Origin: Aphrocallistes beatrix
Lineage: Eukaryota > Porifera > Hexactinellida > Sceptrulophora > Aphrocallistidae
DNA length: 64,000 bases
Direction: 5' to 3'
NCBI GenBank assembly: GCA_963281255.1
Contig: OY725505.1
Location: forward strand, 372,001 to 436,000
Part shown: positions 1 through 64,000 of the stretch, one piece after another
How the letters are laid out: each line of letters opens with the position of its first letter
Numbering within the stretch: the stretch's first letter is position 1
Notes under the pieces: model-generated
Told to the model about the DNA's origin: nothing
The model's database searches: none
What the model saw: the letters and a program-made list of their open reading frames with translations, nothing else
Translations under genes and position numbers: made by a program

Positions 1-1
1 G

Positions 2-1535
2 AAAGGAAATCCGGACAGTTTACAGAATTTGAGGATTGGAAGCTATGGTCGTGTATGCAAAGTTTGTTCATTTTCGCCACGGACTAAAGGACATGTTGGT
101 GAGTTATATAGTATACTACAGTGGAAGTATTTTATCCATCGTTTTTGTCGCTGGCCTTTGTAAACATTGTTTTATTATTACACAGTAACTCTATTAGAAA
201 AAGTCGTGTTTTTGTCGCCTAGGCTATGAAATCAATTGACAAAACTAATTCGATTGTCATAGCTAGAAATACACATATTACAAGTATCATATTATGAGTA
301 TACTGGAAGAAAATTGTTCTAAACCGAGGAACGATTCTTAATAACTTTCACATTTTAGATTCGAGAGTGACTGAACCAACTAGACCCTTTGATCCTACCG
401 GACCACCAGCACCTTATGGACAGCCAGGATCTAGTGGAGATAAAGGTAAATACAAGTACTATATCAATACATTTTACAAGTCTTCTGTGATTGTAATAAT
501 GGTCTAGGAATTTTTAATTTTGTGAAAAAAATAAATGTTAACTTTAGCAGAATTTGTTGTACCTATCAAACTTTGCTGAATTGTGCTAGCTTACAATAGC
601 ATTGAATGTTGCATACAAATCAGTACATGAAAATTGAACAGACTCACGTGAAAAAAAATGTTACATATAACTGCCACATTTAATAACACTTTTGAATTCA
701 CGCATTATATTGAAATACAGTCGCAATTTCGAAGACCCTAGTTAATAGGATAATCAATAGATAGACGCCTTAAATACAAAAAATATAAACAAGATGCGTT
801 TTGGAGTAAAAAGAGTTAAAGGCTGGATTCGGTTAACCCTAATTTGCCTTAGGAATGTAAATTGAAAGTGAAAGTTAATTGAAAGTAAACTGAAAGTGAA
901 AATGAAAGTGGGAATTTTCTATTTATACCTTTGACCCCAAGGTCAGATTAGGGTTTAACCGGCTAACCGCCGTCAATCACGGTTAACGGTTAAGAAAATC
1001 TTGAATCGGTTAGCCGATCTGCTTTATTTTCTAAATATTAAGACTAATTTCATTGCTTTTCGATGGAGATTCATGAATATTACTTCTAAAATTTTGATAA
1101 TACAATATTATTTCTATTTTTCTAACCAAATAGTATATTTCGAGACCACTGAAAATTGTAAATTTTTTAATATCAGGTTAAATATTAGTCGACAAATCCA
1201 TATTTATACTAATTAATATTGACATCGGTTAACCGATTAACCACCCTGGAGGAAACCAAAATAACCGACCCCGAAAATATGTTAACCAACCCCAGCCCTG
1301 AAGAGTTAAATAAAAAGAATCATTTATAAATCACCCAAAGAATACGAATAATATGAAAATGCTAGAGTTAGCAAAGCTTCCATATTATATAAAATGTTTA
1401 ATTTGTGTAGGTGATAGAGGTAGGAGAAGTGTGTCTGGAGAGGAACCAGGAGCACCTGGTGAACGTGACTACGGAAACTGGTGGGGCTGTTTTGATCCAG
1501 TGCCAATCCCTTGTTGCGGGATATGTCAGTATTAA
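2..1535 (+). CDS. Collagen-like gene, 3' part (5' end outside window)
   Basis: Three exons fit one reading frame with phase-1 junctions: 2-98, 359-445 and 1411-1535. Each is bounded by GT/AG (gtgagt, gtaaat donors; ttttag, gtgtag acceptors). The first visible exon encodes the end of a collagen chain followed by NLRIGSYGRVCKVC, the same short segment that closes the collagen exon in the lectin genes at 4469 and 9615. The second adds a proline-rich linker with GPPAPYGQPGSSGDKG. The last carries a few Gly-X-Y triplets and ends in WWGCFDPVPIPCCGICQY and a stop. It is probably a secreted extracellular chain whose Cys cap forms disulfides. No lectin or Ig exon is visible in the 965-base second intron. 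The 819-1308 hAT-like insertion lies in that intron. The start is off the left edge, so the N-terminus is unknown. Confidence 0.7.
819..1300 (+). mobile_element. Non-autonomous hAT-like element, copy 1
   Basis: The element begins AAGGCTGGATTC and ends CCCCAGCCCTG or one base earlier, an imperfect terminal inverted repeat. It is flanked by the 8-bp direct repeat AAGAGTTA (811-818 and 1301-1308), the target duplication length of hAT transposases. A second copy in opposite orientation lies at 23675-24060. The interior is rich in GGTTAACCG and encodes no transposase. It carries a nested piggyBac-like MITE at 837-954. Confidence 0.8.
837..954 (+). mobile_element. piggyBac-like MITE nested in the hAT-like element
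   Basis: The element starts CCCTAATTTG and ends AGATTAGGGT, and is bracketed by TTAA at 833-836 and 955-958, the canonical piggyBac target. The host repeat copy at 23675-24060 has an uninterrupted GGTTAACCGG at this place, giving an empty site. The internal sequence is made of GAAAGTGAAAGT-like runs and matches the copy at 46938-47053. Confidence 0.85.
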
Positions 1536-2302
1536 GCATCATGCCATGCACCACATAATTAATTATTCTTCTTCTTTCTCAATATGTTACTGTACATAAA
1601 CATTATGATACATTTGTATAGGTGTGTGCATTAGCTGAAATATAATCCATCTTATGATACAAGTGTATAATGTTTCTGTAAAGATGTGAAGTGATAATTA
1701 TATTCATACATTAAAAAATCTAAGTTAGAACGGAGGCTCAATACTAAGGTTGTAATTTGCGAATTAAGTCGAAGTATTGCAGCTCTTATATACAGGGGCG
1801 AGATTTTAAAAACATGGGGGAGGGATGGTACGAATTTTCCCAGTATCCAATCTTAAATATAAACAAAAAAAAGTTAATTCAGGACTTAGAATTCGAGTGT
1901 AAAAGAAGTGTAACGTTTTTATTTATCACTTTTTTAGACAAAATTATTGCAAAATAATGAGAAAATGTTTCGTTGATTCCATATCTGCACACGTGTTGAG
2001 TAGTGCAAAAAAATAGTTTCAGTTTCACCTGATATTAATTCTGCTTGAAGTATATTACCTATCAAAACCAATTTTAGAAGATCCTACGCTGGGTTAGTTT
2101 CAATCCGTATTACGCATTTGGATAATTGATCAATGTTCTCATATCTACATGGACAAATATTCTGTGATACAACAACCAAAATGGTATATGTAGGAGTGAA
2201 TAAGATTACGTTGTCACGTTATTTCATAACATGCGTCAATACCATTGAATAATCAGATATAAAAGCAATTGTTGAACTAACAAATATAAATAATATAAAT
2301 AG
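1536..2302 (+). other. Spacer between two collagen-like genes
   Basis: No coding exon, RNA gene or clear repeat is recognisable. No signal-peptide exon resembling those at 4469 or 9615 is seen upstream of the collagen exon that begins near 2303. Confidence 0.5.
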
Positions 2303-3542
2303 TATGGGCCTAGTGGTATATGTGAAGGTCCACCAGGTCCACCAGGTATAAAGGGAGAGATGGGAGTAAAGGGACTTGACGGACAACCTGGTGTGGATGG
2401 AGGCAAAGGTGATCGTGGCCCGAATGGAATACCTGGCAATTATGGTCCACCAGGTATACCAGGAATAAGAGGGGATCCTGGTGTACCTGGAGAACCTGGT
2501 GCGAGAGGATTTCAGGGTCCACCTGGTGTAAAAGGAACAAATGGAATCCCGGGACCTAGCGGAATACCTGGAAATCCAGGAACTAAGGGTGAACCTGGTA
2601 ATTTAAATGATTTGAAGATTGGACCATCTAGAACTCTCTGCAAAGATTGTTCAAGGACGAAAGGTTATTACGGTGACTTATATTTAAATATATTAATTAG
2701 AAGCTTCCAGGTGCAGTTCAAGGCAAAAATATGCTTGCAGTTGTGGTACATAATTAATTCACATGATTAACTCATAATTACAAAGCAATTCTTTTACACA
2801 AAACACAATTAGTTAATGTTTACGGCTAAAATTTGCGTCATATGAGATTTTGAACCTAAATTCAGATGTGCATTTGCGTTAGATTTTTTGAGGCGTCTGT
2901 TCTCCTGATAGACACTAATAATTTGAAACGGTTGTTATCTTAAATGTCCGAAATATAAATTGTATGCTAGTTGTCTTTTTGAGTATATATATAAGGGAGA
3001 TCAAGGTAATACGACAAAGTTGATCGTAGTGCTAAGTCAAATTTGCAGAAAATGCAATAAATTTATTCGAAATTCGAAAGTTATATAATTTTGAGTTAAA
3101 ACTAGTTTATCGCTTATAAGGAAGAAAAATTACACAACAGAAGAACCTCGTTAATAGGAATTACAGGGTCACGGTCTAAATTTATTCGTATTATTTATTA
3201 ACCAGAGTGATTTATACATGTATGTTTTTCCACCTTAGGGGATAAAATAACTGTTCGTATGGAATTTCGATTATCTGTGTTTGTATTAACGAGGTTCTAC
3301 TGTATAAAAGCTTCATGTCTCTAGGAACCCAAATAAACGAGAGCATAATAAGATGTGAAATTAGAATGAATTGGGAAATGTATATTAATAATATTTGTCC
3401 AATCTGTCTAGGTGAGAGAAGCAGGAGGGGGGCTCCTGGAGCACCTGGAGCACCTGGAGCACCTGGTCTTACTCCTGGACCACCAACTGGTCCACCTGGA
3501 TGTTTTGAATCAATATCTTGTTGCAATGGATGCGTTTACTAA
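2303..3542 (+). CDS. Collagen-like gene lacking a visible signal-peptide exon
   Basis: The collagen exon runs from about 2303 (acceptor aatag; in-frame stop just upstream) to a donor near 2660-2672, and the terminal exon is 3412-3542 (acceptor ctgtctag). Exon 1 encodes about 33 Gly-X-Y triplets (G-P-P, G-I-P, G-E-P types) followed by [17 protein letters not shown], homologous to the NLKIGASGE-CRVC segment of the lectin genes. The terminal exon has [13 protein letters not shown] and ends [17 protein letters not shown] see no upstream exon with MKLLL-type signal and coiled coil. Either a distant 5' exon is missed or the gene is 5'-truncated; an ATG at 2360 would give a non-secreted product. The donor choice (2660 or 2672, gtgact) is uncertain. 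No lectin or Ig exon is present in the intron. Confidence 0.65.
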
Positions 3543-4468
3543 TAGGATTGAGTGTTACCTCTACATTCCAGCGATTCAAGAACTGCTGTGTTGTGTGAAC
3601 ATGTACTACTTTGAGCTCATATTAACAAATTATGGAGTGTGTTAATTAATCTGTTAGGATCTTATCATATCAGAAGATTTTGCTTTGATTAAACTGTATT
3701 AACGTAATTTATATATGCTCTAACAAGTATTAGGAAAGAGAGTCACTTAATTTGGGGGTGAGGGAGAGATTATTCCTAATAATATAAGTTAAGCTATTCA
3801 AGCGGGTGGCGGAATTTTTGTCCCTGGAATTTTCGTTCTGGGAATTTCATCTCTGGAAATTTCGTGTCTTAAGAGATTAAAATAAACGAGCAATAACATG
3901 GAGAGGGTGAAAGCGGCTTTTGGTTGAGAAATAGGTAAGATCGAAGGGACGAAAATTCCAAGGAGGAAAGTCATCCTGGAACTTACCTATGGTAGCCTTT
4001 TATATTCGTTGTAGTATACATTAGATAGAGAGACTATTTATATTCTCAAATTACTTCCAAATAATTATCATCAATAGTGTCCATCTAGCACTGTCCACTA
4101 GTGAATACAGCTTTGGAAAGTCACTGTTGCATATAGAATGTACTAAGATGCCTTCCAAACGAGTTGGCTTTGATCGTCTCTGAAGGAATTTTTTAACTAG
4201 CATACTCAATACATTAATCCAAATGCCTACACAAATTCTTATCGATCACTATCTACATGTTTCTACGTATATCTACCTACACGTGCACGTGTCCTGTAAT
4301 ACAACTAGAAATATGATATCTTGATGATATCGAGTTATAAAGAAGACACCGTCACATTCTTTCAAAAATGGAAAGAAACCATTAGGTTTAGGAGTGCTTG
4401 GAGGTTTTAGTAATATAAACACAATCGTTGAGCAATAAAATAGAATCATATTCAGATATAGTAAAATA
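3543..4468 (+). other. Spacer upstream of lectin gene A
   Basis: No exon is recognised. A short stretch near 3815-3860 repeats CTGGAATTTTCGT-type units imperfectly. The promoter-proximal repeat found upstream of the 9615 and 20263 genes is absent here, and I see no clear TATA box. Confidence 0.4.
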
Positions 4469-6272
4469 ATGATAAAATTACTGTTAATTTTAACAACTTG
4501 TGTGAATATCACATTTGCATTAAGTGATAATATTCCTCTTCAATCATGGGTTGAAGGATCGAAAACGGACTTAATTACTGAAATAATGGAAAAGGTTACA
4601 CACAAGCTGGAAACTGAATATGCAACAATAAAGAAATTAGAAGCCGAATACACAACAAAAATTAAATTTGAAAAACTAGAAGAAGAACTTGAAATGAAGG
4701 TGATAAGGGTGATATGGGAATAGAAGGACCTAGAGGGGAAAACGGAACCGATGGCATACCTGGTCCAATAGGACCCCATGGCATACCTGGTCTAATAGGA
4801 CCTATGGGCCCGAGTGGAAGTATTGGGATACCTGGAGAACCTGGTAGAAACGGAACACCTGGGGAACCTGGCATTAATGGTGCACAAGGTCCAACAGGAC
4901 CTATAGGCCTGACTGGTAGAATAGGAATACCTGGAATTCCTGGTTACGATGGAAGACCTGGAAGACCTGGACTATCTGGTTATGATGGAAGGCCTGGAAA
5001 AACAGGAGACCCTGGTAGTAATGGACCACCTGGTCCAATAGGACCTAAGGGATCGAGTGGTACTGTTGGAGCAAACGGAGAACGTGGTCCAATTGGACCT
5101 GTGGGTGCGATTGGTGATATAGGATTTCCTGGAATACCTGGTCCATCAGGACCTCAAGGATTTAGCGGTCCTGTTGGAGAACCTGGTCAAATTGGACTGC
5201 GTGGTGAGAGAGGAATGCCTGGAGTTCCTGGTATCAATGGAACACGTGGGGAACCTGGTCCGAGAGGAATACCTGGAGATGATGGAGATGATGGAGATGA
5301 TGGAGATGATGGATACCTCAATTCAGGATATTTGAGTTTAAGTAATTTGAAAATTGGAGCATCTGGTGAAATGTGCAGAGTTTGTTCAACGACTATCAGT
5401 GAGTTGTATTTAAATACATATATTAATTGGAAGTTATTTTCACGATGAGTGTAAAGTTTTAATCTTTTTTTGTAAAAGGGAGGAGCCAAGAACTAGCGGA
5501 GAGAGCGACGGAAGGGAGAACAAAAATAGCTGTAGATCGATATTTGAGTGTCTAAGATTCAAAATAATTTTATGGGGGGATAGGGCCTTCCAGGCACCCT
5601 TTACGAACAACCGCTCCCCCACTCACTTTTATAAACATGAGAAAACTTTTACGCAATAAATTAAGTGTCTTTTAAGGATCTGACAATAATTTGTGCTGGA
5701 AAATGGTAAATAGTGACTTGTAAAGCTAGTAATACTTTGTGCTCAAAATTATTTAATTAATTACTTGTATATGTGTTATACACTTGTACAAGCGCGCTTC
5801 GCTTGCTTGCGCTACGCGGCTGGCGGACACTTCGTGTCCGCCGGAGGCTCCCTTCGGTTGCCTGGAGGTGACATTGGTTAATTATAAGGGAGATATTATC
5901 TCTGAATATGTCCATCTTAGTTTTAAAATCGATATCACTCGAAAAATGACATAATTTCATCATTTTTTAATGATAGTTGCATCATATGTGAGGTATGTTA
6001 GTATACATATTCTATTAAAATTTCAGCCTTCTATCTTCTATAATGGCTGAGTTATGCCCGAATAACTGTGTTGCTTAACTTTTGAAAATGTGACAATAAC
6101 GTCATAATTCCATGATGAGTCGACATTTTGCTCTGAGCTCAGAACTTACTGGAGCCATAGCCAAAATACTCCAACATGCCAAAAATCAGCTTTCTGTGCC
6201 TGGCAGTTTCTTCAATCAATTCGTTACAGATATATCCTTACTATTAAAACTCGATTATTGTTTGTTTGTGTA

Positions 6273-6329
<57 letters not shown>

Positions 6330-8604
6330 GTAACGAATTGATTGAAGAAACTGCCAGGCCCAGAAAGCTGATTTTTGGCATGTGGGAGTATTTTGGCTAT
6401 GGCTCCAGTAAGTTCTGAGCTCAGAGCAAAATGTCGACTCATCATGGAATTATGACGTCATTGTCACATTTTTAAAAGTTAAGCAATACAGTTATTCGAG
6501 CATAACTCAGCCATTATAGGAGATAGAAGGCTGAAATTTTAATAGAATCTGTATACTAACACGTCTCACATATGGTGCAACTATCATCAAAAAATGATGA
6601 CTCATCACTTTGCTATGACGTCATCATTACTCATCAAAAATTTTAAAAATTGATAAATTTGGTGATTTTTTTCGTGCAATATCGATTATAACAGTAGGAC
6701 AGACGTATTTAAAGATGTTATTTCCCTTATAATTAATCAATGTGACCCCAGGCGCCCAAAGGGCGCCTCCGGCGGACACTTTGTGTCCGCCAGCCGCGCA
6801 GCGCAAGCAAGCGAAGCGCGCTTGTATATATATATGCACAAACAAACAATAATCGAGTTTTAATAGTGAGGATAATCTTTATCAAAATTTAAATTAACTA
6901 ACTAGTATAATATTAATTATAATATCATTACTATGTCATATAAAGAATTAACATACCAAATTACTAACCATTATTTCTAGATTTTTGTGCAGATCTTACT
7001 ATCTTGCAAATTTCATTTTAATTATAGTTGTTCCTAAAAGTGGATGCGATCTGATCACAGAGAGTGGGGTATGTGTCAGTTTTCTCACCAGCAGAGGATC
7101 AAATTGGGCAACAGCTCGTAGTGAATGTGCCAAATGGGGCGGTGACCTTGCTTCTATCACTAATAGTAATGAAGATAGATTGTTCGACTCAATAGCGAGT
7201 GTACGTCCAACAGCGTGTTGGATTGGGTTCAATGATATAGAAAGAGAAGGAGAATGGAGATGGGCTGATGGTACTGAGAATAGTTTCACAAATTGGGAAC
7301 CTGGTAATCCTAGTAGTGATAAGCAAGATTGCGGAACGAAGTACTGGCTAGGCCCTAAATGGGATGATGATACTTGTCATGAATTGAAAAGATGCTATTT
7401 CTGCAGTGCTAAAGGTAAATTTTTTAAATGCATTCTACCAATTACATACATGTTACCCGTTTCGTTTTGGCGGTTATCCCGCTTTTCTCACTCTTCTATT
7501 GAACACATTTTCACGAGTGTCCCGTTTTGAGGTGAAATTTCTTCATTATGTCCCGATCTTTTTGGGTACATGTATAATACTTTTCTATAAAGTAAACAAC
7601 TTCTCAAAATAGAATAGATTGAGCAACTCCAGGCGCCCTCAAGGCGACTCTGCGGACACCCAGTGTCTCGCAAGCCGCGCAGGGCAATCAAACGAAGCGT
7701 GCATGTAATGAATAATATGCCATTGTATCATAGAACTAAGGGGGTTGGAATTATTAATGTTCAATTGCCTTAGTTATTCCTTTTCAAATAAAAGAAGAGC
7801 AAACATTCATTACTGCGGTGAATGGAGAGATCTACCAAAATGCAACTCTCTATTGCATCACAGAAAACAAGAACTCTCCAAGGGTGACTTGGAGGTACGT
7901 AGATCCAGCTGGGAGTCAATCATTTCTCAGGAGTACAACTGATGTCAATACAGGAGTTAGTGCTCTAACTGTGACTACTGATAAACCAGGCTACTACTCG
8001 TGCCAGGTCACTCAACAAGGAGGAGTCAGTAAGAGATATGGCGTATGGTTGCATCCTTTGCTGTTAGCAGGTATATATCAATACGTACTTACTTGTAACT
8101 TCCATATGTTACTTGTAAATAGTTATTGATTTGAATCGACATCAAAACAAGGAACAGGGATGCCATAATTGACCTAAAAAAATTGCACGGATTTTTTGCC
8201 AACTGTTTACATGCTACTTTCTTTTATCCACCATTTTGCTTTAGTTATACGTGCTGTAGAAATATTCGAGTAATTTCAGAATCGGAATTTTCTTAACCAT
8301 ATCAGTTTTAAGGTGCCTGGGAATTTACTTGCTACTTTATTTTGACCGCCATCCACAATATTTATTTACTACCTTTTTCCCTCCGAAGAATAAAATGATA
8401 GTAAGTAGCAAGTAAATCCCTGATAAGGAGAGCAGATGGAATTATCTATGTTTAATCTGTGTAGATGAAAGCAGGGGGATATCTTCTGGAGTGCGTCGTG
8501 AACTACCTGGTCAAACTGGACCACCGGGACCACCGGGACCACCTGGATCACCTGGATACTGTTTTGAATCAATACCTTGTTGCCAAGGATGCGGTTACTA
8601 CTAA
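4469..8604 (+). CDS. Collagen - C-type lectin - Ig protein, copy A (frame broken in exon 1)
   Basis: Predicted exons: 4469-5398, 7028-7414, 7795-8070, 8465-8604; all junctions are phase 1 with GT/AG. Exon 1 starts with a hydrophobic signal peptide, then [14 protein letters not shown] and a Glu/Lys-rich coiled coil, then about 65 Gly-X-Y triplets and NLKIGASGEMCRVC. Exons 2 and 3 are a C-type lectin and an Ig domain. Exon 4 adds [13 protein letters not shown] and the cap CFESIPCCQGCGYY. The architecture resembles soluble collagenous lectins such as collectins, with an Ig domain added, so a secreted oligomeric recognition or matrix protein is inferred. The frame that starts at 4469 stops at 4721-4723. 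The collagen frame is shifted by -1 and has its own stop at 4690-4692. Compared with the 25026 gene, the end of the coil and the Cys-x-Cys are missing. It may be a pseudogene, an assembly error, or a product starting at ATG 4714 without a signal peptide. Confidence 0.75.
5785..6877. mobile_element. Inverted pair of TIR elements in intron 1 of gene A
   Basis: 6236-6877 is bounded by inverted repeats of about 35 bp (ACTATTAAAACTCGATTATT and its complement near 6840-6875). The adjoining 5785-6238 is an inverted copy of most of its interior, so the pair forms arms of several hundred bases. A (TA)n run occupies about 6269-6327. Each outer edge carries the GC-rich block AGCGCGCTTCGCTTGC with the hairpin GGCGGACAC/GTGTCCGCC. 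No coding potential is seen. The equivalent intron of gene B (10251-10827) lacks it, so it arrived after the gene duplication. Confidence 0.75.
7028..7414 (+). CDS. C-type lectin domain exon of gene A
   Basis: A symmetric phase 1-1 exon of 387 bases encodes one complete C-type lectin-like domain. Landmarks in order: CDLITESGVCVSF, WATARSECAKWGGDLASI, WIGFNDIEREGEWRWADG, NWEPGNPSSDKQDCG and WDDDTCHELKRCYFC. The EPN/QPD position reads N-P-S and the usual WND reads W-D-D, so calcium-dependent sugar binding is possible but sugar preference cannot be assigned. The WIG core and paired cysteines are intact. Confidence 0.9.
7446..7708. repeat. GTCCCG-type repeat and GC-hairpin remnant in intron 2 of gene A
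   Basis: 7446-7600 contains the repeated GTGTCCCGTTTT and GTCCCGAT blocks of the dispersed family also seen at 11250-11395, 31995-32135 and 48517-48679. 7629-7708 is a degraded copy of the GGCGGACAC hairpin block. Confidence 0.55.
7795..8070 (+). CDS. Immunoglobulin domain exon of gene A
   Basis: A symmetric phase 1-1 exon of 276 bases. It shows the canonical Ig pattern: ATLYC, VTWRY, ALTVTTDKPGYYSCQV, then a G-strand-like SKRYGVWL. It fits a single I- or V-like domain. The acceptor (AAAG/AA) was chosen because it restores the frame from the lectin exon and matches copy B. Confidence 0.85.
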
Positions 8605-9614
8605 GATCTTCCGTACATTCCAGATTCCAGAGATTTAAGAATAATTGTAATGTGATCCTGTATAATATAGTTGTATTATACATATGTGTATAATGCTGTA
8701 TTATGTCGTATTATATAAGTGTGTGTTAATTAATGAATTAAAGTCTTATTATGCAATGAGATTTTGTTTCGTTTAACAAGTATGAGTTAGCAATGAATAT
8801 ATATTAGGGATGGGACGGATGTGAGGTTTTGCAATCCGCGGATGCAAATGTGTATGCAAGCCAGGGGTGGCATCCTGAGTATTTGCCTCGAGTTTGATCC
8901 TGCGGCCCCGGATTTCACCTCATTAAAAAAACAATCATAACAATAATAGTTGGTCCGGAAGGTGTACCTGGACACCGATGTTCTGTATCAGCTATTTTCC
9001 ATCTGGATTCTACGGAATATTATATTCTAATTCTAGATAATCTGATACGTAGTGCTATGCAGTATTTAAATTAATCTCCATCCGACAATATTAACCCTAT
9101 TACTCTGTTCTAAGATTCAATCACCGCCACCAGGTATACTCATCACCTCCATACTATATAGTGGTTAAGACTAGACATACTAGGTGTTACTGTCACTTTA
9201 TGATTACTTTTAAATTTCAAAACACTTTTAGAAGTTGGCGACTAAACTATAATAGACATCACCTGCAAACTAAAAAGTCATAATAATATTATGTATTGAA
9301 GTGCTACAGTGGCCCTTAGTCATATTCTAAGATTTACAAAGATCGAGTTAAGTACATTATATAGTCATTAAAGAAGCACTTTCAAAAGTTAGTCATATTG
9401 CTTTTAATAGCATTTAATAGCTTTCAATAGTTAGTCATATTCTACGAAGATTTGCCCTTAAAGTTAAATGTATTATAAAATTCATAAGAAATACGTTTTG
9501 AAATGATTACAACCCACACTCATTGAATATTGAATATGACATCAACAGAATCAGAGGTTTCTGTGTATTTAAGCATCTGATATAGCTCAAATTATAAGAA
9601 CAATATTCGGAATA
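8605..9614 (+). promoter_or_regulatory. Intergenic region with duplicated promoter-proximal block for gene B
   Basis: About 9235-9560 is a block also found upstream of the collagen at 20263 and near 17740-18010, 19040-19330 and 19855-20160. It holds three copies of TTAGTCATATT (near 9311, 9391 and 9436). A TATA-like TATTTAAG at 9566-9573 lies about 45 bases before the ATG at 9615. The same TATTTAAG occurs at 12707-12714 and 20214-20221 ahead of the next collagen genes. Promoter function is inferred. Confidence 0.5.
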
Positions 9615-12097
9615 ATGAAATTATTGCTAGTTTTAGTACTCTGTTTGAGTATTATACAAGTATTCGCAAATCCTGGACGATCGGGTGGGATTGCAGAAAA
9701 GGAGAAAGAGAAACGTTTAATCTACGAAGTATCGGAAAATGTTACGAATAAGATGGAGTCAAATTCGAAAAGCTTGAAAAAGAACTCCAAACGCTCAAAT
9801 CAGAAATACAAAATAGTAGAAAACCATGCACTTGTGTTGGACAACCAGGACATAAGGGTGATAGAGGGTCTACGGGAGCAAAAGGGACACATGGACAGCA
9901 TGGTCCAAAGGGACCTATAGGCCTGACTGGTAGAATAGGAGCACCTGGAGCACCAGGGTATGATGGTAGACCCGGAAAGTCTGGAAGGCCTGGACTATCT
10001 GGTTCTGACGGAAGACCTGGAAGAGCAGGGGAACCTGGTACTAAAGGAAGACCTGGTCCAATAGGACCTAAAGGACCACGTGGTAGGATAGGAGTGCCTG
10101 GTATCAATGGAACACGTGGGGAACCTGGACCGAGAGGAATACCTGGAGATGATGGAGAAGATGGGTTCCTCAGTCCAGGATATTTGAGTGTGAGTAATTT
10201 GAAAATTGGAGCATCTGGTGAAATATGCAGAGTTTGTTCAACGACTATCAGTGAGTTGTATTTAAATACATATATTAATTGGAAGTTATTTGCCAGCATA
10301 AGTGTAAAATTTCTTTTGTAAAAGGAGGAACCAAGAGCTAGCAGAGCGAGCGACGGAAGTGAGCCAAAATAGCTGTAGATCAATATTTTAGGGTCTAAGA
10401 TTCAAAATAATTTTATTGGGGGGGGGCAGGCCCCTCTATGCACCCTTTACGATCGATTGCTCCTCCACTCACTTTTACAAACACGAGAAAACTTTTACGC
10501 AATAAATTAAGCGTCTTTTAAGAATCTGAAAATAATTTGTGCTAGAAAATGGTAATGTTGATTTGCACAGCTCGTAACACTTTGGACTCAAATCTTTGTT
10601 AATAAAGTATATGCAATGTGTTATCTAATCCCTATAAAAAATTAAATAAAATCTAGTGTAGTATTAATTATTATATCATTAGTCAACACAATTTCGTTTG
10701 GTAGAAATGTACAGTATATTAATTATCATACCTGAGATAGCATACCATATAAGGAATTAACATACCAAATTACTTTTCTAGATTTTTAGTTCATTTCCTA
10801 TTAAATACAATTTTATTTTAATTATAGTTGTTCCTAAAAGTGGATGCAATCTGATCACAGAGAGTGGGGTATGTGTCAGTTTTCTCACCAGCAGAGGATC
10901 AAATTGGGCAACAGCTCGTAGTGAATGTGCCAAATGGGGCGGTGACCTCGCTTCGATCACTAATAGTAATGAAGATAGATTGTTCGACTCAATAGCGAGT
11001 GTACGTCCAACAGAGTGTTGGATTGGGTTCAATGATATCGAAAGAGAAGGAGAATGGAGATGGGCTGATGGTACTGAGAGTAGTTTCACAAATTGGGAAC
11101 GTGGTAATCCTAATAACTATAAAGGTCATCAAAATTGTGGAACGAAGTATTGGCTAGGCCCTGAATGGGATGATGATTTTTGTCATGAATTGAAAAGATG
11201 CTACTTCTGCAGTGCTAAAGGTAAATTTTTAAATGCAGTGTATCAATTACATCCAAACCAACCGTCGGGCTTTCCCACTCTTCCATTGAGCAAATTTTCA
11301 CGAGTGTTTGAAGTGAAATTTCTGTCCCGCTTTTTGTGAGCCAATGTATAATACTTTTCTATTGGTCCCGCCATGTCCCGCTTTTATCATGGCTCAAGTT
11401 GTAGGCAACTATTTTAATGTCTTATATCATAGAACTAAAGATGAGAATTATTAATGTCTAATTCTCTTAGTTATACCTTTTCAAATAAAACAAGAAACAT
11501 CATTCATTACTGCGGTGAATGGAAAGATCTACCAAAATGCAACTCTCTATTGCATCACAGAAAACAAGAACTCTCCAAGGGTGACTTGGAGGTACGTAGA
11601 TCCAGCTGGGAGTCAATCAGTTCTCAGAAGTACAACTGATGCCACTACAGGAGTTAGTGCTCTAACTGTGACTACTGATAAACCAGGCTACTACTCGTGC
11701 CAGGTCACTCAACAAGGAGGAGTCAGTAAGAGATATGGCGTTTCGTTGCAAGATCCTTTGCTGTTAACAGGTATTATATCAATAATTAATTTTCATATGT
11801 TAAATAGTTATTGCTTTGAATCGAGCTCAAAATAAGGAGCAGGGATTCCATAATTTACTTACTACCTTTTTTCCTCCCAAAAACAAAAAGGTAGTAAGTA
11901 GCAAGTAAATCCCTGAAAAGGAGAGCAGATGGAATTATCTATGTTTAATCTGTGTAGATGGAAGCAGGGGGATATCTTCTGGAATGCGTCGTGAACTACC
12001 TGGTCAAACTGGATCACTTGGACCACCGGGACCACCTGGATCACCTGGATACTGTTTTGAATCAATACCTTGCTGCCAAGGATGCGGTTACTACTAA
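9615..12097 (+). CDS. Collagen - C-type lectin - Ig protein, copy B (frame broken in exon 1)
   Basis: Exons: 9615-10250, 10828-11220, 11495-11770, 11958-12097, phase 1 throughout, parallel to copy A. Exon 1 has the signal peptide MKLLLVLVLCLSIIQVFA, a short charged segment, a coil, CTCVGQPGHKGD, about 37 Gly-X-Y triplets (shorter than in A) and NLKIGASGEICRVC. The lectin exon reads WIGFNDIEREGEW, GNPNN and WDDDFC. The Ig exon has ATLYC and DKPGYYSCQV. The last exon ends CFESIPCCQGCGYY. The frame from the ATG reaches a stop at 9918-9920, while the coil and collagen lie in the -1 frame. The break sits near 9750-9765, at a different point from copy A and apparently a separate deletion. The lectin and Ig exons are nearly identical to copy A, pointing to recent duplication or gene conversion. 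Confidence 0.75.
10828..11220 (+). CDS. C-type lectin domain exon of gene B
   Basis: A symmetric phase 1-1 exon of 393 bases, two codons longer than in gene A in the loop before the third Cys (GNPNNYKGHQNCG). The calcium-site positions read N-P-N and W-D-D. WIG core and cysteines are conserved. Confidence 0.9.
11495..11770 (+). CDS. Immunoglobulin domain exon of gene B
   Basis: A 276-base phase 1-1 exon, nearly identical to the gene A exon, with the Ig Cys, Trp and DxGxYxC landmarks intact (ATLYC, VTWRY, DKPGYYSCQV). Confidence 0.85.
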
Positions 12098-12763
12098 GGT
12101 GAGCATCGTCCCTACATTCCAGATTCCAGAGATTTAAGAATAATGGTACTGTGATCCTGTATCATATTATAATAATATTTTAATAATATTGTATTATATG
12201 TGTATACGTATGCTGTATTATATTGTATTATATAAGTGTGTGTTAATTAATGAATAAAGTCTTCTTATGCAATGAGATTTTGTTTCGTTTAACAAGTATG
12301 AGTTACCATGAATACATATTAGGGATGGGACGGATGTGAGATTTTGCACATCCGCAGATGAGAATGCGAATGCGGGAATGTATTAGTGTTCCAAAAAAAT
12401 CAACTTTTGAATTTTTTGAAACACCCCAATGTATGCGGAGCTCCGTCCAATCCTTAACACATATACATATTAATGAGAAACAAGATAAAGAACCACCTGC
12501 TCTGTACTGATATGATTTCTCAAGAAGGTGCATACGGACAGGCTTAATTAACCATTTGTAACTTAATTGATTTTCTGGATTAGACATATCAATAATTTAA
12601 TCTCGTAACACAACATGAAATGCTATCTGTATTAAGTAATATATATGCACATACCTGGTGAGTAATGCAGTTACATTGATGATGATATCAGTAGATTGTA
12701 CTTGTGTATTTAAGCGATTATTCAAGATAAACAGCATTCACCCATAATCAGTGAGAGTAGAGA
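12098..12763 (+). other. Spacer between gene B and the next collagen
   Basis: No exon recognised. The first 200 bases repeat the 3' flank of gene A (8605-8800), so the duplication unit extends past the stop codons. TATTTAAG at 12707-12714 is a TATA-like box 50 bases before ATG 12764. Confidence 0.45.
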
Positions 12764-15700
12764 ATGCATTTGTTAATAATTATAACATTTTTCTTCAATA
12801 TTATACTTGCAACGAGTGATAACATTCCTCTCCAGTCATGGGCTACAATGTCGAAAATGGACCTAATCACAGAAATAACGGAAGAAGTCAAGAATAATTT
12901 AGAAGCTGAGTATGCAGAAAAATTCAAATTAGAACTCAAAACGATTAGAAAGGAATTGCAAGAAGAATTTCAAGTACTCAAATCTGATTTATTTCAAAAT
13001 ATGAATTTAATCAGGAATCGCAGACTGCAACCGTGTACGTGCACTGGCAATTCAGGTGTTATTAAAGGGGAGAAAGGGGACACAGGGTTGAAAGGGAAAA
13101 ACGGAACAGATGGAAAACCTGGTCCAATAGGACCAAGTGGTACTATCGGATCACCTGGGGAACCTGGAATTAACGGAACACCTGGAGCACCTGGGGATAG
13201 CGGAAGTCCTGGAGGACCTGGTCCAAGGGGACCTATAGGTCTGAATGGTAGCATTGGAATACCTGGAGTACCTGGCATGAATGGAACACATGGAAAACAT
13301 GGAAAGCGTGGAGGAAGAGGTTTGATAGGAAATGATGGAGGAGATGGTCCTCCAGGTATTCAAGGTGAAAAGGGAGAAAAAGGATTGCCAGGAAATGAGG
13401 GATCTGGTGCGCCTCCTGCACTACCAGGTGCACGGGGACAACCAGGTGAACCGGGACGACCTGGTCGACCTGGACAATCAGGATCTGATGGCCTACCTGG
13501 ACTTCCTGGTATAGCTGGAGCTCCAGGACCAAAAGGATCTCCTGGTGTACAGGGGGGAGCTGGGGCTATTGGTCCGCCGGGAACACAGGGACCACCTGGG
13601 AATATTGGTCCATCTGGACCAGAGGGACCACCTGGGAATATTGGTCCATCTGGACCAGAGGGACCACCTGGGTACAATGGTTCACCGGGACCAGAGGGAC
13701 CACCTGGGTACAATGGTTCACCGGGACCAGAGGGACCACCTGGGTACAATGGTTCACCGGGACCACGGGGACCACCTGGGTACAATGGTGCATCAGGAGC
13801 TCCCGGACCCCCCGGATCGAGTGGATCATCTAACAGATATGCTGGAAAAGGTTAGTACCAGATATGCCATACTTACATAAATAGCATTTTGACATCAAAA
13901 CACATTTGGACTGCAACAATGTCATTGTCACCAGTTTTCTAGTAAATTTCAGTTTTTATGCACAACTCATTATAACAGACAAAAGGTTAAAATTTGAATC
14001 ACAGGTATAGAATAACATTCTTTCGTTGTTATTCCATATTGATAGAAAATGCTTGCTTATAATGGATTATGACGTCATCATCACCTTGCGGACAAGAATT
14101 GTTCCCCAACGGTGCAATGATAGTGTCTGAGCCGCGCGTAACGTTAATAAACTCGTCACAGAACATTTGGTTTCACTAAATTATGTATTTATTTTAATTG
14201 AAACATTATGGTACGAACTTTGCAACGAAAATAATAATTATCCTTCAACTACTAGTAGATAATAGCTAGTATTGAATTGCATAATCCTTACTATTAAAAC
14301 TCGATTATTGTTTGTGTATGTGTGTATGTGTGTACGTATATATATATATATCTGTAACGAATTGATTGAAGAAACTGTCATGTACAGAAAGCTGATTTTT
14401 GGCTATGGCTCCAGTAAGTTCTGAGCTCAGACGAAAATGTCGACTCATCATGGAATTATGACGTCATTGTTACATTTTTAAAAGTTAAGCAATACAGTTA
14501 TTCGAGCATAACTCAGCCATTATAGGAGATAGAAGGCTGAAATTTTAATAGAATATGTATACTAACATATCTCACATATGATGCAACTATCATCAAAAAA
14601 TGATGACTCATCACTTTGTTATGACGTCATCATTACTCATCAAAATTTTAAAATTGACAAATTTGGTGATTTTTCGTAAGATATAGATGATAACAGTAAG
14701 ACAGACGTATTTAGAGATGTTATCTCACATATAATTAATCAATGGTTATCACAGGCGCTAGCAGGGCGCCTCCGGCGGACACAAAGTGTCCGCCAGCCGC
14801 GCAGCGCAAGCAAGCGAAGCGCGCTTGTATTTCCTTAAATCTAATTGGATAGGAAATTTTAAAATAGAGCATGTTTATCATTGATAGATCCCATTAAACC
14901 CAATACATTCGCTATAATCTATTAACTCTATGCATTAATTAGGTTCATTCCCTGGAAATTCTTACAGTGGTTCAGTTGTAATTATATTAAATGTTTAGTC
15001 TACTAAGAATTATAAAATTACACAATTTGCGGTAGCAAATTTTCGGATCAAAGAAATTTTTCATAGTAGAGGGGTAGCTTATAAAATTTCCCATACATAT
15101 ATATAAATAGGAAATTTTAGAATGTTTGGATGAGTAGGAAGAATGTTATCTCATGTTCTTAGGTGGTTATGGATATGGAAATTACTAAAATTATAATAAA
15201 TGTATAAATCTAATTTTATAGGAAATTTTAGAGCATAGCATATCCATCATTGATATATCACATTAATCCCAATACATTCACTCTGATTTATTATCTCTAT
15301 ATTAGGTGGTTCAGGAAATTATAACAGTGGTCCATCTGGATCAAGAGGTATGTATCTTGTAAAGTTGTAATGATATTAAATGCTCAATCTATTTCGTTGT
15401 TTGTACATACTTGCAAACTTATAAGTATCATTTTGGACATAGTTATTTAGTGGGACATTGTATATTTGTATTAGGCCCTATACACTGAAAAGCGGGACAA
15501 TTCAACTTTTTGGAACGTTTTCACGGGACATTACTTTTAAAATATGTCTGAAATAGCGGGACGTCTTGCCAAAAACGGGACAGTTAGCAAGTATGTTTGT
15601 GCATAATTAATTGGAAAGGCAATGGCCATAGAGAGCTGAAAACTTGTACACTTGCATAAGATTTCTTATAAATCTAATTTGTATAAGAAATTTTAAAATA

Positions 15701-16667
15701 GAGCATAGCTTATCATTGATAGATCCCATTAAACCCAATACATTCGCTATAATCAATGAACTCTACAGCATTAATTAGGTGGTTCATTCCCTGGAAATTC
15801 TAACAGTGGTTCAATAGTAATTATATTAAATGTTTAGTCTACGAAGAATTATAAAAATAAACAATTTACGATAGCAAAATTTCAGATCAAAGAAATCTTT
15901 TCATAGTAAAATATACGTAAATAGGAAATTTTAGAATGTTTGGATGAGTAGGAAGAATGTTATCTCATGTTCTTAGGTGGTTATGGATATGGAAATTACT
16001 AAAATTTCCTATAAATCTAATTTTATAGGAAATTTTAAAATAGAGCATAGCCATAGCATATCCATCATTGATAGATCACATAAATCCCAATACGTTCTTC
16101 ACTCTGATTTATTATCTCTATATTAGGTGGTTCAGGAAATTATAACAGCGGTCCATCTGGATCAAGAGGTATGTATCTTGTAAAGTTGTGATGATATTAA
16201 ATGCTTAATCTATTCCGTTGTTTGTACATACTTCCAAACCTCTGCAAGGATAAAAACTGGACATAAGTAGTATTTTGGACACAGTTATTTAGTGGGACAT
16301 TGTATATTTGTATTAGGTCCTCTACACTGAAAAGCGGGACAATTCCACTTTTTGGAACGTTTTCGCGGGACATTACTTTTAAAATATGTCTGAAATAGTG
16401 TGACAGTTAGCAAATATGTTTATGCATAATTTATGAAAAGGCCATAGAGAGCTGAAAATTTGTATACTGGGGTAATTTTACATGCCAACAATGATCAATC
16501 GGTTTTTAGGTGGAATTTTTGGATTATGACGTCACAACTGGATTTGGTTATAAACTTCTTTGTTTTTGACTCTATCAGCACATAATTCAGTCAATATATG
16601 TAGATAATTTTCTAAGATGATAGAGTGGTTGTTAATGTTTAATTTCTTTCTAGGTGATTGGCAGTAG
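12764..16667 (+). CDS. Collagen-like gene with minisatellite-encoded repeats and small 3' exons
   Basis: Exon 1, 12764-13850 (363 aa), encodes a signal peptide ([16 protein letters not shown]), SDNIPLQSW, a coiled coil (about residues 35-85), CTCTG at 91-95 and a long Gly-X-Y domain. It ends in phase 1 (GGAAAAG/gttagt). Residues near 272-345 are about six copies of a 12-residue unit of the type [12 protein letters not shown]. Likely further exons are 15306-15347 and 16127-16168 (each [15 protein letters not shown], phase 1-1) and the terminal exon 16654-16667 (GDWQ, stop). AATAAA follows near 16738. Alternative terminal exons GGYGYGNY-stop lie at 15163-15188 and 15977-16002. The protein is probably a secreted fibrillar or matrix chain with a short Gly/Asn/Tyr-rich tail. 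Exon 1 is secure; the choice of small exons is inferred from splice sites and frame. Confidence 0.7.
13579..13797 (+). repeat. 36-bp coding minisatellite in collagen exon
   Basis: About six head-to-tail 36-base units encode [12 protein letters not shown], then [12 protein letters not shown], then diverged [12 protein letters not shown]. The last full units are nearly identical in DNA, indicating recent expansion. Unit length is a multiple of nine, so Gly-X-Y register is kept. Confidence 0.85.
14284..14828 (+). mobile_element. Copy of the TIR element, right end lost
   Basis: It starts with ACTATTAAAACTCGATTATT, passes a short TG/TA run, continues with CTGTAACGAATTGATTGAAG and ends with the GGCGGACAC/GTGTCCGCC hairpin and the AAGCGAAGCGCGCTTG block. 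It matches 6236-6877 but lacks the right inverted repeat. It lies in the first intron of the collagen gene at 12764. Confidence 0.7.
14860..16460 (+). repeat. Tandem duplicated 3'-exon cassette (two copies)
   Basis: A unit of roughly 800 bases (about 14860-15600 and 15660-16460) contains, in order, a decayed [12 protein letters not shown] exon, the GGYGYGNY-stop exon, the [15 protein letters not shown] exon and a GGGACA-rich stretch. A third copy at about 21955-22760 lies downstream of the collagen at 20263. Small indels and a lost splice donor in the first mini-exon show that parts are decaying. Confidence 0.7.
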
Positions 16668-17253
16668 AGGATGAGTTGATGGAAAACAGTGTCTCACCTT
16701 AAAGCATATTGCAATATAATGTAAAATTGTGTAGTAGTAATAAATTTCAATATTACTCCTAGTTTATATGTTAATAATTATTGCAATGAATAAAATAATG
16801 GATCAGTTTGTATATTATGCAGCTCTTTATTAAAAAGCAAAGCAATCAATATCTCAGTAGCTAAATATACAAGTATAAATATCGTATAAGTAACTACTTC
16901 TAGTCTTATATGCGTACGATCCTTATATATGTAAACTAAATGTCGAGAAGCAGAGTATTCAAATCCCCTATACACCTTCCAAGAGAAGAAAGTTTTCTAC
17001 TTTTGGGATCCGGATTAGCCCCCCCTCCCCGTTTATAATAATGTATTTTTCCCCTTCCCGCGTTTATTCCAATCCCTCTGTTATTAAATTAGGTAAATTG
17101 AAATTCTATCCAAACACAGTATTTTACTGGATGTTCTGTATCAGCTGTTTTCCATCTAGATTCTATGGAATATTCTATTCTAATTCTAGATAATCTGATA
17201 CGTAGTACTATGCAGTATATAAATGAATCTCCATCTGACAATATTAACTCTAT

Positions 17254-17412
17254 TCATGGTCGGCGCCATGTTTTATCGGGGGTGGGTGTCCTGAGAGGGG
17301 TTTCTCTGAAACTAGGTGTTCATTTATGGAGGGACATATACTGTACAATTAGATAAAAGAAGTGGCAGTGGGGGTCCGGACACCCATGACACCCCCGGAG
17401 GTGCCGTCCCTA
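17254..17412. mobile_element. GC-rich inverted-repeat element, copy 1
   Basis: It begins GGTCGGCGCCATGTTTTATC and ends GACACCCCCGGAGGTGCCG, with an internal GTGGGTGTCC / GGACACCCA pairing. A close copy lies at 56758-56912. No coding capacity. Confidence 0.6.
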
Positions 17413-18175
17413 CCATTACTCTATTCTATGAATCAACCAGTCCCACCAGGTGCACTTATCACTTACATATACAGTATTTAAGTCTAGACATAAGTGTTAT
17501 AAAGTGCTATTACTTGATGATTACTTTTAATTTGTGATTTAGAGATTCCGTCGAATTCCCTAAATGGATAAATTATTTCAAATTTGTATGTAAATTCCAA
17601 AATGCATTCGAATATAGTAGAGTATCTCGTATAGATAAAGATAAAGGATATACTTTAGAAGATTTGGAATATTAAATTGTCAATTTTAGCAGATGAGAGT
17701 ATATGGCTGGCCGGGCGGTCATCAACATACTTTTAGAAATTGGCTACTTTACCGCAATTGACATAACCTGCAAACTAAAAAGTCATAATAATGAAATGAT
17801 ATGTTACAGTGGTTATTAGTCATATTCTAATATTTACAATGATCGAGCTACATTATAAAGAGTCATTAAAGAATGTTAAGTATTGAAATGCAATCAATAG
17901 TTAGTCATATTTTACGGAGATTTAGCCTTAAGGTTAAATGTATTTTAAAAAGTCACTTTAATTGCGAATAAATGCTTCAATAGTTAGTCATATTCTAAAT
18001 GTATTATAAAATTCCAAAGAAACGTATTGAAGTGCCTCCAAAAAATTCCTTGTCATCGATACCCATCAACAACTTTCTATAGTCCATATTGATAGCATCT
18101 CTGTTGGCAATTCTCTATATCTCGCCATCCAAAGAATAACGAACTTAGGTACCTAGTTCGACAATAGCCTATCGA

Positions 18176-18950
18176 TTGTTTACCCAGATCCAAAAAGTTG
18201 CTTTTTCTTGTTTCTACTTCAGTTATAATATTCGTCGAATCAGGAAGCATCTCTCAGTCAAAAATTGCGAAGCTATCGTCAATGCTCTTGTAGCATCTCG
18301 TCTTGACATTGAAAATCCTTTATATGGTTCTCCCTCGTTCCTCCTGTCTCAATTCCAGCGTGTTTAAAACAGTGCAGCAAGGCTTATTCACAATGTATCA
18401 AGAACTACTCCATCATCTCCTTTCCTAGTACCTTCTACTGCCTGCCCGTAAAACATCGTATCACCTTCAAATTCCTCCTCATCCAGTCGTTTCTAAGATC
18501 TGAGATTCGAATGGCGTCCTCTTCGAACATCCATACATTAAATCCTCAAAAATTTTTGTTGATCGTTTCTCTCCAAAAAATTTTGAGGATTCTTTTTTCT
18601 TTTGCTGATGTTAAATGGAATAACCTGCCTGCCAGTGGTGTTTTGGGGGGGCGCTGCCCCCACACTTTTTTCGCTTGGAGGGCGCTCCTTACCTCATTCT
18701 GACTACTATTTTAATTTTAGCCTTATAATGTATTACGTAGCATAACAAATTCAAATCAATTGTTGCCATTTAAACTAACCATATTATTTTTCTCTTTCTT
18801 ATTATCACCATTTCTATACCATCAGGGGATTAAAGTTTCACGAAAAAACATATAACTTTTTTACGGGAAGGAAGCGCCCCCCCCACTTCTATTTTTGGCA
18901 AAACACCGCTGCTGCCTGCCTACATCCGAAATCTCAATCTATTTATTATT
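18176..18950 (+). mobile_element. LINE reverse-transcriptase remnant, interrupted by a hAT-like MITE
   Basis: The conceptual peptide contains IRRIRKHLSVKNCEAIVNAL, VASRLDIENPLYGSP, QRV-stop-NSAARLIHNV and RITFKFLLI, matching the C-terminal part of Jockey/CR1-type non-LTR reverse transcriptases. A stop codon and shifts show it is dead. The typical WNNLPAYIRN end is split by the 279-bp insertion at 18633-18911. A second fragment lies at 23187-23575. Confidence 0.75.
18633..18911. mobile_element. hAT-like MITE inside the LINE remnant
   Basis: Termini CAGTGGTGTTTTG and CAAAACACCGCTG are inverted repeats. The 8-bp direct repeat CTGCCTGC flanks it (18625-18632 and 18912-18919). Removing the insert and one repeat rejoins the LINE reading frame, which confirms the boundaries. 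The interior has poly-G/poly-C runs and no transposase. Confidence 0.85.
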
Positions 18951-19039
18951 TTAATTATTATTATGTATCTTGTAAAGTTGTAATAATATTAAATGTTTTA
19001 ACAGAGGAGAGGATATAGCGGGCCGGGGGGGTTTATCAA

Positions 19040-19845
19040 AATACTTTTAAAAGTTGGCTGCTACTTGTAAATCATAATATACATCATCTGTAAACTAAAA
19101 GTCATATAAAATACGTATTGAATTGTTACAGTAGTCATTAGTCATATTCTAAGATTGACAATGGTCGAGCTACATGTTAAGGAGCCATTAATAGAATATT
19201 TTTAATAGTTAGTCATATTGCTTTCAATAGAATTCAATAGTTAGTCATATTCTACGAAGATTTACCCTTAAAGTTTAATGTACTTGTATTATAAAATTCA
19301 TAAGTAGTATGTCTTGAAATGATTACAATCTACACTCAAAGAATGCTGACATGACTTCAACAGAATCAGCGGTTTCTGATATAGCTCAAGGCATATGAAC
19401 AATTTAAGAATATTAAAAATCAATGTTAATTTTAGTACTCTGTTCAACTATTATACAGGTATTTGCAAGTTCTGGACCACCGAGTGGGGATACTAGAAAG
19501 GGATGAAGAAAATCGTTTAATCTATAAAGTGAAGGCTATGACAAGCTATATGCAACAAAGTACGTATATGCAACAAATATCAAATTTTTAATCAAAAAGC
19601 ACAAATCCGAAAAATAAAATGATATACGAGCGAAAAGGGTGATAGAGGGTCTACATGAGCAAAAGGGATACATGGACAACATGGTTCAATCGGACTGGTA
19701 GAATAGGAGCACCTGGAACACCAGGGTATGATGGAATACCGGATTATCTAATATTAACGGAAGGCCAGGTCCAATAGGACATATACGTAGGGCCGAGTGG
19801 TGGGATAGTAAACCTGGAAGACCTGGCATCAATGGAACACCTGGA
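19040..19845 (+). pseudogene. Decayed collagen-family gene with its upstream block
   Basis: 19040-19330 is a copy of the promoter-proximal block (three TTAGTCATATT motifs), but the TATTTAAG box is missing. A shortened signal-peptide reading starts at 19423 (MLILVLCSTIIQVFASS) and stops within about 30 codons. Downstream, broken Gly-X-Y pieces ([26 protein letters not shown]) lie in shifting frames up to about 19845. Closest relative in the window is the exon at 9615. Confidence 0.75.
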
Positions 19846-20262
19846 GAGTCCTCAAAATACTTTTTAGAAGTTGGTAACTAAACTATAGACATCATCTGCA
19901 AACTAAAAAGTCATAATAATAATATGTATTGAAGTGTTACAGTGGTTATTAGTCATATTCTAATATTTTCAATGATCGAGTTACATCATAAAGAGTCATT
20001 AAAGAAATAAGTATTATAATGCAATCAATAGTTTAGTCATATTTTAGGGAGATTTAGCCTCAAGGTTAAATGTATTATAAAAAAGTCACTATAAAATCCG
20101 TAATATATGCTTTCGATAGTTAGTCATATTCTAAAAGTATAATAAAATCCATAGAAATAAGTATTAGAAAATGAATATTGAATATGACATTAATAGAATT
20201 AGAGGTTTCTGAGTATTTAAGCACCTGAGATAGCTCAAGTCATAAGAACATTATTCAAAATA

Positions 20263-21258
20263 ATGAAACCATTGCTAATTTTAGTACTCTGTTTGAGTAT
20301 GATACTAGTATTCGCAAATTCTCTAGCACCGCCTGGAGAAAGGGACAAAGAGAAGCTGGGAGCTGAATATGCAACAAAAATTCGATTAGAAAAGCTTGAA
20401 AAAGAACTCAAACTGCTCAAATCCGAAATACAAAACAATAAAAAAGCATGTACTTGTACTGGACAACCAGGTCCAAAAGGACCTATAGGTCCGACTGGTG
20501 GATTAGGAGCACCTGGAGTACCTGGTTGCGATGGAAGACCTGGAGTACCTGGTTGCGATGGAAGACCTGGTATTGACGGAAGGCCTGGTCCAATAGGACC
20601 TATAGGACCGAGTGGTAAGATAGGAATACCAGGACTCAATGGAACACCTGGAGACCCTGGGATTGAAGGAAGATTTGGTTTAAATGGCACTAATGGAACA
20701 CCTGGAGAAAAAGGTTCATCAGGTGTTAAAGGTGATAAAGGTGACACAGGGATAAATGGACCAAGAGGGGAAAAAGGGACAAAAGGACAACTTGGTCCAA
20801 GAGGAGATGATGGAAGTGACGGGTCTCCTGGTAAACCTGGACATCCAGGAAAGAATGGCATAAATGGAGAGCTAGGACAGAAAGGCTCTCCAGGAGCAAA
20901 AGGAGAAACGGGTCCAAGTGGTACAGCTGGACAGATGGGTCTTCCTGGACCATCTGGGATTGCTGGTCAGAATGGTCCTCCTGGGCCATCTGGGCCAGCT
21001 GGAACAACTGGTCCGAAAGGCTCTCCTGGAGCAACAGGTGCAAGTGGAACAGATGGTCAGAAGGGTCCTCCTGGACCAGCTGGACCACCTGGAGCAACTG
21101 GTCAGAAAGGATCTCCTGGCTCGCAAGGAAAACGTGGAGCAACTGGTTGGAGAGGCCGTCAAGGTACTCCAGGAAAAACTGGTGCGACTGGTAAGAGAGG
21201 CCTACCTGGCCCTCCTGGTACATGTCGTCGGAAATGTCCTATATACAATATTACATAG
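20263..21258 (+). CDS. Single-exon short-chain collagen
   Basis: An uninterrupted 331-aa ORF. A signal peptide (about residues 1-18, LLILVLCLSMILVFA) is followed by a short charged coil (about 26-60), CTCTG at 63-67, and then about 84 Gly-X-Y triplets up to residue ~320. It closes with CRRKCPIYNIT, a different Cys cap from the lectin genes. The triplets include many G-X-K/G-X-R and GERGEK-like charged units. It is probably secreted and trimerises through the coil. TATTTAAG at 20214-20221 and the TTAGTCATATT block (19855-20160) precede it. It is the cleanest collagen gene in the cluster. A 3'-exon cassette at about 21955-22950 follows the stop but does not need to be part of it. Confidence 0.85.
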   Translation: MKPLLILVLCLSMILVFANSLAPPGERDKEKLGAEYATKIRLEKLEKELKLLKSEIQNNKKACTCTGQPGPKGPIGPTGGLGAPGVPGCDGRPGVPGCDGRPGIDGRPGPIGPIGPSGKIGIPGLNGTPGDPGIEGRFGLNGTNGTPGEKGSSGVKGDKGDTGINGPRGEKGTKGQLGPRGDDGSDGSPGKPGHPGKNGINGELGQKGSPGAKGETGPSGTAGQMGLPGPSGIAGQNGPPGPSGPAGTTGPKGSPGATGASGTDGQKGPPGPAGPPGATGQKGSPGSQGKRGATGWRGRQGTPGKTGATGKRGLPGPPGTCRRKCPIYNIT

Positions 21259-21954
21259 AACACGGATCTGATGGAAACCGCGGAAGAAAACACTGACCAT
21301 CTGGATGTAACATTTGATTAAATCCTGTAAATTTAATATAATTTTATAAGAAAAATATGCATGATTGTTCTGTATGATTGTGAATATTTATTGCAAAAGT
21401 AATATTTAAATTCAGACATTCCAACCTCAAGGAAAAATCAGGACATATTATATTCGAATTAGTTCTTTACACTAAAAGCGGACGATTCCACTTTAAGTTT
21501 TCGTTGGACATTACTTTCAACAAATGTCTGAAAAAGGTGAAGCTGGTTATTTGGGAACTCCGCTTAATCGGGACCAAAGGGTCCCAATTAAGCGGAGTCA
21601 ACTGTACATACAGTATGTACACATCTTCATGTATATAATAATAATAATATGTATTGAAGTGGTGGGTATCAATCATATTCTAAGATTTACAATGATCGAG
21701 TTACATTATAAAATTGATAGAAAATGCATTCTTATAATGGATTATGACGTCATCAACACCTTGCGGACAAGAATTGTTCCCCAACGGTGAATGCTAGTGT
21801 GTGGCGCGCTTGTAACATTAATAAACTCGTCACAGAATACTAGGTCTCACTAAATTATGTATTTATTTTTCATTGAAACATTATGATACGAAGTTTTGCA
21901 ACAGAAATAATAATTATCCTTCAACTATAGATAATAGCTAGTATTTAATTGCAT

Positions 21955-22950
21955 AAGATTTCCTATTAATCTAATTGTATAGGAAATTTTAAAGTAGAGC
22001 ATAGATTATCATTGATAGATCCCATTAAACCCAAAAACATTCGCTATAATCAATGAACTCTATGCATTAATTAGGTGGTTCATTCCCTGGAAATTCTTAG
22101 TGGTTCAGTTGTAATTATATTAAGTGTTTAGTCTACTTAGAATTATTAAATTAAATTTTCAGATCAAAGAAATCTTTTCATAGTAAAATATGCGTAAATA
22201 GGAAATTTTAGAATGTTTGGATGAGTAGGAAGAATGTTATCTCATGTTCTTAGGTGGTTATGGATATGGAAATTACTAAATTTCCTATAAATCTAATTTT
22301 ATAGGAAATTTTAAAATAGAGCCTAGCATATCCATCATTGATAGATCACATAAATCTTAATACGTTCACTGTGATTTATTATCCCTATGTTAGGTGGTTC
22401 AAGAAATTCTAACCGTGGTCCATCTGGATCAAGAGGTATGTATCTTGTAAAGTTGTAATGATATTAAATGCTTGATCTATTTCGTTGTTTGTGCATACTT
22501 GCAAACCTCTGCAAGGATAAAAACTGGACATAAGTAGTATTTTGGACACAGTTATTTAGTGGGACATTGTATATTTGTATTAAGTCCTATACACTGAAAA
22601 GCGGGTCAATTTCACTTTTTGGAACGTTTTCGCGGGACAGTACTTTTAAAATATGTCTGAAATAGCGGGACGTCCCGTCAAAAACGGGACAGTTGGCAAG
22701 CATATTTATGCATAATTCATTGGAAAGGCAAAGGCCATAGAGAACTGAAAATGTGTACACGGGTTTTATTTTACACGCCAATGATATATTGCTTTTTAAG
22801 TGAAAATCTTTGGATTATAATCTCACAACTGGATTTGTTTATAAAATTCTTTGTTTTTGACTCTATCAGCACATAATACAGTTGGTATAGATAATTGTAT
22901 TAGATAATTAAGTTGTTAGTGTTCAATTTCTTTCTAGGTGATTGGCAGTA
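21955..22950 (+). pseudogene. Orphan copy of the collagen 3'-exon cassette
   Basis: It repeats the end of the 12764 gene: GGYGYGNY-stop region near 22253, GGSRNSNRGPSGSRG exon at about 22394-22435 and the terminal GDWQ-stop exon at 22938-22951 with ttctttctag before it. The collagen upstream (20263) ends in its own stop, so these exons have no obvious host. They could be alternative 3' exons or a leftover of unequal crossing-over. Confidence 0.6.
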
Positions 22951-23186
22951 GAGGACGAGTTGATGGAAAACAGTGTCTCGCCTTGAAGCATATCGCAATA
23001 TAATGTAAAATTTCAATATTACTCCTATTTAATTAATATGTCAATAATTATTGCAGTGAATAAATAATGGATCAGTTTGTATTATTATGCCGATGGTAAT
23101 CAAATTTATCTTTCTTTTTAACCCAATTCTATTACACCTGAGAAATCTACTCTCACTTTCATCCAATCCTGTGTTAATCGCCGTTC

Positions 23187-23575
23187 TTAGCTTCTTAACA
23201 ACAGGCTGCTCATCAATGACTTCAAAACATTCCTTGTCATCCAACAACTATCCCATAGTCCATATTGATATAGCTTCTCTGTTGGCAATTCTCTAATCTC
23301 GCCATCCAAAGAAGTAAAGAACTTGGGGTCCAACGTGTCAAGAACCACTCCATCATCTCCTCTTCTTATTACCACCCATTGGCTGCCTGTAAAGCTAAAA
23401 CATTTAATATCATTACAACTGATGAGCTGGGAGATGCATAGAGGAGGAAGAGAATGGACAGCTTTATAAGTGATGAGGAGGATTTTGAGGAGATGAGGAG
23501 GATTCAAAATCCTCCTCATCACTTATAAAGCTGTCCATGCATTACCCAGTTCATCAGTTGTAATGATATTAAATG
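23187..23575. mobile_element. LINE fragment ending in a large inverted duplication
   Basis: The + strand reads RTTPSSPLLITTHWLPVKLK and then, in the right arm, FKILLITYKAVH, both typical of the reverse-transcriptase C-terminus. 23401-23487 and 23506-23575 are inverted copies: a perfect 33-bp core (23454-23486 against 23506-23538) continues outwards with one 15-base insertion in the left arm. The duplication formed after the LINE inserted. Confidence 0.65.
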
Positions 23576-23674
23576 TTTTAGCAGAGGAGAATATATAGGG
23601 GGCTGAGCGATCACAAAAATACTATAAGTTGGCTACTATATACTAGACTGCATACAATAGACATAAGCTGCAAA

Positions 23675-24060
23675 CAGGGCTGGGGTTGGTTAACCGATAT
23701 TCGGGGTCGGTTATTTTGGTTTCCTCGAGGGCGGTTAACCGGTTAACCGATGTCAATATTAATTAGTATAATTATGGATTTGTCGAATAATATTTAACCT
23801 GATATTGAAAAATTTACCTGATATTGAAAAATTTACAATCTTCAGTGGTCTCGAAATACACTATTTGTTAGAAAAAATTTAATAATATTGTAATATCAAA
23901 ATTTTAGAACTAATATTTATGAATCTTCATCGAAAAACAATGAAATTAGTCTAAATATTTAGAAAATAAAGCAGATCGGTTAACCGATCCAAGATTTTCT
24001 TAACCGTTAACCGTGATTGACGGCGGTTAACCGGTTGACCGGTTAACCGAATCCAGCCTT
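23675..24060 (-). mobile_element. Non-autonomous hAT-like element, copy 2
   Basis: Termini CAGGGCTGGGG and ATCCAGCCTT, flanked by a perfect 8-bp duplication GCTGCAAA (23667-23674 and 24061-24068). The surrounding sequence is the ACTAAAAAGTC promoter-proximal block of the collagen genes, which has an uninterrupted CTGCAAACTAAAA in other copies. It lacks the piggyBac-like insert seen in copy 1. Confidence 0.85.
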
Positions 24061-24089
24061 GCTGCAAACTAAAAAGTCTAAGAATAATA

Positions 24090-24600
24090 CTAAAACATGT
24101 ACATACTTGTATTGGACAACCATGATATAAGGGTGATAAGGGTAACAGAGGGTCTACGGGAGCAAAAGGCACTCATGGACAACATGGTCCAAAGGACCTA
24201 TAAGCTTGACTGGTATAATAGGAGCACCAGGGTATGATGGTAGACCAGGAAGGTCTGGAAGGCCTGGACTATCTGGTTATGACGGAAGACCAAGAAGAGC
24301 AGGGGAACCTGGTATTGAAGGAAGACCCGGTCCAATAGGACCTATAGGTCCGAGTGGCAAGATAGGAATACCTGGAGTCAATGGGACACCTGGAGAAAAA
24401 GGTTCATCAGGTGCTAAAGGTGATAAAGGTGACATAGGGATAAATGGACCAAGAGGAGAAAAGGGAACAAAAGGACAACTTGGCCCAAGAGGAGATTATG
24501 GAAGTGACGGGTTCTCTGGGGTTATGAAACTATATCGTCTTCACAAACAAAGATTTGCAGATTTTAAAAGTCAATTATTCCATATTCGTCGATGAGATCT
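24090..24600 (+). pseudogene. 5'-truncated collagen fragment
   Basis: It begins inside the Cys-x-Cys region (AAACATGTACATACTTGTAT), has no signal peptide, and shifts frame near 24195. An open Gly-X-Y frame follows from 24206 to about 24520 and then runs into non-collagen sequence before the stop at 24595. It is a mosaic of the 9615-like start (GSTGAKGTHGQHG) and a 20263-like later part (GTPGEKGSSGAKGDKGD). Confidence 0.8.
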
Positions 24601-25025
24601 CAATAATGCCTTCAAATACCACTCTATAGTAAAGTTAAAAATAAATAACTGTGAGGGTTGCATGTACCAATGCAATACACCATAAATCCATTTCTCTATA
24701 GGAACTGCACTGATAATTAAATTTAGAATTTGTACCTTAGTATAATTTTATAACACTTGTGATTTCTGCAAAGATAATCTCATTCTTTTAGACACAACAA
24801 AATATAATTTAAAAATGCTTGTCTGTGAGTAGGCGGTTCATTTTATTAGTAATTTATTAGTAGGTATATGGTATGTTAGATTATTATTTGTCGATAAAAA
24901 TATGCACTGAAATGTTTATAGTAGCTACATTCTAAATTGTATAAACATTACTCACAATGTCAGCAGAACATTTAGAAGTCTTTGAATATACAAGGAACAG
25001 TTCAAGTCATTGTAACTTTAGAATA

Positions 25026-26742
25026 ATGAAGTTATTGTTAATTTTAACACTCTGTCTAAATATTATACAGGTGTCTGCATTAAGTGAGAATATTCCTCTT
25101 CAATCATGGGTTGAAGAATCGAGAAAAGACTTAATTAACGAAATAATGGACAAGGTTACGAACAAGCTGGAAGCTGAGTATGCAACAAAAATCAAATTAG
25201 AAAAGCTTGAGAAAGAACTCGAAATGCTCAAATCTGAACTTTCACAAAGGAATGATGAAATAATCAGGATTTGTAGACAGGAAGCATGTACTTGCATTGG
25301 AAAACCAGGATATAAAGGTGATACGGGTGACACAGGGCTAAAAGGGCCTAGAGGAGAAAATGGGACCAGTGGACAACCTGATCCAATAGGACCGAGTGGC
25401 AGCATGGGAATACCTGGAACAGCTGGAGAACCTGGACTCAACGGAACACCTGGAATACCAGGCTTCAACGGTGCACAAGGTCCAACAGGACCAATTGGCC
25501 TGACTGGTAGAATAGGAATACCTGGGCTTCCTGGTTACGATGGAAGACCTGGAAGACCTGGACTATCTGGTTATGATGGAAGGCCTGGAAGAACAGGAGA
25601 ACCTGGTAGCAATGGACCACCTGGTCCAATAGGACCTAAGGGATTGAGTGGTACTGTTGGAGCAAAGGGAGAACCTGGTCCAATTGGACCAATGGGTCCG
25701 AGCGGTGAGATAGGATTACCTGGAATACCTGGTATCAATGGGACATCTGGAGAACCTGGTATTGATGGTTCAATAGGAACTATAGGACTGATTGGAACAC
25801 CTGGTGAACCGGGTCAAGCAGGAGCTGCTGGTGTAGATGGAGAACCTGGTTACCCTGGAAGGCAAGGAGATAGAGGTATACCTGGTGCACCCGGTACAAC
25901 TGGTCAAGTTGGTCTCCCTGGTATAGCTGGACGAAATGGTTCTCCAGGGGAGGATGGAAGGGATGGGGGTCCAGGTGAACAGGGTCACCCTGGAAGTAAA
26001 GGAGATCGTAGTATACAAGGTGCACCAGGTGCAAGTGGTCGAGTTGGTCCCGTTGGTGAACCTGGACCCTCTGGTAGAAATGGACAGATTGGACAGCGGG
26101 GTTACCCTGGAAGAAAGGGAGATCGTGGGATCCCTGGTCCAAAAGGATGTGAGTAATACCATTTTAGAAATATAATTATTGACAATTTTAAAATTCAGAT
26201 TTTAAACTATTTTCTCCTTATTTTATTCATGTTTAGTAATATTTACTTGCCGCCCTTAGGTGGCCTAATATGGAGAATTGTTCGCAATCACAATATGTAT
26301 AAACAAATTAATTTCGTTTCTGCTATTGCAATACACTTAAATTCAAAAGATTACAGCTATTTATTATGTTTCATAGATTGCTCTCGGTGTCTTCCATTAT
26401 CTGGATCATCTGGACCACCAGGACCACCCGGACCACCTGGACCCCCAGGACCTCCTGGATGGAGAGGTAAGCTTGAGAAGCATGCACACTCGACTCCGCT
26501 TAATAGGGTCACTGTTTATTTAGGTCAACCGATGAATCGGGACACTTTTAGTAGGACCGGAATAGCTCTCACACATAGAAGCTAATACAATATATTTTCG
26601 GTCAATAGGGATCTCCGCTTAATTGGGGCAAAATGTCCTCTGACCGATGTGGCCCTATTAAGCGGAGTCGACTGTATCTAAAATTTATAATAAAATGTGC
26701 AATATATGTTAAATCTTTTTCAACCCAGGAGGGCTACCTTGA
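25026..26742 (+). CDS. Short-chain collagen, coiled-coil type, copy E
   Basis: Exon 1 runs 25026-26148. The ATG at 25026 is preferred over an upstream in-frame ATG at 24957 because it begins the family signal peptide ([18 protein letters not shown]) and aligns with the 28268 gene. [10 protein letters not shown] follows, then a strong Glu/Lys/Leu heptad coil (about residues 32-82), CTCIG at 88-92 and about 94 Gly-X-Y triplets. Exon 2, 26377-26466, encodes [13 protein letters not shown] and [18 protein letters not shown] tiny last exon, 26729-26742 (GGLP-stop), is inferred. One triplet reads QPD-PIG where its relatives have Gly (GAT for GGT at 25380-25382), an interruption likely to kink the helix. 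Secreted and trimeric by inference from coil plus collagen. Confidence 0.8.
26488..26674. mobile_element. CGCTTAAT inverted-repeat MITE, copy
   Basis: Ends pair as CTCGACTCCGCTTAATAGGG and CCCTATTAAGCGGAGTCGA. The interior contains AGGACCGGAATAGCTC and ACACATAGAAGCTAATAC. Seven related copies occur in the window. Confidence 0.75.
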
Positions 26743-28267
26743 TAGTGGTGGATAACAGAGCGAAAACAAAGGTAATAATACAAGTAATTTTATGAATATA
26801 TTTTTCGCATTGATCTAGAAAATAATTTATAGAAACGCACAATGAAATGACTTCACATCCTCGATCATCAAAGTTTTTGTTGTTGTTTGACTTCGTTTGT
26901 TAGGTTATTTCATAATTCATGCATACAATGATCGATCAAATATTTGTAGGAGCACTCTAGATCAAGACCGTGACAGGCAGGTGTGGGCTTCATGATAAAC
27001 ATTATAATACATTGACTTGTTTTTAATTGCTCGTTTGTTGTTTAGAAATGTAATAAATGTAGTTACTTATTTCTGTGTAATTAAGAATGTTTAATCTTAT
27101 ATAAGTCAAAGTATATTGATGTTATGCAGAAATAGCAAAAAGAAACACTCTCATATCATATTCCATTAAAAAGCAACATTTGAATAGAATAATATGTATA
27201 TGTATATAATTATAAAATTATTAGATAGAAAATAAAATGGGGAATCAATATTTACAATATAGCGTCAATTATCCGAACATTTCACTTGTTCAACCCTCTT
27301 TGGTCCCATCACTTTCGGATAACTTACGTTCTACTGATATGCACTCCACCTCCCTTCTTTTGAAGAAGAGAGTACTAATGGCTTTACTAGCAAATGTCCA
27401 AAATAATGATACCTCTTGATATGGGATATTTTCAGATGATTTCTCGCTAAAACATTGTATTCTAAGCTATATAAAGGAAAAGCAGGCTTTCCACACTATA
27501 TGAAGTCCCATAAAATACTACTAATAAAATAGTATTTAAATCAATTACTGTGAATTCTACATACAGTCGACTCCGCTTAATAGGGCCACTGTTTAATCGG
27601 GCCACTTTTGGCAGGACCGGAATAGCTCTCACACATAGAAGCTAATACAAAATATTTTCGGTTAATAGGGTCCTCCGCTTAATCGGGGAAAATGTCCTCT
27701 GACCGATGTGGCCCTATTAAGCGGAGTCGACTGTCTTTGTAAATCGATTATATCTAAGCAAAATTTTCACAAATGAAAAAATCATCTTTTCTATACATTA
27801 TATATGGTCTTTCTCATGATAGAAATCATTGTACAGTACAATAAACCGCCCTTTTGCTTTTTGCTTTGAAGCAATAGGTTGTACACATATGTTAATTTTC
27901 ATATGAGCAGAGTACGTATATGTGTATATTTTCACACCTTTCGACGAATTTTATTATGCTAGTGTAGTATGTTACGGACTACTTTCAAGGTAAACCTTGA
28001 CCAATTTTATGACTATGAAATAAAATAACGGGATATAGTTGAAGACTTTTCATGTAAAACTGGACACTCATGAAAATTAGCTCAATAGAAGAGTAAAAAA
28101 CGGGACGGTTGGCATATATGATATAGAACTTAGTCAGTCAAGTTAGGCTTGTAATGTGATAGCAAGCTTTGAGTAGTATTTAACTAGAATTTGAAACTGA
28201 TAATTAGTCTCATTGCTTATAGAAAACCCTTGTATAAAGAACAGTTCAAGTCTGTAACTTCAGAATA
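26743..28267 (+). other. Spacer between collagen genes E and F
   Basis: It contains the CGCTTAAT MITE at 27563-27734 and a GGGACGGT stretch near 28090-28110. TATAAAG at 28232-28238 lies about 30 bases before the ATG of the next gene. No other exon is recognised. Confidence 0.45.
27563..27734. mobile_element. CGCTTAAT inverted-repeat MITE, best copy
   Basis: 172 bp with a perfect terminal inverted repeat of about 26 bp starting ACAGTCGACTCCGCTTAAT. Near-perfect ends suggest recent activity. No coding capacity. Confidence 0.8.
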
Positions 28268-29625
28268 ATGAAGTTATTGTCAAGTTTAACACTCTGTCTA
28301 AATATTATACAAGTGTTTGCATTAAGTGAGAATATTCCTCTTCAATCATGGGGTGAAGAATCGAAAAAAGACTTAATTACCGAAATAATGGACAAGGTTA
28401 CGAACAAGCTGGAAGCTGAGTATGCAACAAAAATCAAATTAGAAAAACTTGAGAAAGAACTCGAAATGCTCAAATCTGAACTATCACAAAAGAATAATGA
28501 AATAATCAGGATTCGTAGACAGCAACCATGTAATTGCATTGGAAAGCCAGGATATAAAGGTGATAAGGGTAACAAAGGGTTAGAAGGACCTAGAGGAAGG
28601 AACGGAACCAATGGAATACGTGGTCCAATGGGACTTAATGGTCTGATTGGTAGAATAGGAATACCTGGTCTACCTGGTCATAATGGAATATATGGAAGTC
28701 CAGGACTACCTGGTATTGATGGAAGAGATGGAAGAGATGGAAGAGATGGAAGAGATGGAAGAGCAGGAGAACCTGGTTCCATTGGACCACCTGGTCAAAT
28801 AGGTGAGATAGGATTGCCTGGGGCACCTGGAGAAAGGGGTATTGGTGGTCCAATAGGACCGATTGGAGCCCCTGGTATCCCGGGAGTTGATGGAAGGGAT
28901 GGGGATACTGGTGAACCAGGTCAAGAAGGAGCTACTGGTATAGGTGGAGAACCTGGTCGACCTGGAAGGGAAGGGTATAGTGGTCCACTTGGTCCACCTG
29001 GTCTACCTGGTAGTAACGGTAACCCTGGAAGGCCTGGAAGAACAGAACCTGGTATCAATGGATCACCTGGTCCAATTGGACCAATGGGTCCGAGCGGTGA
29101 GATAGGATTATCTGGAATACCTGGTATCAATGGGACACCTGGAGAACCTGGTATTGATGGTTCGGTAGGACCTATAGGACCGAATGGACCACAAGGTTTC
29201 CCTGGAAGGCAAGGAGATAGCGGTCTACCTGGTGCACATGGACAAAATGGATATAGAGGTTCAGACGGTCCTCCTGGTATACCTGGTCTAGACGGCTCTC
29301 CTGGTCCTCCTGGTCGAGCAGGTGGTGAGTAATATAATTTAGATTTATAATTATGCAGCAATCTTGAAATTCAGATTTTAAACCTTTTTCTTCTATTTTA
29401 ATAATGTTAAGTAATATTTACTTGCCGTCCTTAGGTTGCCTAATATGGAGATTTTTTCACAATCGCAATAAGTATAAACAAATTAAAGTGATGCACTTAA
29501 ATTCAAAAGATTACAGCTATTCATTATGTTTCATAGATTGCTCTCGGTGTGATTCCGGACCACCTGGAAATCCTGGACCACCTCAACCACCTGGATATCC
29601 TGGACCATATCCTGGATCATCTTGA
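28268..29625 (+). CDS. Short-chain collagen, coiled-coil type, copy F
   Basis: Exons 28268-29324 and 29537-29625 (phase 1; gtgagt donor, tttcatag acceptor). The signal peptide [18 protein letters not shown] leads into [10 protein letters not shown], a heptad coil (about 32-82), CNCIG near 88-92 and about 86 Gly-X-Y triplets. The second exon encodes [11 protein letters not shown] and a Pro/Tyr-rich tail [11 protein letters not shown] ending in a stop. Copy E has no stop at that point and continues to a donor. A run of [16 protein letters not shown] is notable. Near 29045 a GGA codon is missing relative to copy E (GRPGRT-EPG), breaking triplet register once. N-terminal coding sequence is almost identical to copy E, consistent with recent tandem duplication. 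The product is inferred to be a secreted trimeric matrix chain. Confidence 0.85.
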
Positions 29626-30947
29626 TGGAGAGGTAAGTTTGAGAAGCATGTTCTAAATATTTCAGTTTTGCAAACTTATAATAAAAGGTGAATTCTAAAT
29701 AAACAAGCGCGCTTCGCTTGCTTGCGCTGCGAGGCTGGCGGACACTTCGTGTTCGCCGGAGGCTCCTCTCGATCGCCTGGGGTCACATTAGTTAATTATA
29801 AGGGAGATAGCAGACAGTTTTATGAGTTCATTACGTTTCATACAGTTTTAACCTGAATAACCAGGACCTATAAATACGACCCATATGTAAATATGTTGTT
29901 GTTGTTATTTCTATTGTGCTAGGTTATTTCCTAATTCAAGCTACAATAATAGATCAAATCTTTCTAGGAGTACTATGATAGATCGAGACCGTGCATGACA
30001 GTGTGTGGATTTCATGTTGAACATTATGATACATTGATTTGATTTTAGTTACTCGTTTGTTTGTTATACTTGGAGTAATGTAATAAATGTGGTTCTTGTT
30101 TCTGTTGAATGAATGAATTTTTATTTTATATGAGCAGGATACTTCCCAGCCCGTTATGGCGTATCGGGGGTTTGATAATATACTATGTACTTGTATATAC
30201 CCCTTTGGAATAAATAAATCTACGTAAATTAATCTAACAAATACCAATGATCTATCAGTAGATAAATTGTAGTTGCATTAGAATTGCAGATCACTGGATA
30301 CTTAACTATTGTTTATAGTATCGATACGCAGTAGCGTAGCAAGGGGACACATGCCCCATACGAAATTTCACATTTATCTTGTCATTTTCTCGAGAAGTAT
30401 ATACTAACTTTGATAAATCGAGGCATTTTATGAAATAAATTTTGTAAATCTCCAGGGGTAAAGCGTCTGGACCTCACTGGGGGATTACAGCGCCCGAGCT
30501 GGATGCTGTGCCCCCCGCCAGGAAATCTTGATTAGTCAAAATATATTGATGTTGTAGAGAAATAGAAAAAGGACACTCTCATATTATAGTATATTAAAAA
30601 TCAATAAATATTTGAATGGAATAGTATATATGCGTATATAAAATTACTAGAAAATAAATGGGGAATCAATATATAGTGTATATATATATATAATATATAT
30701 ACGTATATGATTTCCACATCAAGAGAATTATTGACCCTGTCCAAAATAAATTTCATCTCTTGATACGAAACTGATGGTACATTTTAAGATGATTTCACAC
30801 TAAAACATTGTATTCTAAGCTAGATAAAGGGAAAGTCGGCTTTCCGCACTACATGAAGTCTCACAAAATACTAATAAATACAATATCTAAATCAAAAATT
30901 CTCAAAAAAGCAAACCACATCAAGATAACTATAAACTTGGAAAGCAC
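29626..30947 (+). other. Spacer after the collagen cluster
   Basis: 29702-29812 is a fragment of the GGCGGACAC hairpin repeat. The remainder (about 30,000-30,900) repeats part of the 3' flank of gene E (26,900-27,530) in diverged form. A TA-rich run lies near 30678-30712. No gene seen. Confidence 0.45.
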
Positions 30948-31979
30948 TCAATTAAGCATTAGAAACTCTCGCATAGTACTATTGGCTTCTTCAGGGCAAT
31001 CTTGCTGTAACCAGTGGCTGCAGTTAAAGTACTTGAGAGTCACATTCTCCACATACTTATCATGTCCCTCTCCTAATGCAACGTTCAAGAAACTATCATG
31101 TTCTGCCATCATTAGTAGAGTAGGAACTGGGATTTTCTCATCACGGGGTGTAGCACTTTTAACTTCAGGATTTCTCATGAACATACAACTATAATAATTT
31201 AAACTCGAGTTCAAAACGAGAGGTTGTGAAAAAGTGTATTGAAAAGCTTCTAAATCTTCCTCAGTCATTCGTTCTGAATGGATTAGCCCGGACGGTGGAC
31301 TTGTGAATAATTGTTTCAACCAGTTAAAGTCATCGCATGCAATCACCCTTTTAGAAAGCCATCGATTCCGCAGCAATAGAACATACCATTGCTTCAACGC
31401 TGTGTCAGTATCCTTTCGAGCAAGTTCATTGTAACGCTTACTATGCGGACAACACATCACAATGAATCTATCAATCAAATCCGGTCTTCTGTACACAACT
31501 CTCCATGCAATAATGCCTCCCCAATCATGTGCGACTAAAGTGCATTTTTTCCCATCAAAAGTTGAAATAAGTTCGATTACATCAGAAGTTAACTGTGGTA
31601 TGGTGTAATCGAGTGTGTTCAAGGGTTTATCACTGTCACCGTATCCACGTAAGTCTACAGCCACAACGCGGTAATCCTTGTTAAATTCACGAATCTGATA
31701 CCGCCATGAGTACCAGAATTCAGGAAATCCGTGTAGCATCAGCATTATCGGTGCATTCTCTGGACCACTTATCACACAGTGGAGTTTGATGTTGTTGACA
31801 GTTATATAATGATGAGTGCCGTACGAGTCATCCTGGAGAAAAGCTGGACGTTTGAAAATTCGCGGTTTTTGGAACAGTTTAGAAGGATGGAGAAGGAAAG
31901 TTATGAATATAGAAAGTAGTGCTGCTAGTGTTTTGTAGATAGCATAGAGGTAGAATAGTATTATAATCTTCATAGGCAT
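30948..31979 (-). CDS. Membrane-anchored epoxide hydrolase-like alpha/beta hydrolase (EPHX4-like)
   Basis: A single-exon ORF of 343 aa. A hydrophobic N-terminal segment (about residues 4-30) looks like a membrane anchor, as in EPHX3/EPHX4 proteins. The fold landmarks are all present: HGFPEFWYSW (83-92, oxyanion loop), DLRGYGDSD (109-117), the nucleophile elbow AHDWGG with Asp152, a lid with FTSPPSG and Tyr-rich segments, the acid Asp295 in AEHDSF, and His322 in CSHWLQQDCPEE. The family hydrolyses epoxides by an Asp-ester intermediate; the natural substrate here is unknown. Length and motifs suggest an intact enzyme. It lies 435 bases downstream of the TTC27 stop on the same strand, with a repeat between them. 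Confidence 0.9.
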   Translation of the reverse strand: MPMKIIILFYLYAIYKTLAALLSIFITFLLHPSKLFQKPRIFKRPAFLQDDSYGTHHYITVNNIKLHCVISGPENAPIMLMLHGFPEFWYSWRYQIREFNKDYRVVAVDLRGYGDSDKPLNTLDYTIPQLTSDVIELISTFDGKKCTLVAHDWGGIIAWRVVYRRPDLIDRFIVMCCPHSKRYNELARKDTDTALKQWYVLLLRNRWLSKRVIACDDFNWLKQLFTSPPSGLIHSERMTEEDLEAFQYTFSQPLVLNSSLNYYSCMFMRNPEVKSATPRDEKIPVPTLLMMAEHDSFLNVALGEGHDKYVENVTLKYFNCSHWLQQDCPEEANSTMREFLMLN

Positions 31980-31994
31980 CTATTTAGGAAATGA

Positions 31995-32135
31995 AAAAAA
32001 AATACTAAGCATAAATGCCAACTTGAGTAATGGTAAAAGTGGGACGCGGGACATGGCGGGACGCAATAGAAAATTATTATATATGGAATAAAAAACTCGG
32101 GACGAAGTGAGAAAAGGCGGGACGGTTATAGATTA
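31995..32135. repeat. GTCCCG-type inverted-repeat element
   Basis: It contains ATGCCAACTTGAG at one end and several GGGACG units, matching 48517-48679, where both ends carry TATACATGCYAAC. It lies between the epoxide hydrolase and the 3' end of TTC27. Confidence 0.6.
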
Positions 32136-32147
32136 GTACCTTAATTA

Positions 32148-32232
32148 AAACCCGCCAATGCCATGGAGTCAATCCTATTTATAGTGCTGACCGCGTGCTT
32201 TTATTACTTCCCCGCCCAAAATGACTACACTG
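32148..32232. repeat. CCGCCCAAAATG-type short element
   Basis: It shares CTATTTATAG and CCCGCCCAAAATG with copies at 40706-40820, 49430-49515 and 62081-62197. This copy appears truncated. Confidence 0.5.
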
Positions 32233-32414
32233 GAAATAAGTTAGCAAAATCCATTGTCCATTGATGTTAATATACTTTCGTTAGAAATCGGAGAAATCAA
32301 ATAGCAAATGTTCTGAATTGATTATTGTTTGTTACATTTGAAAACTAAGACTGTTTATGATACAAATTACTAAATAAATTAGAATACAGAATAGATGAAA
32401 ATGTTCAAAATGAG

Positions 32415-35400
32415 CTAAATAGAAGTTGTTTTCTTCTGAGTTTGCTTTTGAATGGGATTAAAACATTCGTTCATAAACTTTTCAAATAAAACATCCAAAT
32501 TCGTGACGATAATGCTCAAATTTTCATTCGGCATTTTGATGTCCTTAAAATCTTCTAACATATCTTTCGACGCTTTTAAAATCGAACTGACACTTAACTT
32601 TATCGAGGATACCAAAGTGAAATTAACAAGTCCGTTAAGATCCTTTACAATCACATCAATTGAAATCTGCACAAAATGACAAGTGAATTCTACGATTTTC
32701 AACAAAGTTTCCGGCTGTTTATTCCAATTTGAATCTTGCTTTACAATTGAATGAGCTTTTTGCATGTGAAGTAGACCTTTATGCCGGTCCGAATCTTTAT
32801 CTGAGTTAACCAGCAGTTTAGCGAACAATTCCCATACATTCACATCATTAGTTATCATTGAGGTTACGCGTCCGAATAAAACAACTAACCTACTTCGATG
32901 TCTCGTGGAAGGGCATTGCAATGCATCGAATTGGTTTTCAACAACATGATTGACTAGTGACTTCAAGCAATCATAATTCAAATGTTTCGGTTTCACATCG
33001 AGTAGACGATGATATGTTTCTATTGCATCTGCGACGTGACCAATTTGTGAAGCTACGTACACAAAATTATCCATTATCTGCCAATTATCAAACGTGTTTC
33101 GTTGTGCTTCTTGTAATGCTTTGTATGCTAAATCACGAGACCCGATTTGTAGGAAAGAAGTTGCTAGATTGCTCCAAGCTTGTGCGTTTTCAGGATCAAG
33201 CGAAATGGCCTTCTGATAGGATTTGACTGCTAATTCAGGGTTTTTACCTTTCAACGCGGCCCAGCCTAAACTGAAACAAATTCCTGGCTGTAAGGCGTTG
33301 AGTTCGAGTGATTTTTCTAGATAGGGAATCGCTTTTTCATACTGTTTAATGTTAAGGTAATGGAGTCCAAGCGATTTTTGAGAACGAAAACTACGTTGAG
33401 ATGATGTAAGCCATGCTCTCTCATAGAAATCAATATTTTTCGTGATATCTCCTAGTGTGCACCAGAGATCTGGTGTCTCTTTTACTGATAATTGCTTCTT
33501 TACAAGCTCTTCAGCCTGACCTATGATAAAATGGAAACATCAAATAAAGATGTGAAGAGAACTGTATAAAACTGGAAAAAATTAAAATAAAAAATTACCA
33601 TATTTTCTGTCATTATGATATTTAGTATGACAGTCGACTCCGCTTAATAGGGTTACTGTTTAATCGGGTAAACCGCTTAATCGGGCCACTTTCGGCAGGA
33701 CCGGAATAGCTCTGACACATAGAAGCTAATACAAAATATTTTCGGTTAATAGGGTTCTCCGTTTAATCGGGGCAAAATGTCTTCTGACCGATGTGACCCT
33801 ATTAAGCGGAGTCGACTGTATATATTATTTTAATCTCAACATTGGGTGTTATAAGCAGTTACCTACATTGGAGTACTTGCAAAAATAAAATGTTATTAAG
33901 TATTAGTTAACCTACGAACAAACTAATGATGAAAAGGAAAAAATAGATCTGAGGCTTATCAGAATATGAATTACAAGTATCCAAGTATCATATATCAGTT
34001 AACAACTAATATGATCCATTCATATTGTAGTAAACCCATATCAGTGTAGAGATTGAATTATATAAATAATTACTTTTTTCAGAAAAAATTTAAGTAACAT
34101 CTTCTTCAATGAACTCTTGTGAACCATAGTTTACATTGCCTAGTGCAATGGGATGGAAGGCCTGAATTCCCAGGTCCTTCCATCTTCATTTTAATAAAAA
34201 AGAGAGAATTAAAACAGAAAATTAACAATGCATTTTAATATTATTAAAACTCCATTTTCCCAAATCGCATCAATTTCCATTATGACTTTGATTTATAGCC
34301 TAGTTTCATGAGTAACCTATCGAAATTGTCATTTTTTCATTGTTTACTAACATGAGAGTCCTCATTAGAGTTGTGAAGGGGAGCATACCTTCACATCTCT
34401 GAGGACTCCCATACTATTCCTATCTGTCAGGAACTTTTTTTAGAGAATAGCCACGACCTGCCGAATTATCAGCATTCATTTAAATATTAACATTGGTTTT
34501 GGTAAAATATTAATTATATATGCACTTTTATGAAAAATAAGAGATAATTCAAAGTACTTTGAAGTCATCCTTCTTTTGACCCCAGGTTTTTCGTCCATCA
34601 TTGTTTTTGTCGCTAAGCTTCTGTAAACTTTAGTATTATTATTATTAGTAAATTCATTACAAAAATAGTCTTTTTAGCTGCCGAGATTGTGAAATCAATT
34701 GGACAAAAGAAACGGTTTTACGTCCAATTGATTTCAACAACATAAACCAACGAAAAAAAACACGACCATTTTTTAATGGAATCACTACTACAATAAAAAC
34801 AATGTTTACAGAGGCCTAGCGGCAAGAAAACAGATGAAAAAAAAAAAAAACAGGGGTAAAAAAACGACTAAGACTGAGGCTATGATTCAAACAACATGAT
34901 ATATTTAGTTATTCCAAGACAGTTCGTATTCAAAAGAAGTGTTGATATTCTAGACAGGAATTATTGTCTGCAGCTACAACCCACTGAACTCCAGGAGAGC
35001 TTTTACTTTCGGAGAGTCATTAATTGCATCAACTAAGTAGTTATAGACTAAATATATCCGATAACTTCGTGATATCGTAGCAAAAAGAACTGATATTGTG
35101 AAATGAATACTATCAGATAAAATATTCAAATATGGTAGGTATATACGTAGTAGATATTCAAAAGGAATTTAAAGTAGACAAACCGTAATCCAATACATAC
35201 ATACGGAGATATATATAATTCAATATGTACAAAGTAAATGGGTTAAGCAGTAATAATGGCTTCGTTTTTCACACGCGTGGCCTCTACAATCAATTCATAC
35301 ACAGGACAAGAAGGGTATCGGTTTGGAGACGTAGCAAGAGCTACCACCAGTAGAATTGGTGCGACTGTACTTAAGTACACCGGAAAGGAAGACTACCATT

Positions 35401-38400
35401 TTGGGGATATTTCACGCACGACGATTGATAGATACTATGGATGGAAGCAAGGCAACGGTACACCGGCCTTAGAAGGAATACGTTCCAGAGTTTTAAGCTA
35501 CACAGCTAAAGATCATTACGTGATTGGAGATATCACCCTAGCGACTGTCAGGCATTTCATAAACCTCTTTCGATACACTTCGAACCATTTGATTTACTCG
35601 GGGTCAGGTTCGAAGCAGGATAATCCAAATTCAAGTGATGAAAGTTCTAAAGATCCATCAGAGAATATTGACAAATTGATTGAGGTATTTTCACATGCAT
35701 TTTGGTCACCAGATATACCCCAAGTTAAAATCCAAAATCCGCGATGGAAAATTCCTAGTGAGGTGATTTGGAATTCGTTTTGGGATCGATCCTACGAATT
35801 AAGTATTCAATGTCTGAAGCTTGGAATTTTAGTGATCGACGATTTCTTAAATCTAGAAACATTCTTGTTCATCGGCCTACCTTCTCTAGTTTTGATTGAA
35901 GCCGTACACAGGTCCGTCGACAAAGAAGGGATTATTTTAGCTACGGGGATAGTGGTAACCGAATTAAACTGTCCAAATGAATTCGCTGAGCTATTCAAAG
36001 CTGTTAAGAAATTTAAAGGTAACTTTTTCGCTTTAGAGTTCAACAATTTTGAGTTATGTTGGCTGAAATTAAATCTACTTTTCGCGTGTTGTGACAAGAT
36101 TCCTCCGCAAGATATCTCCAGTCGATTGAGTGAGGAGCGCATTATTCTCATAAACTCCATCAAAGCGAAGGTAACACAGGTCGCAATCGGGATTACACAG
36201 ATGAGTGTGTTCAAGAGCAAATTTGGTGGAGTAATTACTCGAGTCATTGATGAAATTTCAGAAACAGAAGATGGCTAATAACTAGTAAGAAAGGAATTTT
36301 TGAGGTTTATTTGTAAACAATATTATCCTTTACTTTTGTATACAGCTTTATGTAACTTTTGATATCAGCCGTAACTTTCAAATATACTTGTGTCTTGTTG
36401 TGGTTATGACTTGATTGATTCAATTCGGATAGTCAAGTAGGAAATCTTGTACCGATACAAGAAAATGCTAATTACAATTTACTATATTAAGAGCCTAGTA
36501 ATTTCTAAAATTACCTAATTTATCTATATATCATATTTTATATTGTTTCTGAAGTAGTTCCAAGTCAAAGTCCTGGTATCAATCAACCCAATAGAGAATC
36601 TATTCGGATGGATGAAGCATAACCTTAGTAGAGATCGACCAAGAACAAAATCAGATCGTAAAGATCGGATTTCTGCCATATGGGATTCCATAACCCCGGA
36701 ATTTTTGGAAACATACTGGTCTTCAATCCGAAAAGGTGTCAAAAAATGATCGACAGCAATGGTAACAAGATAAATTACTGATCATCAGACACATATAGTA
36801 ATATTCTGCTTAAAATTTAATAAAGGAATTGACTAATTGATACTTAGGTTAATTAATGGACAGAGTGTATATACATTAATAATATATATATTGTGGTGGG
36901 CCAGGAGGAATAATAATCTATTGAACGACTAGAAAATCTCGCATGCATATTTTGAGCTTTTTCTGAATCTATTGGAGTGATCGAAACTAATCATAAATGC
37001 TCAAACCTGTTTAGCGAAACAAGTTAGTATGCATAACACATTCGTACTTGGTGCAAAGCATGCTAGTCAGCACACAACAATCGTAGTTGGTAAGTATAAA
37101 TATTTGTATAATATCTGACCTAAATCTAAGATGCGATTTCTCAAAACAAAAACTATCAAGAAAAACACACCAAGATTCCTTTCAGTATTTATGCCTGCAG
37201 TAGCGGCAAATCTTGGAACGTTTCTCATCGGATACAGTGTCGGATATCCATCGCCAATTGAAGGAGATATCAAGAAATTAGGGATTCTTGATAAGGCTAC
37301 CTTTCCTATTTTTGGTTCCATCCAGTACTTTTTCGCCATTTTCGGAACCATTCTTAGCTATTTCCTCGTCGAATCTTTTGGCAAAAAGTTCCTCATCATT
37401 ATTACCACAGTACCTAATGCTTTAGGTTGGGTTTTGATAGCATATGGGCATAACTGGAGCATCATGCTTTTGGGTAGAAGTTTGACTGGCATTGCTTATG
37501 GTATTCTCTGTTCTCTTATCTCTGTTTACGTAGCTGATTTATCTCCCACGAGCATGAAAGGATTTTTCGGTAGCTTTTTTACACATTTCTTTCTTCTTGG
37601 CAAACTTGGGAGTCATTTTCTAGGCATTTTCCTAAACTTCCGATGGTTGGCAATCGTATGCATTATGGTATCACTCATTCAAATATTATTGCTGTGTTTC
37701 CAACCTTACTCACCAAACTGGCTAATGACGAAAAAACAAGAAAAAAGAGCTCTGAAAACCCTCCAGTACCTGAGAGGTGCTGATCATAATTCTCTACGAG
37801 AATTTGATGAAATTAAAATTGTTGTGGAAAAGAATTACTCTGACACTTTCTATCAGAGGTTCGTCATCCTATTTCATAATACAAACTACTTAAAGACTAT
37901 TTTCAAAATCGGACTGCTCTTTGCATTCCTTGTGCTAACCGGTATAATTATCAGTAGTAAGTACGTACTCAGTTAGCATTCTCAGTACCAGTCGCTTACT
38001 CTCTCCAAAAATAGCTTCACTCCTCCCAACTTGTGCTCAATTCTTGACAGCAAGCATATGCAGCTTTGTTGTTGATAAGACAGGAAGAAAGATTCTGTTA
38101 ATATTGTCTTCAACTGGAGTTGCTTTCAGCCATACAATTAACTCAGTCTACTTTTTCGGGATATATCATTTATGGCCCTATTGCTATAATCAATCCAATT
38201 CATCCTACCTCATCCTCTCCCAAAGTGGCGTCAACAGTGGAGTATTCTGTGACTATATCACTTTACTCCCTGTCATTGCTCTAATAATCTTCAAAGGTTC
38301 TTTCGGATTTGGATGGGGAGCAATACCATGGATAATCATGGCAGAATCCCTCCCCATCAAGATACGTTCCATCGGTGCTAGTGTATCAGTTTTCATTTTC

Positions 38401-41400
38401 CTATTTTTTTCTGGAACACAAGTTCTAATGTTCCCATACTTTCTAACACTATTAGGACCCCACTTTGTCTATCTGACTTTTGTGATACTGAATATTTTGA
38501 GTGGAGTTTATGTTCTAGTATTCATCCCAGAAACGAAAAACAAATGTTTAGAAGAGATTGAAATCTTGTTTCAAGGAAAAACATTGTTTATACCATTCAA
38601 AATTGCCAATCCTTTTGCTAGGGAATACAGTTACAATGTCAATGCATCTAGTTTTTAGATTAACTTTACAAATTCTATTTAGGCATAACTTACTCCGCAT
38701 GGGAGTTTCTTCATTTCCTGTGTAATAAACATGTTTCTTATTAATTGTCGTAGAGATATATCATGATCAGCTGTAAAAAAGTTTCAACATTGTTGATCTT
38801 TTACTATTCATAATTGGATGATATGTTGTGCACAGGACCTATAGAAGCATATGGAATTTCTTTATGTGCTACTGCCATTTTGGGCCCCCAAAGTAATAAT
38901 CATTCATATAAAGTTTAGTTAAATAAAAGCTAGGGCATTAGGATCTTTCGATCCATGATCGAAAGATCCGGATCGCGACCCTTTTTTTGAGGATCGAGAT
39001 CCTTTTTAAAAGTAGGATCGGGATCGGATCGAAACTTTTACTGAATTCGATCCGATCCTTTTTCTTTTCAATCCCCAAGTTGGAGGTGAAAGTGTTGAAA
39101 TTTATGTTGATTAAATATATTTTACGTTGATTAAATATAGGGTGGCCCAGGGAAATTGAGACAAATTTCAATGTTTTATTTACCACACAAATATATGAAC
39201 TATTTCGGATTTGCTAATATTTATTAGTGTTATATATCTTTATGTTCAATTTGATTCAAAATGGCCACATTTAGAAATTTCACACCTCCGTAATCTAACC
39301 TTGAACTGGTCGATGCAGCGATTGACTTTGGACAAATCTAATTTTTTCCAAGAAAGCTGAATTTTCCTTTTCAGATCTTGTAAACTCGTTGGTGGTATGC
39401 GATAGACTTCCTGTTCCATCATACCCCAAATCCCGTAGTCAAGGGGATTGAGGTCAGGAGAATTTGGGGGCCAAGCTTCCTTCGTCCAAAACCCAACATT
39501 CTCAGATTTCAGGTATTCTGATATTTTGGTTGCAGTATGGCATGGAGCGGAGTCCTGTTGGAAATGGAGATTGTGTTTGCGACAAGTAGGAACAACTATG
39601 GGTGCTAAAATGTCACTTAGGTAGCGATCTGCATTCAGATTGTCACCTTGTTTGAAGAATACAAGATCGGTTTTCACATTATGTGCGACTCCTGCCCAAA
39701 CCATCAGTTTCCTACTGAATTTATTCCTTTCAACGATAGTATTCTTATTGAGAGGCTTCTTCGTGCCTTCTTTAATTAAACCCGATCGTTTTGGCGGTTT
39801 AGGGGTTGATCCATTATGAAATTCTTTTAATCACAAAACAGAACTCGTCTCTGCGAGTTACCCTCCAAGCTTCGACGAAGAGCTCTTGATCTTTTCTCTC
39901 TCTTGACTTTTTGGGGGCTTGTAAGTGCTTGTTTCTTTTCCTTCTTTCTTGCTTTCAGCTTCATGTCCCTTCTTACAATTCTCTGAGCTGTGGTTTTAGG
40001 AATTTTGATCTCTCTGGCTATTTTTCTCAATGATTGAGCTGGTTTGCGGTGGAGGCGTGCTGCAATTTTCTTTCTAGCCACACGACTGGCCTCGGGAATC
40101 TTACCACCAGAACCCAATTTTCTGGAGCTATCGCCACCATTTCGGAGCCTTTGTACATGCCGATAAACAGTAGCTCTTGAAATTTGGAGATATTTCACAT
40201 GTTTCCAGATTTCAGTTGCACTTTGTCCATGATTGAAATGTGACTCAATGACTCTTCTCTTTTCTAATTCTCTCATCATCACGGTAGGAAATCAGAATTC
40301 AAGTGTAAAATAAGGTATTTGGTATGGTTTCTGCAATTAAAGTATAATTGAAAGTTAGTTATGAGCTAAGGTCATGTAATAATAGAATATACATTTGTCT
40401 CAATTTCCCTGGGCCACCCTGTATATGTGTTTTATGGTTTGAATACTAATTTAAGCACTATGTACGTCCCAGCCTGCCGCAGACGGACGGACATTGCACA
40501 CCGTCCATGCCATAAGGCATCTCCTTCCAGGAGCTGTACTAAAAATGATAGTCTTCTGACTATTATTGAAAGGATCTTTTTGGGGATCGTGATCGGATCG
40601 AAGATCCTTTTATAAAATTAGGATCGTGATCGGATCGAAGATCCTTTTATAAGTTAGGATCGGGATCTGGATCCTTTTTTTGAGGATCAACTAATGCCCT
40701 AATAAAGGCTTATTAACCCGCGCTTGGCGAGGTGTTTTGTAGCGTCATTTCCTGTTTAAGCCATTTTGGGCGGGGAAACCATACAAGTTTGGGGTCTGAC
40801 TATAAATAGAAAAAAATCACTTAGCCAACCGCAGGTTAAGAGAATAAATATACATAAGCACCTGCTAATAGATATGACGCAAATGCATCTCTAAACTAGT
40901 CAATGGAATAAAATTCTTATTCTGCTCTAAGAAAATTCGAAATATTTCTTCCCCAAGTCCAGAGAGCAGTACTTGGTCAATTTTAAAAGTTTTTGAGACA
41001 CCCTGCATACTTCAATAAGTTAAAGTTGTTATATAACTGACGAACAGGCAAATCAGGAATGGATAGATGGAAGTTAATTAATGGAAAGTTAACCAAATGA
41101 GTACATATTAATTACCAAAACATTGTAATACTACCATTAATTCTACAGAACAATTCTCTACAAGTAGATTAGAGAATCTTAAAAATATAAGTAACAAACC
41201 GATCAAGCCAGTCTTGTATACTTGTGAACCAAAGTTTACATTGCCTAGTGCAATGGGATGGAAGGCCTGAATTCCCGGGTCCTTCCATCTTCATTTTTCT
41301 TCAATAAAGAGAGTTAAAATTTTATATAGTATTCGAATACATTCACATCAAGATCTTATTTCTATCGTAATAATAGAATCGTTTTTCTTTGTTCAATTGA

Positions 41401-44400
41401 TTTAATAGCCAAGGCAATTAAACCCCCCCCCCCCCCCCCCCGACAATTTAGTTACTACGAGTACTACGTACGAATAAACAGAAGCCTAGTGACAAAAAAA
41501 AACCTACTTCGACTGTAGGATAGTGGAAATCAGTGTTATCATTATTAGGTGGAACATAATGTATAATGGATCGATTTTCACCTATATTTCCCTTCTGATG
41601 TACAATTTTTAAGCTACTGCTGCCCAAGGATATGCAACAATACCTCGAAAGATAACAAATTATGTACAAAATATTTTGGGTGGTATTCGTCATATAGCAA
41701 ATACCCTCTCCAAAGATTATACAGTAGTATTATCATTTCAAATGACTGTAAGAAGATTGTTTTTAGTTTTTGACAGATCAAGTGTCAAAAACTAAAAACA
41801 ACTTAGAAAAATCTAGGGTCATTGTATCTCAGGTCTTCACTATACCCTCCCTCCCTATTTCCTCATCAGGAACTCGGTAATATAAGAGAAAATAGACACT
41901 TTGAAATATGAATATATGTTACTTACCTAGCTTTCCTTGAGACTGCATGCATTGGATCAATTCCTCCCACATTTCTAACTCCTTGAAAATATCACTAGCA
42001 GATTGTGTACAGCCAAGAGACTGTAGTAAAGAGGCTAGCCTCGATTTTACCTTCCATCTGGGCGGGAACGGTAACGTATAAATCAACGCAAGTCTGTAAT
42101 GCAATTGCGTTGGATCCATCTTTGCACATAATAGATTATTCAAAACTTCAATCTGGTTCATACTACGTTCAACTGTACGTGTTTTCACGCTCTCTATGAT
42201 GCTGCGTTGATAGAGAACACAAGCTTGGATCGACCAGAGGGTCGGAGAGGAGAGGAGTGGTTGGAGGTAGGCTATAATCTCTTCTTTTGAAAGATTGTTC
42301 TGAGGTGAGGCCCGAGTCATTTCTTGGACACGAGCTAAAATAAGCGCTTGGTATATCGGGGCGAGGTCATGATCTTGCTCCAGTCTATCACCAGTGAACT
42401 AGGAAAATAAAAATAATATTGAAATTTTAGGATGAAAATAGAAATCCAAATAAAAAAGGAATATTTCTTGAAAAATTAAGGATATGCATTTATATCAGAG
42501 TATATAATTTTGTACTGATATTCCAAATTATAACTTAAACTGCATATACAGGTGACTCCGCTTAATTGGGACACTTTGGTCCCGGATATTTTGTCCCAAT
42601 TAACCGATGCAATATACTATTAGCTTCTATGTAAGGGAGCAATTCCGTTCCTGGAGACTTGTCCCAATTAAGCGGTTGCCCGATTAACCAGAGTTGACGG
42701 TCATTATGTTAATGGTAAAAAAATGTAGAACGACAGACCGATAGTGTTGTTCCAGAGAATACAAACAAAGAGGTGAAATAAGTGCATATAGCATAAATAC
42801 TAAAAAATAATATTTATATTCAATAATATATTCATTTCCTCAAATAATTAACGCTAAAAGAATATTAATTTTCGAAATTATTTCATTTTCTAAACTCAAT
42901 CTTCTTTTAGCGTTGTGATCCATAGTATCAGAAATAAACTTTGCTCTGCTTAATACTTTTTATGTCTAATTAGCTGAAAGCATTATAAAGAAAATCTGAT
43001 ACTTTGTTGCTCATAAAAATGCAATTACCACAAGTAGATCCTAGACAAAAAATGTGCTGAGAATCATCACTTTATCAGTCGACTAGGAACTTTGGGGAAA
43101 TTTTATCTAGAATAGTATGATCTTACACCAACGTCATACAAAATGCTGGGTATATATAGTAAAGCTTTTTTTCAATTTGCACAGAAAAACTTTTTGAAAA
43201 AGGGTTTCAATATACAAATTAATTCGTATATCAGTCCTTGTGAATGGCTTCAAAGGGAAGAAAGTATTCAATCAATTTGAAGGAGGTTTCGTATAAAAAT
43301 TCACAAGACACAGTTCAAGCAATGACACGTATAGTGTGCAAAAAGTCCAATTTGTAGAGTGAGAAGGGTAAAAATTCCCAATATCTTAGTACAATTCCAC
43401 AAATCTGAATGATAAGTTGCCTACAATTGCAATAAAAATCAAAACAAACAAAAGGCTCGCCTTAAGGCAGTGATTCTCAACTTTTTTTCAACCCGTGCAC
43501 CCCCAGGCAGGGGTGGCTACAGCCCCCCCATCGGGGTAAATTTAATAATCTGTTTGGGAAAGAAATTTAGAACAAACACTATAATTTTGCCCCCCTGTCG
43601 GGGAATTCCTGGCGCCACCCTTGTTCCCAGGACCAACCAAATTCGAAATGGTCGGATTTTTTCATTAAAACTCAGTTATGCTTGATACTCTCTAACTCCC
43701 TATTCCTGGTCCCGTTCACACCCCGACTTAAGGGCCGCGCACCCCTGGTTGCGAAGCGCTGTCTTGATGGGGGCTTTGGGGATTCTGGTAGATAATACCT
43801 TTTTTATAGAATGTTTCTCTTTTTAATTAATAAAAATTTGTAGCGCAACTGCAAAAGAGGAATCCCAAGTTTTCCATTTATGGTGAATGTCTTAAAGATT
43901 ATCTGAAGTAGAAATACAGTCAGGGTCGCTTAACATAAACATTCTTTCATTATTAACTAACCTCCTGGTCCCAATTTCATTTTTTAGATAGGATTTGTAT
44001 TGAACCAAGTTCGCTTAATACGAAATATCTCTATTATGAACATATTTTGGTCCCCTGGTGCTTCACAATAAGCGACCCTGACTGTACTATTACTTGTGTG
44101 AAATGTTATACAGTCGACTCCACTTAATGGGGTCACATCGGTCAGAGGACATTTTGCCCAATTAAGTTGAGAACTAATCCGGGCCTGCCAAAAGTGGCCC
44201 AATTAAACAGTGACCCTATTAAGCGGAATCGACTTTATCTCCTTTTTATTATTTATAGGAAAAGATGGAAGGACCTGGGAATTCAGACCTTCCATCCCAT
44301 TGCACTAGGCAATGTAAACTTTGGTTCACAAGTACAGATCTCTCTATAGGATGTTACTTAAATTAATTATATCCAAAAGTAGTTTAAATAGATAACTTCT

Positions 44401-47400
44401 CAATACTACAATATGGTTTTATAACAATATAAGTAGAGATTCTATTTCATCTCCAAAGTTGAAATCCATCCTGGTCATCCTAATATAACTTCTTAATTTT
44501 CATATTAATTTCACCAAAACAACTTTATAATCCATAGGTTCAGTAAAGAACTAAATCCTTGCCTTGAGACTTCGATTTAAAAGCGACCTGAGTGCATTTG
44601 TATCTAACATCCCTGGTTAATTTTTACTTAAATAAGTCGATGTATTGAATACACTTAAAATGGAGAAGTAGTGAACTACTATAAAAGGGAAAGACTTTCA
44701 ATTGGATTTCATTCAATCATTAAATGGCAGAGGAAGAGTTAAAAATATTAGAGAATACTCCAGAAGAAGAAATACAAAAGTATTTCAATCAAGTCATTCA
44801 ATGTGTTGAAAACCGACGAAAAGCATTACTAACAAAATGTAGAAAGATACATTTCGGGAAAAAATCAACGACGAAATCTGATTTTAAAAACCAAAACGAT
44901 TTAAAATTTGATTTTAATCAAAACCTGAGAGAAAACAGTATTCAAGATTCAAGAAGAATAATGGAATCAGTTGTTAGTAACCAACTACAAGAAGTGAAAG
45001 TCCCTGATCGTGAAATACGTGTCCGATTCCATGGAGATATCAACCACATGGAAAGTGTTATATCCAACCTTGGAGAAGTAATTGAAGAAGACCTCCCATC
45101 TCGTTCATCCTATGACAATATAGAGACAGTAATTGCGGTGGGGAAGAATGGAACATCTGGGAACGAAAACTTTAGCCCAAATGGTGTTACCTTTAATACA
45201 GAAACTAATCAGATTCTAGTCGCACAAGCAGATGGACAAAGCCTTGCTTGTATATCAATTTTCACTGAAGACGGGGTATATCTTGAAAGTTTAGAAAGCA
45301 AACACCTTGTCTATCCCTATGGATTGTGTACTTACAAAGACAATTTATATGTGACAGATTTCGTTGAACATACAGTCGTACATTTCGAGTATATAGAAAA
45401 TCAATACATTTACGCTAACAAGTCAGATCGAAATGTTCACGCAAAAAAACTTTTAAAATACCCCGGACAATTTGATATATCGAAGCAAGAAGAACTATAC
45501 ATACCAGACATGGGCAACAAACGAATCCAAATCCTGGATAAATCGCTCAATTATCAATATGAAATAACGCATGATGCTCTGTTAGAACCACAAGACGTGA
45601 AACTAACACAGGATGAAGTGTACGTTTTACATGAAAATAGTCCGCATATCCTAATATTCTCTTACTCCGGACAAATGATCCGCTCGCTGCTGACGAAAGA
45701 ACAAGAATCGAATATCTCGCTCTGTCAATTCTTCTGCCTTGACGTTGAACGGAATATTATCATCAGCGATCGCGATGCGAATCAAATCAAGATTTTCACG
45801 AATCAAGGTGAGCACAACAAAATTAATGAAGAAAAAGATGAGAGGAAAAAACTTATTCAACCGATGGGTGTTGCTCTGACAAAAGACACGAAAATCATTG
45901 TTGTGAGTTACAATACGAACAGTGGACTCCATATCTTATCCAAACCATCAAGCCAGGAGACGTTATGACTTTAGTAATAGGAAATAGAATATTTTACAAT
46001 TTTAGAATCGTTGGAAAGATACATATTTTGTAGTCTACCGAGTAAAATATCTTATAGAGCAATAATTAGCAGCTTAGTAATACAGTCAATTCTGCTTAAT
46101 CGGGACAAGTCTCCAGGAACGGAATGGTTCCCATACATAGAAGTGAATACTAAATTTCATCGGTTAATTGGGAACTCTGCCTAATCGAGACAAAATATCC
46201 GGGACCAAAGTGTCCCGATTAAGCGGAGTCACCTGTAGTATAAATTTATACTGAGTAAGAGCCTCCCGCTCTTATTTCAAAGACAGCAGACAACAATGGA
46301 GTAACTCCATCATATTCACCATTTCAACCCGGAAAACATCCATGTTTTTAGGAAGGGTTAGTTGAATGCTTGTAGGAACTAGAAAATCCAGGCATATTAA
46401 TGAATGTGCGATAGCATTAATATAAAATACAAATTTAAAATTGACAGTGAATTCGCATAATTATTAGCAACTCGGGTTATGTTTGCAAGTTACTAATAAG
46501 GGAACATAATTAATACAAAATCTGCACTTAGGACTTGAAAATTGGTTGCTCATAGGTGAATCGTAAGTTCAAGCATGATTGGATGGATAATCGGATACTT
46601 TCTGCATGATACAGCAACTTCTACATGGAATCATGATCAGATATTGGCAATGTGATCTGTAATGGCTAGAAGGAAATTAAAATCTGATGATCAAATAGAT
46701 GGCTCTAATTACCATCATTAAAAGTAATCTAATTAATTCCCACGTCTCTGAAATTAGTGGAACTGAGACGAACACCTGTTAGGACACACCTCTGTAGAGA
46801 TGCATTAACAGAAATTAACTTTGTTTGACTTAATATATCGTAAGTAAATGCAGAATGACTTCTATACTAGCAAAGATCCATAGAGATATACTCAGCACTT
46901 TTAATACAGCAGAATCTTCGAATAACGAACACATTAACCCTAATTGGACTTGGAATGTTGAAGTGAAAGTGAAAGTTAATTGAAAGTGAACTGAAAGTGA
47001 AAATGAAAGTGGGAATTTTCTATTTATACCTTTGACCCCAAGTCCAAGTAGGGTTAAGGACAATGCCTTTGTCCGTTGAAGAGAGATGTTCGCTTCTCGG
47101 AGAGTGCTCAACTATTACATACACTGCCTGGCCAAAAAGTCTGGAATATTTGAGCATTTTCCAAATTTTTTGAATTTACCCGGTAATAAGCATATATTAT
47201 ATTTTAATTAAATATTTCATTTTCGTGTTATAGAAAGAGTAGGCTCTAGATTTTCATTGCATTAAATTGATAAAAAATATTCTGCAATATTAAAATTTGT
47301 TTTTGCTAAAACTAGAATATTCATATTTTACATATAATATTCCAGACTTTTTGCCGGGACTGTATATTAGGATGATCAGGTTGGAATTAAACTTGCGAGA

Positions 47401-50400
47401 TGAAATAGAATCTACTTATATTGTTATAAAACCATATTGTAGTTTGAGAAGTTATCTATTTAAACTACTTTTGAATAAATTAATCTAAGTAACATTCTTC
47501 AGAGATATCTGTACTTGTGAACCATAGTTTACATTGCCTAGTGCAATGGGATGGAAGGCCTGAATTCCCAGGTCCTTCCATCTTTTTCTATTAACAATAA
47601 AAAGGAGATAAAGTCGATTCCGCTTAACTTTTAAAGTGTACACTGCGGCAAACTTAAATTTTAATCATTTTGATAGTCGACAGTGCTAAATAAGCTTAAT
47701 CCAACCGTCCCATTTTTGGCTGGACTTCCTGCTTTATCACTCCTCTATCGAGTTAATTTTCATGAGTGTCCCGTTTTACATGGCATTTTCCCGTCATGTC
47801 CCGATATTTTTGCATTGTATGGTAATACTTTTCATTGCGTCCCGCCATGTCCCACGAAATTCAGCGTCAGGCTGTTACCATGGCTCAAGTTGGCATGTAT
47901 GCAATAGAATAATTAAATTAATAATTACAAACCTGCACATAGTCCAATAGTGTATCATCTTCTAATTCTACGTTCTTAATCTTCTCCTTATAGCTCTCAA
48001 TAGGAAAGTGATAGTACAACTGTGGAATGTCTTTTTTCTTCAAAATCATTAAAACAAGCTGTGCCTTTTCGTCAATTTGGAATTTCGTCCGTTTCCCCAT
48101 TTCACCTGTCACTTTTAAATCAAAACACAACTCATCTTGAACTGAATTCAAAATACTTTTACAATTGTTATATTCAAAATAATATAAACAGCACAGCGCT
48201 AACTCAATCTTCAATTCGCACTGCAATTCGAAATAATCTCTTACGAAAAGTAGAAGTTTTTCGTAGTATTTCGTCTGAATTGATTGAATCTGATTCCAGA
48301 TAGTCGGGGATTGGTTTGAAAATAGTTGTTGTTTGGTGAATAAAAGGCGTAACAGCATCCAATGAGTCACTAACAGTACTTCACTCTGCTTATCGCATAG
48401 ATAAGTTAGAATCAGCTCGGAGAGGTTGAGGAGGAGAGGAGAACTGGTTAGCTTGTACGGTATTTGTCCGTCTAAAAATAAATTAATAAGAATATTATGT
48501 ACCCTTGACACTCTTGTATACATGCTAACGTCCCGTTTTTTAGCTCTTTTTATGGACTAATTTTCTTGAGTCCCCCGATTTTGGCTTCCATGCATAATAC
48601 TTTTCTATTGCGTCCCGCCATGTCCCACGAAATTCAACGCCGCGTCCCGATTTTATCATGGCTCAAGTTGGCATGTATACTCCATTGCTCCTGGGTATTG
48701 AATACAAAATAGAATATAAACTCTGCTATATACGAGTACATATGTCATAGGGCAGTGGTTCCTAACCTGGGGTCCATAGAAGATATTAAGGGTCTAAATG
48801 ATTCGAAATTTTGTATTACGGTTGATAAGAGGGGGGGGGTCCACAGAACATATGAAAATTGCCCAGATTGTATCGAGAACATATTAACATGGATTCGGGG
48901 GGTATATAAATCTATAAACTTTTAACTTTAACTTTTACACGTGTATTGTCTTTATCCATGGTCGCATACTCTTGGGGTCTGAATAAACGGGGGGGGGGGG
49001 AGAGAGGGCGTTTATTCGGATCCCTAGAGTACTACATGACTGGAGGAACTGGTACAATTGGTACAAACATAGGAATATCAGAATTATAAGAAAATGCTTT
49101 TGAATGGACCATCTTTTTTCCATGACCAGACCAAAGATAATTGCTCTACCAGGTTTTACTAACAGTATCAATTAACCAACATAATATATGAACAAATGTT
49201 CCTAATGAGAGTTGATATTCTACGAATCTCAACTCGAAGTTGATTAAAAGGCTTTCTGAGTCATGAATCGTGATGATTGAATTATATAAAAATTCCAATT
49301 CTTTGTTATTGAACCAAGGGAGAAATTTAGGAAAAATCCTCCAAAAGGCCTTTCGCGGTTTTTGTTACTGAATTACAAATCTCAACATCATTTTCGTTCT
49401 TGGGTTTTATATTATTAATTAATTAATACTTTAATAGCCTTGCCTTGCCCGAAAAAGTGTCGCGTCATTTCCAGTTAAAGCCATTTTAGGCGGGAAGGCA
49501 TATAACTTATGCCCCCCACCCCCCTGCGGGGTGATCTAGCCCCTTGAAAGTAAGTTACCTAGATACAAGTTATTGAGTCCGTCAGAATTCCACTGCTGAA
49601 CAACTTGATCTGAAGGCATCCATGAGACAATGGAAGAGAGGTCGATGAGAGGTCCTGTCCAGTTCAGCTGTTTGAAGATGTGGAGGAGAGAACTGGCTAG
49701 AAGCAGCCAGCAGAGAGCAAGGTACTCTCTCTCCACTTTGTTCTCTGAGGCTGCGAAGGATTTCTGGATGGAGTTAGTGGCTAGCGTCACCACGTGTTCC
49801 CATGAGCTGAATATATACTCGCTCACCTAGGAAAATTTCGTAAGTTAGGCTACACTCCCATATATGTTATCCGCCCGTTTTTTTCACTATTCTATTGAGC
49901 TAATTTTCGCGAGTGTCCTGCTTTTACATGAAATTTCCCCTTTAAGTCCTTCTTTTGTATTCAATGTATAATACTTTTCTATTGTGTCCCGCCAAGTCCC
50001 GCGAAATTTAAACTGCATCCCGCTTTTATCATAGCTCAAGTTGGCATGTATGTGTACTCCTTCATTTAGTTTTGTATTAAATCCTTGGTTCGCTTATATG
50101 AAGTGAATATTTACTTTTATGGCAAAAATGGCAAGCTGTTTAGATAAGATATATAGTATAACCTGGGGGGGCCCCCAGGTACCCATACTTGGCGCCTATA
50201 GAAATTATCAACCTCTTTGGGGAAGCCATTATTTGAGTATACGTATAATTTAAGTCAAGTCCCACCTTGTCACTGATACCGAGCAGTCTCTGTGTGAGCA
50301 GATGGTCTAGCACAGCTACAAACTTTCCCTCTACATACAGTGCTAGCAGTTCTGTGGCACAGCCAATCCACTGCGTAGCATCCACCTCACTCAGCATCTG

Positions 50401-50514
50401 CACGGGACGGAGAGATCGCTGTGAAGGAGGGAGAATGCATTCAGAGGGAGGAGGCAGTTTCTGGAGAGCGAGAATCTCTATTTGGATGTGCTTGTAGTCA
50501 AGCGAGAGAGACAT
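32415..50514 (-). CDS. TTC27: Tetratricopeptide repeat protein 27
   Basis: Five exons on the minus strand: 50514-50266, 49826-49559, 48471-47933, 42398-41927 and 33520-32415. They join in frame with GT/AG sites at phases 0, 1, 0, 1 and give about 877 aa, close to vertebrate TTC27 (about 840). Diagnostic segments are NWTGPLIDL (exon 2), ALCCLYYFEYN and GEMGKRTKFQ (exon 3), TRTVERSMNQ, LASLLQSLGCTQSA and LEMWEELIQC (exon 4), and the TPR array in exon 5 (LGLHYLNIKQYEKAIPYLEK, NAQAWSNLATSFLQIG, DAIETYHRLLDV). TTC27 is a conserved helical TPR protein of the nucleus and cytosol; its exact role is not settled. The start at 50514 opens the first exon, and no earlier ATG is needed. Introns 3 (5.5 kb) and 4 (8.4 kb) hold opposite-strand genes and transposons. 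Confidence 0.95.
33630..33819. mobile_element. CGCTTAAT inverted-repeat MITE in TTC27 intron 4
   Basis: Ends ACAGTCGACTCCGCTTAAT and ATTAAGCGGAGTCGACTGT pair perfectly. The interior duplicates part of the left end (CCGCTTAATCGGG). Confidence 0.8.
34080..34205 (+). repeat. GGATGGAAGG hairpin repeat, copy 1
   Basis: It contains TTGTGAACCATAGTTTAC, CATTGCCTAGTGCAATGGG and the palindrome formed by GATGGAAGG and CCTTCCATC around GAATTC. Related copies lie at 41210-41315, 44265-44450 (inverted) and 47390-47595. Confidence 0.7.
35256..36278 (+). CDS. Unrecognised protein with three N-terminal FGD-type repeats
   Basis: A 340-aa single-exon ORF inside TTC27 intron 4, on the opposite strand. I do not recognise the family by name. 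Residues 15-34, 41-60 and 82-101 are three copies of a unit of the form Y-T-G-K-E-x-Y-x-F-G-D-I-x-R-x-T (YTGQEGYRFGDVARATTSRI, YTGKEDYHFGDISRTTIDRY, YTAKDHYVIGDITLATVRHF). An acidic, Ser-rich linker (116-138) follows. The remainder is hydrophobic and mixed, with stretches such as LGILVIDDFL and FLFIGLPSLVLIEAV that may be buried helices or weak membrane segments. No signal peptide is seen. Codon use and lack of stops argue it is real. The function is unknown. Confidence 0.75.
   Translation: MASFFTRVASTINSYTGQEGYRFGDVARATTSRIGATVLKYTGKEDYHFGDISRTTIDRYYGWKQGNGTPALEGIRSRVLSYTAKDHYVIGDITLATVRHFINLFRYTSNHLIYSGSGSKQDNPNSSDESSKDPSENIDKLIEVFSHAFWSPDIPQVKIQNPRWKIPSEVIWNSFWDRSYELSIQCLKLGILVIDDFLNLETFLFIGLPSLVLIEAVHRSVDKEGIILATGIVVTELNCPNEFAELFKAVKKFKGNFFALEFNNFELCWLKLNLLFACCDKIPPQDISSRLSEERIILINSIKAKVTQVAIGITQMSVFKSKFGGVITRVIDEISETEDG
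36279..37130 (+). other. Spacer between nested genes in TTC27 intron 4
   Basis: 36660-36750 reads IWDSITPEFLETYWSSIRKG, ending in a stop, which resembles the end of a DDE-type transposase but is too short to assign. Nothing else is recognised. Confidence 0.35.
37131..38658 (+). pseudogene. SLC2-family sugar transporter (frameshifted or mis-sequenced)
   Basis: Two adjacent frames make one major-facilitator sugar transporter of about 500 aa, similar to facilitated glucose or trehalose transporters (GLUT8/Tret1 type). The first part (37131-37976) has GRSLTGIAYG (115-124), YVADLSPTSMKG, and PYSPNWLM (192-199, the PESPRWL motif). The second part (to 38658) has SPKIAS, FVVDKTGRK, GWGAIPWIIMAESLP and FIPETKNKCLEEIE (PETKG motif). 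Twelve membrane segments are expected. The break lies at 37950-37990, and the joining needs a one-base change; no intron of plausible length fits (the only GT/AG pair spans 29 bases and gives the wrong frame). It lies in TTC27 intron 4 on the opposite strand. Confidence 0.8.
39138..40421 (-). mobile_element. DD37D (maT-type) mariner element
   Basis: 1.28 kb with near-perfect terminal inverted repeats beginning (C/T)AGGGTGGCCCAGGGAAAT and TA on both sides (39136-39137, 40422-40423), the Tc1/mariner target. It encodes one broken transposase on the minus strand. Confidence 0.9.
39246..40282 (-). pseudogene. Mariner transposase, inactivated
   Basis: The N-terminal part (40282-39827) is a paired helix-turn-helix region (SATEIWKHVKYLQISRATVY, AREIKIPKTTAQRIVRRDMK) reaching the first catalytic Asp in VLFCD. 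A stop codon (TAA) follows directly, where an Asp-Glu pair is usual. A frameshift follows before the C-terminal part (39704-39246). That part has FQQDSAPCHTA (second Asp) and NSPDLNPLDYGIWG (third Asp). I count 37 residues between the second and third Asp, the DD37D spacing of maT elements. At least two lesions make it dead. Confidence 0.88.
40706..40820 (-). repeat. CCGCCCAAAATG-type short element
   Basis: The reverse strand reads CTATTTATAGTCAGACCCC, CCGCCCAAAATGGCTTAAAC and AGGAAATGACGC, matching the insertion at 62081-62197. Confidence 0.65.
41210..41315 (+). repeat. GGATGGAAGG hairpin repeat, copy 2
   Basis: It has the same TTTACATTGCCTAGTGCAAT core and GATGGAAGG/CCTTCCATC palindrome as copy 1. 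It lies in TTC27 intron 4. Confidence 0.7.
41422..41441 (+). repeat. Poly-C run
   Basis: About 20 consecutive C residues; simple sequence with possible length error in the assembly. Confidence 0.9.
42548..42701. mobile_element. CGCTTAAT MITE, diverged copy in TTC27 intron 3
   Basis: It begins ACAGGTGACTCCGCTTAATT and ends AATTAAGCGGTTGCCCGATT. The interior has ATTAGCTTCTATGTAAGGGA, related to the family core. Confidence 0.6.
43455..43770. repeat. C-rich dispersed repeat-like stretch
   Basis: It contains paired CCCCCATCGGGG and CCCCTGTCGGGG blocks and CCCGTGCACCCCCAGG / GCGCACCCCTGG. It looks like a decayed transposon, and no coding capacity is seen. Confidence 0.35.
44110..44235. mobile_element. 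CGCTTAAT MITE, short copy
   Basis: Ends ACAGTCGACTCCACTTAATG and CTATTAAGCGGAATCGACT. The interior is shorter than in the 172-bp copy. Confidence 0.65.
44265..44450 (-). repeat. GGATGGAAGG hairpin repeat, copy 3 (inverted)
   Basis: The reverse complement matches 47390-47595 over about 190 bases, including AGTTTAAATAGATAACTTCT-type sequence beyond the hairpin. It lies next to a CGCTTAAT MITE. Confidence 0.7.
44724..45968 (+). CDS. NHL-repeat (beta-propeller) protein, TRIM-like tail without RING
   Basis: A single-exon ORF of 414 aa inside TTC27 intron 3, opposite strand. Residues 1-45 form a charged helix (EEEIQKYFNQVIQCVENRRK) resembling the end of a TRIM coiled coil. About 90-125 (VPDREIRVRFHGDINHMESV, SNLGEV) is a short beta/linker region. 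From about 130 onwards there are NHL-like blades: FSPNGVTFNTETNQILVAQA, VYPYGLCTYKDNLYVTDF, YPGQFDISKQEELYIPDMGN, EPQDVKLTQDEVYVLHE, CQFFCLDVERNIIISDRDAN and QPMGVALTKDTKIIVVSYN. This makes about six blades, enough for a propeller. There is no RING or B-box, so ubiquitin-ligase activity is not indicated. RNA or protein binding through the propeller is the family role. It may be a retrocopy or an animal-specific expansion member. Confidence 0.8.
   Translation: MAEEELKILENTPEEEIQKYFNQVIQCVENRRKALLTKCRKIHFGKKSTTKSDFKNQNDLKFDFNQNLRENSIQDSRRIMESVVSNQLQEVKVPDREIRVRFHGDINHMESVISNLGEVIEEDLPSRSSYDNIETVIAVGKNGTSGNENFSPNGVTFNTETNQILVAQADGQSLACISIFTEDGVYLESLESKHLVYPYGLCTYKDNLYVTDFVEHTVVHFEYIENQYIYANKSDRNVHAKKLLKYPGQFDISKQEELYIPDMGNKRIQILDKSLNYQYEITHDALLEPQDVKLTQDEVYVLHENSPHILIFSYSGQMIRSLLTKEQESNISLCQFFCLDVERNIIISDRDANQIKIFTNQGEHNKINEEKDERKKLIQPMGVALTKDTKIIVVSYNTNSGLHILSKPSSQETL
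46082..46236. mobile_element. CGCTTAAT MITE downstream of the NHL gene
   Basis: Ends ACAGTCAATTCTGCTTAATC and GATTAAGCGGAGTCACCTGT; a diverged family member like 42548-42701. Confidence 0.6.
46938..47053. mobile_element. piggyBac-like MITE
   Basis: It starts CCCTAATTGGACTTGG and ends CCAAGTCCAAGTAGGG, flanked exactly by TTAA (46934-46937, 47054-47057). It is homologous to 837-954. Confidence 0.85.
47390..47595 (+). repeat. GGATGGAAGG hairpin repeat, copy 4
   Basis: The longest alignable copy, in TTC27 intron 3: TATTGTAGTTTGAGAAGTT, TTGTGAACCATAGTTTAC and the GATGGAAGG/CCTTCCATC palindrome. Confidence 0.7.
47698..47901. repeat. GTCCCG-type repeat just downstream of TTC27 exon 3
   Basis: Repeated GTCCCG and CATGTCCCG units end in CATGGCTCAAGTTGGCATGT, the same end as 48517-48679. 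Confidence 0.6.
48517..48679. mobile_element. GTCCCG-type inverted-repeat element
   Basis: Bounded by TATACATGCTAAC (left) and GTTGGCATGTATA (right), imperfect inverted repeats. The interior has GTCCCGCCATGTCCC. It lies in TTC27 intron 2, 46 bases upstream of exon 3. Confidence 0.65.
49430..49515 (-). repeat. CCGCCCAAAATG-type short element, fragment
   Basis: It shares GCGTCATTTCCAGTTAAAGC and CATTTTAGGCGGG with 40706-40820, and lies just downstream of TTC27 exon 2. Confidence 0.5.
49852..50056. repeat. GTCCCG-type repeat in TTC27 intron 1
   Basis: It contains CGAGTGTCC, GTGTCCCGCCAAGTCCCGCG and the end GCTCAAGTTGGCATGTATG. Confidence 0.6.
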
Positions 50515-52902
50515 TTAAATAAAGCTAATGAGGTAAATATAACAAACATTAAAATTGAGACGCAATAACAACATTTACATAGATAGATCCCAGCTCGACA
50601 GGATACAAATGCTAGCCCTGACATGGTCACAAAATCAAGACTGCATAGGGTATGGATGGAATTAGACAATAAATTGCTATCAAAAGTGAATAATTTTGTA
50701 AAAGTCCGCCGGAGGCGCCCTTTGGACGCCTGGGCTCACATTGATTAATCAGAAAGTAGATAACATCTCTAAATACGTCAATTTGATGATTCAACATTTT
50801 TTGATGATATATCTGTAACGAATTGATTGAAGAAACTGTCAGAAACAGAATGCTGATTTTTTGTATGTGGGAGTCTTTTGGCTATGTCTCCACTAAGTTC
50901 TGAAAATGTCGATTCATCAGAAATGTATGACGTCATCGTCACATTTTTATAATTAGAAATTTCAGTTTTCCAACTATAACTCAGTCATTTTAGGTGATAG
51001 AGGGACTGGAATTTCAATAGAATGTGTGTATTAGTATATCTCAAATATGATATCTCCCATCAAAAATGATGACTCATCACTCTTATGCCGTCATCTTTAC
51101 TCATCAAAAAAATAATAAGAAATTGACAAATTTGGTGATTTTTCGAGTGATATCGATTATAACAGTAAGACAGATGTATTTAGAGATGTTATCTACCTTA
51201 TAATTGATCTATGTGAGCCTAGGCTCCCCTGGCGGATACAAGTGTTTACCAGCCGCGGAGCGCAATCAAGCGAAGCGCCCTTGTATATATATATAAAGGG
51301 TGTAACAAAAGTATTGGCCGGTTATAGTAAATTCGCTTGCTTGCGCTGCGCGGCTGGCGGACATCCTATGTCCGCCGAAGCCGCCTAGTCCCACATTGAT
51401 TGATGATAAGGAGAAAATTATAATTATCACCTAAATACCTGCCTCTGATATATCGATATCACTCGAAAAATCACAAATTTGACAATGTTAAAACTTGATG
51501 CGTAATGATGACGCCATAACAGAGTGGTGAGTTATCATTTTTAGTTCTTTCGTGTCAGGCTTCCTTCTACCTATTCAATTTCTTTACAGCGGAACTAAAT
51601 TCCATGATCCGACATTAACCACCTCATCAGGAAATGTTCAGAAAAATTAAGCCGAATGTGCCAAAGAGGTGTGATGTAGTTAAAATCAGCTTACCATTTT
51701 TAGTGCATATATAGTAACTAATTGTGGTGTGAACACAACACAAAACAAGGGGTCACTCGATAGGGCTACTAGGAGGTTTGAGATTGGAATGTGGCACATT
51801 TCTGCGTCGTCAAGGAAAATATTCAGCTCGAATATGGTCATGTGATGTGACCCCTCAAAACCTAATTGAATATGTCATGGCTGATCCAACCGAGATTGGC
51901 AGGGGCATTTACAGTATATCCCAAAATTATTGGCAATAAACTTTAACTTTTTGTAATATTATTTATGTACAGTAGAACTCGATTAGTACGTACTCAAATA
52001 ATACGTACTTCAGTTTAGTACATACTCATTTCTCAGAACCAAATCCATCTACAATATATATTTCTATGTAGTATAAACTTGGTTAGTAAATACTTATGGA
52101 TAGTAAGTACGAATAATTCCCTCCAGAAGGGGTACGTCTTATCCGAGTTGTATATGTCTAGGAAGAGTATTATAATTTCATGATTACTTCATTTTGAGTT
52201 TTCATCCTATATATAAACTATCTTGAGTGATACTATCACACCATGCGGTTAATCAGCATCTTTTCTGGAATGCAAACTCATTTTTGTAGCAATCTTTTTG
52301 AAAATCTCAGTAACTGTCTATCACAATCTAGCAATGTACTATTTTGTACTACTGAATTTACGAGTAGCTATGCAAATATCTAAGAATGTAAATATATTTT
52401 AGTTGCGTAATTTTGGAATATTTGTTAAAGGATTCAGCAAGATTTAGGCTCTAAAAAAATAGTCAGATTTATCAACGAAAATTTTTAAAAAAATGTAATA
52501 TAATTGTACTTGAGTTTAATACATTTTGACGTAGCATACTTGGCTCCCTTTGAAAAAATGGCTTCTCCAAACGATTTTCTTTGAATTGTCTGAGAAATAT
52601 GATCACTGTAATATCATCTCCTGCAAATGTGGATAGAACCCTCCCCCCCCCAATATTTTAAAAAAGTACTTATAATAGCTTCGTAACTAAATATCCATCC
52701 AAATCATGAAACATGTGTTTGAATTTGGGCGGGTCTTACTAATAATGTTTAATTCTAACCGATAAAATTTTAATTAGAGTATAGTAAGACTCTTAGAATC
52801 CTGGCTGATATCAGATATCACCATTCTATTAAGGACAATAGAAAAAAAACATCTATAAATATGATTGAATCAGTTAGTTAGTGAAAATATATACATATAC
52901 CA
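50515..52902 (+). other. Intergenic region between TTC27 and the DED-like family
   Basis: 50700-51285 and 51320-51540 are partial copies of the GGCGGACAC hairpin / CTGTAACGAATTGATTGAAG element. 51970-52160 begins ACAGTAGAACTCGATTAGTA and ends with TATCCGAGTTGTAT, resembling pogo/Tigger-type termini. No gene is recognised. Confidence 0.5.
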
Positions 52903-54421
52903 ATGTCTCACGTAGATCTTATTACTCTTAATTCATCGTCTCCTGTAGTGACCTTGACACAAGAAAAATCTTCTTCTAACACAGGTAAGCTGTTTTTACT
53001 ACAAAATGTCTATTGACACTGATCGGTCAATTGCAATAAGAATCACAGATTAACTATTAAGTAGCCTAATAACTACCTAGGATAGGTCTAGCAGGATATT
53101 TTCCCCAGAGCAAATTGTGAAAATGTGACTATGTATGTAGTTATTCATTCTACAATATTCTAGGAAATGAAGTCCAAAAATCTAAGCACTCAGTGGACAA
53201 GAAGGAAAGAAAACGTCGAAAAAATGAAGAGACCTTCTTCAATGCAAAAAGATTAAAAGAACCTTCACATGAGGTTAATTATTAAGATAATTCACTAATT
53301 TCTTGTTAGAATTAGTGTTTAAGTAACTGCCATTAAATCAGGCCTCACAGTAACATTCCATAAAAATTCCAAATTAAAAGGTTACGAATAGTTATAGTCG
53401 CAGGGATAGATTCAGGTTCTATTGTCATGGAACTAAACGGACAAAGCGAGTGACAAAAGGGTTTATGAGGGCTTGTACCCAAGGGAATATTATATAGAGT
53501 CTTTCATATTTAAAATAGACAATACATACAAAAATAATACAGTCGGACTTGCTCTAGTGGTCACCAACTGCTCAACGGTCTATAACCACCTCATGTTTAG
53601 AACTGCACACATGCTTATTTACGATCCCTATTCCGAACGAGGAACTAGTATATTGAATCAGTAACATAAGCAGTACTGATACACACCAGTAATATCCATT
53701 ACATTTATAGATTGTCACTGTATCGCATCATTACAACCTGACACTGTATATAGCATTTGAAGAGAAATTGTTTAGGGCGAACGTAATTTAGTACTAATGT
53801 TAAGATACTTAATGGGGAACCTTTTAATTAGGTGAAATTCACAGAAACTAAATCGAGCGGGACAAATCTGCATGACTTGGTTGAAAGATTAACATCAAGC
53901 GATGTAAACATTATACAAGGAGCGATCAATTTCCCAAGCGGACTGTCAGAAGATACCACACCCCTAAAATTCATTTTAAGGATCAAATATTGGACTAATT
54001 ATAAAAAAGATCCTTTTTTCAGGCCTTAGCCTCTGTTAATAAAAGTCTTGTACCGCTAGCAGAAAAAATCCTATTTCTAGCTACTGATGTCATAACCCCT
54101 GAAGACAGCGTAGAGCAGATGATGGAGGTATTTATTCACGACCTCATTGATGAACTAACAATTGACAGATGGAGACTTTTGTTGGCAAACCGTGGGTATA
54201 GCGTTGAAAACAAGAAGAAGTATTCAGATATCTTCAAATTCTGCTTAAAGAATGAAGTTATTGAGAAAGACTTAGAAAATTTGAAGGTTTGTTTTGAGGA
54301 AAATAGGAGGAATGCTCTGGCACAAAAGATGAAGGATTACGCAAATTCATTTTCCCAACTAAGTGCCGCTGATTTCTCAAGAATGTTTGATGAAACTTTG
54401 GAGAAAATACAAGAGAACTGA
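52903..54421 (+). pseudogene. DED-like family member 1 (one-base frameshift)
   Basis: Exons 52903-52984, 53164-53273 and 53832-54421 (phase 1, then 0). Exon 1 starts MSHVDLITLNSSSPVVTLTQ. Exon 2 is basic (KKERKRRK), an NLS-like patch. Exon 3 encodes the two DED-like folds. A T-run reads six T (54013-54018) where member 2 has seven (55985-55991), so the frame stops at the next TAG and the second fold lies in another frame. The rest of exon 3 is open, so a sequencing or homopolymer error is possible. Confidence 0.65.
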
Positions 54422-54613
54422 CGCCATCATAAATTGGACAGCTAAAAGCGCAAAAACAATGCTAATATACTTGTATATACACATATTCTATTTTGTAAAT
54501 ACACTATATAATTGCATATCATTGCTTCAAATTGGTAACATTTTCCGAACATTGCTTGATGCAGTACACAAATATTTTTAATGGAATAATTGCAATCATT
54601 TTAACGAAGTACA

Positions 54614-54830
54614 GGGTGTCCCAAAATTATTGTCGTATTCGTTTGGATTATTTTAAAATAGGTAAAAAGTGTCAGATGTGACCTATTATTTGCCAATATA
54701 TCCTCAATTCATCATGTGGTATTACTATTATATAATAGTCATACCACATGATGTTTCAATTGTGAATTATAGTAATTGAATCAAAACTATACTTCGTTAA
54801 AATAGTCATACCACATGATGTTTCATTCTT
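54614..54830. repeat. Palindromic rearranged 3' flank with CAGGGTGTCCC end
   Basis: CAGGGTGTCCCAAAATTATT resembles a Tc1/mariner terminus. CATCATGTGGTAT and ATACCACATGATG pair around a TA-rich centre. The flank ATTTTAACGAAGTA occurs again in inverted orientation near 54795-54805. Confidence 0.45.
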
Positions 54831-55008
54831 TGCACTGAAGAGATAGTGGTATATTTAAAATTAGTAATCAGTAATTTAAGCCAATAATAAAAGTGCCGAA
54901 CAACGGATCAAAAAAAAGAAAAGGTGCAGGTTAATCATATAAATAGAAGAGAAGCTATAAATGTGTTTTAAATTAAAAAATATAATTAATAATTTTTCGC
55001 TAATTACG

Positions 55009-56393
55009 ATGTCTTCTTTTTCTGTAGCAGATTATAATGGATTCACTCCTCAACTAATGTAGTCCAGCATACTCAAACAAAAGATACAAACAATGCAGGT
55101 AAACTTATAAATGTACTCTTTAACAGATTTAAAAGTTAAAGAACGCACTTCACGCACTTGCCTAGGCAGTTAGCGAGCATTTCTTCATATCAGTATAGAT
55201 TTTCGCATACTTGCCAACCATTCTAGGATTTCTGGATTTACATGTAATCCAGGAGTTTCAAGCCTAATCTGGGAATTTTGAGCAAATTAAAAAAACGTCG
55301 GCAAAAAAATAGAAAAACATTGATCACAATTCTATACATTATATATGGCTCAAAATTTTCCATAAAATCGCGAAGAGTCGAGGCAAGAAGTTAAAAAACA
55401 TTAGGCACTATCTACGTTTGCCCGATGATCACAACATTAATGAATCAATAATTTATCATAGAAAATATAAAATTTATTCTACGCTATCATATATTTGATA
55501 TTATTCAATATTCTAGAAAATGGCATTCGAAAATCAAATCATTCAATGGATGATAAAGATAAAAAACGTCGTAAAGGTGATGAAGAAAACGAAGAGAACG
55601 TCCCCAATGCAAAACGTTTAAAAAGTCTCTCAGATGAGGTTAGTTATATTAATAAATATACTTCACTTGTATCAAAATTATCTTATATAATGGTGACCTG
55701 GACATAGTGGTCACTACCAGCTCAAAATTGTATTTGATGAGAAATAGACACACGTAATTTAGTATTAATGATAAGATTCTTAATGCAGAACCTTCTAATT
55801 AGGTGAAATTCACAGAGACAAAATCGAGCGGGACAAATCTGCATGACTTCGTTGAAAGATTAACATCAAGCGATGTAAACATTATACAAGGAGCGATCAA
55901 TTTCCCAAGCGGACTGTCAGAAGATACCACACCCCTAAAATTCATTTTAAGGATCAAAGATTGGAGAAATTATAAAAAATATCCTTTTTTTCAGGCCTTA
56001 GCCTCTGTTAATAAAAGTCTTGTACCGCTAGCAGAAAAAATCCCATTTCTAGCTACTGATGCCATAGCCCTTGAAGACAGTGTAGAGCAGATGATGGAGC
56101 TATTTATTCACGACCTCATTGATGAACTAACAATTGACAGATGGAGACTTTTGTTGGCAAACCGTGGGTATAGCGTTAGAAACAAGAAGAACTATTCAGA
56201 TATCTTAAAATTCTGCTTAAAGAATGAAGTTATTGAGAAGGACTTAGAAAATTTGAAGGTTTGCTTTGAGGAAAATAGGAGGAATGCTCTGGCACAAAAG
56301 ATGAAGGATTACGCAAATTCTTTTTCCCAACTAAGTGCCGCTGATTTCTCAAGAAAGTTTTATGACATTTTGGAGAAAATACAAGAGAACTGA
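55009..56393 (+). CDS. DED-like family member 2 (first exon frame problem)
   Basis: Exons 55009-55098, 55517-55638 and 55803-56393. Exon 2 has the basic patch KDKKRRKGDEEN. Exon 3 (196 aa, open to the stop) contains two helical modules. Module 1 is about residues 13-82 of the exon (LTSSDV, PLKFILRIKDW, FFQALASVNKSLVPLAEKI) and module 2 is about 96-172 (LFIHDLIDELTIDRWRLLL, SDILKFCL, DLENLKVCFEENRRNALAQK). The spacing of Leu positions and the final R-x-x-L resemble death effector domains in tandem, as in FLIP and procaspase-8; this is a fold-pattern call, not a database hit. In exon 1 the ATG frame stops, and the homologous frame is shifted by one base. An ATG in exon 2 (55546) could start a shorter product. 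Confidence 0.6.
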
Positions 56394-56757
56394 CGCAATC
56401 ATAAATTGGACAGCTAAAAAGCGCAAAAATAATGCTAATATATATACACATATTTAATTATTGTAAATACACTATCTAGTAATTGAATATCATTGCTTCA
56501 ACTGCATTAAAAATTCCCAACTTGTTTGTTTTCTCTAAAAAATATAAAACTACGCTCTAATTGATAGATTAATCTAAAAATTGTTTTCTACATAACATAG
56601 TTCATACAATTGGTAACATTGTTCGAACATTGCTAGATGTAGCACACAAATCATTTTTATGTAATAATTGCAATCATTTTAACAAAGTATAGTATTGATT
56701 CGTCTACAATAATTCACAATTTACAAGTCAAGTCTTGTAAATTTCAATTAAGTACTT

Positions 56758-56912
56758 CATGGCCGGCGCCATGTTTTATCGGCAGTGGGTGTCCTAAGAG
56801 GGATTTCTCTGAAAGTGGGTGTCCATTTATAGAGATATATATTGTACAATATGATAAAACAGGACGCAGTGGGTGTCTGGACACCCAGGACACCCCCGGT
56901 GGCGCCGGCCCT
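56758..56912. mobile_element. GC-rich inverted-repeat element, copy 2
   Basis: Ends GGCCGGCGCCATG and GGTGGCGCCGGCC are inverted repeats, with internal GTGGGTGTCC / GGACACCC. It matches 17254-17412. Confidence 0.75.
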
Positions 56913-56951
56913 GTACTTATAATGTACTTGTTACTTTAATATTCCTTTTTA

Positions 56952-57564
56952 GGTAAAATTGAAACAATCTCCTACATATGTGGATACAAGTGAAGTTGAT
57001 TTAATAGAAAGACTAACCTTAGAAGTCAAAACAATCAAATACGCAATATATCTTCCAGAAAGATTGTTCGAAATCTGGATTGAACCAGTGGACTTTATCA
57101 TAAATGTTAATTTGTGGACAAGTTTTGTTTCAAATATATATTTTTAAGGCACTAAAGCTTGTGAGACCAGATCTCATCAAATATACAGAGAACATTCCAT
57201 ATTTGACTGAGTATTCTCCACAAAACAATTCTAAAACAAAGCCTGAAATAAGCAGATTAGTCCATAATATGAGAAATGAAATTTCTACTTTTCATTTGAA
57301 AATCATTTTAAAAGAATACAACTACAATGTAAGGGTGGATTCAATATTTCCAAGATTTTGAACTTCTGTCTGACTGAACAGATAATTACAAAGGATTTAG
57401 AGGAATTCAAACAGAGTCTGAGGAAAGTGAGGATAGTAAATTTAGTTGAAAAGTTGGAAACTCTTCAAAATGAATTATCAAAGCTGGACAATCCGCAATT
57501 CCGATACAAAGTTATCGTATTGGAAACCAACCATGCTGTAATTATTGCTCAGGAGAGGAGATAG
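56952..57564 (+). pseudogene. Decayed, divergent copy of the DED-like exon
   Basis: It starts after a ttttttag acceptor with VKLKQSPTYVDTSEVDLIER, matching VKFTETKSSGTNLHDFVERL of member 2. At least two frame changes occur (near 57130 and 57360). The pieces HNMRNEISTFHLKIILKEYN and FCLTEQIITKDLEEFKQSL correspond to the second fold. No upstream exons are found. Confidence 0.65.
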
Positions 57565-57802
57565 TCGAATTACCTAATAAAGATGATAACGATGATGATG
57601 AACTTTCAGAATAATTGCTGATTAGACAATGCCAATGCACTTATTATAATTCATAACGCCTCCAAAAACTACCTACCTTAAGTTTATGTTTATGCTTAAT
57701 CAGAATGTAACAGACCTTCTTTAATCAATGCTATATAAATAAAAGGCTTGCTGAATATATTTTCAAATATCAACATTTTCAATCTTCATCTCACTGATTC
57801 AA

Positions 57803-59490
57803 ATGTCTTATATAAAAGATTATAAAATTCTAAATTCTTCAGCTCGCATAGTACAGAATTCTCAAGAAAGACAGACTAATGGTAAGCAATAAATGTAATC
57901 AATTTTCTATCTAGATGCTACAATTAAACCTATAATAACCTGGATTGATTAGTTTACCTTGAAATCAATATATATTTGGGTTGAGGTTCTAGGTTATAAT
58001 TATAGAATGATTAGATAAAATGATTCACCTTTCAGATTCGTAAAGTAAATTAATAGCTATTATTATTAATATCCTAGAATCTCCGATGTCTGCTACAGAA
58101 CAAGAATGTATACTCACTAGTATACCAATTCAAATGGAATCACAAACACTTGCAAAATCTGGTCGCAAAAGAGGTCAGTAATACATACAATCACACCTCG
58201 CTCACTTTGGCAGTGCGGCCGAATAATTTAACCTTGGCTTGAGATTTGAACATATACGAAAAATTTATGGAAGTCTTTTCATAAGACTCATTCAAGGTAT
58301 TTGAATGAGATTTGCAAAGACTTTCATAAATTACAAACAGCAATAAGCAATAGCTATTAATTTCACTTTTAAACTCAATAATTAGGAAAAATAAGCAAGT
58401 AATGCTATCCTTATGAGTGATGTATTTTTCCAGGATTTATCTTCTTGAAATCCAACAACACAGACGATGATTTGGATAAAAATATGAAGCGAAAAAAAGG
58501 AGAGCCTACCCATCAAAATTCAACTGAACCAACATCAGATTCTTCTGTCTCAACAAGTACCAACATTAATCCTCAAAATAATTTTGCTCAGTTAGAAATT
58601 AACAAAGTAAATCTACTGATGAACCCGAAAGAAAGAAGACATTCAGAAGCTTTCAGTATCAATTCAAACCTAGAGCACAATGAAACCTCAGCTAACAATG
58701 TGAGTTATTATTATGAAAAGCAAGAGAATACTGGACATTATGTGAATACAGTGTTTTACTTGCATATCTATCATCTGTCAATTCATTTATCAATTCGTAC
58801 AAACAAACATACATACAAGCCTAAAAATAGTTTTATCAATTGTTTTTTGGAGAATCCTAATATCGAGCAATTCCAACTGCAACTCTAAATATTCAACATT
58901 TTAATTAGGTCAAATTCAAAGAAACAAAATCGAGCAGTACAGATATATGTGACCTAGTTCAAGGCTTAACAATGGATGATGTCAAACGTTTACAAGGAGC
59001 GATCAATTTTCCAAGCGGAATGTCAGAAGATAACATATCCCTCAATTTCATTCTGAGAATCAGCGATTGGAAAAATTATAAAAAAGAGAACTTCCTTGAA
59101 GCGTTGTCCTATATTAAAGGCAGCCTTGTACCTATAGCAAAAAGAATTCCATTTCTAGCAAGTGATGCCATGACCTGCGAAGATACTATACAGCAGAAAA
59201 TGACGCTATTCTTACAAGACCTCATTAATGAAATAACTATTGACTGGTGGAGGCTATTGCTGTTAAACCATGGATATACAATAAAAACTGTGGATTACTC
59301 AGATATCTTCAAGTTTTGCTTAAAGACACAAGTCATTGAGAAGGATTTAGAAAACTTGAAGATTTGCTTTGTGGAAATTAGGAGAAACGACATGGCTCTA
59401 AAGATGGAAACTTACCAAACCTCATTCGCACAACTAAGTGACTCAGATTTCTTAAAAATGTTCCATAAAGCTTTGGACAAAATAAAATAA
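57803..59490 (+). CDS. DED-like family member 3, apparently intact
   Basis: Four exons: 57803-57881, 58078-58173, 58434-58699 and 58909-59490, phases 1, 1, 0, giving 340 aa. The N-terminal exons are Ser/Thr/Asn-rich with a basic patch (KNMKRKKGEP) suggesting nuclear entry. The last exon has module 1 (LVQGLTMDDVKRLQGAINF, LNFILRISDWKNYKK, FLEALSYIKGSLVPIAKRI) and module 2 (LFLQDLINEITIDWWRLLLL, SDIFKFCL, DLENLKICFVEIRRNDMALK). R-N-D-M fits the R-x-D-L signature of death effector domains. No caspase, kinase or membrane segment is present, so the protein would be a DED-only adaptor or inhibitor by analogy. All splice sites are GT/AG. Confidence 0.68.
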
Positions 59491-59628
59491 CGTCACAATA
59501 AATTGTCAGCGATATAATATACAACCATTTACAACCATGATACGAGTATATATTTTTGTTTTTATAAATATTGTACCGTATATCTCTGCTTCAGCTAAAT
59601 TAAAATGTCCAATATGAATTCATCTCAT

Positions 59629-59967
59629 ACAAGCGCGCTTCGCTTGCTTGCGCTGCGCGGCTGGCGGACACTTTGTGTCCGCCGGAGGCTCCCTTCGGTC
59701 GCCTGGAGGTGACATTGGTTAATTATAAGGGAGATATCATCAGAATAACCGCCGTTTCAATAAATGTACTTATTATAATTCTTCCAAAAAACTACCTACA
59801 CTTAGAGTTATGTTTTAGTGCAATGCAAGCTTATTTACTTGTAGAAAGTAACAGACGCATCAAAAATTTAAAAATTGAAAATTTGATGATTTTTCGAGTA
59901 TTATCTATTTTAGCAGTCAGACAGACATGTTTAGGGATGTTAACTACCTTATAATTAATCAATATGG
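59629..59967. mobile_element. Fragment of the GGCGGACAC hairpin / TIR element
   Basis: AAGCGCGCTTCGCTTGC, GGCGGACACTTTGTGTCCGCC-type hairpin (as two 9-bp arms) and GGTTAATTATAAGGGAGAT at one side; ACCTTATAATTAATCAAT at the other. The interior is deleted relative to 6236-6877. Confidence 0.65.
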
Positions 59968-60279
59968 TTCAAGATTCGAAGAACTTATGACAAATCTAGA
60001 ATAAACCATGGAGACATCCCCTACTCATTATTTCGATGCCGTAACAACTTCAAATTTCGGATGCCAGACTATGGATTCGTTGGATACGACAGATGAAGAA
60101 TTTTAGCATATTCTCTCGAAATAATTTGGAATATCCATGCTGAATGAATCCAGAGAGAAGGCTCAATCTGGTTTGGGTTCTTACCTTCTCAAAAGCTTGA
60201 AGTGTGCTCACTGGAATGTGCAAAGTATTCATACTAAGATGGATGAACTCACTCTGCAGTTGTTTCCTATACTTAGTAT

Positions 60280-60524
60280 AACATAGTTCATACAATTGGT
60301 ACCATTTTGCCAACATTGCTTGACGTAGTCCACAAATAGTTTTTCTGTAAAAATTGCAAACACTTAACAAAGTATAGTTTTGATTCGTTTACAATAATTC
60401 ACAATTTGCAAGCAAACTATTTCTCGGTCAATCAAGTACTTACTTATACAGTATAAATAATTGTGAATCAGTTGGTAATGAAAATACGTATACAATACTT
60501 TACTTCAAAATAATAATAATATTT
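60280..60524 (+). other. Duplicated flank upstream of family member 4
   Basis: CATAGTTCATACAATTGGTA and TTTACAATAATTCACAATTT repeat the 3' flank of member 2 (56590-56740) and part of 54533-54605. This marks the boundary of the tandem duplication unit. No coding exon. Confidence 0.55.
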
Positions 60525-61559
60525 ATGATGCATCATACTGATTCAGATCTGATTCTCCATTCATCATCTGTGATACTGAAACCCTTCACACATGCAAAAT
60601 CTCCTTTTAACACAGGTGAGCTATGTCGATATTTAGTTTGTCGAAAATACCTTGATGATGGCCTACTTCTAAAATACCAACAAATTTCACTTTAAACTCA
60701 AATTCTATCGATATTCATTTTTTAAATTTGAAATCCGACCAAATAATTTAAATAAATAGAAGTAAAAGAAGTAAAATAATTGATTTATTATCATCCTAGA
60801 ATCTCCGATGTCTGCTTCAGAACAAGATTGTATACTCACTAGTATACCAACTAAAATGGAATCACAAACACCTGCAAAATCTGTTCGCAAAAGAGGTCAG
60901 TTATACATACAATCACACCTCGCTCACTTTGGCAGTGCGGCCAAATGATTTAACATCTTGTCTTGAGACTTGAAACTGCACGAAAAATGTTGTGATTGTT
61001 TAGAGAAAGTTACTAATAACTTATTACGGGATAATGACGCCATACTAACATTTTAATTTTCTTGAATTTGGAAATTCAGCGCATTGTAATTAAAAAGTAA
61101 ACATATCTAAAATCTTATGGGACATAATTATTTTTCTAGGAAATGGTTTCCAGAAAGCTAACAGCACAGACGATGATTTGGACAAAAATATGAAGCGAAA
61201 AAAAGATGAGAAAGAAGACCATAGCCATCAAAATTCAACTGAACCAACATCAGATTCTTCTGTCTCAACAAGTACCAACAACTTTAATCCTCAAAAGAAT
61301 ATCGCTCAGTTAGGAATTAACAAAGAAAATCTGCTGATGAACCAGAAAAAAAGAAGACATTCAGAAACTTCCAGTATCAATTCAAACCTAGAACACAATG
61401 AAACCTCAGCTAACAATGTGAGTTACGCATTAATATGAAAAGTGTTTACACGTAGTGATAAGAGAATGCTATGTGAAAACAGTATTTCACTTGCATCTCT
61501 AGCATCTGTCAATTCATTTACCAGTTCATACAAACAAACATACATACAAACAGAGTTAC

Positions 61560-61676
61560 ACGCAGGCCGGCGGGCCGAATATAATAATTTGCGAGCCCGT
61601 GGGCCAGAAATTTTTTGCGGGCAGGGTTAACTTAAAAGTGCGGGCCGCGATTACAAATTTCGGCCCGCGTGCAACA
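61560..61676. mobile_element. GC-rich inverted-repeat insert in intron of member 4
   Basis: Ends CGCAGGCCGGCGGGCCGAA and TTCGGCCCGCGTGC pair, with internal GGGCC blocks. Member 3 lacks this in the equivalent intron. Confidence 0.6.
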
Positions 61677-62080
61677 AAATAGTTTTATCAATTGTTTTGG
61701 AGAATTATAATATCGAGCTATGCCAACTGCAACTCTAAATATTCAATCTTTGAATTAGGTCAAATTCAAAGAAACAAAATCGAGTGGTACATATCTATGT
61801 GACCTAGTTCAAGGCTTAACAATGGACGATGTCAAACGTTTACAAGGAGCGATCAATTTTCCAAGCGGAATGTTAGAAGACAACTCACCTATAAACTTTA
61901 TATTGAATATCCAAGGATGGAAAAATTATAAAAGAGAACATTTCTTTCAGGCGTTGTCCTATGTTAAAGGTAGCCTTGTACCTATAGCAGAAAGAATCTC
62001 ATTTCTATCAAGTGATGCCATGACCCCTGAAGATACTATACAGCAGAAAATGACGCTATTTATGCATGACCTCATTAATG

Positions 62081-62197
62081 CCACTTTTACCTGGGGCCTT
62101 TTCTATTTATAGTCTGGACCCCAAATTTTATGGCTTCGCCGCCCAAAATGGCTTAAACAGGAAATGACGCAACACATTCCTGGTATAGGCGAGGTAA
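62081..62197 (+). mobile_element. Short element inserted in a coding exon
   Basis: 117 bases absent from member 3, flanked by TAATG (62076-62080 and 62198-62202). The interior (CTATTTATAGTCTGGACCCC, CCGCCCAAAATGGCTTAAAC, AGGAAATGACGC) matches the reverse strand of 40706-40820. Confidence 0.75.
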
Positions 62198-62462
62198 TAA
62201 TGGTATAACTATTGACTGGTGGAGGCTATTGTTGTTAAACCATGGATATACAATTAAAAAGATGGATCACTAAGATATCTTCAAATTTTGTTTAAAGATA
62301 AAAGTCATTGAGAAGGATTTAGAAAACTTGAAGATTTGCTTTGAGGAGATTAGAAGAAATGACATGGCTCTAAAGATGGAAACTTATCAAACCTCATTCT
62401 CACAACTAAGCGACTCAGATTTCTTAAAAATGTTCCATATAGCTTTAGATATAATAAAATAA

Positions 62463-64000
62463 CGTCATCATAAATTGGACAGCTAAAGCCTCAGCGATGT
62501 AATAAGTTATCAATAGTGAAACTAAAAAAGTAATTTCGTGCTAATTTGGTGAATTAATTAACTACTGATGAATAGTGCCAATCACTTCCAGTACAGTGGT
62601 TCCCAATTAACTGGAAAAAATAATTAAATTAATCATAAATAAATTGCGGAATCATATGTTGACTAATCAGTTAAACTTTCAAAAACTTTATATCGAGTTA
62701 CGGAATATGCTGGGAATAAAGAACAAAAAGTGAACAGCTTATTGCAACTCTCCCGCCTTAATTTCATTTCCGAATATAGAACTGCCAGGGATAATGTCGT
62801 TAATCTGTCTATCAAATTGAGACGTACTAAGTACGAGCAATGCCTTATACACCTCAGAACCAATTAATTTCAGCAAAGTTTTCAACTACGTCAAACAACA
62901 TCTGCGATTCCTCAGAATTCTGTGCGAATTCTGTCTAACGAACCAATTAAATTTTTCTGTATAATTATGAGGTAAGTACAAGAAATCTAAATTAGTATTC
63001 AAATATCAGAACCAAATATGTCAGTTAAACCTTAGTCCGGGTAGTGCACAATCATATTGTTCATCTGTAAAATTAAGAAATTTAGACTTATACAAAGCTA
63101 ATCATCTTATATATTTAAATGCTAGGATTTTTTAAAATCTTTTTTTAATAAGATCTAAGCGAAATGTTCACACCTCAGCAAAAAAATTGGTACTTTTTTC
63201 GCACCTTTTCTATACTAAATAAATGACTACACAATCACAATAGGAATCATTGTACGACACTACAATAGATCGTCATCGTTATTAATCTATATCGCACGAA
63301 AAATCACCAAATTTATCAATTTTTAAAATTTTGATGAGTAATGATGACGTCATAACAGGGTGATGGGTCATCATTTTTTGATGATAGTTGCATCATGTGT
63401 GAGATATGTCATCTCTGTAACGAATTGATTGAAGAAACTGCTCGGCACAGAAAGCTGATTTTTGGCATGTAGGAGTCTTTTGGCTATGGCTCCAGTAAGT
63501 TCTGAGCTCAGACGAAAATGTCGACTCATCATGGAATTATGACGTCATTGTCACATTTTCAAAAGTTAAGCAACACAGTTATTCGGGCATAACTCAGCCA
63601 TTATAGGAGATAGAAGGCTGAAATTTTAATAGAATCTGTATACTAACATATTTCACATATGGTACAACTCTCATCCAAATATGATGACTCATCACTCTGT
63701 TATGACGTCATCATTACGCATCAAAATTTTAAAAATTGATAATTTTGGTGTTTTTTCGAGTGATATCGATTTTAAATCTAAGATGGACCATAGCCTACTA
63801 TAATAAGGCCTCAGAGTAACTTGCGATTTTGGCACTAGGGATGCAGTAGAAGATGGTTGAAGAAATACATGAGCTGCCTTAAATCATTAACAAAGCACAA
63901 TAGAGCTTAGGAATGTATTACCAGCATATATAAATATGGTGTCAAAGCACCCATATCCGTTGTTAAAATTTAGATTAGTCATCAAATGATTGCGCAACAG
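62463..64000. other. Right-end intergenic region
   Basis: No gene is recognised. 63290-63775 is a copy of the dispersed TIR element interior, with CTGTAACGAATTGATTGAAG and TTTTGGCTATGGCTCCAGTA, head-to-head with a partial inverted copy as at 5785-6877. Confidence 0.5.

Follow-up and report, generated by a model that had tools for sequence, protein, structure and literature searches.

The window analyzed here, a 64,000-nucleotide stretch of the Aphrocallistes beatrix genome (contig OY725505.1, positions 372,001 to 436,000), contains two tandem loci, copies 1 and 2, whose exons encode collagen, a C-type lectin domain (CTLD), an immunoglobulin (Ig) domain, and a collagen-like tail in that order. 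The two tandem collagen-CTLD-Ig genes of the original prediction are therefore real as an exon order that is found twice. When spliced from collagen to tail, the frame is open in both copies (510 codons in copy 1 and 444 in copy 2, stop counted), such that, as deduced from genomic DNA, collagen stalk and CTLD share one open frame. All collagen/CTLD/Ig/tail junctions are phase 1 and in one frame in both copies, and the 17 splice sites checked are consistent. The features are as follows.

4469..4723, + strand: copy 1 signal peptide and coil frame, 84 codons then a stop; collagen in another frame
4693..5398, + strand: copy 1 Gly-X-Y collagen and linker (NLKIG...CxxC), open frame, phase-1 donor at 5399
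5787..6827, no strand assigned: repeat element in copy 1 intron 1, with inverted arms (5957-6235 and 6322-6600) that are 95% complementary
7028..7414, + strand: copy 1 C-type lectin exon, phase 1-1 (Lectin_C 66.4 bits, splice sites, frame)
7774..8070, + strand: copy 1 Ig exon, phase 1-1
8465..8604, + strand: copy 1 tail exon with short Gly-X-Y, C-x5-CC-x-GC cap, and stop
9615..9920, + strand: copy 2 signal and coil frame, 101 codons then a stop; collagen in another frame
9752..10250, + strand: copy 2 coil end, Cys-x-Cys, collagen, and linker, open frame
10828..11220, + strand: copy 2 C-type lectin exon (Lectin_C 63.9 bits)
11471..11770, + strand: copy 2 Ig exon
11958..12097, + strand: copy 2 tail exon

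The CTLD scores far above the 22.6-bit cut-off of Pfam PF00059 (Lectin_C) in both copies (66.4 bits in copy 1 and 63.9 bits in copy 2). The expectation of a complete C-type lectin holds for the domain but not for its sugar/calcium motif, which is non-canonical. The copy 1 collagen matches PF01391 at 122.1 bits and that of copy 2 at 40.2 bits (C19:381938-382102), also above the cut-off. As predicted, there is a second Gly-X-Y tail: the tail exons of the two copies are homologous to each other and both contain Gly-X-Y, although the copy 1 tail, the one scanned, falls under the Pfam collagen cut-off (18.2 versus 27.2 bits). The Pfam scan of the copies' exons yielded no match to a fibrinogen domain.

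Taken alone, the Ig exons score below the Pfam cut-off (Ig_3, 24.4 and 23.9 bits versus 30), and their structure, predicted from the two window rows only (pLDDT 69), had no PDB match at E ≤ 0.001; the CTLD structure predicted from the window's own two rows reached a pLDDT of 36, so that neither model was informative. The Ig assignment is nevertheless borne out by the family: among 12 aligned Ig rows, which include both window copies, 10 match Ig_2 and likewise 10 match Ig_3 (E ≤ 0.01), and a PDB search with the 12-row profile retrieves Ig proteins (best E, 1.6e-5). One of three related Ig exons scanned on another contig, C15, also exceeds a cut-off (Ig_2, 29.8 versus 27).

Beyond the two copies, the collagen-CTLD-Ig-tail order does not occur elsewhere in the genome among the matches listed. 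That the CTLD and Ig exons constitute a separate gene nested in a collagen intron seems very improbable to us: nested genes are described as frequent in A. vastus, a glass sponge (12.4%, as given in the text of PMC10282587), but here the lectin exon starts at a phase-1 acceptor with no methionine 5' of the domain in the open frame of either copy, and the phase-1 donor of the Ig exon joins the tail exon in frame.

Collagen neighbors and the broken first exons

Six other genes of the cluster, four in the window and two starting in the stretch designated L040, encode signal peptide, coil, Cys-x-Cys, and collagen in a single frame, an arrangement absent from copies 1 and 2. The two genes upstream of copy 1, designated −1 and 0, have linker and tail exons in common with copies 1 and 2 and similar tail acceptors; both are without CTLD and Ig.

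1..98, + strand: gene −1, final part of exon 1 (linker); the gene starts, with signal-coil-CxC-collagen, in L040
359..445, + strand: gene −1, small Gly-X-Y exon (phase 1-1) occupying the CTLD-Ig site of copies 1 and 2
1411..1535, + strand: gene −1 tail exon, related Cys cap
2303..2672, + strand: gene 0, collagen and homologous linker; frame without a signal peptide
3412..3542, + strand: gene 0 tail exon, in frame with the linker exon; no CTLD or Ig match between them
12764..13852, + strand: neighbor, signal-coil-CxC-collagen in one frame
20263..21255, + strand: neighbor, signal-coil-CxC-collagen in one frame
25026..26153, + strand: neighbor, signal-coil-CxC-collagen in one frame
28268..29329, + strand: neighbor, signal-coil-CxC-collagen in one frame

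The signal/coil exon has seven genome matches from six genes, every one within the cluster, and two matches to the tail exon are listed in the genome. A cluster copy near 24078-24592 is broken, as are copies 1 and 2.

Signal peptide, coil, and Gly-X-Y had been predicted to form one frame, and this failed in both copies. The ATG frame ends after 84 codons in copy 1 and after 101 in copy 2; both stops fall within the beginning of the collagen stretch, and the collagen of each copy uses a frame other than that of the ATG, which puts the signal peptide out of frame with the stalk. Both breaks consist of multi-base changes at places where the paralogs have uninterrupted coding sequence, and the frame-breaking changes in the coil differ between copies 1 and 2. 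Because the coil carries these changes, neither copy as assembled encodes the full chain from its own start codon; since the frame is broken near the start in both, they may have decayed recently and may not be working secreted lectins.

Two separate breaks within the same exon could also point to an unrecognized splice or an assembly problem. We nevertheless consider it unlikely that the two genes produce working, secreted, collectin-like lectins, with breaks that are assembly or haplotype artifacts or are avoided through a short intron, a different first exon, or frameshifting. In favor of this reading, exons 2 to 4 are open and keep the frame in both copies, and frame-restoring GT-AG pairs do exist (6 candidates for copy 1 and 21 for copy 2, from a search that kept at least 18 signal-frame codons and allowed introns of at least 28 bases with an acceptor near the collagen start). 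We found a short intron mending exon 1 unconvincing, however, because the candidate acceptors are pyrimidine poor: none of the 27, of which the best 18 by pyrimidine count are listed, has more than 6 pyrimidines in the 13 upstream positions, compared to 8 to 10 at nine inferred acceptors at the locus. The multi-base nature of the breaks, in sequence uninterrupted in the paralogs, also argues against working lectins, as does the copy 2 collagen frame, which is without a methionine as far as the donor.

Constraint between the two copies

Between copies 1 and 2, exons 2 to 4 show 36 differences over 821 aligned sites (4.4%), with three indels, all multiples of three, and no stop or frame-breaking indel. 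The compared intron parts, a comparison that left out parts of intron 1, differ at 104 of 899 sites (11.6%), with 46 gap events, 35 of which are not multiples of three (counts that vary with alignment settings). Exons 2 to 4 are thus better conserved than the compared intron parts (Fisher P = 3e-8). dN/dS between the copies was 0.48 to 0.51, not significantly lower than in neutral simulations (P = 0.09 and 0.15); this test used a codon alignment with 40 differences in 274 codons, while the DNA alignment gave 36. Differences were spread evenly across codon positions (16, 14, and 17 of 287). Given these two results, the case for constraint rests on the exon-intron contrast, for which gene conversion could be an alternative cause. 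A simulation gave a tiny neutral probability of open frames, on which we do not rely because intron gap counts depend on the alignment and gene conversion is possible.

The even codon positions and the dN/dS values would fit two long-dead pseudogenes, functionless since the duplication, as would the broken exon 1 of both copies, the lack of a signal peptide in the frame of gene 0, and the broken copy near 24078-24592. Weighed against the absence of stops and frame-breaking indels over 821 aligned bases and the greater conservation of exons 2 to 4, this appears improbable; the likeliest present state would be recent decay following a period of coding use.

The CTLD-Ig exon family

The CTLD and Ig exons of the window are homologous to CTLD-Ig pairs on contigs C15 and C10, and the family is spread over C15, C6, C10, and others. 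CTLD and Ig exons have more than 100 matches each (lower bounds), many as adjacent pairs, on few contigs. Relatives on C15 show 61 to 69% identity among the top matches listed and are often mutually adjacent; the C15 copies inspected have CTLD and Ig exons with phase-1 borders, and the C15 stretches read contain repeated pairs. In a CTLD tree of 29 rows, the window pair groups with eight C15 rows (support, 99/96). The last exon of one C15 stretch, L042, encodes a hydrophobic segment that looks membrane spanning by eye, whereas the window copies have single pairs and end in the Gly-X-Y Cys tail, with no membrane-spanning end. Judged by sequence, the window exons are members of a large, receptor-like CTLD-Ig family. 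Elsewhere in the genome, no CTLD match among those listed has a collagen match less than 10 kb away (compared by eye). The donor family is perhaps the larger finding, as a candidate recognition-receptor repertoire.

The canonical calcium-sugar motif of collectins is EPN or QPD together with WND. The window CTLDs instead have NPS/NPN and WDD; of 27 other CTLDs examined, 11 have [E/Q]P[N/D] with WND, but just one of the eight closest C15 rows does. The best PDB sequence matches of the CTLD are LY75, the IgY receptor, and mannose-receptor-like proteins, with SP-A ranking lower.

Origin and comparison with known lectins

Relatives of the putative donor exons and of the putative recipient collagen genes both survive in this genome. 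We favor, with some reserve, exon shuffling into a collagen gene, tandem duplication, and recent decay after coding use. The ancestor would have been a short secreted collagen gene with signal, coil, Cys-x-Cys, Gly-X-Y, a linker exon, and a Cys-capped tail exon; a two-exon CTLD-Ig module of the receptor-like type would have been shuffled into its phase-1 linker-tail intron, and the chimera would have been duplicated in tandem after gaining the module. We infer the direction, from receptor to collagen, from family sizes and the neighbors rather than from outgroup species.

An intact product would probably be a disulfide-linked collagen trimer with three CTLD-Ig heads, that is, a soluble multivalent form of the receptor head that may act as collectins or CniFL proteins do. 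More tentatively, the locus may represent a sponge-built, collectin-like humoral lectin, a receptor CTLD-Ig head on a collagen stalk convergent with vertebrate collectins and CniFL, whose product, made now or until recently, would serve in recognition or in the matrix as a multivalent protein. The cox1 gene on contig C28 has 14 in-frame TGA codons and 16 AGA codons, several of the latter at positions normally occupied by serine, with ATA and AAA apparently read as Ile and Lys; this codon usage points to a probable glass sponge. If the chimera was translated, exon shuffling would have produced the collectin design (lectin head, collagen stalk) a separate time, in a lineage other than that of vertebrates. 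The oligomeric recognition or matrix lectin family envisaged originally may exist, but only two copies were found, both start-broken and with exons from a receptor-like family.

The likeness to collectins is fair as an analogy. Vertebrate and tunicate collectins include MBL, SP-A, and SP-D, and the vertebrate layout is signal, collagen, coil, and lectin, with no Ig. The window copies resemble them in being likely oligomeric; they differ in having the coil before the collagen, an Ig and a second Gly-X-Y tail after the lectin, a non-canonical calcium motif, and a broken start frame. Snail CREPs have an Ig-CTLD make-up, and the crayfish lectin PcLec3 likewise pairs an Ig with a tandem CTLD in a single protein. 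The consulted text on CREPs (PMC5433772) and on PcLec3 (PMC4944128) mentions no collagen. A similar design has already been described in cnidarians, where, according to the portion of PMC5094078 covered, the ficolin-like CniFL proteins combine collagen, Ig, and a lectin-like fibrinogen head within a single polypeptide, cnidarians being non-bilaterian as sponges are; they have fibrinogen where the window copies have the CTLD, and mostly a transmembrane domain and three Ig domains. The collagen-CTLD-Ig chain is a variant on the theme of collectins, CniFL, and Ig-CTLD lectins, its nearest known kinds.

In the open-license literature searched, we recognized no description of a protein whose chain combines collagen with both CTLD and Ig, and no words beginning with "lectin" occur in the main texts, as covered, of two glass sponge genome papers (PMC10282587 and PMC10280926). 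A glass sponge C-type lectin, AvL of Aphrocallistes vastus, is implicated in cell aggregation (PMC4557014). It is set apart by its description, which, in the part of that paper covered, mentions neither collagen nor Ig and reports cDNAs for polypeptides of ∼22 kDa with a hydrophobic N terminus.

Exon architecture and start frames of the two tandem genes

The window spans positions 372001-436000 of contig C19. The two collagen-C-type lectin domain (CTLD)-Ig genes, copy 1 (4469-8604, +) and copy 2 (9615-12097, +), each begin with an open signal/coil frame, followed in order by a collagen frame with a terminal linker (NLKIG...CxxC), a CTLD exon, an Ig exon, and a tail with a short Gly-X-Y stretch and a Cys cap. 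All 17 splice sites checked were GT or AG in good context, and exon lengths place every junction in phase 1. Read from the collagen frame, the spliced products are open to their stops (510 codons in copy 1 and 444 in copy 2, including the stop), confirming the predicted collagen-CTLD-Ig-collagen tail order, twice in tandem.

The original prediction also joined signal, coil, and Gly-X-Y in one frame; this did not hold, because in neither copy is signal/coil continuous with the collagen frame. The frame from the ATG meets a stop after 84 codons in copy 1 and 101 in copy 2. Compared to the neighboring collagen gene at 25026, the copy 2 coil lacks 19 bp (the aligner placed the gaps differently against the neighbor at 20263); the copy 1 coil is rearranged, and its Cys-x-Cys segment is absent. 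Six GT-AG pairs in copy 1 and 21 in copy 2 could restore the frame, but the 27 acceptors have at most 6 pyrimidines in the upstream 13 positions, versus 8 to 10 for nine inferred acceptors of the locus. As assembled, both collagen-CTLD-Ig genes carry broken start frames.

Evidence for and against coding constraint between the copies

Exons 2 to 4 (CTLD, Ig, and tail) show 36 differences between copies over 821 aligned sites, and their three indels are all multiples of three. The compared intron parts, which omit the repeat element below and some adjoining intron 1 sequence, show 104 differences over 899 sites, and 35 of their 46 gap events are not multiples of three (Fisher P = 3e-8 for mismatches).

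5787-6827: repeat element within the first intron of copy 1; its inverted arms are 279 nt long and 95% complementary

No matching element showed up in the compared stretch of copy 2; related sequence occurs in the C15, C14, and C4 loci examined. The exon-intron contrast favors coding constraint on exons 2 to 4 through much of the period after the duplication. Three points weigh against this. At 0.48 to 0.51, dN/dS does not fall significantly short of the values from neutral simulations (P = 0.09 and 0.15); differences are even across codon positions (16, 14, and 17 of 287); and homogenization by gene conversion could also account for the exon similarity. In the DNA alignment, the collagen exon part compared showed 13.1% differences, and 11 of its 16 gap events were not multiples of three, a higher divergence that arises partly because Gly-X-Y repeats align poorly.

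Collagen cluster relatives

An open signal-coil-CxC-collagen frame is found in six other cluster genes, four in the window and two starting in L040, the stretch that holds the start of gene -1 and continues into the window. Searching the genome (100.5 Mb, 28 contigs) with signal/coil gave seven matches in six genes, every one in this cluster, and the tail query gave two matches. The more diverged exons of the upstream neighbors, genes -1 and 0, scored too low to appear in either search. The reading frame of gene -1 (L040 to window position 1535) is uninterrupted from its start to its stop codon; the gene shares the linker of copies 1 and 2, and a small Gly-X-Y exon separates that linker from a related tail exon. 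In gene 0 the linker joins straight to the tail exon, and the collagen frame lacks a signal. A further collagen copy (24078-24592), interrupted by an in-frame stop and a frame change, has apparently decayed. Coil, Cys-x-Cys, and Gly-X-Y together would yield a disulfide-linked trimer, which may display the CTLD-Ig pair between two collagen segments.

Collectins likewise combine collagen with a CTLD. Cnidarian ficolin-like proteins (CniFL) have collagen, Ig, and a lectin-like head (PMC5094078), and a tandem arrangement of Ig and CTLD occurs in crayfish PcLec3 (PMC4944128). In A. vastus, levels of four collagens arranged as two tandem pairs increase in the osculum during its growth (PMC10282587), so the collagen-CTLD-Ig genes may also have a structural role.

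The CTLD-Ig exon family and other features

The CTLD exon has at least 150 genome matches (best 150 of 231 candidates scored) and the Ig exon at least 140 (best 150 of 151), and the two adjoin as pairs on the contigs named here:

C15 (3.87-3.99 Mb), C6, C10, C16, C12, and C1, including loci L041-L043: CTLD-Ig exon family, many adjacent pairs

This large family is a candidate recognition-receptor repertoire. A CTLD tree of 29 sequences, the window pair and 27 from other parts of the genome, places the pair with eight C15 sequences (support 99/96). The C15 exon borders, judged by inspection, fall in phase 1. Open frames at L042 on C15 read, in order, as CTLD, Ig, CTLD, Ig, two segments lacking an accepted Pfam match, a further Ig-like segment, and one with a hydrophobic, putatively membrane-spanning end. 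By eye, among the matches listed (best 150 of 241, 231, and 261 candidates scored in three lists), no CTLD match other than those of copies 1 and 2 lies within 10 kb of one to collagen.

At the calcium-sugar positions, copies 1/2 carry NPS/NPN, QDC/QNC, and WDD, making canonical calcium-dependent sugar binding by the window CTLDs appear doubtful. On our reading, [E/Q]P[N/D] with WND is kept in 11 of the 27 other CTLDs but in only 1 of the 8 closest C15 sequences; since the altered motif is largely common to the nearest relatives, it is in itself no sign of decay.

Upstream of the L042 CTLD-Ig exons (3-416), a weak 7tm_2 match (17.0 bits, under the 20.6 cutoff) hints at a possible adjoining adhesion GPCR. 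Equal-scoring CTLD matches at G000:C4 2178507-2192126 and 2199462-2211299, ~19 to 21 kb apart, reflect either recent segmental duplication or assembly duplication.

The window also contains the following:

39249-40291 (-): transposase-like pieces (DDE_3, 31.7 bits, above cutoff), adjoining helix-turn-helix matches
55803-56390: open frame of 196 codons, with no match in a Pfam scan
58909-59487: open frame of 193 codons, ~2.5 kb from the preceding one and alike by eye

Code usage in mitochondrial cox1, on contig C28, suggests a glass sponge: TGA stands in frame, AGA occupies several positions where serine is usual, and the codons ATA and AAA apparently encode Ile and Lys.
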